NCBI GenBank assembly: GCA_023974075.1
Contig: CM043797.1
Coordinates: 62,001-126,000 of the forward strand
Length of the DNA stretch: 64,000 nt
Direction of reading: 5' to 3'
From: Chaenocephalus aceratus
Lineage: Eukaryota > Chordata > Actinopteri > Perciformes > Channichthyidae
Shown: one piece after another, positions 1-64,000 of the stretch
Layout: each line of letters opens with the position of its first letter
Numbering within the stretch: the stretch's first letter is position 1
Made by a program: the position numbers and the translations under genes
The notes under the pieces: generated by a model
Database searches by the model: none
What the model saw: the letters and a program-made list of their open reading frames with translations, nothing else
What the model was told of the DNA's origin: nothing

Positions 1-17
1 ACGCCTATCTGCGTGGG

Positions 18-365
18 TTGGCGGATTACATCAAAGATGAGCTTGTGTCGTTTGATTTGCCCAATTCACTGGATGGGTTGATTGAACTGACTTCCCGCAT
101 GGATCGGCGCATCCAGACAGGGAGACGGGAGCGACGATCGGCGGAAGTTCAACATGCCTGGGCGCCCCGACGTCCGAGTTTGGCTGCGACTCCTCACCTC
201 ACTCCAGAGCCGCAACCAGGGGGGGATGAGCCCATGCAGGTGGGTCGCACCAACCTCACTTTGGAGGAACGTGAGCATCGCAGACGTCGTAACCTGTGTC
301 TCTACTGCGGCCGGGCCGGCCATTTCGTTTCTCACTGCCCGGTAAAAGGCAAGGCTCAGCAGTAA
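18..365 (+). CDS. gag: Gag C-terminal part with CCHC zinc knuckle (partial)
   Basis: This is the end of the Gag capsid/nucleocapsid polyprotein, which packages element RNA in cytoplasmic particles. Near the C-terminus (about 299-342) a CX2CX4HX4C knuckle is visible (CLYCGRAGHFVSHC), preceded by an Arg-rich stretch. The frame is already open at the window edge, so the real start lies upstream; the first possible codon at position 18 is TTG and is not taken as a start. It stops with TAA at 363-365. The protease continues in another frame (-1 relative to Gag), as is usual when pol is made by frameshifting. Confidence 0.82.
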   Translation: MADYIKDELVSFDLPNSLDGLIELTSRMDRRIQTGRRERRSAEVQHAWAPRRPSLAATPHLTPEPQPGGDEPMQVGRTNLTLEEREHRRRRNLCLYCGRAGHFVSHCPVKGKAQQ

Positions 366-575
366 TGGGGAACATACTGGTGAGCCAAACCCCTGGATTT
401 GTTCCCACTCAGAGACCATTGAGCCACGCCAGGTTGCTATTGCCGGATAGCTCTCAGGCTCTTGCAGTTTTTATTGACTCTGGTTCGGACGCGAGTATTA
501 TGGATGAAGAGCTTATGCTGCAGTTGGGTATAGACCGGGTTCCTCCTATCTCGCCCAGTTCCAGCCAACGCCTTA
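366..575 (+). pseudogene. Gypsy aspartic protease segment
   Basis: The frame through about 368-570 carries FIDSGSDASIMD, the active-site signature of a retroviral-type aspartic protease (hydrophobic-hydrophobic-D-S/T-G). The following protease/RT linker ([12 protein letters not shown] onward) is read in the next frame, so one indel lies near 560-575. The intact protein would cleave Gag-Pol; this copy cannot make a continuous Pol. Confidence 0.75.
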
Positions 576-2240
576 GACGGTCACCTGCTGGGGACAGTGA
601 CTCATCAGACTGTACCCGTTCACATGCTCCTGTCTGGGAACCATCACGAGACTATTCAGTTTCATGTTCTCCGGTCTCCACATATCCCGCTTATCCTGGG
701 TTACCCATGGCTCCGCCGCCACAACCCTAACATTGACTGGGAGACGGGAGCCATTTTGGGATGGAGCCCCTCTTGTCATCAGATCTGTCTGAAACAGGCT
801 GCCGCGCCTCAACGCTCGGGGAACCCCAGCCAAGTTCTGGATGTTACAGGAGTTCCACCGGAATATCTGGACTTCAAGGAAGTATTCAGCAAGTCGAGGG
901 CTACTTCCCTACCACCACACCGGCCCTACGACTGTGCCATCGACCTGCATCCCGGCACCAGCCCTCCCAGGGGTCGATTGTACTCCCTGTCTGCTCCGGA
1001 AAGAGTTTCCATGGAGACTTATATCAATGACGCTCTGGCGGCTGGGATTATTCGCCCGTCCTCATCACCTGCTGGCGCAGGGTTCTTCTTTGTAGAGAAG
1101 AAAGACAAGACCCTAAGGCCCTGTATCGACTTTCGGGGTCTTATTGACATTACAATCAAGAATCGATACCCACTGCCTCTTATCTCTTCTGCATTTGAGT
1201 TGTTGCAGGGAGCAACCATATTCACGAAGCTGGACTTGCGTAACGCGTACCACTTGGTACGTATTCGCGAGGGGGATGAGTGGAAGACCGCCTTCAACAC
1301 CACCTCGGGGCACTACGAGTACCTCGTCATGCCTTTTGGGCTTACCAACGCCCCTGCAGTATTCCAGGCGTTGGTAAATGATGTGCTCCGAGACATGTTG
1401 GACCGACACGTGTTTGTTTACTTGGATGACATCCTGATCTTTTCCAAGACACTGAAAGAACACGTGCACCACGTCCAGGCGGTTCTCAGGAGATTACTCG
1501 AGAACTCGCTGTTTGTTAAAACGGAGAAGTGCGAGTTTCACACATCCTCTGTCTCTTTTCTGGGATACATCGTGGGACAAGGGAGCATCGAGATGGATCC
1601 TTCCAAGGTTGATGCAGTCACTTCCTGGCCGGTTCCAGATTCCCGGAAGCGGCTACAACAGTTCCTCGGGTTCGCCAACTTCTACCGGAGGTTCATTCGG
1701 GGATACAGTACCTTGGCCTCTCCTCTCACAGCCCTGACCTCCTCTAAGGTCATGTTCCAGTGGTCCTCCTCGGCTGAGGAGGCATTCCAGAACCTTAAGG
1801 CGAGGTTCACCTCCGGCCCCATCCTCCGAGTACCCGATCCTGTAAGACAGTTTGTTTTGGAGGTGGATGCTTCTGATATGGGGGTGGGAGCCATCCTGTC
1901 TCAGCGAGCAATGGACAGCCAAAAACTCCATCCCTGTGCTTTCTTTTCAAAGCGTTTGACTCCAGCGGAAAGGAATTATGATGTGGGAAACCGGGAGCTG
2001 CTAGCAGTGAAGTTGGCTCTGGAGGAGTGGCGTCACTGGCTCGAGGGGACCAGTCAACCTTTCCTGGTGTGGACCGACCACAAGAATTTGGAGTACATTC
2101 GGTCGGCCCGCAGACTGAATTCCCGACAGGCTAGATGGGCCCTTTTCTTCACTCGGTTCAATTTCTCCCTCTCCTACCGCCCTGGTTCTCGGAACATTAA
2201 GGCTGACGCTCTTTCTCGTCAGTTTGGAGAGGGAGGGTAA
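576..2240 (+). CDS. pol: Gypsy reverse transcriptase and RNase H (Pol fragment)
   Basis: Reverse transcriptase motifs are in order: the [11 protein letters not shown] block near 1220-1255, [13 protein letters not shown] near 1330-1370, and the catalytic YLDD box ([10 protein letters not shown]) near 1411-1440. An RNase H domain of Ty3 type follows, with [14 protein letters not shown] near 1857-1898 and [10 protein letters not shown] near 2071-2100. The frame ends at TAA 2238-2240, after which integrase continues in the same frame, so this is a nonsense break in Pol. Downstream codons read well, which suggests few lesions. Confidence 0.9.
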
Positions 2241-2249
2241 CATTCCCAG

Positions 2250-3671
2250 GGGCTTGGACACCATCCTTCCGACTTCTCAGCTCGTCGCCGCCCTCATCTG
2301 GGAGGTGGAGGAGAGGGTCAAGGCTGCCCAGCAGGACCAGTTCCGCAGACGTTGAGGTCTGATGTTCTCCAGTTGGCTCATAACTCCAGACTCACCTGCC
2401 ATCCTGGGATCCAACGCACATGGGAGGTAGTCCAGCAAAGGTTCTGGTGGGCAACACTTAAGGAGGACACCAGGGAATTTGTTAATGCCTGCCCCGTTTG
2501 CAATCAGAACAAGTCTTCTCACCAAGCTCCTGCTGGTCTCCTACGACCTCTGCCTATCCCTCATCGCCCCTGGTCTCACATTTCTTTGGACTTTGTTACT
2601 GGTCTGCCACCGTCCAACGGACACACTGCCATCTTGACGGTGGTAGACCGATTCAGTAAGATGGCTCATTTTGTGCCGATACCCAAGCTCCCCTCAGCTA
2701 AAGAGACGGCAGAGCTGGTCCTGCTCCATGTGTTCCGGCTCCATGGGCTGCCTACTGATGTGGTTTCCGATCGTGGTCCTCAATTTACCTCGGTGTTCTG
2801 GAGGGAATTCTGCACGCTCCTTGGGGCCACGGTCAGTCTGTCATCCGGTTTCCATCCGCAGTCCAACGGTCAGACAGAAAGAAAGAACCAGGAGATGGAG
2901 ACAACCTTACGATGTATAGTCTCCAAGAACCCAGCGGCCTGGGCTAAACAGCTGCTCTGGGTCGAGTACGCCCACAACACTCTGGTCAGTTCGGCCACCA
3001 AGCTGTCCCCATTTCAGTGTGCTTACGGGCTTCAACCCCCTCTGTTTCCGGCCCTGGAGAGGGAGGTTACCTGTCCGTCCGTCCAGGCTTTCATCCGTCG
3101 TTGTCGACAGACCTGGAATCAAGCCCGGAGAACTCTCGTCTGTTCGGCCAACCGGTACGCCTCCTCTGCCAACCGCCGACGTTCTGAAGCACCTGTCTAC
3201 CAGGTGGGCCAAAAGGTATGGCTTTCCTCCCGGGATATTCCTTTACGGGTGGATTCAAAGAAACTTGCACCTAAATTCATTGGACCGTTTGAGATTGTCA
3301 GAATAATCAATCCCGCAGCAGTAAGGCTAAGACTGCCTCGGACTCTGCGGATCCATCCCACCTTCCACGTTTCCAGGATCAAACCTGTCCGAGAGAGTGC
3401 CTTGGTTCCTGCGATCCCTCCCCCACCACCCCCCCGGATGATTGACGGCGGGCCTACGTACACTCTCCGACGACGTCTTCGTTCCCGTCGCAGAGGAAGA
3501 GGAGTCCAGTACCTGGTGGACTGGAAGGGTTACGGCCCTGAGGAGAGGTGTTGGGTTCCAGCTCGCCATGTGTTGGACCCCCGGCTCATCAGGGAGTTCC
3601 ATCGGCGTAATCCCGAGCAACCGTCTAAGACCGTCACGTTGACGGGCAGAGACACAGGGAGAGTCCAATAA
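2250..3671 (+). CDS. pol: Gypsy integrase with C-terminal chromodomain (Pol fragment)
   Basis: The N-terminal HHCC zinc module ([10 protein letters not shown] ... CPVCNQNK) spans about 2379-2513. The DDE core follows, with Asp in SLDFVTGLP, Asp in VVSDRGPQF and Glu in [15 protein letters not shown]-like module ([11 protein letters not shown]) is near 3274-3306, and a chromodomain ([17 protein letters not shown]) near 3510-3561. Chromodomains in this position bias insertion toward marked chromatin. There is no ATG at the left edge because the fragment is cut from Pol by the stop at 2238-2240. The stop TAA overlaps the AATAAA of the LTR. Confidence 0.9.
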
Positions 3672-3736
3672 AGGATATTACCAATTCTCCTTGGTTTCTC
3701 GAGTGCTGCATTTGGGTTCTCCTTAAGACTGTGACA
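3640..3736 (+). repeat. Remnant of Gypsy 3' LTR (R-U5-like end)
   Basis: An AATAAA signal lies at 3667-3672, and the segment ends TGTGACA, matching the CA end expected of an LTR. A normal LTR of several hundred bases is not present, so U3 seems deleted. The left limit is uncertain. Confidence 0.45.
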
Positions 3737-3825
3737 AAAACACAATAAAGAAAATCATTTTACAGTGTTTAAAAGAAAGAAACTTGTTTTTTCAACAAAC
3801 TTGAGTAGTATTAACCAAGGTTGTG

Positions 3826-3830
<5 letters not shown>

Positions 3831-3868
<38 letters not shown>

Positions 3869-3879
3869 ATTTATATATA
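3831..3879. repeat. (TA)n microsatellite
   Basis: An uninterrupted TA run of about 34 bases, followed by TGTGTATTTATATATA. Confidence 0.95.
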
Positions 3880-4479
3880 AAAATTCCATGAGGTGCATTG
3901 TTAAGTAGGAGGGGGTTACTACTGTGTTCTCTTGACTAGCTATCCTGGTACAGTGGGTATGAGAAGAGGTTGAAGTGGCAATAAAAGGTGTATTTAGAGT
4001 TGTTGTTTAGTGAAAAATGTTTACTCTGCTTTTATATATATTTTATAAATGTAACATTTATCAATGTACAGCATTACACTGCTTTAATTGCATACAGAGT
4101 TAGTTGGCTGAATGATTTCAAGACTGTAACGATTATCACAATTTTTGCGGACATCCAGATTCTCTGCAAATTCTGATTTCTGCTCAAAGTAAAGTATATT
4201 TGTACTGCTAGCGTACCAGAAAAATGACAGAGCACAGTAATCATGCTGACTGGATTAATGCACTCAACAGTCCTCTGTAATGGATACAGCAGGCCATCAG
4301 AAGTGGCCAGTCAAAATGACAAGAGCAGATCAGATTTTAAATGAAGAAAAACCAACATAACTTACATCATTGGTGAAACCAGAAACATATTACATGTATT
4401 AAATTGGATCCTTTTTGGGTTGTAACGGCACCCTTAAAAGGGTAAGCCCCTTGAAAATAAAGTAATGAATATGTGGAGT
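3880..4479. other. Mostly featureless AT-rich flank with a possible terminal exon
   Basis: No open coding region of useful size is present. On the minus strand, 4449-4367 could be the last exon of the SET/recombinase-like gene: it follows a TTTTCAAG acceptor, enters in phase 1 like all preceding small exons, and gives 26 codons then TGA. This is a weak call based only on phase and splice shape. Positions 4472-4479 (TGTGGAGT) are the left target duplication of the hAT element that follows. Confidence 0.3.
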
Positions 4480-5441
4480 TAGTGCTGCGTACCTGGACTC
4501 ACATTCAGGTTCAGGTCCGGACTCAAGTCCAGAGGTTCAGGTTCAGGTCCGGACTTATAAGTCCGGACCTGAACCCATGGCTTGTGTCAAGTTGTGTGAC
4601 TAAAGTGAACTTATTGTGAGCTAATTATCAATTGAACATTAACTCATAATCAACTCAAATTGAAACTCGTCAGGTTTATTGCGCTCCCTTCCAGCTTGTG
4701 TCTACATTTCTCTACAAAGTACAAATGTAAAAAAAAACACTTTTTGCCACTTAGTCTACAAATGACTACTGCAGTGAACTACTACAAAGTTCAAACATTT
4801 ATTTCATTTACCAAACTAAAGTAACCAAACAGCCCCTGAGCTGACTGAGCCTAAATCCCTAAAACGTTGCTGAAAGGTAGAGTGTAGTGTAGACTATATG
4901 CATTACACTGTTACACACCTACTATACATACACTGTAGTGACTGTACACCATGTATTTTCTACAACTCTACATGTGTACATTATACAGTACATACTATAC
5001 ATAGTGATGTACATACATACTGTTAGAAATTAAAATCAATGTTGATCTGGTGTAATTTTGAATTAAATACACTATTTAATTTAAATTAGTTTTATTCTGA
5101 AAAAACCGGAAGTTCACACTATTAACTTAATACTTTTATTCTGAAAATTCTTCACTTCCGGTTAGCATTAGCATGTGGCGAAATGCTACGTTTTCAAACC
5201 GTGAATCGAAGGTGAAATGATATGTGATGTTGTACACTGAGCACTGGGATTAGCACTCATTTATTGACGCTGAATAACGTTTATCAGGGAATGTTTAAAT
5301 AACCACAGACACCAGAATATACGTAGTGCTAGTTTTTTTGCAAGTCCAAGTACCGGTTCCCGACGTTCCGGTTTTAACCGGACTTGAACCGGAACTTTTT
5401 ACAAGTCCAGTCCCGGTTCTGCGTACCGGTACGCAGCACTA
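4480..5441. mobile_element. Non-autonomous hAT-type transposon, 962 bp, with embedded LTR piece
   Basis: It begins TAGTGCTGCGTACC and ends GGTACGCAGCACTA, perfect 14-bp terminal inverted repeats, flanked by the 8-bp direct repeat TGTGGAGT (4472-4479 and 5442-5449). Eight-base duplications and TIRs of this form are typical of hAT. Both subterminal regions contain clustered copies of AAGTCC/GGTCCGGAC in both orientations, as hAT transposase-binding regions often do. No transposase is encoded. Its middle (5021-5318) matches the first ~295 bp of the LTR at 35435-36012. It lies in the last introns of the minus-strand SET/recombinase-like gene. Confidence 0.88.
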
Positions 5442-5454
5442 TGTGGAGTCCTAC

Positions 5455-6835
5455 CTTTGGAGCTGGTGATCTCACCCTGGGTATCCAACTGATTTGTTTT
5501 TCCTAAAGTAAACCAGAAATGCTTTTATTAGAATAGCTTATACAGACTCAAATTTATTTGTGGGGAACTTAATTTTGAAAGCCAATTTATATTATTTAAA
5601 ATATATAAACAGAACAAAAGCTGTAACTGAACTGGACCCTGTAAAAAAAGAATCAATGTTGATGTAAAATAATAGTTTTTAGATAAGCTTATTCTTCTCT
5701 ATCAGTTTAGGTTTTTTTTTACGTGTTTACAATTATCAATGAGAACAAACTCTTAAAAAGTTGCTAAAAAACGTATTGGTTTACAGTCAGAATGTAACCC
5801 ACTGGCATCTCAATATACCTTCTGAACTCATGGCCTCTTCCTGGATCGGTTTCATCTTTTTTCTTTCTCCTAGGAAAAAAAGAAAAACTTAAACTTAACC
5901 TAGTTTAACTTTACTTTAGTGTCTGACCATTTAAAATCTGACGAGACAATAACATTTGTTCCGACTGCAGGCAAATCATCCAAAACCTGGGCCATTCACA
6001 CTGTTATTTGTATACGAGCAGATTGGATTTGTGTGCTCTGGCCTCTTTCAGCTATTTGTATTTCTTGCCTTGTTTGGTTTATGATAATTCCTGTTTTGTT
6101 TTTTTGATATATCTCTTGATATATATCTGTCAGAGATGTTTGTTTTGGTTGTTTACAAACAACCAAAACAAACATCTCTGACGGAGAAGGCTGCAGTTTA
6201 TCATTCATTCATTTTAATTTGTGCCACCATGGCATGTGTCATGTTAGAATTTTGAGCTGCCAGACTGTAAAAAGATGTTTCTAATGCAAATGGGGCTTGA
6301 ATCTCATTTCAAAAATAATATTCAATGCATATTTTCTTTGAAATCAATAATTAAAATGTTCCATGCACATTTACATTACCTTTGGCATGGTAGGCTTCAG
6401 GCACAGTCGAATCCGCGTTTTTTCTTTTTCCTAATAAAAAAACAATCTTGAAATATACTACATATATCAACATGACAATTCACATATTTTAAGTTTCTTG
6501 GCATGAAAAATAAACAGATTTAGCAGAGCCAACTTTAACAGCTAATGCAACAGCCTATACTAAATACTACAATATTATTTGTATTGATAGCTGGAGGGGA
6601 ACATCTGTAGTTAAACTGGTCTCTTTAGTAATGTATTTTATCCAAGAAACATTGTAGTAGTAACATAACAAACAGAAATGGTAACATGTTTTTTTATCAA
6701 CCAATATAGGCACATATGTAACCTATATGTATGCCCCCAACACAGTGCAATAACAAAAAGACAATCTAAGGCCCTTCCACACATTACCTTCAGAGTTGGA
6801 GGACACTTCATCAGGACTCTTTATTCCTCGCATTT
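5455..6835 (-). CDS. Four small phase-1 exons of the C-terminal tail (48, 51, 51, 48 bp)
   Basis: Exons 6788-6835, 6380-6430, 5819-5869 and 5455-5502 each have AG/GT borders, lengths divisible by three, and begin and end in phase 1. They read EMRGIKSPDEVSSNSE, GKRKNADSTVPEAYHAK, GERKKMKPIQEEAMSSE and GKTNQLDTQGEITSSK. Three begin with a split Gly and the first three place a basic or acidic patch near the same spot, so they may be old copies of one exon. Any of them can be skipped without a frameshift. Confidence 0.65.
6129..6182. repeat. Perfect 26-bp inverted repeat with 2-base loop
   Basis: Arms 6129-6154 and 6157-6182 are exact reverse complements separated by AC. It lies in the intron between the exons at 6380-6430 and 5819-5869. 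A transcript would form a 26-bp hairpin. No terminal duplications are visible. Confidence 0.9.
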
Positions 6836-7250
6836 CTGGTGAAAATAATTATAAAACAGGCAAGCTTTAGATGGTAGAGACAGTAACTGAGTCTACAGAT
6901 TTAATGGAGGACAATTTCAAAGATTTTTTTCTCTGTTTGACCACAAGTAAAAAGTAACCCTGGCTTATATGATTGCAATTAGATTTTAAACTTTACCACA
7001 CCATATGACCTACTCCAGGAGACCTAATTTTGGTAACTGTTGTGCCTTTTTAAGGCGATTACTGTACACTTTGTTTCATGTCTGAAGAGTAATGTGCTAG
7101 AAATGTCACTGATTTTGTGGTGCCAATTAAGCAACAAGATGGCTCCACAGTGTGCAGCCTTTAATTGCTAGATATTGTCCTATAAAAAAGGTACTCCCCC
7201 AAATCTGTACCATTACACATATTCTAAGAAAGAACATCTGTGTTACATAC

Positions 7251-7391
7251 CCCTTACTCCATGTGCAGGATCTGGCTCTTCATTGTCTCCATCTTTTTCC
7301 TCATCTCCATCATGTTCCATGTCTCCATCATCTTCATCGTCTCCATCAATGTTTCCCCCCTGAAATTCTTCCAGATCTGGTTCCAACTCAT
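7251..7391 (-). CDS. Acidic tail exon, phase 1-1
   Basis: 141 bp between acceptor TTTTTCAG and donor GTATGT. The peptide is almost entirely Asp, Glu, Gly and His after DELEPDLEEFQGG, so it looks like a disordered acidic region. Phase 1 in and out, in step with the exons downstream. Confidence 0.7.
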
Positions 7392-7647
7392 CTGAAAAAC
7401 ACAAATCAATATATTTATGTATAATTTACCTAAGTTAATTTGTCCAATTTTCATTTCCCATCCTTTTAGTCAATTTCCTCTTGTGTAGTTATATTTTGTA
7501 TTAATGTTGTTGTAGAAATAATCTTGTTTCTGTAATGCACTTTGTAAATGTATTTGAAGATATCTATTGAAAAGCCTTTGTATTATCATTATTATCATTT
7601 TAATAATATTATCATAAGTAATAATAATACATAAATTGAGCACATAC

Positions 7648-9716
7648 CTTCAATCTCAATCTCGTCAAGAGATTTTCCTTGATATGCAGCCAAAGATCCT
7701 TTCTCCATCGCCAGTAGAATCTTTGAGATTTTTGCAATCTCAATAGTTGCCTCTGGCAGTCGATAAAAGTCTCGATGGACCCGTATGTCATGGCCTAAGA
7801 AGTTGGCTAGTTGGTCTACCTCATTGTTCTTAAGGTTAAGAATCTGGGACAATGTTACAACATGCTTGCGAAGTTGTGTAGACCTGAGATACTGCGGATT
7901 TTTTGCACCACACTGACGTGCAAAAAGCCTGATGCAGTCCTGTCCCCTGTAGAAGCTGGTGGAGGGGCACTGTGATCTTCCAAATAGGAAAGGGTTGTCC
8001 TTGTGCACATTACACAAGTCTCTTTTGTCAGCAAGGAGTGTTGTTGCACTGACAACTTCAGGGTTTAACAAAATGGCAACTTTCCTTCCTCTTTTGCCCA
8101 TTATTTCCACCCTACTGAAATGCTTGGCCAGCTTTTGCTCGAATGGCGAGAGGCTAACAGCAATGTCCTCATGAAGCTCAGTCTGGTCTCTTTTCATGAA
8201 TGCTTCAAGTGTCATTTTTGAGACCTCTCCTGCACGGCGCCTGTTGAAGATAATTATTTGAGCTAGTGTAACTTTGGCTAGTTCTGCATAACTCTGTGAA
8301 GTCTCGTTCTTTTGAAGGTTCTCCATAGCAGTAGCTGATTTCTTCTCCAGGTACTGGTGGAGGAGCTGCACATCCTTTGTAAAAGGTATTGTACACGGTC
8401 TGTTAAACTTAGACTTGCTCAAAGTTGCAAGAGCAGTGTGGGAGATAAGTTCATTCCATTCTTTAGTGCACAGTTGTGTGAAACGCTCTGATGCTTTGAT
8501 CATCGATTCATCTTCTGCAGCAATGGCTCTACATAGAATAATACTGCCAATCTTCTTGAGTGAATGTCCTAATTTCAGAGCCAGACTTGGTATGAGGTAG
8601 CAGTGCTTCTCTTCATGGTAACCAGCGACATCTCTGACTGCCTCAATAACTTTGTAAAAGTTGTTTGGTTTTACAGCATCTTCAAAACTGAATAAGGAAC
8701 ATTTGCTTCTCAAGCTCATTAAGAGCCTGCCCATTTCACGGACTTTGTCTGATATATTCGAATTTTGTAGGATCACTACCATGTTTATTGTAGAGTGACT
8801 GAGCCAGTTGCAGTATGAGGAAATCATTCCGTGAAACTGATGTCACTTCATCTTGCTTCATATTTCCAAGGATCTTCCATAAACCAGGAGAAATTGCTTG
8901 GGAGAAAGTTGACTCAGCCAGAACTAGGACTTTGGCCCTACCAGTTGCTTCAGTGTCTGAGACGGTCTTTGAAGGACATCTACGCACGTGGCGCCAAAGT
9001 TATTTGCGGACAAACATGCCTTTACAATATACACAGCGCACATATTTGTTGGCATCCAGTGAGACATTTGATTTTCGTGGTCTTCGTTTTAGTTTCAGTG
9101 GTCCGCTTTGATTCTGCATTGTCTCTTGATTATGATGGTAATTACCTTTGCTTCGCAGCTTTTCAAGTAACCTTTTTCTCTCTTTAGAGTGTTTAGGGAA
9201 CATAAATGCTTCAGCAATTTCAGGTTGTTCTTTATCATGCTTCTTAAAGTGACGAGCAATCTTAGATTGAGGTTTATTGCAAACATAACAGTAATTGTTG
9301 AGGGTGCAAGAAGAGTCTTTGGGGTTTGCAACACTCTCAATTGTCGCCCTCTCAGAGTAATGAGACTCTGTTACAGCTGTTGTCAGATTCTGAGGATTGC
9401 TTGTGGTAGGTTCATTATCAGAACTGGATGCCATATCAGGGATGAAATGTTCATGAAGTTGGAATTTGTCAGAGGTAGTAGCAACCGTGTCTTGCTGTTC
9501 AACACAGTTCTTTGTAGAGACAGTTGGTGCAGTCTTACAATGGGGTGGCTTTGAATCCCTGATGGTGGCAATTAGATGATCCCAATCAGTATTTGCTTCT
9601 GAGTCAGGAGGGCAGTCTTCATCGGCGCTGGATCCATCGCTGCTAGACGCAGTTTCAGGAATGTAGTCTTTATCACTGACGGAACCTTCATTACTAGAAA
9701 GGCAGATGTCCTTCAT
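7648..9716 (-). pseudogene. Large exon: acidic linker, two zinc fingers and tyrosine-recombinase-like domain
   Basis: It starts at a TTTAAG acceptor before ATG 9716 and ends at donor GTATGT (7642-7647). An Asp/Ser/Glu-rich linker holds two related stretches (DYIPETASSSDG and HFIPDMASSSDN). Fingers: CYVCNKPQSKIARHFKKH and CVYCKGMFVRK-stop-LWRH. The C-terminal half has the recombinase layout: box I FNRRRAGEVSKM (about 8215-8255), a Lys in MGKRGRKV (about 8080-8105), box II TQLRKH (about 7860-7890), LGHD (about 7790-7803) and Tyr in RDFYRLPE (about 7755-7777). The first His of HxxR is Thr. Lesions: TAA at 9000-9002 in the second finger, and a frameshift near 8745 between EYIRQ and KVREMGRLL. Each flank resumes the expected protein. 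Confidence 0.8.
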
Positions 9717-9800
9717 CTTAAAAAAAAAAGAAAGGAACACCAAGTTTATATTTTTTCATTATCCAAAGAAATCAGATATTTATATAAACACATTACGTAC

Positions 9801-10164
9801 CGGTGAGTCGTTGTTCTTGATGAAGCAGGTTTTGTGCCATGAGGTTGAACATACTAAAAACACAATTACACAAGAAAAATGTACTGGTAACATTTCTTGA
9901 GCATTATTTTTACATTTAATCACTGTGCATTTCACTATATAACAAATAAGAAAGTAAGTCATTTAGAATCTAAGTTAAGTATTTGAAATTAAGTTTTTTT
10001 TATCGAAATGTTTATCATCTCAGAGTAAAAAATAAAACGGTGTTGTTTGACAGGTACTTACATTTACACGTAAAACCAATCCATTTCAGGCTTGAGACAG
10101 GTCCTGTGCAATCATGACAATTGTCCAAAGAGGAAATAACTGCACTGGTGAGTACATGATGACA
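9801..10164 (-). CDS. Two exons encoding a PHD-like cysteine cluster
   Basis: Exon 10062-10164 (acceptor ATCCACAG, donor GTAAGT) and exon 9801-9853 (acceptor TTTTTAG, donor GTACGT) join in phase 1. Together they give CHH ... NCHDC, then KWIGFTCKLC and STSWHKTCF, i.e. CX2C-X12-CX2C-X4-H-X2-C. This is the spacing of the first six ligands of a PHD finger; the last CX2C pair is not obvious. PHD fingers usually read histone tails, which would suit a SET protein, but the incomplete ligand set leaves a simpler zinc ribbon possible. Confidence 0.65.
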
Positions 10165-11108
10165 CTGTGGATAAAAAATTGAACATAAACAAAATAAATA
10201 TATATGTTATTTTAAGTGTGTTTGAGTGTGAAAATGTGACTCAGATACATTTAGGACATAATCCTTATGACAAGGAAAAATAATAAGGTTAGTCTGCTTG
10301 GACACCTTATTTTATATAAAAAACATATTGTACTCATCATTTTGAAAATCTCTTAGCATCTGACTTAGAGCAGTTGCAGTAGTATTGAAAGTATGTCCTG
10401 CCTAAATTGTGTATCTTAGGTCAAGGCGTCATCAACGCTAACAAGCTGACAGATATCCAACTAGCCATATATGTGACAAGGATTCCTCCCTTTAACAGTG
10501 TGTGAAAAAACAATGGTGAGAGTATTGTGAAGTACAACTTGCCATTTTGGTTGGTGGGGAGGACGGAGGATCTCTCTCGGGCTCAGGGTTACAAGCTACT
10601 TCACAGGGAGCCTGAAATTGTAGCACAAAACTAAGACACTGTTGTCACCTTGGTAGTGGTTTGATCTGACTTGTGTGCTGCAAAGGTTTATCAGTTATGG
10701 AGGTGTGCACATGCTGGACGAAGGCAATGATCTAATGTCTAGTCATGTCAACAGGTTGTAAATCATCTGTCCTTACAAGGACTGCTGTCCCTACAAGACA
10801 CCCTGTAACCAGACGGCCTTTATCTTTCTGTGTAGAATGACATTATACAAAAACCTTTCAATGTTGTCATTTTTAACTCCTGTTAAAATCATCTGTCCTT
10901 ACAAGGACTGCTGTCCCTACAAGACACCCTGTGACCAGACGGCCATTTTCTTTCTGTGTATAACATTTAACCCGTTTCAATTTGACCCAAAGTATGGGGA
11001 AACGGAGCCCCCTACCAAGACGATAGTCCTGGTAAAACAGCTTCAATCTATACCGGTCAGCGACGCGCAACGTGCCAATGTGTGGAAAAACAATGCATTG
11101 AAACTCAC

Positions 11109-11180
11109 CATCTTGTCCCCTGATGTGTTAGCAGTTGTACGATGTTCGGTCGCAGCCTCTTGTGTCCCACCACATACTTC
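11109..11180 (-). CDS. Small 24-codon exon, copy 1 of a duplicated exon
   Basis: 72 bp, phase 0 on both sides, acceptor TTTACAG, donor GTGAGT (the other copy has GTAAGT). Same peptide as 12351-12422 except Gln for Arg at the seventh residue. Function not recognised. Confidence 0.65.
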
Positions 11181-12350
11181 CTGTAAATAAGTGAAAGATA
11201 GGCACGACATTAAAACATTATCGACTCATTTCCATTCATCTATCAATGGGACACAAATCTGAACATTAACACGACTTTATTCAATTCATTAGCCAGCAAT
11301 GAAAATAAAGACATTATTAGCCCCATATAACATGTTAGGGCCTAAAAGCAATTGATCACAGAGCAATAATTGATAAAAATCTACTAACACATTGACTGTT
11401 GGCATGCTATGTGTGCAGCAGCCATCAGCATATCTCATCCAAGGAAGAAAGCTGATGAGCACAGTAGGACTGTAATGTTAACTATATTACAAGTTGGCAT
11501 CCTCATTTTGTTTCATGAATGCCATGGTAGCGCTGCTCCTCTGTTCCAAATACGACTTCTCCTAACTCTTACTCTGAGCATTTATCTTTTGATGGTGCAG
11601 TAAATAACAGTCTACAAACTATGGCTTAAATAATATAGAGACGCATATGTTTCAGTTTCTGGAATGTGACTAATCTTTCACAGCATTAAGAAAAGTACAA
11701 TACTGTCACAGGCCCAGTGTACATGTATTGTTTCCCTCTACAGCCAGACACAGAAAGTGATTGTGATATGAAGTACAACTTGCCATTTTGGTTGGTGGGG
11801 AGGACGGAGGATCTCTCTCGGGCTCAGGGTTACAAGCTACTTCACAGGGAGCCTGAAATTGTAGCACAAAAAAAAGACACCGTTGTCACCTTGGTAGTGG
11901 TTTGATCCGACTTGTGTGCTGCAAAGGTTTATCAGTTATGGAGGTGTGCACATGCTGGACGAAGGCAATGATCTAATGTCTAGTCATGTCAACAGGTTGT
12001 AAATCATCTGTCCTTACAAGGACTGCTGTCCCTACAAGACACCCTGTAACCAGACGGCCTTTATCTTTCTGTGTAGAATGACATTATACAAAAACCTTTC
12101 AATGTTGTCATTTTTAACTCCTGTTAAAATCACCTGTCCTTACAAGGACTGCTGTCCCTACAAGACACCCTGTGACCAGACGGCCATTTTCTTTCTGTGT
12201 ATAACATTTAACCCGTTTCCATTTGACCCAAAGTATGGGGAAACGGAGCCCCCTACCAAGACGATAGTCCTGGTAAAACAGCTTCAATCTATACCGGTCA
12301 GCGACGCGCAACGTGCCAATGTGTGGAAAAAACAATGCATTGAAACTTAC

Positions 12351-12422
12351 CATCTTGTCCCCTGATGTGTTAGCAGTTGTACGATGTTCGGTCGCAGCCT
12401 CTCGTGTCCCACCACATACTTC
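12351..12422 (-). CDS. Small 24-codon exon, copy 2 of a duplicated exon
   Basis: 72 bp, phase 0 on both sides, acceptor TTTACAG, donor GTAAGT. It starts EVCGGTREAATE and ends TSGDKM; no known domain. It is nearly identical to 11109-11180 (one residue differs, R/Q) because both lie inside a 1.24-kb-spaced tandem duplication. Either or both can be spliced in without shifting the frame. Confidence 0.65.
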
Positions 12423-12619
12423 CTGTAAATAAGTGAAAGATATTATTGACTCTTTTGTTATTAATCAGGTGAAATTCAGAAAATAATGTTAACACAGTAC
12501 ACATTTTTTACTGAAATAAATCAAATCTGCTTAACTGAGCTGAGTCGTAGTACCATGGAGAAAAATGCAAACTATTTCCCTGTCAGTTAAGCAATGCCCT
12601 AAAGAGAACATAACCTCAC

Positions 12620-12812
12620 CTTTAAGCGCCAGGGCCAAGCAGAATCCCCATAGTTGTACGTTATCTCCTCCTCAGGGAATATTTCCTTTACAGAATATAG
12701 GCACAAGTGTGGGGTTCCTTTGACAATGATTTTTTTCACTCTGCAGTTTGGATTCCTGTGATTATCATTTGCAAGACGTCCAAGTGTTCCATCCTCTTTT
12801 GAAGCATTAATG
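12620..12812 (-). CDS. SET domain exon 2 (catalytic core: NPNC and YNYGD)
   Basis: A 193-bp exon; acceptor TTGTCTTGCAG, donor GTGAGG. It contains INASKEDGTLGRLAN, NHRNPNC (matching the NHxxxPNC SAM/active-site motif) and EEEITYNYGD (matching the catalytic Tyr motif). In known SET enzymes these bind S-adenosylmethionine and position the target lysine. All core motifs are present, so this part could be active if expressed. The exon ends in phase 0 after PWRLK. Confidence 0.9.
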
Positions 12813-12957
12813 CTGCAAGACAAATACAACATCATGTATCAACTTCATGTATCATGACAGAAAAGCACTGAATTCATACAAGAAGTCACTAGGAAACTAC
12901 ATACATCTGATAATGGTCAAATATCCATTTGAGGTAATCAACAAGCAGCAAACTCAC

Positions 12958-13099
12958 CAAAAGTGCATTCCAGACCAGTTGAAATCGAATAAGAAGATGT
13001 TATTTTTGACATCTAGATCTTCACTTACACCCAATATTCCACGGTACTCCACCACAAAAGTTGACGGTGCAATATATTCCCGTGTAAAAACACCACGTC
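12958..13099 (-). CDS. SET domain exon 1 (GRGVF ... FVVEYRG)
   Basis: A 142-bp exon between acceptor CTATTGTAG and donor GTGAGT. It reads GRGVFTREYI and FVVEYRG, the SAM-pocket entry and first conserved strand of SET proteins, then NIFLFDFNWSGMHF. The last codon is split (TG|C, Cys) and joins CINASKEDG in the next exon, equivalent to CIDAT in SET8-like enzymes. Confidence 0.88.
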
Positions 13100-13331
13100 C
13101 TACAATAGCAAAAAAAAATGCATTAACATTTACCTATACCCAATTATTTGTAAATATTTGCCATGAGTGTGTTAGATGCCTAACACTGTTATCCACACAA
13201 GCTTCATCCAAGTTAGCCTCTGACATGTAAAGTGCATTTCAGGTAAATAGCGGAGTAAAATTGTTTGATCAGCACGCACTCCTTTCTGCAATGAAGCTCC
13301 ACAGTGATATGCACAAGGTGTTGGTTAACAG

Positions 13332-13381
13332 TACTTTGAAACGCTTAACATAGTGATACTTTGAAACGCTTAACATAGTGA
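13332..13381. repeat. Tandem 25-bp duplication
   Basis: TACTTTGAAACGCTTAACAT plus AGTGA occurs twice in exact tandem (13332-13356, 13357-13381), within intron 1 of the SET gene. Confidence 0.9.
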
Positions 13382-13592
13382 TGCCAACACTGCTAGGGTT
13401 GAGGGTAGCTGTGATTTGACTATATCCAGGGGTGAGTTCACGATGAGATCACGATTATTTACTGGTATGAAGTGACACATTATTTTATATTGCATTTCAT
13501 TTAAATGTAAATAAACAGAGCACTGCTTTAATCAGCATGTTCTGTCTAATGTTCAGATCAGATGTTGCAACATATTAGAAAATACTTGTTAA

Positions 13593-14540
13593 TAGGGATG
13601 CACGATAATTATCGGCCCGATAATTATCGGTCCGATATTAGGAATTATGACGTCATCCCGATAAACCCGATACCAGTATTAATAGCCCCGATAATATACA
13701 ATATATTTTTTGGGTAAAAAAAAAGAAAAAAATACTGCGGTGTGGGTGGATTGGGATGAGGGGCGCTTGTTTTTCACTCGGCTCCTCCCGTTTTGCCAGT
13801 ACTGTGGTATTAGTGGTTTAGGAAGAGGGGAGTTCTTCACAAATCCAGCGCTCCCTAATACTTCTAACCTGATCAGTCACCTGAAACATCGCCATCGCTA
13901 CGATGGTGTGTTAAAAGCGTACAAAGACAATAATACAATACAAAGTGTGTGTGTGTGTGTCTGCGCGCGCGCGTTGGAGCTATGTGCAACTCAAGGCATA
14001 TGCTCGAACCGGAGCTGCCTGGACGCTGCAATCATGTTGCGGAGTGTGCTGACTTTTCCTACAATGTCCCACTGTCTGGCTTCCTGCATCAAGTCAAGTG
14101 CTCGGCGCAGTTGTGGCGAAATGTCGCTCCTCTGTTTTCATTTAAACAGCTCCGTATATCCGTTAGCGCAGCTAGCTAGCACCAGATGCTAACAACAACA
14201 ATGCACGTAAGGTCTCTCTCTCGCTCGCTCGGACCACACAAACACACACCCTCCCGCTCCTCCAGATGGCCAGTCGGTGCCTGCCGGTGAGCGTGGAAGT
14301 GTGGTCTGCCACAAGCGGGCGGCAGGAGCGGGGCTGTCAGCATCAGCTTGTAGATGGTATTTTAAACTCGATGCGCTCTGAAACTACGGGGCGGCCAAGG
14401 TAAAAAAATACACATGCGTTAATCACGTTAAAATAATTAGTGGCGTAATTTTGTTTTTTTATTATCGGTTATCGGTATCGGTCTTGAGAAGCAGGAAGTT
14501 ATCGGTATCGGTTTCAAAAAACCAATATCGTGCATCCCTA
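13593..14540. mobile_element. Non-autonomous hAT transposon with BED-finger remnant, 948 bp
   Basis: Ends TAGGGATGCACGATA and TATCGTGCATCCCTA are perfect inverted repeats. The flanking 8-bp duplication CTTGTTAA is exact (13585-13592 and 14541-14548). Many ATCGG/CCGAT subterminal repeats lie at both ends. The plus strand at about 13710-13920 encodes CQYCGISGLG and TSNLISHLKHRHR, the C-C-H-H pattern of a BED zinc finger that forms the N-terminus of hAT transposases; the catalytic part is missing. It includes a short (GT)n at about 13945. It is inserted in intron 1 of the SET gene. Confidence 0.92.
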
Positions 14541-14773
14541 CTTGTTAAGCAATAGTACTTTGTTCATATACAAAATAAAATGTTAAAGTTAAATGTACCA
14601 TTATTGTGCACTGTCATAATTAAGAAGCTAAATTGAGAGGATAGACAATGTTGTGCTATCATAAGTTCTGTTGTACACATTTGATTTCAATAAATGATCA
14701 TATGCATGGTTAAAAAGGCTTCATGATATAATAATAAGGGCCGGGTAGTTTGCTAACCCTGCCAAACAACCCT

Positions 14774-14813
14774 GGCACTGAGGAGAGGCTCTGTGAAGCC
14801 TCTCCTCAGTGCC
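14774..14813. repeat. Perfect 17-bp hairpin
   Basis: Arms 14774-14790 and 14797-14813 are exact reverse complements around the loop CTGTGA. It lies in intron 1 of the SET gene. The adjacent minus-strand frame 14753-14950 is open but not recognised. Confidence 0.85.
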
Positions 14814-15119
14814 CTGGGGTGCATGGAGCAGACACCTTCACCATGGCTCCCCAAAAGTGTAGTCAAAGCATCTCTAAACTCAGCGGGTGTCAGGCAGTTT
14901 AGGACACAATTGATGTGGTATACAGTGTTGTTTTTCAATGAGAAGGGCACACATTTACATATTACATATCCTGAAAACGTACATTGTTGAAAATATGTGA
15001 GGCTGATGACCTAAGAGCAATGGCTAAAAGGTCAGGGTTCCCTGTGTGCCCAGTTTGACCATATTAATGGAACAATGCTATACGGTCTTTGATACTACAT
15101 ACTGTATGAGATAGCTTAC

Positions 15120-15233
15120 CTTTAAATGTGTTGATAAACCTGGCCTCTAGGAAGGGTTTGTCTCTGCCCAGAATTATATGGTCTATTGCATCCTGTTCAG
15201 GAGTCTTTCTCCTGCTCCTTTGTGTCATCCTTG
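15120..15233 (-). CDS. Exon with start codon: N-terminus leading into SET domain
   Basis: Acceptor TTTTTTTAG before 15233, ATG at 15226-15228, donor GTAAGC at 15114-15119. It encodes a basic start (MTQRSRRKTPEQD) and then EARFINTFK; the split Gly codon completes KGRGVF with the next exon, the classic entry of a SET domain. The ATG is the first in the exon, in frame and near the acceptor, which supports it as the start. Confidence 0.8.
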
Positions 15234-15666
15234 CTAAAAAAATAAAACAGAGAACAGGCTAAGTTTAATGTACCAAAGCATGGTTAACAATAACATCTCT
15301 TGGGGTAAAAATAGACGCATTAGAAAAAAGAGGGGTGCAATATGAGGCATGATACACTCTTCCATTAAGGATGGTAGTTAATAAGAATGAACAACATTTG
15401 TAATGTTCATAACATTGAAAAATAAATATTTCGACGGGACAAGTCCCGGAACATCGTTCTGGAGTAGAGTGCACCAGCTGGGTACAGAAAAACAACATCA
15501 GCCGTTAGCTGAGGCTCAAGCTCACAGCTCCTCATATTTGTTCAGAAACTAGACAAAAAGCTTAAAGCGAGCTGTAGTGGAAATGCGCCATAAGTCGGAC
15601 GTAGCTAAGCCAGACGTTAGAGTTAAGACCTCCTTTTTTACGCCGAGCTGGTGCACTCCACTCCTG

Positions 15667-16807
15667 AGAGGCTTCTCAATACTCAAATTTCCCCTCCTCG
15701 ACTCCCCTCCTCGATACTTAGACCCGCCCACAGGAGATGCGAGCGGAGGACCGAGGAGGGGAACCGAGGAGAGAGGAGGGGAAGCAGCAGACGTTTAAAG
15801 AAATGAGAACTCCTCTCCTCTGAGCGGTCATATTAAAGCGACGTCCGTTCATTATTACGTGGCAACAGCTGCATCATCTGTCGAGTGTTTTGTCATATTT
15901 TATAATCTCTGTTAGATCAGCTGAACATTGTTCCCCCACATATTTACTTTGAATTCATTGAGAGTGCGGTATAATGAGACAATAACAGGCTACAGATGCG
16001 GACACACACACACAAATATATTTATATAAATATATGCAATTTAAAGTATGAGAGCACTCTCATAATAACGTAACACAATCAGAGACTGGATATATCCCCC
16101 CCCCCCCTCTCTGGTCGCTGAAATGGGGAATTGAAATTACGGGCCAAAAGTTGTATTTGCAAGTATTAAAAGTAAGCAGAGGACACCAAACCAACTGAGA
16201 CCTGTCTGTCCGCCGCATCTGCGCACTGTACAACACACACCTACACACTGTACAACACGCACCGACACTGTACCACACACACCTACAGCTCCTAACGCAT
16301 AATCAGGCTACAGCCGTTGTGTATTTTATTATGTGAAGCACTAAATGGTCTTAGAAAAATATCGACTCTTTGTAGATATCTACTAAACTAAAGCAAATAA
16401 AGAGAGTAGGTCTGTTATACTGAGTGATATATATTTTACACACTGCTCTGCTTTCTGCACGGGCCTCACAGCTGTTCTCACTGTAAACATCGCGTTGCGA
16501 TGAGAGCAGTTTCTAAAATAATATCCAGGGGATGCATGCAGAGCTGTCATTGGCTGAGATAAGTCCGGCCGTGCGTCACGCCTCCACCGTTCCCGGAAAT
16601 GCATCCGCGGAGGAGCCGTGGAGGAACCATCAGTGTATCCTCGGTTATAGCTCCTCCAGAGAGCCTCCTCGACGCTCGATCCTCGGTCTCGGTGTGCATT
16701 TAGAGAAATGAGACGTCCTTCAAAATGGCGCGCTGAAATTCATTTCCGGGTCACTACCGGAGGACCGAGGAGTCGAGGAGGGGAAATTTGAGTATTGAGA
16801 AGCCTCT
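15667..16807. mobile_element. Non-autonomous DNA transposon with 39-bp perfect TIRs, Harbinger-compatible
   Basis: The first 39 bases (AGAGGCTTCTCAATACTCAA onward) are repeated exactly in reverse complement at the right end. A 3-bp CTG flanks both sides (15664-15666 and 16808-16810). Three-base CWG duplications are known for some fish Harbinger elements, so that superfamily is suggested but not proven. The interior has many GAGGAG/CTCCTC motifs near the ends, a poly-C tract at about 16091-16101, and no transposase. Confidence 0.75.
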
Positions 16808-17474
16808 CTGGTGTGCTCCGACGGCCGTGCACCTACAGTCAACAGCTTCGTCTGCATGTAACCTTAACCTACAGGTGCATGAAACGCTGTACGTTTCATT
16901 TGCAAAACACGGTAGTCCGCTCCTCCATGCATGCACAGATCATGCACTGAGGAGCCGCTCCGTTGAAACCGCATGACGGCTGCACGGGTGTGAGAGCTAC
17001 ACAGTAAGACACAGCACACATCTGTCTTACCAGCATTTTAAAGTCAATTATTTACTCAAAAACAGGCCAGTAGTATAACTAGTAATCAACACACATGAGT
17101 GGGCATAAATAGTCAGCCTTTTAATACCACATTGCATTTAATTCAGTTGTAAAGTCATTACCATGTGGTTCATGCTAAGCTAAACTGTGCTAACTGACAG
17201 CATAGCTAAAGGTTAATGTAACGTTTCCAGTAAAATGCAGTCTCTTGGTAGGATTAACTTACTAAATAACTAACTAACTTCATCCTATAATTGTTTTTAA
17301 ACACACGAAACGCGATGGGGAGGTTGCCTCGTGGCGTACACTGAGCCGGACAAACAAAGTAATAAACAAACAGCTGCAGTTTTGATGCTAGGCTGTAGCT
17401 GGCCACCAAACAAACATTTAAATCCTTTTAAATGAAATATTTTGTTTCAAATACATGGTAAAAATATCACTTAC

Positions 17475-17565
17475 CAGTTTTGGTTAAAAGTCCGAATTGC
17501 CGTCAGCGATCTCCTCAGCCATGTACTACTGCTACGGTTTCTTGGTGAGACATTGACCGAAAACT
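17475..17565 (-). other. Candidate 5' non-coding exon of the SET gene
   Basis: A consensus donor GTAAGT (17469-17474, minus strand) follows AAAACTG. An ATG at 17520-17522 opens a 12-codon uORF (MAEEIADGNSDF) that stops before the donor. The next acceptor downstream on this strand is that of the start-codon exon at 15233. This is inference; no transcript evidence is available. Confidence 0.35.
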
Positions 17566-17690
17566 GAAAGACCAATCCCTGATGAGAACCTGCCCGCGTG
17601 AAGACTGCTGGCCAATCCCTGATGAGAACCTGCCTGATTGACGCTTTAGCCGCCCAATCAGTGAGCAGGTGTGTCCAGCCAATGAAAAGC
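17566..17690 (-). promoter_or_regulatory. CCAAT-box cluster, candidate promoter
   Basis: Four CCAAT boxes occur at 17572, 17612, 17654 and 17679 (ATTGG when read in the gene direction). The first two are in 23-bp direct repeats (17572-17594, 17612-17634). Spacing of 25-42 bases is typical of NF-Y-driven, TATA-less promoters. It lies immediately upstream of the candidate 5' exon. Confidence 0.4.
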
Positions 17691-17978
17691 GCTTATTTTG
17701 TGTAAAACGAGAGGGAAATGTGTATGAAACGGCAATATCATGAATCGGCTGTACGAGCGTTTTATACACAATGAGCACACACAAATATACATTAGAAATA
17801 AGGTATAGGCGGTTTATAAGGACATACCGAGAAAAAGCGGGAGGGTTTTATTTACATGTTGATAAGTGCTTCTACACTGCGCGACTTGTGAGGACACCAG
17901 TTTTGTCTTCACAAGTCGAAATGTCCTTATAATGCTGGTGTGTATCCATGCGAATTGTCCTCATAATCTGGCCGTACC

Positions 17979-18026
<48 letters not shown>
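17979..18026. repeat. (AC)n microsatellite
   Basis: An uninterrupted AC run. Shortly after it, at 18050-18069, is a 20-bp perfect palindrome centred on GGTCCGGACC. Confidence 0.95.
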
Positions 18027-18028
<2 letters not shown>

Positions 18029-18394
18029 GCCGTATCTACCATTGAGGTCACCGAGGTCCGGACCTCGGTAATATTTTACGAGCTGTGCATAACAAAACTT
18101 GTGAAATAATTGCACTAAACGGGGTTCTTTGTAGTACTTCCATTTACTGACCATGGGGGCGCTGCATAACTACGTAGCCTCGATTAAAGCAAAGAAGAAG
18201 ACGACATGTATCAACAAACCTCCCTAGCCCTGTATCGGAGCAGCGGAGGAGTGATGAAGTATCTAGAGATCTGAGTCCAGCGGGCTGCTTGTGTTTCTGT
18301 TCATCAGGACATCATATGACCAGCAGATCCTGTGTGAACGCACTACGTTACTCAGTGGACGTCCGACAACATGCACACTAACTTATATTGCAGC

Positions 18395-18712
18395 TATAGG
18401 CTATGGCCGAGGCTATATACAGGACGGTCCTGGACACAACGCCAAATGGCTATATACAGGACCGTCCTGTACACAGCTCTCTGAAATGGCTATATACAGG
18501 ACGGTCCTGTATATAAGGTCTCTGAAATGGCTATATACAGGACGGTCCTGCACAGAAGCCCTGAAATGGCTATATACAGGACGGTCCTGTATATAAGGTC
18601 TCTGAAATGGCTATATACAGGACGGTCCTGTGGATAAGATATATGAAATGGCTATATACAGGACTGTCCTGCAGCTAACGTCAAATGACTATATACAGAC
18701 CGGGCTATTATA
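18395..18712. repeat. Minisatellite of ~40 bp units built around a palindrome
   Basis: Eight or so units contain CTATATACAGGACGGTCCTG, most followed by TATATAAGGTCTCTGAAATGG or a variant. The core is a near-perfect palindrome, so each unit can fold. A shorter array of the same unit lies in reverse orientation at about 19738-19832. Confidence 0.85.
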
Positions 18713-19737
18713 GCATGCTTAAGCAAGTTTCGCGGGTGGTAATGTAGGGATAGGATTCACAGATAAATATTCTCACGACAACATTATTTTTAATGAGTTT
18801 CCCCTCAATATAAAATTGTGGCAATTAAATCTATTTCCATGCCAATTGCTTAGCTTTTTATGCTGATTTCAGTCTTTTTTTTGGCTTATCTTTTTATATT
18901 GTTTCAATCATTTTCTACTTTATATTTTCCAATGCACAATGTTTTACTTGTAAAGGATATCACTGCATACTTTAAAGACTACTCGGTTTTATTAAAACTG
19001 AAGTTTTTTTTTTAAAGAATACGCCGACATTTCGTTGACGTGTAGTGATTTTGCATTGAAAGCAACACAAATCATTTATCGGCTACGCCGGCATTTTTAT
19101 TTTAGAAATCGGAGAAACCGTCTTTTGAATTGTATGTAGTATGCTGTACATTTTTGTAATTTATCCTGCTGTAAACGTTAATTGTACACCAATTATATCC
19201 ATATTTCTGCAGACTACATAAAAAGCGACTCGATTTTTCTGCCGATAAAGACGTGAAAATCCCATGAAATGTCAGGTTTCATTTCTAAAATTGGTGAAGG
19301 TCACCCTCTGGTTTCTAACTGGAACACCTTTGATACCTTATCTTGTCATTTCGTAAATCCAAGTGCTGGCCCCTTGCCACAATACAATCTATTTTTACCA
19401 GGCAATTAAATTAATATCACATTACATTAACGGTGGTTAGGTTTTGAATTTGGCCTGTGATCAATCTGTTATTGTCGTTTTTGCTTAGAATACTATATAT
19501 ACAAATAACCAAATTAGTGGCAATTTATAAGTTAACGGGTGAGGCGTGTTAACACCGGTTGATCTTCAGCGCGACCTTTTAAACATAACAAGTATTAGCT
19601 CTTCCATGAAGCTTGTCTACCGCTAGCAAATTATGTTTTTGTTATTAAAAAACAAAAGTTAATGCCAGTGAAGTAATATTCGGAGAATCAAAGCCTATCG
19701 ACCATGCTGCAATGATTTTCATGGTTGAACCCGTTAA
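18713..19737. other. AT-rich spacer between the two palindromic arrays
   Basis: About 1 kb without a coding frame, splice-like exon or recognised element; it is flanked by the two inverted minisatellite arrays and may be the body of one element. Confidence 0.5.
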
Positions 19738-19832
19738 AGCTGGTCCTGTATATAGCCATTTCAGAGACCTTATATACAGGACCGTCCTGTATATAGCCAT
19801 TTCAGAGAGCTGTGGACAGGACGGTCCTGAAT
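19738..19832. repeat. Inverted partner array of the 18.4-kb minisatellite
   Basis: Three units of GGACSGTCCTGTATATAGCC followed by ATTTCAGAGA, the reverse complement of the 18.4-kb unit. Confidence 0.8.
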
Positions 19833-19835
19833 AGC

Positions 19836-20078
19836 CACTCCCGTTGTTGTTAGCATCTGGTGCTAGCTAGCTGCGCTAACGGATATAAGGAGCTGTTTAA
19901 ATGAAAACAGAGGAGCGACATTTCGCCACAACTGCGCCGAGCACTTGACTTGGAAGCAGACAGTGGGACGTTGTAGGAGAAGTCAGCACACTCAGCTCAG
20001 ATAGTGCAACATGATTGCAGCGTCCAGGCAGCTCCCGTTCGAGCATAATATGCCTTGAGTTGCACATAGCTCCAACGA

Positions 20079-20163
<85 letters not shown>

Positions 20164-20396
20164 ATTTGTATTGTATGAGAGAGGTTCCAGGTTGTTGTGT
20201 TTAATGTTCATGAGAATATTTGTCATTGTTCAAATGATAATAAACATTTGCATAAAGCATATTTGTCCACTCATATGTTGATAAGAGTATTAAAAACTTG
20301 AAAAATATTCCTCTAAGGTTCATTTAGAACAGATCAAAAATGTGCGATTAATTTGCGATTATCGCGATTAACTATTTTAATCGACTGACAGCCCTA
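19836..20396. mobile_element. hAT fragment related to the 13.6-kb element
   Basis: Bases about 19836-20080 are an inverted copy of about 13975-14200 (shared TAGCATCTGGTGCTAGCTAG). The right end reads CGACTGACAGCCCTA, preceded by multiple ATCGCGATTA/TTAATCG motifs, an hAT-like terminus. A (AC)n run at 20079-20161 interrupts it. The left terminus was not found. The right end abuts a LINE fragment, so this is the intruder there. Confidence 0.65.
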
Positions 20397-21150
20397 GCAT
20401 TTACCTATAGAAACAAAGTTGTTTCTGTCCTTTAGGTAGGATTCAAACCAATTTAGAACTGTTTCCGAAAGTCCCACCCAGTTTTCCAGTCGGTCTAGTA
20501 ATATGCTGTGGTCAACAGTGTCAAACGCAGCACTGAGATCTAATAATACTAACACTGAAGTTCTGCCACTGTCTGTGTTTAAGTGGATGTCATTAAAGAC
20601 CTTTACACGAGCAGTCTCAGTGCTGCGGTTTGGACGAAAGCCTGACTGGAACACATCGAAACAGTTATTTAAATGCAAGAAATTACTCAACTGTTTGATA
20701 TGGGCCTGTAATTGTTCATTACTGAAGCATCTAGATTATTCTTTTTTAAGAGCGGTTTAATGACTGCAGTTTTCAGGGCCTGTGGAAAAATACCTGAGTG
20801 AAGAGATTTGTTTACTATATGAAGTAGATCTGAGGCCATGCAAGACAAAACATCTTAATCCTGTTGGAATAATATCAAGGCAGCAGGAGGAGGATTTCAG
20901 AAGTTGTAAAATGTCCTCTAGGTTTTTATCATTAATCTGATGGAACTGTGTCATGGTGTCTGAATTGATGTTAAGTGGACACAGAGACAACACATTTGCT
21001 GTACCTGATGCAGAGGCACTGACTGCTTGTCTGATTTTCTGAATGTTGTCAGTGAAGAAGGCAAAATCATTGCACGCCCTGGACTTTAGACTGTATGTGT
21101 TTACACAGTGAGGCACAGACATTTACATTTGGTTTGTGTTTTCATTTTAT
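20397..21150 (-). pseudogene. LINE reverse transcriptase fragment
   Basis: On the minus strand, bases 20690-20397 encode SGFRPNRSTETARVKVFNDI, then LVLLDLSAAFDTVDHSIL and LSETVLNWFESYLKDR, RT motifs typical of L2/CR1/Rex1-like LINEs. Bases 21122-20757 encode the upstream thumb-side region (KNLEDILQLLKSSSCCLDII) in other frames. Frameshifts separate the pieces. The 3' part of the LINE is missing past the hAT end at 20396. Confidence 0.75.
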
Positions 21151-21169
21151 TTGTTTAATGAAATGTTGC

Positions 21170-21387
21170 TTAAAGGTCAGCTATTATTCAATATCCACGT
21201 TTTCATGTCTTTCAAACATAAATGTGTCTGCTCCGCATTAAGAGATTCTCTCTCTCTACGTCCGGACACATCTAATGTATATAACAACATGAAAACGAGA
21301 TGATCAGTTTTGGGCCACTTAGTGATATCACAACCGTTTGATGGGTTGTGCAAAAAACTAGCCCATTACCAACCAGATAACCTTTAA
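21170..21387. mobile_element. Short TTAA-flanked MITE
   Basis: It starts TTAAAGGTCAGCTATTAT and ends ATAACCTTTAA, with TTAA at both borders. TTAA targets occur in piggyBac and Kolobok; which one cannot be decided here. No coding capacity. Confidence 0.55.
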
Positions 21388-21437
21388 GTTTTTTAACACA
21401 ATTTTTATAATGCATAAGAGTCCTCTTTGGCGACTCT

Positions 21438-23184
21438 TCAGTTGGCGGTGGAGTCAGAGATGGAGTCTGTCGGTGAGGTGAAGTGAGGGGTGAGGTGGGA
21501 GGAAGGAGGTGAGGTTAGTGGTAGAAGGAAGTTGGCATGTGAGAAAAGGGGAGGGGAGGGGTGAGGTAGGAAGAAGGAGATGAGGGAAATGGAGGAAGGA
21601 GTTGAGGGAGGAGGGGAGAGAGGAAGGGGTGAGGAAGAGTGACTGTGGTCCATCTTTGAGTCACTGTCACAGCTCAACACTCCGTTCCTGTTCTTCTCCG
21701 TTGCCTCCAGTTCTGTCTCCACCGTCTCCTCTGAGGCGTTGTCTGTAGCCTCAGCTTCCTCCATTTTGATCCCTTTTTCACCGCCTTCTTTAGTTTCCTG
21801 CTAAGCTTTTTCCGCACAGCGAGGATCCTTTCCTCATTCGCCCTCTTGAGGAACAAGTCATCCAGGACTTTACGTTCATCCTTTCTCTTCTTCTCTGTCG
21901 CCTCCCAGCTCAGGTTCTTCTGAGCCAGGGTTTTCTTCTCCTCCTCTACCTCCTTTAACTTTTTCTCCATCACCTTGAACTTGGCCTCCCAGCTCTGGTG
22001 TATATCAGCCTTTTCTTTGGAGACCTTTCCCTCCTGCTCTGTCCTGTCGTCTTTCAGATCTTGGACCTCCTTCTCCAAGTCCTTGTTTTTCAGATCCAGA
22101 CGCGTCTTTTTGTTCATGGACGGCTCTAGCTGGATCTCCACCTTTTTCTAGCTCAGTCTCCGAGCTCACAGTCTTTTCGTCCAGGACTTTTGGGAACTTG
22201 TCCTTCTGCTGTCCCATCTTGTCCTTCAACGCTTGGAATTCTTTCTCCAAGTTGCTGTTGTTTCTGACCATGAGATTTATCTTCATCGACATCTCTTCCA
22301 GCTCAGGCTCCCAGCTCGGGCCTTTGTCAGCCAGTTTCTGGGAGAACTTTTCCTGCTGTTCTTTTAACTGGACATTCAACAGTTTCACCATCTTCTGCGA
22401 GCTCAGGGCTTTTCAGCCAGTTTCTTTGTTCTTTTGCTCCATCTCTTTTCAATGTCATCTCCATCTTTGAGAGCTTTTCCACCAGCTCTCTCTTCTCGTC
22501 ATCCAACTGACTGACTGGCTTCTTAATCATTTGGACCTCGGACTCTGTGCTCTGTTTTAGAGCCAGGTCTCCAGTGTCAAACTGCGCTTGGGGCTTTTTG
22601 TCTAACCCTGAGTCCTTGTGATTCAGCGCTTCCTCCAGAATGTTCACCTTGTCCATTTCTATGCGCATCTTGCGGGCAAAAGTTTTCTTCTCGCAATCAT
22701 ATGCCAAGCATAATTCAGCCCAGCCGTATATCTTGCCATTTCTGCACTGGAGCTTCTTCAGGGATTCTTCCACGGTATCTTCGTGGTCAGATGGCTTGGG
22801 AACTGTGCCTTGTTTTAGAGCCAGATAGACACTGTCAAACTGCCCTTGGGGCTTTTTGCCAAACCCTGAGTCCCTGGAACTCAGCCCTTCTTCCAGACCT
22901 TTCACCTTGTGGATTATTTTGCGCATCTTGTGGGCAAGAGTCATCTTCTCGGAATCATATGCATTGCGGAAATCAGCCAAGCCGCATATCTTGCCATTTC
23001 TGCACTGGATCCTGTTCAGGCATTCATCCACGGCATGTTCATGGTCATATGGCTTGGGATCACCCCTGTGTTTTGAATAGTTTCTCTTATCCATTGCACA
23101 GTCTGTAGACTTGTGTTGGGGTGAAGATGTGTGTTGTCTGTTGGAGGCTGTAAAGGTTTTCTGATCAAACTGAATGTGTCTCAT
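21438..23184 (-). pseudogene. Intronless coiled-coil gene, broken by frameshifts
   Basis: ATG at 23182-23184. Residues about 40-215 contain two copies of an ~86-residue unit (each with LQCRNGKI- or IQCRNGKI-like, then AYDxEK, HKM/RKM and LEE motifs, then KKPQxQFD). Next come long Glu/Lys/Leu-rich coiled coils (about 22400-21780) and a Ser/Pro-rich tail that stops at 21438. The reading shifts frame near 22400, 22150 and 21770. No intron signals are needed, so a decayed retrocopy is possible. It resembles the golgin/trichohyalin style of coiled-coil protein only in composition; I do not recognise the gene. A CRE-like TGATGTCA (about 23262) lies upstream. Confidence 0.55.
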
Positions 23185-23631
23185 CGGTCTGTTAAGAAGA
23201 GTGAATTCTGTTCTGAGAGACTTCTCCTTGCAAACTCTTAGAACCCCACGACCAAAGCCGCTGTGATGTCACAGTTTGCTTTTGCTCTTGGTTCCGGAAC
23301 GTCCTCCGTTCTCAAATGTCATTCTCCCAGCATGCTTAGCGGCAGCAAAACAAAAAACGAGCGGGGGTTCCGCAATTTAAAAAATAACAACAAAATAAAT
23401 GTTGTGATGCTATTAGACAAAACGTATTAATTGAATGCATCCTTTATGGCTGGCAGGATTTTAGGACTTTCATTACTTTCTTTCAGCAAAATAATTGTTT
23501 GTGGTTCAAATACTTTACAGTTTACAGAAAAATTATTCATTTTCATTTATTTTCTTTATGTTGTTTTGAATGAATGGTAACAAGCCGGTTTGATAGCACA
23601 CATGTCTTTTCTATGCGTGGTTTTATTTTTG

Positions 23632-23633
<2 letters not shown>

Positions 23634-23663
<30 letters not shown>

Positions 23664-23665
23664 TG
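23634..23665. repeat. Short (AC)n microsatellite
   Basis: ACACAC run ending ACACAAACACATGG. Confidence 0.9.
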
Positions 23666-24585
23666 GCTTGTATTGTTCATTTCTTAATGTTATTAGCAAT
23701 ATTACTTTTTTGTTTTGCACAATATGATTTTGTTTTTTAAGAGAGGAGAGTGTAAATAATGGACAACACAAACTCTTTTGTATTTTGATCTAAATGGATT
23801 ACAAAGCTGATATTTTGTGAAAAAGGATAATGAAATATTAAATAATACATATCCAGCTGGGGTTTTTGAAAAATCATGACATTCATATTTACAACAGAAA
23901 CTTCTCCTCACTATGGAGAGACCAGCAGCAGCATAGTGATCCAACTGAACAACAGTTAGTTTATATATACATTCAATCACGTTTGAATGAAACACCTTTG
24001 AATATTTCAACAGCTCATGAAATGAACACATTTTTAGAACACAAAAAACTGGAATTGAACCTCTCTAGTGAGACCGAAACACAGATCTATACATACCTAG
24101 AGGTCTGAGGAGGATTTAAACACTAAATTATTATAATTTTAATATTTTATTATGCAACACCCGCAACCCGACCCGCATCATCTTTGTTTTACCCAGAACC
24201 GAACCCGGAAAAAAGGGTTTGAAAAAATACCACCCGCGAATCACTTTTTTTGCGGGTCACCCGTCGGGTACCCGACCCGATGCAGGAGTCTGGTCCCCGG
24301 TGTGTCGGGGAACTCACGCAGCGTCAGAAAATAAAACCCGCTCTCTTTTCCTCCGTACCCGAATCTCTAAAAACGGGGCTACAACGGAGCTGATCCAGAT
24401 TTGCGTCCGATATGACGTAATATCGGAAATGTGGACCCACGGCACTATCAGAAACGTTGCTATCAGAAACAATGCCCGACGTAATATGTGACCCGCTCTA
24501 TCGAAATCAGTCGGAAGTCGCAACGGCTCATTTCAGAATAAACGTGGATTTACGTAAAAAACTATTTTTTCAGGGTTCGGGTGTT
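23666..24585. other. No gene recognised
   Basis: AT-rich to 24150, then a stretch with repeated ACCCG/CGGGT motifs (24158-24310) that looks like the subterminal part of an old DNA transposon; no matching terminus found. Short open frames on both strands show no domain. Confidence 0.4.
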
Positions 24586-24589
24586 TTAT

Positions 24590-24910
24590 TTGATTTTAAA
24601 CAAACCAAGTCTTGGCTTTCAGAATATGAAACTTTTATTTCCAAAATCACACGATAAATACATTTTTGAAGCTTGTAAAGGGACGAAGACAGGCACCTCT
24701 CACTCGCACTCTGCTCTTCCAGCAGCGCCGCCCCCCTCCCTCCGGCTGACATTATGAACGTAAGAGTAAAGTAATCATAGATAACACGGCAGGATCCGTT
24801 ACAGTTTGTTTTCATCTGATTTAAATTAAACAGAGTCTTGGCTTTCAGAATATTAAACTTGTTTCGGCAAATTCAGATGATAAATATAACTTTGAAGCTT
24901 GTAACGGCAT
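24590..24910. repeat. Diverged direct repeat pair
   Basis: The segments at about 24605-24680 and about 24833-24906 share AGTCTTGGCTTTCAGAATAT and TTTGAAGCTTGTAA at matching spacing, with other bases changed. Probably two fragments of one old interspersed repeat. Confidence 0.55.
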
Positions 24911-25157
24911 AATTACAAGCGGAGAACGGAGTAAGTAATTAACGCCACAGCAGGCACAACAACAGCCGGTGTTTCTCGTGAGGGTTTTCCTCGGGAAACA
25001 AACACAATACACACAAACGCAAAAATACACAAACACACGTATACACACACACTCGCGAGCTTCCCCTCCAAACGAAAATATCTTCCCTCCGTAGTATTTT
25101 GATCATTTGCTCCACTAATAATCAATCAGATCGATGGATTCCAGAGAAGAGGAAACT

Positions 25158-26000
25158 TTAAAGGCCTTTTTCTCAAAATGAGGACTCTGTGACAGTCGTT
25201 ATATAATGTGACATATTTCGCTTAATATTTGGAGTACAAAAACAATCCTGATATCATTAGAAAGCTAGGAATCTCCTCTTTCCAACCGTGTATACAACTC
25301 AAAATGTGTCTTCGGGTCAATGCGACTGATTTCGATGGAGCAGGTCACATATGGTCGGTGTTTACATTAGCATCGCTAACACTCAGAGCTAACCTGTACT
25401 GGAGAGCATGTGTGTGAAGAAGCAGGAAATAAAAAGGAACTCACCTTGTGGTATAACCGGCAAGAGAGAAAGCCTTGAGCTCCAGACTGTTTCAGAGAGA
25501 ATCCTTGATAATCCATGATATGGCGTTTCATCACGGCAGCATTTAGTTTAGACAGTAGCTGCCGGGTCCCGCATGAGCTCAGACCCCTCCTTTTTATATT
25601 TTGTATAAAAAAAAAATTCAAAGCTTTATACCCCAAATCAGCTTTTGAAACAGGAAGTGAAATAGAGGGATATGAGGCATGGCTAGAATGGATGATCTGT
25701 TTGGTATTTTGAGCAAAACACTTTATAGGCAAGGCAAGGCAATTTATTTATATATCACTTTTCAACACAGGCAATTCAAGGTGCTTTACAAAAAATGAAA
25801 GACATTAAGAAAATGGCATTTAAAATCAGTCATTCAAAAGAAAAGCTAATAAAATAAATGAAAAAATACATGGATAGTTGCAGCGGACCTGCAGGTTTCT
25901 GGGAGTTTGTTCCAGATATTTGGGAGCATAATATTATACATGTTTTTTATATATCTGACCTATGCCATTGCCTACAAATAGCATGATAGGTGACCTTTAA
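25158..26000. mobile_element. Composite of TTAA-type element sequence with a nested teleost repeat
   Basis: The right border reads GCATGATAGGTGACCTTTAA, the reverse complement of the TTAAAGGTCACC-type start seen in fish TTAA elements; a TTTAAAGGCC at about 25158 may be the left border. Inside, 25726-25918 is a copy of a common teleost repeat (GGCAAGGCAATTTATTTATA...). The plus-strand AGGTGAGTTCC-type donor at about 25440 (minus strand) hints at an old exon, but no domain is recognised. Confidence 0.45.
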
Positions 26001-26021
26001 GTAACCATACAGTATTGACTT

Positions 26022-26310
26022 TAGGCAAGGCAAGGCAAGTTTATTTATATAGCACTTTTCAACACAAGGCAATTCAAAGTGCTTTACAAAAAAAGACATT
26101 AAGAAAATGGAATTTAAAATCAGTCATTAAAAAGAAAAGCTAATAAAATAAACATTAAAAGAAAAAATACATGGATAAAAGTTAAAGTGCAGTCTAAGAT
26201 ATGAACAGTTCAATTAAAAGCAACAACAAAAGAAAAGTCTTCAGCCTGGATTTAAAAGTAGTCAGAGTTGCAGCGGACCTGCAGGTTTCTGGGAGTTTGT
26301 TCCAGATGTT
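26022..26310. repeat. Teleost interspersed repeat, fuller second copy
   Basis: It starts GGCAAGGCAAGTTTATTTAT and ATAGCACTTTTCAACACAAG and ends CTGGGAGTTTGTTCCAGATG. The copy at 25726-25918 has the same ends but lacks an internal block of about 95 bp. Class (SINE or 3' end of a LINE) not decided. Confidence 0.7.
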
Positions 26311-27886
26311 TGGCTGTTTTTACAGATTTATGCTTAATTCTCTCCAAAAGTCATCTGAATGACAGTTTTGGAGAGAATCAAGCATAAATCTGTCAAATGT
26401 TAAAAACAGCCTTGTTTCACTGAAATAGCCTCAAAATCACAAACTGACATTCAGATTACTTATGGAGATAGTTAAGCATAAATGTCATCTGAATGGCAGT
26501 TTGTGATTTTGAGGTTATTTCATGAAACAAGGCTGTTTTGGACATTTGACAGATTTATGCTTAATTCTCTCCAAAAGTCATCTGAATGGCAATTTGTGAT
26601 TTTGAGGTTATTTCATTGAAACAAGGCTGTTTTGGACATTTGACAGATTTATGCTTAATTCTCTCCAAAAGTCATCTGAATGGCAATTTGTGATTTTGAG
26701 GTTATTTCATTGAAACAAGGCTGTTTTGGACATTTGACAGATTTATGCTTAATTCTCTCCAAAAGTCATCTGAATGGCAATTTGTGATTTTGAGGTTATT
26801 TCATTGAAACAAGGCTGTTTTGGACATTTGACAGATTTATGCTTAATTCTCTCCAAAAGTCATCTGAATGGCAATTTGTGATTTTGAGGTTATTTCATTG
26901 AAACAAGGCTGTTTTGGATATTTGACAGATTTATGCTTAATTCTCTCCAAAAGTCATCTGAATGGCAATTTGTGATTTTGAGGTTATTTCATTGAAACAA
27001 GGCTGTTTTGGATATTTGACAGATTTATGCTTAATTCTCTCCAAAAGTCATCTGAATGACGTTTGGAGAGAATCAAGCATAAATCTGTCAATGTTAAAAA
27101 CAGCCTTGTTCACTGAAATAGCCTCAAATCACAAACTGACATTCAGATTACTTATGGAGATAGTTAAGCATAATGTCATCTAATGGCAGTTTGTGATTTT
27201 GAGGTTATTTCATTGAAACAAGGCTGTTTTGGACATTTGACAGATTTATGCTTAATTCTTTCCAAAGTCATCTGAATGGCAATTTGTGATTTTGAGGTTA
27301 TTTCATTGAAAACAAGGCTGTTTTGGATATTTTACAGATTTATGCTTAATTCTCTCCAAAAGTCATCTGAATGGCATTTGTGATTTTGACGTTATTTCAT
27401 TGAAACAAGGCTGTTTTGGATATTTGACAGATTTATGCTTAATTCTCTCCAAAAGTCATCTGAATGGCAATTTGTGATTTTGAGGTTATTTCATTGAAAT
27501 AAGGCTGTTTTGGATATTTGACAGATTTATGCTTAATTCTCTCCAAAAGTCATCTGAATGACAGTTTTGGAGAGAATCAAGCATATATCTGTCAAATGTT
27601 AAAAACAGCCTTGTTTCACTGAAATAGCCTCAAAATCACAAACTGACATTCAGATTACTTATGGAGATAGTTAAGCATAAATGTCATCTGAATGGCAATT
27701 TGTGATTTTGAGGTTATTTCATTGAAACAAGGCTGTTTTTGGATATTTGACAGATTTATGCTTAATTCTCTCCAAAAGTCATCTGAATGGCAATTTGTGA
27801 TTTTGAGGTTATTTCATTGAAACAAGGCTGTTTTCGACATTTGACAGATTTATGCTTAATTCTCTCCAAAAGTCATCTGAATGACA
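26311..27886. repeat. 94-bp satellite array with inverted blocks
   Basis: The unit runs GACATTTGACAGATTTATGC, TTAATTCTCTCCAAAAGTCA, and so on, with a measured period of 94 (e.g. 26635 to 26729). Three blocks (about 26366-26490, 27061-27185, 27563-27690) are in reverse orientation and carry a diverged subtype (TCAAGC for TTAAGC, GTTAAAAACAGCC, TTACTTATGGAGATAG). The alternation makes long foldback structures. The same family, mostly in the other orientation, is at 60638-62375. Confidence 0.92.
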
Positions 27887-27989
27887 GTTCACAATGTGCC
27901 GCTGCCCGGTGTAATTCAAATCTACCGCCGCGCGCAGCACAGACACACACCGGAAATGGAACTGCTGGAGAAAAACTGACTATCAAGAG

Positions 27990-28632
27990 ATGTAACGTTA
28001 TCTTTGATAATATTTCGTCTCCTCATTTTCGTCAACGAAAGTAAAGAGATTTTGGCATAGTTTTTATTTAGTAAACTACATTTTCGTCTCGTCACTTTTC
28101 GTCAACGATATTGCATGATGATTTCGTTACAGTTATTGTTTACTGCCGTCGGTGCCGTCTCGTCATCGTCTCGTTTTCGTCATGGAAAAAAAGGTCGTTG
28201 ACGAACATATTTCGTCATAGTTTTAGTCAACGAAATTAACACTAGCCGCAGCGGAGCTGTTTTATGTAGAAGCGAACACATTCAACCTGTGTTTCTCATC
28301 AAATAAGGACAAGATATAATCTTATTTATTTATATACTAAAATGACAAATTTTGGTTTTGGCTAGACTAGTTTGACTGAAATGTTCTATATAATCTGATG
28401 ACTAAAAAAGATTCAACAGTTTTCATTGTAGACTAAAATAATTAGTTTTCTTTGACTAAAATGCTCAGACTTTTAGTCGACTAAAATAAGACTAAAATGC
28501 TCAGACTTTTAGTCGACTAAAACTTGACTAAATAAAACAGGATGAAGGTGACTAAATAGACTAAAACTAAAAAGGAAATTTAACACAGGACTAAAACTAA
28601 ATTAAGAAATAGCTGACGAAATTAACACTAAT
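27990..28632. mobile_element. Two stacked DNA-transposon ends (CGAAATTAACACTA type)
   Basis: Two termini in the same orientation end CGAAATTAACACTA at about 28245 and 28631, each preceded by many TTTCGTC/GACTAAA motifs. This matches a common fish hAT-like family with TAGTGTTAATTTCG ends. The opposite ends were not found, so both copies appear truncated. Confidence 0.5.
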
Positions 28633-28644
28633 TGAAATCCCTCT

Positions 28645-28850
28645 TTTCCAGCCGCTATCACCGAGTCTTGTGTGCAGTTCTTGAGTCTTCCAGCTTTAGT
28701 TACTGTTTGTGTGTCTGGAGAACCTTCTTCCTCTCTTCTTTTGAGTTACTCCTTCAGTTGGTTGACTTCACCAGATAGGAGTCTTACCTCATACTCCAGG
28801 TCTTTGACACGTGTAGCTGTGGGGAGACCGTCCAACTCCAATACTCCTCC
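28645..28850 (-). pseudogene. Coiled-coil exon fragment with in-frame stop
   Basis: After a CCCTTACAG acceptor near 28851 the minus strand reads GVLELDGLPTATRVKDLEYE and VRLLSGEVNQLKE, then TAA, then LKRREEEGSPDTQTVT. The heptad pattern indicates a short coiled coil, like the linker in BEN-domain proteins of fish, but no second domain is visible. The transposon at 28875 is inserted just upstream. Confidence 0.4.
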
Positions 28851-28874
28851 TGTAAGGGAAACTTCTGCAGCAAT

Positions 28875-29583
28875 TAGACCCTCCAGAAAAACGCGATTCT
28901 GCGATCGCAGAATTTACCGCATAATCAGCAAATGACACAGATTTTTAAAAGGCCGCATATTTATCAAAAGGCCGCATAATCCCCGCATTTTTCCACACAA
29001 AGTTGAGAGAAAAAAAAGTGAACTCCTCTTGACGTGAAGTGATGAGGATGTTGACGCGACGTCATCAGCTCGCGCATCACAGAAGGATACGCAACACCGT
29101 AGAGTGAACGTGTGGAGCTCACACGAGAGAGAAAACACCAAGATGAAAAAAACTAATCCATCTCATTTACCGACGAACATCTCTGCTAAAGACCGGGCAA
29201 AGCAGTACCCCGATGTCTCGCACGAAAGTGGGGGGAAACTATTCTGCACCCCGGGCAACTGTGTTGGAGCATAAGAGAAAATCCACGGTGACGACCCACT
29301 TTGATTCATTCAAACATTCGAAAATGCTTTCTGCTGCTGCGGAAGAAAGCCAAAAGCTCACGTTCACCGAGGCATCGACCTCCAAAACCCTTTCGAGGGC
29401 TACAAGAAACGAGGTGAGAAGCCTACAAGATTGAAGCTGGTCAGATAACGAACGAGTAAATGAAAACAGAATGAGGCGGAGAAGTGTGTGTGTGTGTGTG
29501 TGGTGTGTGTGTGTGTGTGTTGTGTGTGGTGTGTGGTGTGTGTGTGGGGTGTGTGTGTGTGTGTGTGAAGAGAGAGAGAGAGC

Positions 29584-29629
<46 letters not shown>

Positions 29630-29886
29630 GAGAGAGAGAGAGAGGATTAAAATAGCCCAATTGCTTTTACAATAAATAAACATTGAATGTGTTTAATTGA
29701 ATAGTAAATGGGTTTAACGTTAGTGGCAGGTTGTGTGAGAGAGAATAAATAAATAAGCAGCCCATATTTATTTTTTCCGCATATTTCGCAACTCCCCGCA
29801 ATTTCACATTCCATAAAATCACATAAAACCCCGCATGTTTGATCGCATAGTCAAGGATTTTTGCCCGCGTTTTTCTGGAGGGTCTA
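28875..29886. mobile_element. DNA transposon with TAGACCCTCCAGAAAAACGC ends and 6-bp duplication
   Basis: Inverted ends TAGACCCTCCAGAAAAACGC (28875) and GCGTTTTTCTGGAGGGTCTA (to 29886) are exact. The direct repeat AGCAAT flanks both sides (28869-28874, 29887-29892). Six bases is unusual: hAT gives 8; IS3EU elements are reported to give 6. About 29140-29330 (plus) encodes a BED/CGGBP1-like segment (KLFCTPGNC, then LEHKRKSTVTTHFDSFKH) broken by a frameshift. Only the N-terminal finger remains. Confidence 0.75.
29487..29645. repeat. (TG)n followed by (AG)n compound microsatellite
   Basis: TG repeats with TGG interruptions to about 29567, then AG repeats to about 29645, inside the 28875-29886 element. 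Confidence 0.95.
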
Positions 29887-29892
29887 AGCAAT

Positions 29893-30226
29893 GGAGAGTC
29901 AGGACTCAGAGAACACGAGGAGAGTTGGAGCTTTGATGTCAAACAAGGATCTTTAATACAAGCATCGGCCGGAGAAATTCACATCACAAGTCACACAGTC
30001 AAAGGTTCTGACTGCACGGGTGGGTTGCCATGTCAAATCTGCCGCGCCTCTCTATTGATAGCCCTTTTAACCAGTTCAGAGAGAGTAAACAACATATTTG
30101 GAGGGATAGACTAAACAGCTGGGCACCCTGAATCACTTGCGTCTGACACTTAATGGCCTCGAAGCCAGTGTTCCCACAGTCGTAAACCATTTCGTGACCG
30201 AGAGTTGAACTGGTTTATCAAGATAG

Positions 30227-30263
<37 letters not shown>

Positions 30264-30740
30264 AAATACTGAAGTTGTTGGTCAAGACACTTTCCATCTG
30301 ATGAAGGCAAATGCCTTCCCAGATGTAAAAAAGTAGAAAACATTACATTCAGGTCGAACGAATGCCTCCTCATCCGGATGCTGACCGAGCAGCAGTCAAG
30401 AGGAGCCGAGCGCTTCCGCGAAGCACACACAATGGCGAGGTCAGAGTTCCCGTTAGCCGGAAAATCTAAATCTCTTTGGTCAAAATGTCCGGTCAAAATA
30501 ATTTCCCTTTAGCGCAATACCGCTTCAGTTGCGCCACTTATGTGACAGACAAGAAGAGTATGTCAGACAAGAAGAGTCAATTCTAATGTCTAAACACGTA
30601 ATGTGGAGAAAGAGATGTCCTGTATGGGTTGATTGTGCGTTGATCTGTTGGTAATGCCTCAGGGTTCCGGTGGGCATGTAAACAAATGCATAATGCTGCG
30701 CTATAGTTTGCGGCCTCACCCGGTTGCATAGTGACACTTA
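29893..30740. other. No gene recognised; contains a (TA)n run
   Basis: A (TA)n run lies at 30230-30261. A short tandem (GACAGACAAGAAGAGTATGT / CAGACAAGAAGAGT) occurs near 30543-30578. No open frame with a recognisable domain. Confidence 0.6.
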
Positions 30741-31035
30741 CGCCCCGTCTACACACAGGCATCGAAAATGCTTTCAACGCTTCGCCCATTCATTGAATGG
30801 GGTGACGTAGAAGATTTTGAATCTTCGCCGCGCAACTGCATTGTGGGGAGCATGGCATAGCTTTGCAAGCATCACGAGCATCTATCGGCAACAACATTGT
30901 TCAACTTTTGAGGCTCGATGCTGGCATCAGCCAATCAAATCCCGTTTATGCAATTCCCGCCAGTACAAGCGCTAGCCAATCAATACCTGTATGCTGATAC
31001 CGCAGGTCTTGACTATTTTCCATATGTCATAAAAG

Positions 31036-31613
31036 GAGGATAAATTAATCATTGCCGTGGCAAATGTCCCAGTCCTGTATGACTGTACTCTGTTCACCTA
31101 CCGGGACCTAAACCGGAGGAACCAGGCATGGCGGGAGGTGGCAGAGACAGTTGGTGAAACTGGTAGGTTTTCAACTGTTTGGGGAGTTTATATCCAGTTT
31201 ACTTAGTTTTAAAATTGAATGGACAGCTAGTAATGTAGCATAACATATAAAAAAATAAAATAATATATATATAATAATAAGCATAATATATAACATAACA
31301 ATATAATCATGCAGCTATCAAGCATAGACAGTATATGTATGTCCCCCGGCACCCTGTCTCCATCCACCCTGGTGGCCAGCCAGCCAGGAGGAGAATGCTG
31401 AGGTCCGGGGCAAAACACGGGGAGGGAGATGTCCCCGTTCGAACGAAGTCTGCTGTCAGCAATTGCCCAGCAATTGCCCAGCAATTGCCCAGCCAACCCC
31501 ACCAGTGGTGGAGGAGGACGAGGACTTGCAGTTTTTTTAAGAGCCTCTTGCCCACCATGAGGCTGATGACAAGGGGACAGAGGGCAAGAGTCCGCCTCGG
31601 GATACACAGTTAA
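31036..31613 (+). pseudogene. MADF-BESS protein of the Harbinger element
   Basis: Exon 31036-31162 reads PVLYDCTLFTYRDLNRRNQA and WREVAETVG, the MADF (Myb/SANT-like DNA-binding) core, and ends at donor GTAGGT. The second exon (start uncertain, about 31371) ends with the BESS motif EEDEDLQFFKSLLP and TAA at 31611-31613. In Harbinger elements this partner imports transposase into the nucleus and binds the ends. An in-frame TAA at 31030-31032 sits just before the MADF core, so the N-terminus is lost or lies in another exon. An AATAAA follows at about 31727. Confidence 0.72.
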
Positions 31614-32003
31614 TTTTTGACGTGGACCAGGACAATTTATAATTAATAATTTTTCACACATACTGATCCACATTACATTTTTTTACACTCATCACTCATC
31701 ACACACACTTCACTCACAACATTACCAATAAAAACATTATTTCAAGTATGTTATGGATACTGTGTCTTCACTTGTTCATGTGGTTTGTCAGTTGCAACAT
31801 ACCAGAAGCTTCATGTATGTCGCTATATATAAGGTGCTTTCTTCTGTAATTGTTCAGTGAAAACCTATGAAATGATGAGTGGTTTATCAGTAAAAACAGG
31901 GCTGAAAGAAAAGGTTGTTAGTCATATCATAATATAAATATCAATTCAAGAAACATGTTTATTAGTGTTTGATTTTAAAATGGCTCATTTGGAATATTTG
32001 CCT

Positions 32004-32393
32004 TTAAAGGTGACATGTCATGCTTTTCCGGTTATCACCCGTCCCCTTGTGTTATGAAGGTTTTTATGCATGTGAACGGTGTGCAGAGTCAAAACCCTCA
32101 AAGTACACCCTGTAGCGAGTAAAACTCTGACACAGAGAAGACCTCCCCAAAACGCCTCGTTGGTGAAACGTCATCATCCATTTGATTCTTCAGGACGTCA
32201 TGTTGTAACCGGAACGAAATGGACCAATCCGTGGAGCCGTTACGTTAAGTCCGCGGAGCCGTTACGTTAAGCCCCCGCTGATTGGTCCAAATTGACCAAT
32301 CCACGGACTTCCTCACACACACACGCAGCTCAGCTGAGTCTGTCTCCTCCGGGCTGCTGCTGATAACAGACAGTTGGGATCGCGGCGAAATTC
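32004..32393. mobile_element. Left end of a nested TTAA-type element
   Basis: It begins TTAAAGGTGACATGTCATGC and continues with a non-coding body containing two copies of GGAGCCGTTACGTTAAG (about 32235 and 32258). The right end is not found; the minisatellite begins where the body should continue. Confidence 0.45.
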
Positions 32394-33976
32394 TCTCTCA
32401 GACCCATCCTCTCTGCAGACCCATCCTCTCTCAGACCCATCCTCTCTCAGACCCATCCTCTCTCAGACCCATCCTCTCTGCAGACCCATCCTCTCTCAGA
32501 CCCATCCTCTCTCAGACCCATCCTCTCTCAGACCCATCCTCTCTGCAGACCCATCCTCTCTCAGACCCATCCTCTATGCAGACCCATCCTCTATGCAGAC
32601 CCATCCTCTCTCAGACCCATCCTCTCTCAGACCATCCTCTCTCTCAGACCCATCCTCTCTGCAGACCCATCCTCTCTCAGACCCATCCTCTCTCAGACCC
32701 ATCCTCTCTGCAGACCCATCCTCTATGCAGACCCATCCTCTCTGCAGACCCATCCTCTCTCAGACCCATCCTCTCTCTCAGACCCATCCTCTCTCAGACC
32801 CATCCTCTCTCAGACCCATCCTCTCTCAGACCCATCCTCTCTGCAGACCCATCCTCTCTCAGACCCATCCTCTCTCAGACCCATCCTCTCTCAGACCCAT
32901 CCTCTCTGCAGACCCATCCTCTCTCAGACCCATCCTCTCTACAGACCCATCCCTCTCGAACCCATCCTCTCTCAGACCCATCCTCCTCAGACCTCCTCTC
33001 TGCAGACCCACCTCCTCCCACCTCTCTGCAGACCCATCCTCTCTCAGACCACTCCTCAGACCCATCCTCTCAACCCCCTCCCAGACCCATCCTCGCAGCC
33101 CATCCTCTCTGCAGACCCATCCTCTCTCAGACCCATCCTCTCTCAGACCCATCCTCTCTCAGACCCATCCTCTCTCAGACCCATCCTCTCTCAGACCCCC
33201 CTCTCAGACCCATCCTCCTCAGACCCATCCTCTCTCAGACCCATCCTCTCTGCAGACCCATCCTCTCTCAGACCCATCCTCTCTCAGACCCATCCGCTCT
33301 GCAGACCCATCCGCTCTCAGACCCATCCTCTCTCAAACCCAGCCTCTGCTGACCCATCCTCGCTCAGACCCACCTCTCTCAGACCCATCCTCTCTCAGAC
33401 CCATCTCTCTCAGACCCATCCTCTCTCAGACCCATCCTCTCTCAGACCCATCCTCTCTCAGACCCATCCTCTCCGCCCATCCCTCTCGACCCATCCTCCT
33501 CAGACCCATCCCTCTGCAGACCCATCCTCTCTGCGACCCATCCTCTCTCAGACCCATCCTCTCTCAGACCCATCCTCTCTGCAGACCCATCCTCTCTGCA
33601 GACCCATCCTCTCTCAGACCCATCCTCTCTGCAGACCCATCCTCTCTGCAGACCCATCCTCCTCAGACCCCATCCTCTCTCAGACCCCTCTCTGCAGACC
33701 CATCCTCTCTCAGACCCATCCTCCTCTCAGACCATCCTCTCTGCAGACCCATCCTCTCTCAGACCCATCCTCTCTCAGACCCATCCCTCTGCAGACCCAT
33801 CCTCTCTCAGACCCATCCTCTCAGACCCTCCTCTCTCGACCCATCCTCTCTCAGACCATCCTCTCTGCAGACCCATCCTCTCTCAGACCCATCCTCTCGC
33901 AGACCCATCCTCCTCTCAGACCCATCCTCTCTCAGACCCACCTCTCTGCAGACCCATCCCTCTGCAGACCCATCCT
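32394..33976. repeat. 16/17-bp minisatellite, ~95 units
   Basis: Units are CAGACCCATCCTCTCT and a 17-base version with an extra G (GCAGACCCATCCTCTCT). Many units toward the right are shortened by single-base losses. The absence of stop triplets in several frames creates long spurious open frames. Confidence 0.97.
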
Positions 33977-33989
33977 CTGGTGGTGATGA

Positions 33990-35250
33990 CACGCCGGAAC
34001 ATTCCCACCGAGATGAGAGGATGCCAAACGCACATTCAACACCAACCTGGCCCGGCTGAGGCGGTAATTGAACAGCCTCCTTTCGCGTGTGAGGTGACGT
34101 CCAGGGAACGGACGCAGCAGGTTTGTCCAGCAACGGAAAAGCCTCATCTCCAACCAACATGGGGGAGAAGGCCGAGCCGCTCTGCTCCTATGAGGGTGTC
34201 AGGTGGGAGCTGCAGACTGCCATCTCGGAGGCTCTCTCCAAAAGCGGAATTCCTCAGGCTCCCCACCGTCGCTCTGCCTCTTCCAAACCTCCGACATCCA
34301 CTAACCCTGAATAACTGGGCGTCCACTACCCTGAAGAGGTACTGGGCTCACTACACCTGAAAGGTACTGGGCATCCACTACCCTGAAGAGTACTGGGCAT
34401 CCACGACAGCCAGCAGTACCAAGGATAGGTGGACTTGTAGTTTGAAGTTAGAGGGACCCAATTTGCCGGAGCCTGGATCACCACGTGCTTCCCATCAATG
34501 GCACCAACGCATTAAAACTTCCAGCGCTCCTTGAACCCAGCAGCGATGGCTCTCCAGTCCCTCCGTCTGTGGTACCGGCATGGTCTCCTCGACCAGCGCG
34601 GTCCAGATGGCACCCCCACCTCCTTCACGATGACAGCCACTGTTGCATGCCCGACCCGATATAGCTGAATGCTATGGTCCTGTACGGTTGCCAGGTACCT
34701 GAGAAAAAAGTAATATACATGATTTAAAAAAAAAAAAGTCATACCCGACACGCAGATACAGATCCCTCCCCCCCTCACACACCCCACACATACCAGACAC
34801 ACCACACCACATACACACACAGGGGAGCATACTGTGTTTTTACCTAGCTATCTTAATTAATGTCATTCATCTGAACTAAATCACAGACTTCATTCATCCA
34901 TTGCATGCATTCTCTCTCTTTATATACAGATCATATTAAAGAATAGAAATACACAAAACGTACCGTAGGCATGGCGAGTCGCTCGGCTCCGATATACAAA
35001 CGCATATTGTCTGCCTTTGAATCAGTGGACCCACTTTTCCGATCAGGCTCGTCGAACACGTCTTTGCTCATCGGCTTAAGTACTGCCTAAACAGTACATC
35101 ATGCCAGGCGAGCTCTTGGACAAGAACGTGGTACCCCCGTTGCAGACGTTTCTGAGTATCAGCTGTACCCAACAGCGACGCACAATACGTGCCTCCTCCT
35201 CGAGACATTACATAAACCAACGCTACCCTTGCTACAAAACCGGCATCCAT
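33990..35250 (-). pseudogene. HARBI1-type transposase of the Harbinger element, fragmented
   Basis: The N-terminal exon starts at ATG 35248-35250 (MDAGFVARV) and runs to about 34975 with an early TAA after FRQYLSR. The next piece (34700-34510) has RYLATVQDHS and DWRAIAAGFKERWKF. The first catalytic Asp is in GAIDGKHVVIQAP (about 34505-34455). The C-terminal part (34320-33990) has FGESLRDGSLQLPPD, VGDEAFPL, PGRHLTRERRLFNYRLSRAR and AFGILSSRW, matching the DDE_Tnp_4 end with the catalytic Asp/Glu region. Several frameshifts separate these, and the segment between 34430 and 34330 is replaced by short ACTGGGC repeats. Confidence 0.8.
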
Positions 35251-35434
35251 TTTGGCAATAGTGAAGAAGAAGCGGGCTTTTTTTTGCTTTGTATGCCGGG
35301 GCTGGCGGGAGATCCTGATTGGTTGTTGGTCGCAAGAAATCGCCAAGTCGACGCCACGCCCAGCTTCAAGATTTTTTGATGCCTGTCGTGTAGACGGGGC
35401 GTTATTGTTTAGGTGTCTTTTAATAAGCAGGTAG

Positions 35435-36012
35435 TGTTAGAAATTAAAATCAATGTTGATATGGCATAATTTTAAATTAATACACTATTTAATTTAAATC
35501 AGTTTTCTGAAAAACCTGAAGTTCACTAACTATTAACTTAATACTTTTATTCTGAAAATGCTTCACTTCCGGTTAGCATTAGCATGTGGCGAAATGCTGC
35601 ATGTTCAAACCATGAATCAACGGTGAAATGACATGTGGTGTTGTACATTGAGCACACTGGGGTTAGCACTCATCTATTGCCGCTGAATACGTTTATTAGG
35701 GAATGTTTAAATAACCACAGACCCAGAATGATGTAATTTAACAATACAACAAGGCAGGAATTGCATTGGACCCGCCCCCCGACGACGTCGGCCAATAGGA
35801 GAAAACCTCAGATGACAACAGGAAGAGCAAGCCAAAGATTGACCTCTTCCTCCGGCTGACCCGGACTGACCGGACGCATGGGGAGAGCCGCCTCCACTCG
35901 CACATTTGTACACCACCGCATCTTTTGTGTAATTAAATGCTGTTAACTTTTATAAGCTTCCCGTGACTCTTTTCAGTCTCTCCTGCCTTCAGGGCTCTAG
36001 AATTCACTAACA
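35435..36012. repeat. Solo LTR, 578 bp, with 4-bp duplication
   Basis: It begins TGTTAGAAATT and ends AATTCACTAACA (TG...CA), with GTAG on both sides (35431-35434, 36013-36016). An ATTAAA-type signal in TGTAATTAAATGCTG (about 35930) and a downstream CCCGTGACTC are R/U5-like. No internal genes flank it, so it is a solo LTR left by recombination. Its first ~295 bp also occur inside the hAT element at 5021-5318. Confidence 0.75.
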
Positions 36013-36016
36013 GTAG

Positions 36017-36300
36017 TCATATCATTAGCTAGAACTAGCTGGATCTGATCGATATGGACAAACGCGAGTGAAGTCTAATCTGACGGGAGAGAGAGATCAG
36101 CTGCTGCTGACGAGTCGACACGCAGCTCTGCATGATCACATGCAGCGGTGAGCGGACAAAACACACACTTCAGGTTAGAATATCACACGTAGCTATTTTA
36201 ATTACCTCTCAAACTACCTAAACTAGTTATAGAAATGTTTAGTTTTTACTGTCGTGTCACTCATTACTGGATCCGCGAGCTGCATGATACTGGCATAATA
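36017..36300. other. Unassigned spacer
   Basis: No coding frame and no recognised repeat between the solo LTR and the hAT terminus. Confidence 0.6.
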
Positions 36301-36396
36301 GATTGCCCGATCGGGCAACCAGCAGGTGAGGCTTCATTGCCCGAGCTAAATACTAGATGGCCCGGGCCATCGGGCAGTCGTTAATGTCGAGCCCTG
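36301..36396. mobile_element. hAT-like terminus (CATTAACGACTGCCCGAT family)
   Basis: Ends ATCGGGCAGTCGTTAATGTC then GAGCCCTGG. The reverse complement CAGGGCTCGACATTAACG is a common hAT-type end in fish. Repeated GCCCG/CGGGC motifs precede it. Only this end is seen. Confidence 0.5.
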
Positions 36397-36408
36397 GTGT
36401 GTGTTGTG

Positions 36409-36439
<31 letters not shown>

Positions 36440-36463
36440 TGTGTGTGTGTGTGTTGTGTGTGT

Positions 36464-36506
<43 letters not shown>

Positions 36507-36590
36507 TGTGTGTGTGTGGTGTGTGTTGTGTGTGTGTGTGTTGGGTGTGTGTGTGTGTTGTGTGTGGTGTGTGTGTGTGTGTGTGAGTGC
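36397..36590. repeat. (TG)n microsatellite with TGG interruptions
   Basis: About 190 bases of TG with occasional TTG/TGG breaks; source of spurious Val/Cys open frames. Confidence 0.97.
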
Positions 36591-37490
36591 AGGGTTTCCC
36601 ACCATAGACTATACTTGGGCGGGCCGCCCAGGTATATTAACGGCCGCCCAAGTATATTTCGCGACCTATTTAGGTTTTTTTTTTTTTTAAGTTTTTTAAT
36701 TTTTTTTTTTATAATTTTTTTTTTTTATTCTCCGTGACCACGCGCCATCTGCGATCGATTAACTTGTGGACAATGATCCCTCGCTCCCTTGCACTGATCT
36801 CGCCTCCTTCTGGCCTGTTAAGTGGCCTGCCCCACACAGGGTGACTGGCTGTCCACATGATGTGGCCTGTCGACATGGCCACTGTCATACAGATCATAAA
36901 TCAAAGCCCTTGATTGGTCTCTGTGTGTCATTCAAGCTCGGGATAAGCTCAGCTCAGGTGAGGTAAAGGACTCTCTGAGTGTTTAGATAGTTAACTTAGT
37001 CTAAGTTCTCAGTGGGTCTCAAACGGTGTGGTCACCAGTTATGTAAACACATATTAAGGTGAAAAAAAGGTAAGATACACTTTTAAAACTTGTTGAGAGA
37101 AAACTAGTCTTTGCTGCTGCCTCAAAGAGGAGCAGGGGGAGAGGAGGGAGACCGAGAGGCTGATTCAGGAGCACAGACACACTCACAACTATAAATGAAC
37201 CAAAAATAAATTAATAAACAAGTTTCAGTGTTTTTTTCATATTGGAAATGGTATGTTATTGGTTATGGCCATGATTTTATGATTATTGAAATGTATACAG
37301 TTCTGTTTAATATAGGTGTTTCCATAGATCAAGTCTCTATATTTTCCCCTCAAAATGCACCAGATTGATGCATTTAACTCCAAAATAAAAAATAAAATCT
37401 TACCGGGGGGGGGGGGGCATGCCCCTGGACCCCCATAGAGGATTTGAGGTCGACCCCCACTAAAAATCACATGGATAGGTTCCTAAATAC
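36591..37490. mobile_element. Probable DNA-transposon remnant
   Basis: Begins CAGGGTTTCCCACC with GGGCGGGCCGCCC and GCCGCCCAAGTATA, and toward the right holds the poly-G GGGCATGCCCCTGGACCCCC block that accompanies this start in fish repeats. Poly-T at about 36673-36727. Exact borders and superfamily not determined; no transposase. Confidence 0.4.
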
Positions 37491-38185
37491 ATTTTTTTTT
37501 TTTAATAGTAAACCATTTCCATATGTTCATGTGTGGGTAGTAGATTTAAACTATAGGGCTATCATTATGGGCCCTGCCTGTACCTGTTCGCTCTCTGCCA
37601 TCGCGTGAAGGGTCTGCTAACAAGCGACCAACAGAGAGGTTAATGTTGTTGCACGTCACCTCACAATTCCGTCCATAGAACCAGCGACCGAGCCTGTTAA
37701 GTGTAGTTGTGTATCGTCTTTTCTAGCTTTCGCGCCAGTTTGGTTATACGGAATCTGTGGAATCTCAGCTTTCATATGATAACTACTTTGTACAGGTTGC
37801 ATGAAGTATACAATATTTCTACGGCGAGTGCATTAGCACCCTGCCAACGGGTATATGGGGCTTATAAACATGCATGTGTGCCAAGTCAGTTTGAAATGTA
37901 GTTGCCCCCAGAGATCAATCGGAAGTCGGAACCGCCATTCAGTATCCCCGTTGGATCAGTAATGCTGCATGCTTGACGCAGGTCTATTCAAATTCTATTC
38001 GGAGGCATTTCGATTTTTAAACGCGCGGCGTCAGTAACGTGCACTTGTTACAGCAGGAAAATAATTTTAACCAAATGAGTTGCCAACTAATTCAGTCGTC
38101 GATTCGTTGGTGACGTCATCACGTGTGTTTCACAGGCAGTTAAGCTCCAACGTATCGGTCTTCTTATCGGTACAAGAGACATTTA
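37491..38185. other. No feature recognised
   Basis: Unique-looking sequence without domain-bearing frames or clear repeats, up to the LINE. Confidence 0.6.
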
Positions 38186-39924
38186 AAACATATATATGTA
38201 TTGCTCATCAAGGAATATTTAAATCAGTTTCAACAAACATTTAGCATCATTGCCATATCTGAAACTTGGATCACGGAGGACAAAGGCATAGACTTTGAGC
38301 TGGAGGGCTATGAACTCAGATACATCAATAGACAAAACAAGGGTGGAGGAGGAGTAGCCTTGTATGTGGACAATACTTTACAATTTAAGGTGATGAATTA
38401 TATGTCAACAGTGATTGATAATGTATTGGAATGTATCACGATTGAAATCTGCAAAGAAAAAATGTAATCATCAGTTGTATATAGAGCACCCGGCTCTAGT
38501 ATTGAGATTTTCAAGGACTGGATGGAGGAAATATTCTCAAAAGTGATTCATAAAACAGTTTTCATTTGTGGTGACTTCAATATTGACCTTCTAAATCCAA
38601 ATAATCACAGCATGACAGAAGAATTTATCAACACAATGTACAGTATGAGTTTATATCCAAAAATTACTAGACCGAGCAGAATCACATCGCATTGTGCTAC
38701 TCTCATAGACAATATATTCACAAATGACATAGAAAACAATACAGTAAGTGGACTCTTAATAAATGATATAAGTGACCACCTACCAGTATTTGCAGTTTAT
38801 GACAAAAACTACAGTAACAACATGCCGGACAATGCTACTCAATACAGACGAGTTAGATCAGAGGAAGCAATGAACGCTTTAAAAAATGCTTTACTGGCAC
38901 AAAGATGGGATGATTTATACAAAGAAAAAATATTGACAGTGCATATGATCAATTCCTGAGAATGTTTTTATCATTATATAACATACTGCCCAATTGTCAA
39001 ATACAGTAGAAAAATGAAATATGCAGAATGTCCATGGATTACAAGGGGTTTACAAAATGCCTGTAAAAAGAAAAATTCATTGTATAGAGATTTCATGAGA
39101 AATAAAACAAAAGAGACAGAGATTAGATATAAATTAACAATTATAATAAGGACCTGCAAAAGTGAATACTATCGGAAATTACTCGACAAAAATAAAAACA
39201 AACATTAAAGGAATATGGAGCATACTGAATAGTATTATAAAAAATGGGTCTAGAAAAAGGAGTTATCCAACATACTTCATTGACAAGGATAAGGAAGAAG
39301 AAAATATGGATGTTGTATCCAACAGTTTCAATGATTTCTTTGTAAATGTTGGCCTAAATTAGCAGGTAAAATCCCTGATGGAGGAACATCAGAAGAAAAA
39401 CTGGAAAACGTAATCCTTCTCAATGTTCCTCACAGCAGTGGATGAAAGAGAAGTTGTTGATATTGTAACGAAAAGTAAAAACAAAAAATCTACCGATTGT
39501 GATGACATTGACATGACTGTATTAAAAAAGGTTATAGATGTTATTTCAAAACCATTCACACACATATGTAACTTATCATTCCAAACTGGTGCATTTCCTA
39601 ACAAAATGAAAATAGCAAAAGTCATACCTTTGTTCAAAGCTGGGAACAAACATCACTTCACAAACTATAGACCTGTCTCACTTCTACCACAATTCTCAAA
39701 AATTCTTGAAAAGCTTTCAATAACAGACTGAACAATTTCATAGAAAAACACAAACTTCTCACCGAAAGTCAATACGGATTCAGAGCCAATAGATCAACAT
39801 CGATGGCTTTAATAGACTCACTTGAAGAAATTACTAGCTCAATTGATCAAAAGAAACATGCCATTGGAATATTCATTGACCTAAAAAAAGCATTCGACAC
39901 AATTAATCATGACATATTAATAAA
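38186..39924 (+). pseudogene. LINE ORF2, 5' half: APE endonuclease and start of RT
   Basis: The endonuclease motifs are SIIAISETWI, VYRAPGSSIEIF, VFICGDFNIDLL and SDHLPVF. RT then begins with KVIPLFKAGNKHHFTNYRPV and SLLPQFSKILEKL, and IGIFIDLKKAFDTINHDIL just before the break. Type: APE-bearing LINE of the jockey/I/L2 group; the clade is uncertain. Frames change around 38465, 38960 and 39360, so the copy is dead. The Rex3 insertion interrupts it at 39924. Confidence 0.85.
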
Positions 39925-42900
39925 TTATATTGCCACGGAGCCCGGCCGGGCCCAGCCCGAAAAGGCAACGTGGGCAACACCTCCGCTTCTCCGTCCCGCG
40001 GGCCCACCACCTACGGGAAACATCGATGGGGTCGGGTGCGCTGCCAGAAGGGTGGCAGTGAAAGCGGAGGGTCTCGACGGACCAGACCCGGGCGGCAGAA
40101 GCTGGCTTTGGGGACGTGGAACGTCACCTCTCTGGGGGGGAAGGAGCCGGAGCTTGTGCGGGAGGTGGAGCGGTACCAGTTGGATCTGGTTGGGCTCACC
40201 TCTACGCACAGCGTCGGCTCTGGAACCTTACTTCTGGATAGGGGTTGGACTCTATTCTTCTCCGGAGTTGCTCAAGGTGTGAGGCGCCGGGCGGGTGTGG
40301 GGATACTCACAAGTCCCCGGTTAGGTGCTTCGTTGTTGGAGTTTACCCCAGTGGACGAGAGGGGCGCCTCCCTACGCCTGCGGGTTATGGGGGGGAAAAC
40401 TCTGACTGTTGTGTGTGCTTATGCACCCAACAGCAGTTCAGATATTCGCCTTCTTGGAGACCCTGGAAAAGAGTCCTGTATGGGGCTCCTGAAGGGGACT
40501 CCTTAGTCTTGCTGGGAGACTTCAACGCACATGTGGGCAATGATGGAGTGATGGGCGTGATTGGGAGGAACGGCCCCCCTGATCTGAACCGGAGTGGTGG
40601 TTTGTTACTGGACTTCTGTGCTAGTCATGGATTGGCCATAACAAACACCATGTTCGAACATAAGGATGCTCATAAGTGTACGTGGTACCAGAGCACCCTA
40701 GGCAGAAGGTCCATGATCGATTTCGTTATCGTATCATCGGACCTGAGGCCGTATGTTTTGGACACTCGGGTAAAGAGAGGGGCGGAGTTGTCAACTGATC
40801 ACCATCTGGTGGTGAGTTGGGTCGAGTGGCGGGGGAAGCCTCTGGATAGACCTGGTAAGCCCAAACGTGTAGTTCGGGTGAACTGGGAACGTCTGGAGGA
40901 GGCCCAAGTTCAGGAGGCCTTCAACTCGCACCTCCGGCGGAGCTTTTCGGGCATTCCTGTGGAGATTGGGGATATTGAACCAGAGTGGTCGGTGTTCAAA
41001 GCCTCTATTGCCGAAGCCGCGGTGGGGAGCTGTGGTCTCAAGGTCCTAGGTGCCTCAAGGGGTGGTAACCCTCGAACCTCCTGGTGGACACCGGTGGTCA
41101 GGGAAGCCGTCCGACTGAAGAAGGAGGCCTTCAGGGATTTGTTATCCCGGGGGACTCCCGAGGCAGTTGCAAGGTACCGACAGGCCCGAAGGGCAGCAGC
41201 CTCATCCGTGGCCGAGGCAAAGCAGCGGGGTGGGAGAAGTTTGGAGAAGACATGGAGAAGGACTTTCGGGCGGCACCAAAGTTGTTCTGGAAAACTGTCC
41301 GACACCTCAGGAGGGGGAAGCAGGGAACCATCCAAGCTGTGTACAGTAAGGATGGGACGTTGTTGACCTCAACTGATGGAGTGTTGGGACGTTGGAAGGA
41401 ACACTTTGAGGAACTCCTGAACCCGACAACTCCGCCCTCTATGTTAGAGGCAGAGCTGGAGTATGACGGGGGATCAACACCAATCTCCCGGGGGAGGTCA
41501 CTGAGGTCGTCAAACAACTCCACAGTGGCAAAGCCCCGGGGGTGGATGAGATCCGCCCGGAAATGCTGAAGGCTCTGGGTGTTGAGGGACTGTCATGGTT
41601 GACACGTCTCATCAACGTTGCGTGGAAGTCGGAAACAGTACCGAAGGAGTGGCAGACCGGGGTGGTGGTTCCCCTTTTCAAAAAGGGGGATCAGAGGGTG
41701 TGTGCCAATTACAGAGGCATCACACTACTCAGCCTCCCCGGGAAAGTTTACTCCAAGGTACTTGAAAGGAGGGTCAGGCCGATTGTCGAACCTCAGATTG
41801 AGGAGGAACAATGCGGATTCCGTCCTGGTCGTGGAACGACGGATCAGCTTTTTACTCTCGCAAGGATCCTGGAGGGGGCCTGGGAGTACGCTTATCCGGT
41901 CTACATGTGTTTTGTAGACTTGGAGAAGGCGTATGACCGGGTTCCCAGGGAGTTACTGTGGGAGGTGCTGCGGGAGTATGGGGTGGGGGTCTCTACTCAG
42001 GGCCATCCAATCTCTGTACTCCCAAAGCGAGAGCTGTGTCCGGGTCCTCGGCAGTAAGTCGGACCCATTTCCGGTGAGGGTTGGCCTCCCCAGGGCTGCG
42101 CTTTGTCACCAATCCTGTTTGTAATATACATGGATCGGATTTCGAGGCGTAGTCGTGGGGGGGGGGGTCTGCAGTTCGGTGGACTAAGGATTGCACCACT
42201 GCTTTTTGCAGATGATGTGGTTCTGATGGCTTCATCGGTCTGCGACCTTCAGCACTCACTGGATCGGTTCGCAACCGAGTGTGAAGCGGCTGGGATGAGG
42301 ATCAGCACCTCCAAATCTGAGGCCATGGTTCTCAGCAGGAAACCGATGGACTGTCCACTCCAGGTAGGGAATGAGTCCTTACCCCAAGTGAAGGAGTTCA
42401 AGTATCTCGGGGTCTTGTTCTCGAGTGAGGGAACAATGGAGCGTGAGATGGGCCGGAGAATCGGAGCAGGGGAGCGGTATTGCAGTCGCTTTACCGCACC
42501 GTTGTGACGAAAAGGGAGCTGAGCCAGAAGGCAAAGCTCTCTGTCTACCGGGCCCATTTTCGTTCCTACCCTCACCTATGGTCATGAAGGATGGGTCATG
42601 ACCGAAAGAACGAGATCGCGGATACAAGCGGCCGAGATGGGTTTCCTCCGCCGGGTGGCTGGTGTCTCCCTTAGAGATAAGGTGAGAAGTTCGGTCATCA
42701 GGGAGGGACTCGGAGTTGAGCCGCTCCTCCTTCGCGTCGAAAGAAGCCAGTTGAGGTGGTTCGGGCACCTAGTTAGGATGCCACCTGGGCGCCTCCCTAG
42801 GGAGGTGTTCCAGGCACGTCCAGCTGGGAAGAGACCAAGGGGTAGACCTAGGACCAGGTGGAGGGATTATATCTCTTCGCTGGCCTGGGAGCGCCTTGGG

Positions 42901-43019
42901 ATCCCCCAGTCAGAGCTGGTTGATGTCGCCAGGGAAAAGAAAGTTTGGGGCTCTCTGCTGGAACTGCTACCCCCGCGACCCGACCACGGATAAGCGGGAG
43001 AAGATGGATGGATGGATGG
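39925..43019 (+). mobile_element. Rex3: Rex3 (RTE-clade) retroposon inserted into the LINE
   Basis: APE endonuclease ([35 protein letters not shown]), RT (WQTGVVVPLFKKGD, CGFRPGRGTTDQLF, MCFVDLEKAYDRVP, LLFADDVVLM) and C-terminal region are all present. The 3' end carries a GATG tetranucleotide tail (43003-43019), a Rex3 hallmark. TGGCAGACCGGGGTGGTGGT (41650) and CAGGGCTGCGCTTTGTCACC (42091) match, with one mismatch, sequences I recall as conserved Rex3 primer sites. The 11-bp duplication ATATTAATAAA flanks it (39914-39924 and 43020-43030). Frameshifts near 40460, 41240, 41470, 41990, 42490 and 42570 break the ORF. Confidence 0.93.
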
Positions 43020-43030
43020 ATATTAATAAA

Positions 43031-44072
43031 GAAACTGGAACGTTATGGAATCAGGGGTGTAGTTTTGGAATGGGTAAGAAGTTATTTAACCAACAGGCAA
43101 CAGTTTGTGAAGCTGGGAGAGTGTTGTTCTTCATATTTGGACATTACATGCGGTGTCCCCCAGGGGTCAGTATTGGGGCCAAAACTATTTATTATGTATA
43201 TTAATGAAATATGCAATGTATCGACAGTACTCAAGTTTGTTTTGTTTGCTGATGACACCAATATATTTTGTTCTGGGGACAATGTACAGCTACTGTTAGA
43301 AGAGATCACAGGTGAAATATGCAAACTAAAGTTATGGCTAAACAGTAATAAGTTATCATTAAACATGAATAAAACAACATTAATCATATTTGGAAATAGC
43401 AATACACTAGCATCCATTAAGATAGATGGGATTTTCATTGAGAGAGTTAAAGAACATAAATTCCTTGGAATCACAATTGATGAGAAACCGAGCTGGAAAC
43501 CACACATAAAACATATTCATTCCAAAGTCTCAAGAAGTATTGCAATTTTAAACAAGGCAAAACAGATTATTGATCAAAATTCCCTCTACATTCTTTACTG
43601 TTCATTGGTGTTACCTTATTTAAGTTACTGTGCAGAGGTTTGGGGCAGTAATTATAAAACTACAACACAATCCCTGTTTATTTTACAAAAAGAGCAATAA
43701 GACTTATTACAAATGTCGGCTATAGGGATCATACAAACCCATTATTCTTAGAGCTAAAATTATTAAAACTGTCAGATCTTGTTGAATTCCAAATTGCACA
43801 AATCATGTTTAAGGCAAAAAACGTTCAATTACCTGGGAATATTCAGACATTGTTCAATGAAAGACAGGGAATTATAATTTACGTGGTTCATTTACATTCA
43901 CTAATATTAGGGTGCGCACAACAAAGAGAAGTGTTTGTGTTTCTGTTTGTGGGGTGAAGATCTGGAACAATTTGAGTGAGGAGCTAAAGGGATGTCCAAA
44001 CATCAAACTATTTAAAAAGAGGTATAAAGACACAATTCTCACAAGGTACAGGGAGGAAACTGCTAAACCATA
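43031..44072 (+). pseudogene. LINE ORF2, 3' half: RT palm, thumb and C-terminus
   Basis: It continues directly from 39924: KKLERYGIRGVVLEWVRSYL, CGVPQGSVLGPKLFIMYINE, the catalytic FADD box (FVLFADDTNIF, near 43230-43262), HKFLGITIDEKPSWKPHI and YCSLVLPYLSYCAEVWG. A frameshift near 43700 precedes the C-terminal part (VCGVKIWNNLSEELKG, LFKKRYKD), which stops at about 44072. Confidence 0.88.
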
Positions 44073-44511
44073 ACTGTTATGTTCTTGTATTGTATTCAAT
44101 TTATGAATTTATGTTTATGAATTTGTGTATACATATGTGTATATATATATTTATAAATATATAGAGACAATTCTCTTAACTTGCCTGTATATATTATATG
44201 AATGATTATATGAATTATTCAAGGTTAAGGTATTCATTTATATTGTATGTTAGGGTTAGGTTGGGGAAGAGCGCAGGGCTCCGGAGGAGCCCTGCGTGGT
44301 GCACTGGCTCTCGGTAGATAGGTGTTTACAAACATTAAAAACCTCCATAAACATAAACCTTATAAAAACCCTTTTAAAAGCATCATAAAAGCTCCGTGAG
44401 GACAAGACCGTTTCAGATGAATGGCTAAAAAGTGCAGAGCGGAGACGGACCACGGAACGGCGGCAGAGTATGCCCAAAAAGCAGATCTCCCCGTCCCGGG
44501 ATCTGGAGGGT

Positions 44512-44566
<55 letters not shown>

Positions 44567-45250
44567 ATCTACGTGTGTGTGTGGAGCTTGTCCCAATGGA
44601 ATCTGTAAAAGACCTTAAATGAGAGGGGGATCTAAAATGGCCAATGTAAAAGTGAATCCAGTTCTATTAGTAAAAGCCGTGCATAAAAGTGTAAGTGCAG
44701 TTAAAACAAGTGCAATGATACAAATATAAATAATTAAAACTTCTCCCCAGTAATATAAATTTAAAAAAGTAAGGGAGTGTTAAAATTAACTAATAATAAT
44801 AAAATAAAGGAAGGCACACCGGGTTAGTAAAATCGTATAAAATGAACTGGATGTCACCAAAAAACAGAAACCATTAAAATCGAGGTCGGGAAGTTTAAAA
44901 GATTCCAAAGGGTGGCCGTTTTTATTAAAAGGGTGGCAGGCAGGTGAAGAGTTCCTCCCTGCGGGCGGTTTCCCGGCCTCCAGGTAATAAAATAATTTAA
45001 AATAAATATAAATAAACAAATAAAAGCGTCCCTCCTCATGTGGCTTTGATAATTTTCAGATAATAAAAACATACACTAAATACATTTAAAATTATAAAAC
45101 ATGTAAGAAGTAATAAAAACATAAATATGAACACCATTATGATAAATAAGATAGTGCTAAAACATGCGATAAAAATGTAGCACACCAATAAAAAAAGTCC
45201 AGATGAGGAGGATCTATAAATAATTAATAAAAAATAAATATAAGTGCTAA
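44073..45250. other. Spacer with a hairpin and a (TG)n run
   Basis: A perfect 11-bp-arm hairpin lies at 44272-44296 (loop GGA) and (TG)n at 44514-44565. The remainder is AT-rich with TAAAA-rich stretches; no gene seen. Confidence 0.7.
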
Positions 45251-48200
45251 AATTTTATTTACAGCACACATGTTCCTATAAGTTATGCCCTTAATGTGGC
45301 TTTTTAGGATAATCCCGTCAGCGTTTTCCTCTTAATAATGCCTTTTTAGTATGGCTTTCTAGGATAAATAGCGTGAGTGTTCCTATAAGTATTGCCTTTA
45401 ATGTGGCTTCTCAGGAAAATCATGTGAGAGTTATTATTAAAGCATGGAGGCGAATCGGTTAAGTTTAGGATTTGAGAAGGCAGTGTGTATTTGGAAGAAT
45501 ACAGACCTCCACACGTCACTATGGAGTCCCAGAACTGAGAGTTCAAACACCATGGATTTGTGACCAAGAGGTACTGGCCAGTTAGGTAAAACATTATGGA
45601 TCTGACTGCTGTAAGCAGAAGGATCGATGTGCACGCCATCGTTGGCCACCCTCCAGGTGTAGTCCTCTCTCATTCAGGCTCCTATCGTAACTATGTCACG
45701 TCTAAAAATTATATCAGAAGACACATCACGTTTGTGCTTTAAGTATCTACCATATTTGAAAAATTGACACCTCTTCAGTAGAAAACCTAGGAATCCTCGA
45801 TTGTTTCTGCCCATTACGTCTATACAATCTCATCATAGGAGTGGCCCTGCTTGGTTGATCAAATCGAGCAGTGTGTCTCATAAAAATTATGTAGCTGTAT
45901 TAACAGACTTAAGAATGCCGGAGAAGCAGGCAATAGGCCAGAGTGTGCCAGATAAGGCCTCAATATTCTTTTTATATAGGATCAGGTGAGTATTTTTAAG
46001 AGAGTTATGTTTAGAGGACAGATGATCCTTCCAGAGTGAGTCTGAGACCGCATATGCCCTCCTTATTATAGGGGCAGGGGTCGTCATATGCCCTCCTGTT
46101 TATAGGGGCAGGGATCGTTATTGCGTTTTATCCCGTGAAAAATGGAACAGACTTCAGACTGCAGGAGGAGAAGGTCGGAGTGTGCCAGATCAGGCCTCAA
46201 CACTATCTTTATATAGGATCAGGTAAGTATTATTAAGAGGAAGTTATGTTTAGAGGCCAAATGATTCTTCCAGAATGAGCCTGAGACAGCATATGCCCTC
46301 CCATATATAGGGGCAGGGGATGTTGTTGCGTGTTTGCCCGTGACAAGTGGAGTTCCAGTGTGCCTCCCAAATGCAGTAACCTGACCCTTTGACCTCAAAA
46401 TGCTTATTTTATTTCCAGCACACATGTTCCTATCAATTATGCCCTTAATATGGCTCCTTAGGATAATCCCGTCAGCGTTTTCCTCTCAATAATGCCTTTT
46501 AGTGTGGCTTTTCAGGATAAACAGCGTGAGTGTTCCTTAAAGTATTGCCTTTAGGTGGCTTTTAGGAAAATCATGTGAGAGTTATTATTAAAGCATGGAG
46601 GCGAATGGGTTAAGTTTAGGATTTGAGAAGGCAGTGTGTATTTGGAAGAATGCAGACCTCCACACGTCACTATGGAGTCCCAGAACTGAGAGTTCAACAC
46701 ACCATGGATACGTGACCAGAGGGTACTGGCCAGTTAGGTAAAACATTATTGATCTGACTGCTGTAAGCAGAAGGATCGATGCGCGCGCCATCGTTGGCCA
46801 CCCTCCAGGTGTAGTCCTCTCTCATTCAGGCTCCTTCGTGACTATATCACGTCTAAAAAATTATATCAAAGACACATCACGTTTGTGCTTTAAGTATCTT
46901 CCATATTGAAAAATTGACACCTCTTCAGTAGAAAACCTAGGAATCCTCGATTGTTTTCTGCCCATTACGTCTATACAATCTCATCATAGGAGTGGCCCTG
47001 CTTGGTTGATCAAATCCAGCAGTGTGTCTCATAAAAATTATTTCGCTGTATGAACAGACTTAAGACTGCCGGAGAAGCAGGCTACAGGCCAGAGTGTGCC
47101 AAATAAGGCCTCAATACTCTTTTTATATAGGATCAGGTGAGTATTTTTTAGAGAAGGTTATGTTTAGAGGACAGATGATCTTCCAGAGTGAGCCTGAGAC
47201 CGCCTGTGCCCTCCTTTATATAGGGGCAGCAGGGGTCGTTGTTACGTTTTATCCCGTGAAAAGTGGAACGACTTCAGACTGCAGGAGGAGGAGGTCGGAG
47301 TGTGCCAGATAAGGCCTCTACACTATCTTATATAGGATCAGGTAAGTATTATTAAAAGAAGGTTATGTTTAGAGGACAAATTATTCTTCCAGAATGAGCC
47401 TGAGACAGTATATGCCCTCCTGTGTATAGGGGCAGGGGATGTTGTTGCGTGTTTGCCCGTGACAAGTGGAGTTCCAGTGTGCCTCCCAATGCAGTAACCT
47501 GACCCTTTGACCTCAAAATGCTTATTTTATTTCCAGCACACATGTTCCTATCAATTATGCCCTTAATATGGCTCCTTAGGATAATCCCGTCAGCGTTTTC
47601 CTCTCAATAATGCCTTTTTAGTGTGGCTTTCAGGATAAACAGCGTGAGTGTTCCTTAAAGTATTGCCTTTAGGGTGGCTTTTAGGAAAAATCATGTGAGA
47701 GTTATTATTAAAGCATGGAGGCGAATTGGTTAAGTTTAGGATTTAAGAAGGCAGTGTGTATTTGGAAGAATGCAGACCTCCACACGTCACTATGGAGTCC
47801 CAGAACTGAGAGTTCAAACACCATGGATTCTGTGACCAAGAGGTACTGGCCAGTTAGGTAAAACATTATGGATCTGACTGCTGTAAGCAGAAGGATCGAT
47901 GCGCACGCCATCGTTGGCCACCCTCCAGTGTAGTCCTCTCTCATTCAGGCTCCTATCGTAACTATGTCACGGTCTAAAAAATTATATCAGAAGACACATC
48001 ACGTTGTGCTTTAAGTATCTACCATATTTGAAAAATTGACACCTCTTCAGTAGAAAACCTAGGAATCCTCGATTGTTTCTGCCCATTACGTCTATACAAT
48101 CTCATCATAGGAGTGGCCCTGCTTGGTTGATCAAATCCAGCAGTGTGTCTCATAAAAATTATGTCGCTGTATGAACAGACTTAAGACTGCCGGAGAAGGC

Positions 48201-51200
48201 AGGCAATAGGCCAGAGTGTGCCAGATAAGGCCTCAATATTCTTTTTATATAGGATCAGGTGAGTATTTTTAAGAGAGGTTATGTTTAGAGGACAGATGAT
48301 CCTTCCAGAGTGAGCCTGAGACCGCATATACACTCTTATTTATAGGGGCAGGGGTCGTGGCCTCGCAAAGCCTCCGTATATTCCCTTCTGTTTCGTGTCT
48401 CCGTGAAAAATGGAGTTCCAGTGTGGCCTCCCAATGCAGTAACCTGACCCTTTGACCTCAAAATGCTTATTTTATTTACAGCACACATGTTCCTATAAGT
48501 TATGCCCTTAATGTGGCTTTTTAGGATAATCCCGTCAGCGTTTTCCTCTTAATAATGCCTTTTTAGTATGGCTTTCTAGGATAAATAGCGTGAGTGTTCC
48601 TATAAGTATTGCCTTTAATGTGGCTTCTCAGGAAAATCATGTGAGAGTATTATTAAAGCATGGAGGCGAATCGGTTAAGTTTAGGATTTGAGAAGGCAGT
48701 GTGTATTTGGAAGAATACAGACCTCCACACGTCACTATGGGAGTCCCAGAACTGAGAGTTCAAACACCATGGATTTGTGACCAAGAGGTACTGGCCAGTT
48801 AGGTAAAACATTATGGATCTGACTGCTGTAAGCAGAAGGATCGATGCGCACGCCATCGTTGGCCACCCTCCAGGTGTAGTCCTCTCTCATTCAGGCTCCT
48901 ATCGTAACTATGTCACGTCTAAAAAATTATATCAGAAGACACATCACGTTTGTGCTTTAAGTATCTACCATATTTGAAAAATTGACACCTCTTCAGTAGA
49001 AAACCTAGGAATCCTCGATTGTTTCTGCCCATTACGTCTATACAATCTCATCATAGGAGTGGCCCTGCTTGGTTGATCAAATCCAGCAGTGTGTCTCATA
49101 AAAATTATGTAGCTGTATGAACAGACTTAAGAATGCCGGAGAAGCAGGCAATAGGCCAGAGTGTGCCAGATAAGGCCTCAATATTCTTTTTATATAGGAT
49201 CAGGTGAGTATTTTTAAGAGAGTTATGTTTAGAGGACAGATGATCCTTCCAGAGTGAGCCTGAGACCGCATATACACTCTTATTTATAGGGGCAGGGGTC
49301 GTGGCCTCGCAAAGCCTCCGTATATTCCCTTCTGTTTCGTGTCTCCCGTGAAAAAATGGAGTTCCAGTGTGCCTCCCAATGCAGTAACCTGACCCTTTGA
49401 CCTCAAAATGCTTATTTTATTTACAGCACACATGTTCCTATAAGTTATGCCCTTAATGTGGCTTTTTAGGATAATCCCGTCAGCGTTTTCCTCTTAATAA
49501 TGCCTTTTTAGTATGGCTTTCTAGGATAAATAGCGTGAGTGTTCCTATAAGTATTGCCTTTAATGTGGCTTCTCAGGAAATCATGTGAGAGTTATTATTA
49601 AAGCATGGAGGCGAATCGGTTAAGTTTAGGATTTGAGAAGGCAGTGTGTATTTGGAAGAATACAGACCTCCACACGTCACTATGGAGTCCCAGAACTGAG
49701 AGTTCAAACACCATGGATTTGTGACCAAGAGGTACTGGCCAGTTAGGTAAAACATTATGGATCTGACTGCTGTAAGCAGAAGGATCGATGCGCACGCCAT
49801 CATTGGCCACCCTCCAGGTGTAGTCCTCTCTCATTCAGGCTCCTTTCGTAACTATGTCACGTCTAAAAAATTATATCAGAAGACACATCACGTTTGTGCT
49901 TTAAGTATCTACCATATTTGAAAAATTGACACCTCTTCAGTAGAAAACCTAGGAATCCTCGATTGTTTCTGCCCATTACGTCTATACAATCTCATCATAG
50001 GAGTGGCCCTGCTTGGTTGATCAAATCCAGCAGTGTGTCTCATAAAAATTATGTAGCTGTATGAACAGACTTAAGAATGCCGGAGAAGCAGGCAATAGGC
50101 CAGAGTGTGCCAGATAAGGCCTCAATATTCTTTTTATATAGGATCAGGTGAGTATTTTTAAGAGAGTTATGTTTAGAGGACAGATGATCCTTCCAGAGTG
50201 AGCCTGAGACCGCATATACACTCTTATTTATAGGGGCAGGGGTCGTGGCCTCGCAAAGCCTCCGTATATTCCCTTCTGTTTCGTGTCTCCCGTGAAAAAT
50301 GGAGTTCCAGTGTGCCTCCCAATGCAGTAACCTGACCCTTTGACCTCAAAATGCTTATTTTATTTACAGCACACATGTTCCTATAAGTTATGCCCTTAAT
50401 GTGGCTTTTTAGGATATCCCGTCAGCGTTTTCCTCTTAATAATGCCTTTTTAGTATGGCTTTCTAGAATAAATAGCGTGAGTGTTCCTATAAGTATTGCC
50501 TTTAATGTGGCTTCTCAGGAAAATCATGTGAGAGTTATTATTAAAGCATGGAGGCGAATCGGTTAAGTTTAGGATTTGAGAAGGCAGTGTGTATTTGGAA
50601 GAATACAGACCTCCACACGTCACTATGGAGTCCCAGAACTGAGAGTTCAAACACCATGGATTTGTGACCAAGAGGTACTGGCCAGTTAGGTAAAACATTA
50701 TGGATCTGACTGCTGTAAGCAGAAGGATCGATGCGCACGCCATCATTGGCCACCCTCCAGGTGTAGTCCTCTCTCATTCAGGCTCCTTTCGTAACTATGT
50801 CACGTCTAAAAAATTATATCAGAAGACACATCACGTTTGTGCTTTAAGTATCTACCATATTTGAAAAATGACACCTCTTCAGTAGAAAACCTAGGAATCC
50901 TCGATTGTTTCTGCCCATTACGTCTATACAATCTCATCATAGGAGTGGCCCTGCTTGGTTGATCAAATCCAGCAGTGTGTCTCATAAAAATTATGTAGCT
51001 GTATGAACAGACTTAAGAATGCCGGAAGAAGCAGGCAATAGGCCAGAGTGTGCCAGATAAGGCCTCAATATTCTTTTTATATAGGATCAGGTGAGTATTT
51101 TTAAGAGAGTTATGTTTAGAGGACAGATGATCCTTCCAGAGTGAGCCTGAGACCGCATATACACTCTTATTTATAGGGGCAGGGGTCGTGGCCTCGCAAA

Positions 51201-51627
51201 GCCTCCGTATATTCCCTTCTGTTTCGTGTCTCCGTGAAAAATGGAGTTCCAGTGTGCCTCCCAATGCAGTAACCTGACCCTTTGACCTCAAAATGCTTAT
51301 TTTATTTACAGCACACATGTTCCTATCAATTATGCCCTTAATATGGCTCCTTAGGATAATCCCGTCAGCGTTTTCCTCTCAATAATGCCTTTTTAGTGTG
51401 GCTTTTCAGGATAAACAGCGTGAGTGTTCCTTAAAGTATTGCCTTTAGGGTGGCTTTTTAGGAAATCATGTGAGAGTTATTATTAAAGCATGGAGGCGAA
51501 TTGGTTAAGTTTAGGATTTAAGAAGGCAGTGTGTATTTGGAAGAATGCAGACCTCCACACGTCACTATGGAGTCCCAGAACTGAGAGTTCACACACCATG
51601 GATACGTGACCAAGAGGTACTGGCCAG
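45251..51627. repeat. Large satellite array, ~943-bp unit, six full units plus a partial one
   Basis: The marker AGCATGGAGGCGAAT recurs at 45441, 46592, 47712, 48657, 49602, 50545 and 51487, giving periods of 1151, 1120, 945, 945, 943 and 942. The two long units carry an extra ~200-bp segment that is a diverged copy of the unit's own end (GGATCAGGTAAGTATTATTA versus GGATCAGGTGAGTATTTTTA). The last unit stops at CCAGTTAGG, where others continue TAAAAC, and telomeric repeats begin. No convincing coding frame. Confidence 0.95.
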
Positions 51628-51686
51628 TTAGGGTTAGGGTTAGGGTTAGGGTTAGGGTTAGGGTTAGGGTTAGGGTTAGGGTTAGG
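51628..51686. repeat. Interstitial telomeric repeat (TTAGGG)9 plus TTAGG
   Basis: Nine perfect hexamers (51628-51681) and a partial one sit exactly between the satellite and the 3' end of a Penelope-like element. The G-rich strand is the plus strand, so the original chromosome end, if this was one, faced right. Confidence 0.97.
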
Positions 51687-51770
51687 CGTTAGACATGTTT
51701 GAATCCTGTCACCGTAAAACGGCAGCAGGATCGAATGCACTCTCCATCTTTGTCAGACATGCAGGCATGT

Positions 51771-53975
51771 TCACTTCTCATTCAGGCCCCTGGGATACAC
51801 TGTGTCAAATCTGGCTATCCACTGTCTCTCACATCTACGTCTCTGGGCCACAGACCATCTGGAGTTCGATTCCAGGACCGCTGCTTGAACGGATTGCCAT
51901 TCATGGAGCAGGAAGTGAGTAACTAATGGAGTAAGTATGTTTTTTCTTCTCAAAATGTTATATCTATGTTGCGTGAATCGTACCGAAATAGTATTACCTG
52001 TTTCCCCCACATATTGTAGTCCACATCGTTTACATGTAATAAGGTATACACAGTTTTTGGATTGTAGGCTGCCCAGATCCTGTGTTTTGTAGACAGTATT
52101 GTTGTACCTGCTGCGCAACCAGACCTGTTGACGAAAAAAGTCCCCGTGACCTTTGGATTTTGGGGCCAACATGGGTTGCAACCTTGCTTTAACCAGGTAA
52201 GACTGCAGGTTTCTGTTCTTTCTAAACGCTGCAATAATACTGTGGTCCCGTAATATGTCAGTGTTTCCCATAATGTTTTTAAAGTTGGATTTCATTACTC
52301 TGACAAGTCCAACTGCTGACTGGGAATATGTAGTCACAAATGGCAATTTGGAGGAGATCAAAATGGGTTTCGTCTGTTTAAATCTTCCAAAGCATGTTCT
52401 AAGGAAGGAACGAGTATAACCCCTACAGGTCAATGCACCAAAAAGAGTTTTGGTGGCCATTTTAAAATCATCTATGCTGCTGCATATCCTATAGAATCTC
52501 AAAAGCTGTGACTTAACCAATCCCGCATACGTGTGCTGCGGATGGTGGCTTGTTTTGTGGAGCAGGGCGTGGGTGTCTGTCTCTTTAAAAAATACTTTAA
52601 TGTCCAATTTGTGTGTTTTCTTGAAGTTAATTCCTTTGAATGTGGTGGTGTCTAGGAAATCCACTGAGGTGCAGCTGGTGACGGATTTTAGTGAGATGGA
52701 TTTGTTGTGGTTATTCAGAGTGATAACAAATGAGTCAAAATCCTCCTTTGAGTGAGACCACACACCCCAGATGTCATCCAGATATCTGAAATAATAAGTG
52801 GGAGTCTTTTGGCAGGAGGACAGGGCAGATGTTTCCCACTGTGCCATAAAAATGTTCGCATAGGCCGGGGCAAACTTCTTCCCCATAGCCGTACCTTTAG
52901 TTTGCAGGAAGAACTCTCCATTAAATTCAAAATCGTTACGTGTCAAATTAATCTCTAATAATTGTAGTAATTCCTTATCTGGTCTCTTTTTGTTAGGGTT
53001 TTTCCAGAAAATATTTTGTATGGCTTGTATGCCTTCTTGGATGTCAATATTTGTGTATAAGCTATCAACGTCCATCGTGAATAAAATGGCGTCCTGAGGT
53101 ATAATGAGTTGTTTAATTCTACTTACAAAGTCGTATGTGTCCTTTAAATAGCTTGTGTGGGTGATGGAAAGAGGATTGAGGTAAAAATCAATAAACTCTG
53201 CTGTGCGGTAGGTCTCGCTGCTACAATCTGATATTATGGGTCTGCCAGGAGGAATTTCATGAGGTAAGGACCATTTATGTCTTTCTTTGTGTATTTTCGG
53301 CAGCATATAAAATAGTCTGGCCCTAGGTTCAGAGGTGCTCGATAAAAACTTGAGTTGTTTAGCATTTATGAATTTTTTGTCATATAGTGTTTGTAAAATC
53401 TTGTCAACTAATTTAATTGTGTCCAGATAAATCGGTTTGTCCAATTTAGAATAGTAATTAGTGTCCAATAATTGTCTATATCCCTCCCATAGATACTGGT
53501 CACGGTCCATAACAACAACTACACTACCCTTATCGGCTGGCTTAATAATGATATTTTTATTATTACTAAGTTCCTTCAGTGCTGCGGCCTCCTCTGGACT
53601 GAGGTTTGGTTGGAGCCGATGCATCTGGAAGCTGCTATCAAAATGATTGATATCAGCCGCGATGAGAGTAGTGAGTTCCAACGGAAGTGTGACAGCGGGG
53701 GGAACCCAGTTCGATTTGGGAGTAAACGGAGGTGGGACAGAATCTTTTTTGTGTTGAAAATATATAGCTAGTTTCAATCTCCTGTGGTACTGTTGCAAAT
53801 CCCATCGGCCTTGCTCGATAATATTTTTGTTGCTACCTTTTGTAGGGATGAAATTTAAACCTCTGTTTAATAGAGTGATCTGCGGGTGAGTCAATGTGGC
53901 GTGTTTGGCTAATATTAAAACGTTTTTATTCCCCTCCTGTACAGGCAGATTTGAGGGGACATTTAGTTTACCTGC
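51771..53975 (-). CDS. Penelope-like ORF2: reverse transcriptase + GIY-YIG endonuclease
   Basis: RT blocks in order: ARLFYMLPKIHK, GRPIISDCSSETYRTAEFID, ILFTMDVDSLYTNI, GTAMGKKFAPAYANIFMAQW and the catalytic YLDD in FRYLDDIWGVW. The C-terminus holds VYLITCKRCGLQYVGET and SVRFTQHR, the GIY-YIG nuclease with the CX2C pair found in Penelope/Neptune-type elements. No ATG opens this frame: the 707-codon stretch begins at TTG 53894 and is open up to 53975, overlapping the end of ORF1 in the -1 frame. Translation by frameshifting or reinitiation is therefore likely. The frame is intact to its stop at 51771-51773. Confidence 0.92.
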   Translation of the reverse strand, partial: AGKLNVPSNLPVQEGNKNVLILAKHATLTHPQITLLNRGLNFIPTKGSNKNIIEQGRWDLQQYHRRLKLAIYFQHKKDSVPPPFTPKSNWVPPAVTLPLELTTLIAADINHFDSSFQMHRLQPNLSPEEAAALKELSNNKNIIIKPADKGSVVVVMDRDQYLWEGYRQLLDTNYYSKLDKPIYLDTIKLVDKILQTLYDKKFINAKQLKFLSSTSEPRARLFYMLPKIHKERHKWSLPHEIPPGRPIISDCSSETYRTAEFIDFYLNPLSITHTSYLKDTYDFVSRIKQLIIPQDAILFTMDVDSLYTNIDIQEGIQAIQNIFWKNPNKKRPDKELLQLLEINLTRNDFEFNGEFFLQTKGTAMGKKFAPAYANIFMAQWETSALSSCQKTPTYYFRYLDDIWGVWSHSKEDFDSFVITLNNHNKSISLKSVTSCTSVDFLDTTTFKGINFKKTHKLDIKVFFKETDTHALLHKTSHHPQHTYAGLVKSQLLRFYRICSSIDDFKMATKTLFGALTCRGYTRSFLRTCFGRFKQTKPILISSKLPFVTTYSQSAVGLVRVMKSNFKNIMGNTDILRDHSIIAAFRKNRNLQSYLVKARLQPMLAPKSKGHGDFFRQQVWLRSRYNNTVYKTQDLGSLQSKNCVYLITCKRCGLQYVGETGNTISVRFTQHRYNILRRKNILTPLVTHFLLHEWQSVQAAVLESNSRWSVAQRRRCERQWIARFDTVYPRGLNEK

Positions 53976-56035
53976 TCACACCAGTGTTGAAGCATGAGTT
54001 TTGCGGTGGATTTAGTCCAATGGACATTATCCTTTTCGGTCACAAATGACCCACTTGGCAGCTTTGGAATGTGCTTTTGATGCTGTGTGATGTATTCATT
54101 TAAGTGGACCAAATGTTTTTGTTCCTCATGCAGTAGAGAGGGTGAGTAATTAATTACAGGTATCCAGATTGCTGCCTGTGGAAACCTCAATTTAGCAGCT
54201 CGGACTGCTGCCTGCAGCTGTTTCACGGTGGTCTGCTTGACTTTATTTGATCTGTTATTTAGTCCAAATGACAAGATCAGCTTCTCTACTACAGTAGAAT
54301 AAGTGGCCTTTTTGATGATGGCCTCTGCATGTCTGAAAGTAGCCCCCGGGTAACTGTCAATTTGCAGATCATTGATGGTGAATGGTGGGAGACGTGCTAA
54401 ATTAGAGTCCCCTATTATTAGCCATTTTTTTCCAACACTCAAACTCCAGTCCTGTAATTTTTTTACTGTGTTGAGGTGTTTTTTAGGTCTGCGTGTTGGT
54501 ATCATTGGCTCAGGTAGTGTGGGTCGTAACTGTTGCACTGTGTTAATTTGCAGTTGACTCTGGACTGCTGCGCCGATGCTGCGTGTTCCCACTGGGGACC
54601 GAGAAAGGACGGGACAACTAGGCTGCTGATGGGGCGCTGCTGGTTCCAGAGTGTTCTCCAATTCCTCCAGCGACAGATCGAAGATGGAATTCTCTTCCGT
54701 GACCACACATGGGTTGAGAGGAGGAGGAGGAACGTGAGCAGGAGGTTGAGGTGTCTTAACGACTGCACGCGTGTTCCTCGGTGTCAACCTAGGAAACTGT
54801 CTCGTCCTCTGTGATTTAGGAGCAGGTGAGGTAAGTACCGTGCTGGGGGGAGTGAGGTACTCTGTTTCCACCTCCACTAGAGGCGGACAGTCCACCCCTG
54901 GGTCCGTCACAGTGGCAGCAGTGCTCAAAGTCACTGTGGGTGATGTGTGAGGTGCCGGGGTCTGTGAAGGGGACCCAATGTGTGCAGGTGGAGCATGTAT
55001 TTGTGCCACAATTGTGTTTTCAGTAGGACACACAGCCGTGTGCCCTACACTCTGCTCTGGCTGTGCAGGTGTGGCCACTGTTCGGTCAACAATCTCCGAC
55101 GTCAACAGGGCCGCAGTCTGTACCAGTGTTTCATCCTGTAAGCGGCGTCCCAGGTTTCTCCTGGCCCAGGACGAAGCCACGTCCAGTGGATTCTGCCAAT
55201 GGTGAGTAGACAATGTATTTAATTTGGTTATCTGAGCCTCCATCTCATCTGTGTAGTGATCACGTAGGATCAACATGGTTGTAAAAGACCAATTTTTTGC
55301 ATTTCCCTCAATCAGGGCCTGGGTGTTGGGGCGAGGAGACGCCGGCTTGATGACGGTGGACAGGTGTTCGGTCATTCTGGCTATGTTAGGTGGAGGATCT
55401 TCTGCCGACACGTTTTTGAGATGATGGATAGTTTTAATGATGGTGTGGATGCAGTGTGCTTTCAATAAGAAGTCTGGATCCTCTGACCGTTCTTTTTTGT
55501 CCTGATGACTGTTAATGTATGTGGGGTAAGTCTTGTGTTTGTACGGTGTGTTGTACTGTTTTTTCTCATGATGACTGTTTTTGTGTGTGGGGTACTTATT
55601 GTATGTGTACTGTGTGTTGAAGCGTGTGTTGTTATAGTTCTCTTTGGTAGCCCTCACACGGTTATATCTGTCCTTCTCATTTTGGTTTTCAGTAGGAAAC
55701 CGGGGTTCAAAAAATTGTGGCTTGTAGCCTGGCTCTTTGTAGCGTTGTCGGGAGCTAGTGTCCCCGTCTGTTCGTGGACCAGCCCTTGTGATCGAGGCGT
55801 AGGACTGCTGTTGGTAATCAGAACGCTGGTTGTAAGACCGCTGGCGGTCATTAAACCGTTGGCCGTTAGGGAGCTGGCGGCCATTAGATCTCTGTCTGTT
55901 GTAATACTGGCGGTCATCTGGCTGGTAGTTGCGATTTCGGGAGTAATTTTCCTGTGGTTCATTGAAGCCGCGACGTTTATCCCGACCACGTCGGTAATCA
56001 ACCACAGTCCAATCTCCGTTATCACCACAACTCAT
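53963..56035 (-). CDS. Penelope-like ORF1 with C-terminal SGNH-hydrolase-like domain (690 aa)
   Basis: ATG at 56033-56035 (the open frame extends further but without ATG). Residues about 10-190 are rich in Arg, Asn, Gln and Tyr (DRQYYNRQRSNGRQ), suggesting RNA binding; then comes a helical region (about 200-320), a Pro/Thr-rich linker, and about 540-690 an SGNH-like domain. Block I is LIIGDSNLARLP with the candidate nucleophile Ser, a Gly in DSYPGATF, Asn in LILSFGLNNRS, and the Asp-His pair in KDNVHWT. Esterase-like ORF1 domains are known in CR1-type LINEs. The stop TAA lies 2 codons after GAG CAG. Confidence 0.85.
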   Translation of the reverse strand: MSCGDNGDWTVVDYRRGRDKRRGFNEPQENYSRNRNYQPDDRQYYNRQRSNGRQLPNGQRFNDRQRSYNQRSDYQQQSYASITRAGPRTDGDTSSRQRYKEPGYKPQFFEPRFPTENQNEKDRYNRVRATKENYNNTRFNTQYTYNKYPTHKNSHHEKKQYNTPYKHKTYPTYINSHQDKKERSEDPDFLLKAHCIHTIIKTIHHLKNVSAEDPPPNIARMTEHLSTVIKPASPRPNTQALIEGNAKNWSFTTMLILRDHYTDEMEAQITKLNTLSTHHWQNPLDVASSWARRNLGRRLQDETLVQTAALLTSEIVDRTVATPAQPEQSVGHTAVCPTENTIVAQIHAPPAHIGSPSQTPAPHTSPTVTLSTAATVTDPGVDCPPLVEVETEYLTPPSTVLTSPAPKSQRTRQFPRLTPRNTRAVVKTPQPPAHVPPPPLNPCVVTEENSIFDLSLEELENTLEPAAPHQQPSCPVLSRSPVGTRSIGAAVQSQLQINTVQQLRPTLPEPMIPTRRPKKHLNTVKKLQDWSLSVGKKWLIIGDSNLARLPPFTINDLQIDSYPGATFRHAEAIIKKATYSTVVEKLILSFGLNNRSNKVKQTTVKQLQAAVRAAKLRFPQAAIWIPVINYSPSLLHEEQKHLVHLNEYITQHQKHIPKLPSGSFVTEKDNVHWTKSTAKLMLQHWCEQVN
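53966..53975 (-). promoter_or_regulatory. Candidate -1 frameshift window at the ORF1/ORF2 overlap
   Basis: The ORF2 frame opens after a TGA at 53976-53978 and ORF1 stops at 53963-53965, leaving a short overlap. GGTAAAC immediately precedes the ORF1 stop; the A-site codon AAC can re-pair one base back, but the P-site does not fit the ideal X XXY YYZ rule. Identical in copy 2. Confidence 0.3.
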
Positions 56036-56226
56036 GACCAGAAATGTGTTGGGCCAGTAATATACACTGATGGCTTGCCTTGAAAGCAAAGACAAATCTT
56101 ATTTTTGGTATTTTTAAAGTGTTTTTATGTTTTTTTTCCTTTTTTCCGGAACTGATTAAAAAATAAAAAAATGAAAATATAAAATAATAAAATAAAATGT
56201 GATCGTTTAGGAATAAAACTTATTAG

Positions 56227-56283
56227 CAAGCCTTAGAATCGCGACGTTTCGGTCCGAATGGACCTTCTTCAGGCTCTGGCTTG
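56227..56283 (-). ncRNA. Hammerhead-ribozyme-like motif in the Penelope 5' region
   Basis: On the minus strand: helix I arms CAAGCC (56283-56278) and GGCTTG (56232-56227) plus GC/GC next to the core; core CTGAAGA (56272-56266); helix II GGTCC-ATTC-GGACC; then GAAAC and the putative cleavage triplet GTC (56245-56243). Very short helix III is a feature reported for Penelope-associated hammerheads. One extra A between the core and helix II departs from the strict consensus. Confidence 0.55.
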
Positions 56284-56309
56284 ATAACAATGAGAGCTGT
56301 GCATGAGTC

Positions 56310-56850
56310 AGCTTTCCGAAATGAATGAATGGATGAGAGAGGCAGCAGCAGCTGCTTTTATAGGGAAGTGTGAGGAGCCTATTCCCCCGTAGGCACAGAG
56401 AGTATCACGGTATATATGGAACAATCGTAATATATATTATTGTTTAAAAACTCACTTAACCTTAAGTTTAGGCGTGAAAAGGGATAGGTTGAGGTTAGAT
56501 AATAATTGTAAGGGCTAGGTGCCGTTAATATTTTTATGAGCATTAAATCCAAGCCCTTCACGAAACACACGAAACATACAAATCCCTTCCGGAATGAATG
56601 AATGGATGAGAGGGGCAGCAGCTGCTTTTGTAGGGAAGTGTGAGGAGCCTATTCCCCCGTAGGCACAGAGAGTATCACGGTATATATGGAACAATCGTAA
56701 TATATATTATTGTTTAAAAACTCACTTAACCTTAAGTTTAGGCGTGAAGAGCGATAGGTTGAGGTTAGATAATAATTGTAAGGGCTAGGTGCCGTTAATA
56801 TTTTTATGAGCATTACATACAAGCCCTTCACGAAACACACGAAACATACA
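56310..56850. repeat. Tandem ~270-bp duplication in the Penelope 5' UTR
   Basis: Two copies share ATGAATGAATGGATGAGAG, AGTGTGAGGAGCCTATTCCC and CTAGGTGCCGTTAATATTTT at offsets of 270-273 bases. Small differences separate them. Non-coding. Confidence 0.9.
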
Positions 56851-57019
56851 CATCCCGACACAGTGATTATGCAGGACCATCAGAGAGAGTGCACACACCA
56901 CATACATGGTAACAAGAGGAACTGGCTGTGTTAGGCGTTAGACATGTTTGAATCCTGTCACCGTAAAACGGCAGCAGGATCGAATGCACTCTCCATCTTT
57001 GTCAGACATGCAGGCATGT

Positions 57020-59224
57020 TCACTTCTCATTCAGGCCCCTGGGATACACTGTGTCAAATCTGGCTATCCACTGTCTCTCACATCTACGTCTCTGGGCCAC
57101 AGACCATCTGGAGTTCGATTCCAGGACCGCTGCTTGAACGGATTGCCATTCATGGAGCAGGAAGTGAGTAACTAATGGAGTAAGTATGTTTTTTCTTCTC
57201 AAAATGTTATATCTATGTTGCGTGAATCGTACCGAAATAGTATTACCTGTTTCCCCCACATATTGTAGTCCACATCGTTTACATGTAATAAGGTATACAC
57301 AGTTTTTGGATTGTAGGCTGCCCAGATCCTGTGTTTTGTAGACAGTATTGTTGTACCTGCTGCGCAACCAGACCTGTTGACGAAAAAAGTCCCCGTGACC
57401 TTTGGATTTTGGGGCCAACATGGGTTGCAACCTTGCTTTAACCAGGTAAGACTGCAGGTTTCTGTTCTTTCTAAACGCTGCAATAATACTGTGGTCCCGT
57501 AATATGTCAGTGTTTCCCATAATGTTTTTAAAGTTGGATTTCATTACTCTGACAAGTCCAACTGCTGACTGGGAATATGTAGTCACAAATGGCAATTTGG
57601 AGGAGATCAAAATGGGTTTCGTCTGTTTAAATCTTCCAAAGCATGTTCTAAGGAAGGAACGAGTATAACCCCTACAGGTCAATGCACCAAAAAGAGTTTT
57701 GGTGGCCATTTTAAAATCATCTATGCTGCTGCATATCCTATAGAATCTCAAAAGCTGTGACTTAACCAATCCCGCATACGTGTGCTGCGGATGGTGGCTT
57801 GTTTTGTGGAGCAGGGCGTGGGTGTCTGTCTCTTTAAAAAATACTTTAATGTCCAATTTGTGTGTTTTCTTGAAGTTAATTCCTTTGAATGTGGTGGTGT
57901 CTAGGAAATCCACTGAGGTGCAGCTGGTGACGGATTTTAGTGAGATGGATTTGTTGTGGTTATTCAGAGTGATAACAAATGAGTCAAAATCCTCCTTTGA
58001 GTGAGACCACACACCCCAGATGTCATCCAGATATCTGAAATAATAAGTGGGAGTCTTTTGGCAGGAGGACAGGGCAGATGTTTCCCACTGTGCCATAAAA
58101 ATGTTCGCATAGGCCGGGGCAAACTTCTTCCCCATAGCCGTACCTTTAGTTTGCAGGAAGAACTCTCCATTAAATTCAAAATCGTTACGTGTCAAATTAA
58201 TCTCTAATAATTGTAGTAATTCCTTATCTGGTCTCTTTTTGTTAGGGTTTTTCCAGAAAATATTTTGTATGGCTTGTATGCCTTCTTGGATGTCAATATT
58301 TGTGTATAAGCTATCAACGTCCATCGTGAATAAAATGGCGTCCTGAGGTATAATGAGTTGTTTAATTCTACTTACAAAGTCGTATGTGTCCTTTAAATAG
58401 CTTGTGTGGGTGATGGAAAGAGGATTGAGGTAAAAATCAATAAACTCTGCTGTGCGGTAGGTCTCGCTGCTACAATCTGATATTATGGGTCTGCCAGGAG
58501 GAATTTCATGAGGTAAGGACCATTTATGTCTTTCTTTGTGTATTTTCGGCAGCATATAAAATAGTCTGGCCCTAGGTTCAGAGGTGCTCGATAAAAACTT
58601 GAGTTGTTTAGCATTTATGAATTTTTTGTCATATAGTGTTTGTAAAATCTTGTCAACTAATTTAATTGTGTCCAGATAAATCGGTTTGTCCAATTTAGAA
58701 TAGTAATTAGTGTCCAATAATTGTCTATATCCCTCCCATAGATACTGGTCACGGTCCATAACAACAACTACACTACCCTTATCGGCTGGCTTAATAATGA
58801 TATTTTTATTATTACTAAGTTCCTTCAGTGCTGCGGCCTCCTCTGGACTGAGGTTTGGTTGGAGCCGATGCATCTGGAAGCTGCTATCAAAATGATTGAT
58901 ATCAGCCGCGATGAGAGTAGTGAGTTCCAACGGAAGTGTGACAGCGGGGGGAACCCAGTTCGATTTGGGAGTAAACGGAGGTGGGACAGAATCTTTTTTG
59001 TGTTGAAAATATATAGCTAGTTTCAATCTCCTGTGGTACTGTTGCAAATCCCATCGGCCTTGCTCGATAATATTTTTGTTGCTACCTTTTGTAGGGATGA
59101 AATTTAAACCTCTGTTTAATAGAGTGATCTGCGGGTGAGTCAATGTGGCGTGTTTGGCTAATATTAAAACGTTTTTATTCCCCTCCTGTACAGGCAGATT
59201 TGAGGGGACATTTAGTTTACCTGC
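57020..59224 (-). CDS. Penelope-like ORF2, copy 2
   Basis: The 707-codon stretch from TTG 59143 to the stop at 57020 gives the same protein as copy 1 with no difference seen, including YLDD and the GIY-YIG motif. It is open upstream to about 59224, as in copy 1. Confidence 0.92.
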   Translation of the reverse strand, partial: AGKLNVPSNLPVQEGNKNVLILAKHATLTHPQITLLNRGLNFIPTKGSNKNIIEQGRWDLQQYHRRLKLAIYFQHKKDSVPPPFTPKSNWVPPAVTLPLELTTLIAADINHFDSSFQMHRLQPNLSPEEAAALKELSNNKNIIIKPADKGSVVVVMDRDQYLWEGYRQLLDTNYYSKLDKPIYLDTIKLVDKILQTLYDKKFINAKQLKFLSSTSEPRARLFYMLPKIHKERHKWSLPHEIPPGRPIISDCSSETYRTAEFIDFYLNPLSITHTSYLKDTYDFVSRIKQLIIPQDAILFTMDVDSLYTNIDIQEGIQAIQNIFWKNPNKKRPDKELLQLLEINLTRNDFEFNGEFFLQTKGTAMGKKFAPAYANIFMAQWETSALSSCQKTPTYYFRYLDDIWGVWSHSKEDFDSFVITLNNHNKSISLKSVTSCTSVDFLDTTTFKGINFKKTHKLDIKVFFKETDTHALLHKTSHHPQHTYAGLVKSQLLRFYRICSSIDDFKMATKTLFGALTCRGYTRSFLRTCFGRFKQTKPILISSKLPFVTTYSQSAVGLVRVMKSNFKNIMGNTDILRDHSIIAAFRKNRNLQSYLVKARLQPMLAPKSKGHGDFFRQQVWLRSRYNNTVYKTQDLGSLQSKNCVYLITCKRCGLQYVGETGNTISVRFTQHRYNILRRKNILTPLVTHFLLHEWQSVQAAVLESNSRWSVAQRRRCERQWIARFDTVYPRGLNEK

Positions 59225-60637
59225 TCACACCAGTGTTGAAGCATGAGTTTTGCGGTGGATTTAGTCCAATGGACATTATCCTTTTCGGTCACAAATGACC
59301 CACTTGGCAGCTTTGGAATGTGCTTTTGATGCTGTGTGATGTATTCATTTAAGTGGACCAAATGTTTTTGTTCCTCATGCAGTAGAGAGGGTGAGTAATT
59401 AATTACAGGTATCCAGATTGCTGCCTGTGGAAACCTCAATTTAGCAGCTCGGACTGCTGCCTGCAGCTGTTTCACGGTGGTCTGCTTGACTTTATTTGAT
59501 CTGTTATTTAGTCCAAATGACAAGATCAGCTTCTCTACTACAGTAGAATAAGTGGCCTTTTTGATGATGGCCTCTGCATGTCTGAAAGTAGCCCCCGGGT
59601 AACTGTCAATTTGCAGATCATTGATGGTGAATGGTGGGAGACGTGCTAAATTAGAGTCCCCTATTATTAGCCATTTTTTTCCAAGCACTCAAACTCCAGT
59701 CCTGTAATTTTTTTACTGTGTTGAGGTGTTTTTTAGGTCTGCGTGTTGGTATCATTGGCTCAGGTAGTGTGGGTCGTAACTGTTGCACTGTGTTAATTTG
59801 CAGTTGACTCTGGACTGCTGCGCCGATGCTGCGTGTTCCCACTGGGGACCGAGAAAGGACGGGACAACTAGGCTGCTGATGGGGCGCTGCTGGTTCCAGA
59901 GTGTTCTCCAATTCCTCCAGCGACAGATCGAAGATGGAATTCTCTTCCGTGACCACACATGGGTTGAGAGGAGGAGGAGGAACGTGAGCAGGAGGTTGAG
60001 GTGTCTTAACAACTGCACGCGTGTTCCTCGGTGTCAACCTAGGAAACTGTCTCGTCCTCTGTGATTTAGGAGCAGGTGAGGTAAGTACCGTGCTGGGGGG
60101 AGTGAGGTACTCTGTTTCCACCTCCACTAGAGGCGGACAGTCCACCCCTGGGTCCGTCACAGTGGCAGCAGTGCTCAAAGTCACTGTGGGTGATGTGTGA
60201 GGTGCCGGGGTCTGTGAAGGGGACCCAATGTGTGCAGGTGGAGCATGTATTTGTGCCACAATTGTGTTTTCAGTAGGACACACAGCCGTGTGCCCTACAC
60301 TCTGCTCTGGCTGTGCAGGTGTGGCCACTGTTCGGTCAACAATCTCCGACGTCAACAGGGCCGCAGTCTGTACCAGTGTTTCATCCTGTAAGCGGCGTCC
60401 CAGGTTTCTCCTGGCCCAGGACGAAGCCACGTCCAGTGGATTCTGCCAATGGTGAGTAGACAATGTATTTAATTTGGTTATCTGAGCCTCCATCTCATCT
60501 GTGTAGTGATCACGTAGGATCAACATGGTTGTAAAAGACCAATTTTTTGCATTTCCCTCAATCAGGGCCTGGGTGTTGGGGCGAGGAGACGCCGGCTTGA
60601 TGACGGTGGACAGGTGTTCGGTCATTCTGGCTATGTT
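59212..60637 (-). pseudogene. Penelope-like ORF1, copy 2 (truncated, frameshifted)
   Basis: A single extra G (CCAAGCACTC here, CCAACACTC in copy 1) near 59685 shifts the frame just before the SGNH-like domain. The upstream piece (60625-59651) and downstream piece (59688-59212) match copy 1 closely. The first ~235 residues are missing at the 60637 breakpoint. Confidence 0.9.
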
Positions 60638-62375
60638 TCAATAGCCAGATTTATGCTTGATTCTCTCCAAAACTGTCATTCAGATGACTTTTGGAGAGAA
60701 TTAAGCATAAATCTGTCAAATATCCAAAACAGCCTTGTTTCAATGAAATAACCTCATAATCACAAATTGTCATTCAGATGACTTTTGGAGAGAATTATGC
60801 ATAAATCTGTCAAATGTCGAAAACAGCCTTGTTTCAATGAAATAACCTCAAAATCACAAATTGCCATTCAGATGACTTTTTGGAGAGAATTAAGCATAAA
60901 TCTGTCAAATGTCGAAAACAGCCTTGTTTCAATGAAATAACCTCAAAATCACAAATTGCCATTCAGATGACTTTTTGGAGAGAATTAAGCATAAATCTGT
61001 CAAATGTCCAAAACAGCCTTGTTTCAATGAAATAACCTCAAAATCACAAATTGTCATTCAGATGACTTTTGGAGAGAATTAAGCATAAATCTGTCAAATG
61101 TCGAAAACAGCCTTGTTTCAATGAAATAACCTCAAAATCACAAATTGCCATTCAGATGACTTTTTGGAGAGAATTAAGCATAAATCTGTCAAATATCCAA
61201 AACAGCCTTGTTTCAATGAAATAACCTCAAAATCACAAACTGCCATTCAGATGACATATATGCTTAACTATCTCCATAAGTAATCTGAATGTCAGTTTGT
61301 GATTTTGAGGCTATTTCAGTGAAACAAGGCTGTTTTTAACATTTGACAGATTTATGCTTGATTCTCTCCAAAACTGTCATTCAGATGACTTTTGGAGAGA
61401 ATTAAGCATAAATCTGTCAAATATCCAAAACAGCCTTGTTTCAATGAAATAACCTCAAAATCACAAATTGCCATTCAGATGACTTTTTGAGAGAATTAAG
61501 CATAACTCTGTCAAATGTCCAAAACAGCCTTGTTTCAATGAAATAACCTCAAAATCACAAATTGTCATTCAGATGACTTTTGGAGAGAATTAAGCATAAA
61601 TCTGTCAAATGTCGAAAACAGCCTTGTTTCAATGAAATAACCTCAAAATCACAAATTGCCATTCAGATGACTTTTTGGAGAGAATTAAGCATAAATCTGT
61701 CAAATGTCCAAAACAGCCTTGTTTCAATGAAATAACCTCAAAATCACAAACTGCCATTCAGATGACATTTATGCTTAACTATCTCCATAAGTAATCTGAA
61801 TGTCAGTTTGTGATTTTGAGGCTATTTCAGTGAAACAAGGCTGTTTTTAACATTTGACAGATTTATGCTTGATTCTCTCCAAAACTGTCATTCAGATGAC
61901 TTTTGGAGAGAATTAAGCATAAATCTGTCAAATATCCAAAACAGCCTTGTTTCAATGAAATAACCTCAAAATCACAAATTGCCATTCAGATGACTTTTGG
62001 AGAGAATTAGGCATAAATCTGTCAAATGTCCAAAACAGCCTTGTTTCAATGAAATAACCTCAAAATCACAAATTGCCATTCAGATGACTTTTTGGAGAGA
62101 ATTAAGCATAAATCTGTCAAATGTCCAAAACAGCCTTGTTTCAATGAAATAACCTCAAAATCACAAACTGCCATTCAGATGACATTTATGCTTAACTATC
62201 TCCATAAGTAATCTGAATGTCAGTTTGTGATTTTGAGGCTATTTCAGTGAAACAAGGCTGTTTTTAACATTTGACAGATTTATGCTTGATTCTCTCCAAA
62301 ACTGTCATTCAGATGACTTTTGGAGAGAATTAAGCATCCATCTGTCAAATATCCAAAACAGCCTTGTTTGAGGCT
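60638..62375. repeat. 94-bp satellite array, second locus, mostly opposite orientation
   Basis: Units read ACTTTTGGAGAGAATTAAGC and ATAAATCTGTCAAATGTCCA, reverse complement of the 26-kb array. Three blocks in the other orientation with the TACTTATGGAGATAG subtype occur at about 61256-61375, 61764-61885 and 62186-62300. The array begins exactly where Penelope copy 2 is cut. Confidence 0.93.
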
Positions 62376-63225
62376 GGGTTATAAGGGTAATTTACAAATA
62401 AAATACCCCATTATAACAGTGGACGTTATCTTTATGTATTTATTATATATTACCCCCTCAGGCTGATTTTGGAAAAGGACATTAACCCTTGTTTGGTGTT
62501 TTTCCCTTATTTATCTAAAACAAATGACATGATAAATTACTTGTGTTTATGTGTGTAAGACTTGTGTTTCTACCCCTGCCATTGCTGCACAAGGTTGCAA
62601 CATTGTAGATAAATTCAACCACCGACACCTATCTGGTCTCACATTCTTCTATTCTGCAAATTTGGGGTGGGACACAATAAATAAAGCTTCACCAGTTTGT
62701 TTATTTTATTGCACAGTCAAGACATAACTATAATGGCATCACGCTGTTCCAGGTGTGTCGTATGCATGTAAATTGAAGTTAAATAAAAGTGTGAAATGTA
62801 AAATAAAGTGTCAGTAGTTTCAAAACAATGTAACAGTGGCAATATATCAACCCAGTCTCACGGCATTTCGTGTTCACCAACACGATTTGTTATCTATTGA
62901 TTCGTGTTCATCAACACGATTTTCCCCTTTTTTTCGTGTTGCACAGCACGATTTTAAAAGCAATGCATTTCTACTGGTAATGTGTTTCGTGCCTGCAGGC
63001 TGAGTCGTGGAAGACCGGAAGCTGTGTGGTTCATAAAAACATGTTTTTACTCAATATCAAGTCACAATAATTGCTCTTATTTTAAATCGTATGATTTCTG
63101 ACTTTGTTGCTGTCTGTGAGGAAAATAAATGGGGCTCAGAGCCTAAGAATACTGAAATCTGTAATTCTAAATATTTGTTTCCTTGTAATTTGTTATTCTT
63201 TTCAAAATAACACACTGTTATTTAC
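62376..63225. other. Flank with a probable transposon border
   Basis: AT-rich, no gene recognised. CCAGTCTCACGGCATTTCGT (62852) followed by repeated TCGTGTT...AACACGA motifs looks like the subterminal part of a common fish DNA element; its other end is not identified. Confidence 0.45.
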
Positions 63226-64000
63226 TCACCAATAACACACAATTATCCTTGCTTTTATTTATTGGTTTAATTCCATAATCTAGGGCTTTTTTGGCGTCCG
63301 TCAGGAACTGAATTTCAAAATAAAAATAACCGGAAACAGACGTAGGCCTATAAGGGCCATTTCGAACATCATTGCGATTGTCAACATATCTGAGTTTAGG
63401 ATGGCCGAAGACACTACACTACCCATAATCCCCAGCTATCGTTTAGGACTACAGTCCCCGTAAGGTTACGCAGAGCGTCAAACAGCTGTGTGAAATGGAA
63501 TGAAACCACGCCAGACTATCCAAAACTGGAATCGAACACCCCCCCAGAATAACATGCTGGCTATTGTGTTTCGCAAAATGTTCTATGGGACGTCTCTACT
63601 GAACGTTTTCGTTTTTCCCACAATTAGAAGTTGCCAGTATTAAACACAGATCTGTAATATGTAATGCAGCCGAACCGTGTATTACAATGCCGTTATGTGA
63701 TGACTTTCAAAGAGAAAAGCAAGAGCACTCGGAATTAAGTATTATTTAAAAAAAAAAATCCGGATTTCATATCATATAAGCACCAAATCCCAGCATGCAT
63801 TGCGGCTAAAACATCCAATCAGCGAGCTTAAAACCATAGCTGAGGATCTTTGGTAATCGCTCGAAATGCCTACGTCTGTTACCGGTTATATTTATTTTGA
63901 AATTCAGTTCCTGACGGACGCCAAAAAAGCCAGAGATTATGGAATTAAAGCAATAAATAAAAGCAAGGATAATTGTGTGTGTGTGTTATTGGTGAGTAAA
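63226..64000. repeat. Large inverted repeat, arms ~130 bp, spacer ~520 bp
   Basis: Left arm about 63226-63355 begins ACTCACCAATAACACACAAT and runs through TTTTTTGGCGTCCGTCAGGA to ACAGACGTAGGC. The right arm (about 63868-64000) is its reverse complement with a few changes, including (GT)n expansion, and runs to the window edge. The arms contain no coding frame. Likely long TIRs of a non-autonomous DNA transposon, truncated by the window. Confidence 0.8.

Follow-up and report, generated by a model that had tools for sequence, protein, structure and literature searches.

A broken copy of a putative SET–tyrosine recombinase gene from a multi-copy teleost family in Chaenocephalus aceratus

The stretch of DNA analysed here (the window, 64,000 nucleotides of Chaenocephalus aceratus contig CM043797.1) carries a single, broken member of a gene family that occurs in many copies across the teleosts and probably encodes one chimeric protein. 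The family chimera would begin with a SET domain and a linker built of tandem exons. A C1-like zinc cluster follows in some clades, and then come the fingers, a tyrosine recombinase (YR), an acidic tail and a Myb-like C-terminus. Annotated proteins, domain distances, fold prediction and the conservation of catalytic residues all support the joining of SET to a YR fold within a multi-copy fish family. Among the papers listed in a search of the open-access literature, the family is named in no title or opening part of an abstract.

The gene lies on the minus strand, from 15228 to 5455, and comprises 13 exons whose phases agree throughout, as the initial annotation had proposed; their ends follow the GT-AG rule. 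The encoded order is a KMT5A/SETD8-like SET domain, a C1-like zinc cluster, a pair of fingers, the YR and an acidic tail. The finger pair, described earlier as C2H2-like, consists of one C2H2 and one C2HC finger. The exons are as follows:

15120..15228, minus strand: exon 1, ATG and N-terminal flank of SET (MTQRSRRKTPEQ...); GT donor and phase, 71% identity to P0121 residues 1-38
12958..13099, minus strand: exon 2, first half of SET (GRGVF, VVEYRG); AG/GT ends and phase, P0121 tblastn
12620..12812, minus strand: exon 3, second half of SET (GRLANDNHRNPNC, EEITYNYGD, WPWR); splice sites and phase, 82% identity to P0121
12351..12422, minus strand: exon 4, 72-nt linker exon of phase 0-0 (24 aa), an array copy inside the repeat copy 11769-12442
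11109..11180, minus strand: exon 5, second copy of the 24-aa linker exon, differing from exon 4 at 1 of 72 nt
10062..10164, minus strand: exon 6, first part of the C1-like zinc cluster (HX12CX2CX13C...); splice sites and phase, P0121 tblastn
9801..9853, minus strand: exon 7, second part of the C1-like cluster (CX2CX4HX2C); splice sites and phase, P0121 tblastn
7648..9716, minus strand: exon 8, C2H2 and C2HC fingers and tyrosine recombinase, broken here; splice sites and phase, alignments, predicted model
7251..7391, minus strand: exon 9, acidic tail; splice sites and phase
6788..6835, minus strand: exon 10, tail mini-exon of 48 nt, phase 1-1
6380..6430, minus strand: exon 11, tail mini-exon of 51 nt, phase 1-1 (GKRK...); similar units seen by eye in the P0121 and P0009 tails
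5819..5869, minus strand: exon 12, tail mini-exon of 51 nt, phase 1-1
5455..5502, minus strand: exon 13, tail mini-exon of 48 nt, phase 1-1 (...GEITSSK, where P0121 has GEVTSSK)

The joined model of exons 1-8 is 69% identical to Pungitius protein LOC134132279 (P0121) with 100% of the model covered, a match that, judged from the alignment, is far above chance. Together with the fused annotated proteins, it bears out the chimera running from SET to recombinase that had been proposed for this locus. A tblastn search of the window with P0121 recovers exons 1-3 and 6-8 at their modelled positions and returns nothing for exons 4-5 and 9-13, the support of which consists of splice sites, phase and by-eye resemblance. 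No exon beyond exon 13 is detected in the window, and a search of positions 1-5454 for the Myb-like C-terminal exon of the relatives does not find it (106 queries, best E 0.022). A Gypsy element occupies 293-3671 on the strand opposite to the SET-recombinase gene. Rfam and tRNA scans of the whole window are empty.

The window copy is broken, because exon 8 (7648-9716) carries both a stop codon and a change of frame:

9000..9002, minus strand: in-frame TAA of exon 8, within the C2HC finger
8685..8842, minus strand: exon 8 stretch with the reading-frame change (near 8770)

Across this exon, the P0121 tblastn alignment requires two frames, which overlap at 8755-8685. A description of the gene as thirteen open exons is thus rejected on account of the two lesions.

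The SET domain of the window matches PF00856 (E 2.5e-16). Its nearest SET group is KMT5A, with an identity of ~31% to KMT5A/SETD8. The SET motifs had been called complete: they are present, but the word is too strong, as ND takes the place of the NH cofactor motif, both in this gene and in 44 of the 45 relatives with a letter at that site. Methylation may have been lost in the SET-recombinase protein because of this ND motif. The domain differs from the H4K20 methyltransferase KMT5A/SETD8 in this substitution, in its low identity and in its domain partners.

The zinc cluster exhibits the spacing HX12CX2CX13CX2CX4HX2C. The C1 signature is HX12CX2CX13-14CX2CX4HX2CX7C, and the window cluster fits it except for the last Cys. 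Pfam C1_1 (PF00130) matches 14 of 42 relatives (best E 2.2e-5; the 10 individually printed matches lie below the cut-off of 26.5), and precomputed domain annotation assigns PF00130 to the family protein P0152. No PHD family is found among the 17 Pfam families listed at E 0.01 for the same 42 relatives. Comparison of the cluster gives weak matches, to a segment of the PHD protein Cph1 (E 0.2) and to PKC C1 domains (E 0.76-0.93). The cluster, restricted to some clades of the family, seems to fit C1 better than PHD, and we set aside its earlier assignment as PHD-like, which the spacing and the Pfam matches do not support.

The recombinase core lies in a single open frame within exon 8:

7649..8842, minus strand: open frame with the recombinase core, residues R201, K250, R325, H351 and Y360 in the frame's own numbering; alignments and predicted model

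The R-K-R-H-Y order noticed initially is present in the window, and the five residues are 97-100% conserved in an alignment of 101 sequences, made of the window and 100 of 116 representatives, the other 16, some of them divergent, having been left out by the analyst. The nucleophilic Tyr occurs in 101/101 rows and the R/K/R/H residues in 97-98%, while Thr replaces the first His of the HxxR box in 97/101. The predicted model supports the catalytic-domain fold of the tyrosine recombinase superfamily. A structure search identifies XerH as its best match, with Foldseek TM-scores of ~0.3, and its pLDDT falls below 50 over residues 334-362, around H351 and Y360. The fold check proposed for the 7648-9716 exon came out in favour of a recombinase by structure, with Pfam PF00589 remaining below its curated cut-off (best 20.2 bits, for P0156, vs 27.1). 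PF00589 reaches E 0.01 or better in 4 of 42 members and gives no match for the window's own piece. NCBIfam yields no match to family members, and PHROGs one weak match, for one of 10 members. A profile of the 101-row alignment searched against the PDB gives solely SET chains among the 60 matches listed, because several rows include SET. The fish YR shares with XerH/XerD recombinases the fold and the order of the five residues, and its H-to-Y spacing of 9 is that of XerD. It departs from them by the Thr in place of the HxxR His and by its fusion to eukaryotic chromatin and zinc domains.

Between SET and the zinc cluster, the linker is encoded by a tandem array, of which the window holds two copies:

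11769..12442, unstranded: direct repeat copy 2, containing exon 4
10528..11200, unstranded: direct repeat copy 1, containing exon 5

The repeats are identical in 665 of 674 alignment columns, and exons 4 and 5 are copies from a recent duplication. Both this array and the damage to the copy were overlooked by the initial annotation. A tandem array occupies the linker position in 56 of 92 fused relatives, its units being mostly uniform inside one protein and different between species. The fish genes resemble PRDM9 in having a SET-type domain followed by a tandem array, homogeneous inside a gene and quick to diverge between species. They differ in that the units are not zinc fingers (a C2H2 pattern was seen by eye in none of 56 array units, which sets them apart from a PRDM9-like array) and in the recombinase domain downstream. 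The array region of P0121 is modelled with low confidence (pLDDT 28-35). The inverted repeats within array units are short and imperfect, and provide no evidence for a recombination site. It is very doubtful that the family is a self-remodelling, still mobile lineage that has lasted since old teleost times, with its own chromatin writer and hypervariable exon array, and that its YR would act on its own locus, expanding, shrinking and homogenising the array. The linker array, with its position conserved and its content replaced, is a ready case for the concerted evolution of exons.

Fused SET-YR models are found in 55 labelled taxa from five fish groups, and SET precedes YR in 92 of 93 fused chains. 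All 129 labelled records (80 labels) are teleost among the matches listed, namely the best 120 of 653 and the best 120 of 150. Two further alignments, of 54 and 42 rows, were hand-picked from 227 sequences and contain mostly complete models. Four species have near-identical long copies on contigs that differ in length. In two of these species the copies extend from SET to YR, and in the other two they cover long parts; they could be segmental duplications or assembly haplotypes. Sparus aurata (LOC115568284 and LOC115594830) and Misgurnus are among the fish with near-identical copies. Three Acnodon models, from contigs of one length and with near gene numbers, suit a tandem duplication. In the clade of the gene tree that was tested, higher fish groups cohere far beyond chance, Percomorpha requiring 5 changes vs a shuffled mean of 18.0. 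One cyprinid row, P0022, shares 93% identity with Siniperca along 288 residues; its horizontal transfer is unsupported, as the test does not reject a tree in which the acanthomorph rows stay together (AU p 0.245). A SET or C1 pattern occurs in none of 68 short-contig ORFs, in a search with length limits that excluded most long ORFs, and at least one of these ORFs, P0142, appears to run into the intron preceding exon 8. On both grounds, the short-contig ORFs are rejected as transcripts and taken as genomic. The 42 pattern matches in viral contigs include no relative.

According to passages of PMC3212892, Cryptons and Crypton-derived genes (KCTD1, KIAA1958, ZMYM2-4, QRICH1, WOC) also place a tyrosine recombinase in animal nuclear genes, the vertebrate derivatives having lost catalytic residues and all DUF3504 genes the tyrosine and second arginine. 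The same passages describe Crypton ends as hard to define and other transposons as possible insertions inside copies, and the terms “SET domain” and “methyltransferase” are absent from the main text of that paper. The fish YR differs from the Crypton-derived genes in possessing a full catalytic set and in being joined to SET and C1-like domains. The earlier label “Crypton-like” is not established: DUF3504 (PF12012) is missing from the Pfam listing of 42 members (17 families at E 0.01), a silent HMM leaving room for kinship to CryptonA. Neither the gene pieces nor the families of this listing include a reverse transcriptase or DDE domain. SETMAR is a fusion of SET with a mariner (DDE) transposase, confined to anthropoid primates, and its SET structure, 3bo5, is among the PDB matches of the window SET. 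Both systems join a histone methyltransferase domain to a mobile-element enzyme, the fish partner being a tyrosine recombinase and the fish fusion being old and multi-copy in teleosts.

Of the two origins offered initially, a mobile gene that acquired SET agrees slightly better with the data than an inactive, domesticated recombinase does, given the retained catalytic residues and the near-identical long copies on contigs unequal in length. We tentatively favour, at slightly less than an even chance, a mobile gene driven by its own YR, with a Crypton-like lifestyle, that acquired a KMT5A-type SET in or before early teleosts and is still spreading. Its starting points are the gene anatomy, the annotated chimeras, both folds in predicted models, the conservation of the five residues and the near-identical copies, from which we infer catalysis, mobility, the histone substrate and the order of events. 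After the capture of SET by the YR gene, inheritance would have been mostly vertical, as several old lineages, and present spread within genomes would involve whole DNA units, exons and introns together. The fingers and the recombinase would recognise a DNA site, where Y360, with R201, K250, R325 and H351, would cut and rejoin strands via a covalent 3'-phosphotyrosyl link. Strand exchange would excise and reinsert the gene, and SET might methylate a histone where the gene leaves or where it lands, opening a site or hiding the new copy. Against mobility, 13 exons over 10 kb are unusual for a DNA transposon, and host genes would likewise give a vertical-like tree and no supported transfer. The Acnodon trio, the lack of SET and C1 patterns in the short-contig ORFs, the low pLDDT near H351 and Y360, the TM-scores and the ND motif appear as further weak points.

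The main rival to the mobile gene is a host gene family. It is possible, at well below even chances, that early ray-finned fish domesticated an old recombinase, which became fused to SET and spread by tandem and segmental duplication, a course that the mostly vertical tree in the clade tested, the retained SET-then-YR order, the Acnodon trio and the retained catalytic residues would all suit. The near-identical copies of four species, the decay of the window copy and the lack of a known host role speak against it. Its role in the host would then call for DNA strand exchange or nicking at specific sites, with SET marking the same site, which is conceivable to the same limited degree. SET kept beside YR would also suit a chromatin factor in which, SETMAR-like, the five residues hold DNA and SET does the work, and passages of PMC3212892 describe Crypton-derived vertebrate genes functioning without a catalytic site. 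Such a non-cutting protein is rather unlikely, as the invariant Tyr and nearly invariant R/K/R/H residues are unlike the DUF3504 genes described there. Finally, gene predictors may have merged two adjacent genes: an ATG opens exon 8, and the short-contig ORFs lack SET and C1 patterns. This is most improbable, given the four coding exons in agreeing phase between both domains, the C1 exons and linker arrays that are sensible only in a joined frame, and the fused models across five fish groups.

With all five residues retained together with SET, a large fish family would offer vertebrate genomes a candidate for an active site-specific recombinase, and possibly a source of tools. It would also be a natural test of the cooperation between a mobile enzyme and a chromatin writer.

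The gene on the minus strand comprises 13 exons running from 15228 to 5455, with GT-AG borders and consistent phases, organised as follows.

Exons of the SET-recombinase gene
Exons 1-3, minus strand: SET domain (PF00856, E 2.5e-16)
Exons 4-5, minus strand: 24-residue linker exon, present twice
Exons 6-7, minus strand: zinc cluster
Exon 8, minus strand: two fingers and recombinase
Exon 9, minus strand: acidic tail
Exons 10-13, minus strand: four mini-exons of 48-51 nt

Exons 1-3 and 6-8 were recovered at matching positions by tblastn with the Pungitius protein P0121 (P numbers designate fetched relatives); exons 4-5 and 9-13 were called from their splice sites and phase and from visual resemblance. 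The PF00856 match to exons 1-3 confirms the SET domain of the initial annotation. Its thirteen linked exons agree in ends and phases, but exon 8 harbors an in-frame TAA (9000-9002) and a frame shift near 8770, so the copy as sequenced is broken. In relatives the gene ends with a Myb-like exon, for which 106 C-terminal queries found no counterpart within positions 1-5454 (best E 0.022). A Gypsy-type retroelement (293-3671), carrying reverse transcriptase, integrase and a chromodomain, might occupy the place where that exon would be expected. The tail mini-exons at 5455-6835 measure 48, 51, 51 and 48 nt and are all of phase 1-1. The 16-17-residue units that they encode resemble one another; about two such units are visible by eye in P0121 and in P0009 of Halichoeres, and the mini-exons are possibly a second, older exon array. 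Intron 1 contains a hAT-like insertion (13593-14540) with inverted ends TAGGGATGCACGAT / ATCGTGCATCCCTA, flanked on either side by the 8-bp target repeat CTTGTTAA and containing, by eye, a BED-like zinc-finger reading frame. Elsewhere, two minus-strand Penelope-like units (RT and GIY-YIG; 51681-54435 and 56930-59684), spaced 5,249 bp and exactly identical over 2,755 bp, either were duplicated very recently or are an assembly repeat, and in a long minisatellite (32282-34360) HPLSDPSSLRPILSQT-like words recur in three reading frames.

The recombinase frame retrieved 653 proteins (best 120 listed) and the joined exon 1-8 model 150 (best 120 listed), the top match of the latter being Pungitius LOC134132279 (69% over 100%). 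Profiles built from the family itself and run on 227 fetched proteins detected the tyrosine recombinase (YR) in 226 and SET in 94; 93 have both domains, with SET N-terminal in 92 of them, which bears out the proposed fusion. The labelled fused proteins carry 55 fish labels (genus or species), by our own assignment 31 percomorph, 19 ostariophysan, 2 elopomorph, 2 osteoglossomorph and 1 gadiform, in line with the multi-copy fish proteins mentioned in the initial annotation. SET and YR distances correlate (Mantel r 0.66, n 51, 0/5000 permutations), and both trees agree on the main clades of type I, to which the window copy belongs. Within type I, the percomorphs Channa and Siganus cluster with ostariophysans in both trees, which may reflect either old paralogues or transfer. 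Outside it, some rows (P0155/P0157, P0182, P0185) appear to shift between the trees, in branches that carry no support values.

The zinc cluster had been called PHD-like. Its spacing agrees with the C1 signature, bar the last Cys, and a Pfam C1_1 match was obtained for 14 of 42 relatives; as a single query, the window cluster places a segment of the PHD protein Cph1 slightly ahead of PKC C1 domains, but every match is insignificant. A pattern search did not find the cluster in members of other clades. MamL-1, the Mastermind N-terminal domain, is matched in 2 of the 42, some members devoid of the cluster having it instead. Among clades without the C1-like cluster, MamL-1 matches occur in P0196, P0207, P0209-P0218 and P0221, and a stretch resembling it by eye in P0188-P0194, in either case between linker and fingers.

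The linker exons belong to window repeats (10528-11200 and 11769-12442) that include the intron and are identical in 665 of 674 columns. One 72-nt phase 0-0 exon lies in each repeat, and a single base separates the two exons. Tandem arrays are found in the linker of 56 of 92 fused relatives (a count that takes in several isoforms and sister copies as well as a single Ser-rich, low-complexity case), with about 2 to 13 units of 18-97 residues and a within-protein likeness of 0.81-1.00. Across 139 protein pairs with SET identity of 60-95%, median identity is 65% for SET, 75% for YR and 21% for array units, and for 92 of these pairs 10% or more of 30 shuffles reach the real array-unit score. Judged from these comparisons, array position is conserved and content is not, a pattern that unequal exchange of repeated DNA explains without calling on the recombinase. 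Each array unit contains two occurrences of a 78-nt element at 126-nt spacing (10760-10963 and 12001-12204), with the imperfect inverted repeat CATCTGTCCTT / AAGGACTGCTG.

We lean tentatively towards a mobile gene because the five catalytic residues are conserved, a decayed copy exists, and Misgurnus, Sparus, Metynnis and Simochromis have near-identical long models whose contigs differ in length (4 of 27 species having at least two typed records; 63 pairs compared). According to the motif table, the Sparus and Metynnis models span SET through YR. Of the shorter models, that of Misgurnus (P0140) ends within the catalytic domain and that of Simochromis (P0183) has no SET. The contigs of a fifth near-identical pair, from Triplophysa, are of equal length. 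Misgurnus also has four entries that differ in LOC number yet are near copies of one another, the YR of P0130 being 95-97% identical to that of P0124, P0126 or P0131. Against mobility stand clades that track fish groups in the tested part of the gene tree, three Acnodon models on contigs of one length, horizontal transfer that is not supported, and the lack of any visible element ends. A non-mobile host gene family, the main rival and somewhat less likely, would suit the first two, but it fits poorly with the near-identical long models on different-length contigs in four species.

SETMAR joins SET to an enzyme of a different class, whereas the partner in the fish family is a tyrosine recombinase. 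Crypton-derived vertebrate genes, according to PMC3212892, have lost the catalytic tyrosine, whereas the five catalytic residues of the fish family are conserved. Most named members among the matches listed are annotated as ‘uncharacterized’, with a SET domain, and a limited literature search found no description of the family. For these reasons, we call it an apparently undescribed variant of the chimeras that combine a mobile-element enzyme with a chromatin enzyme.
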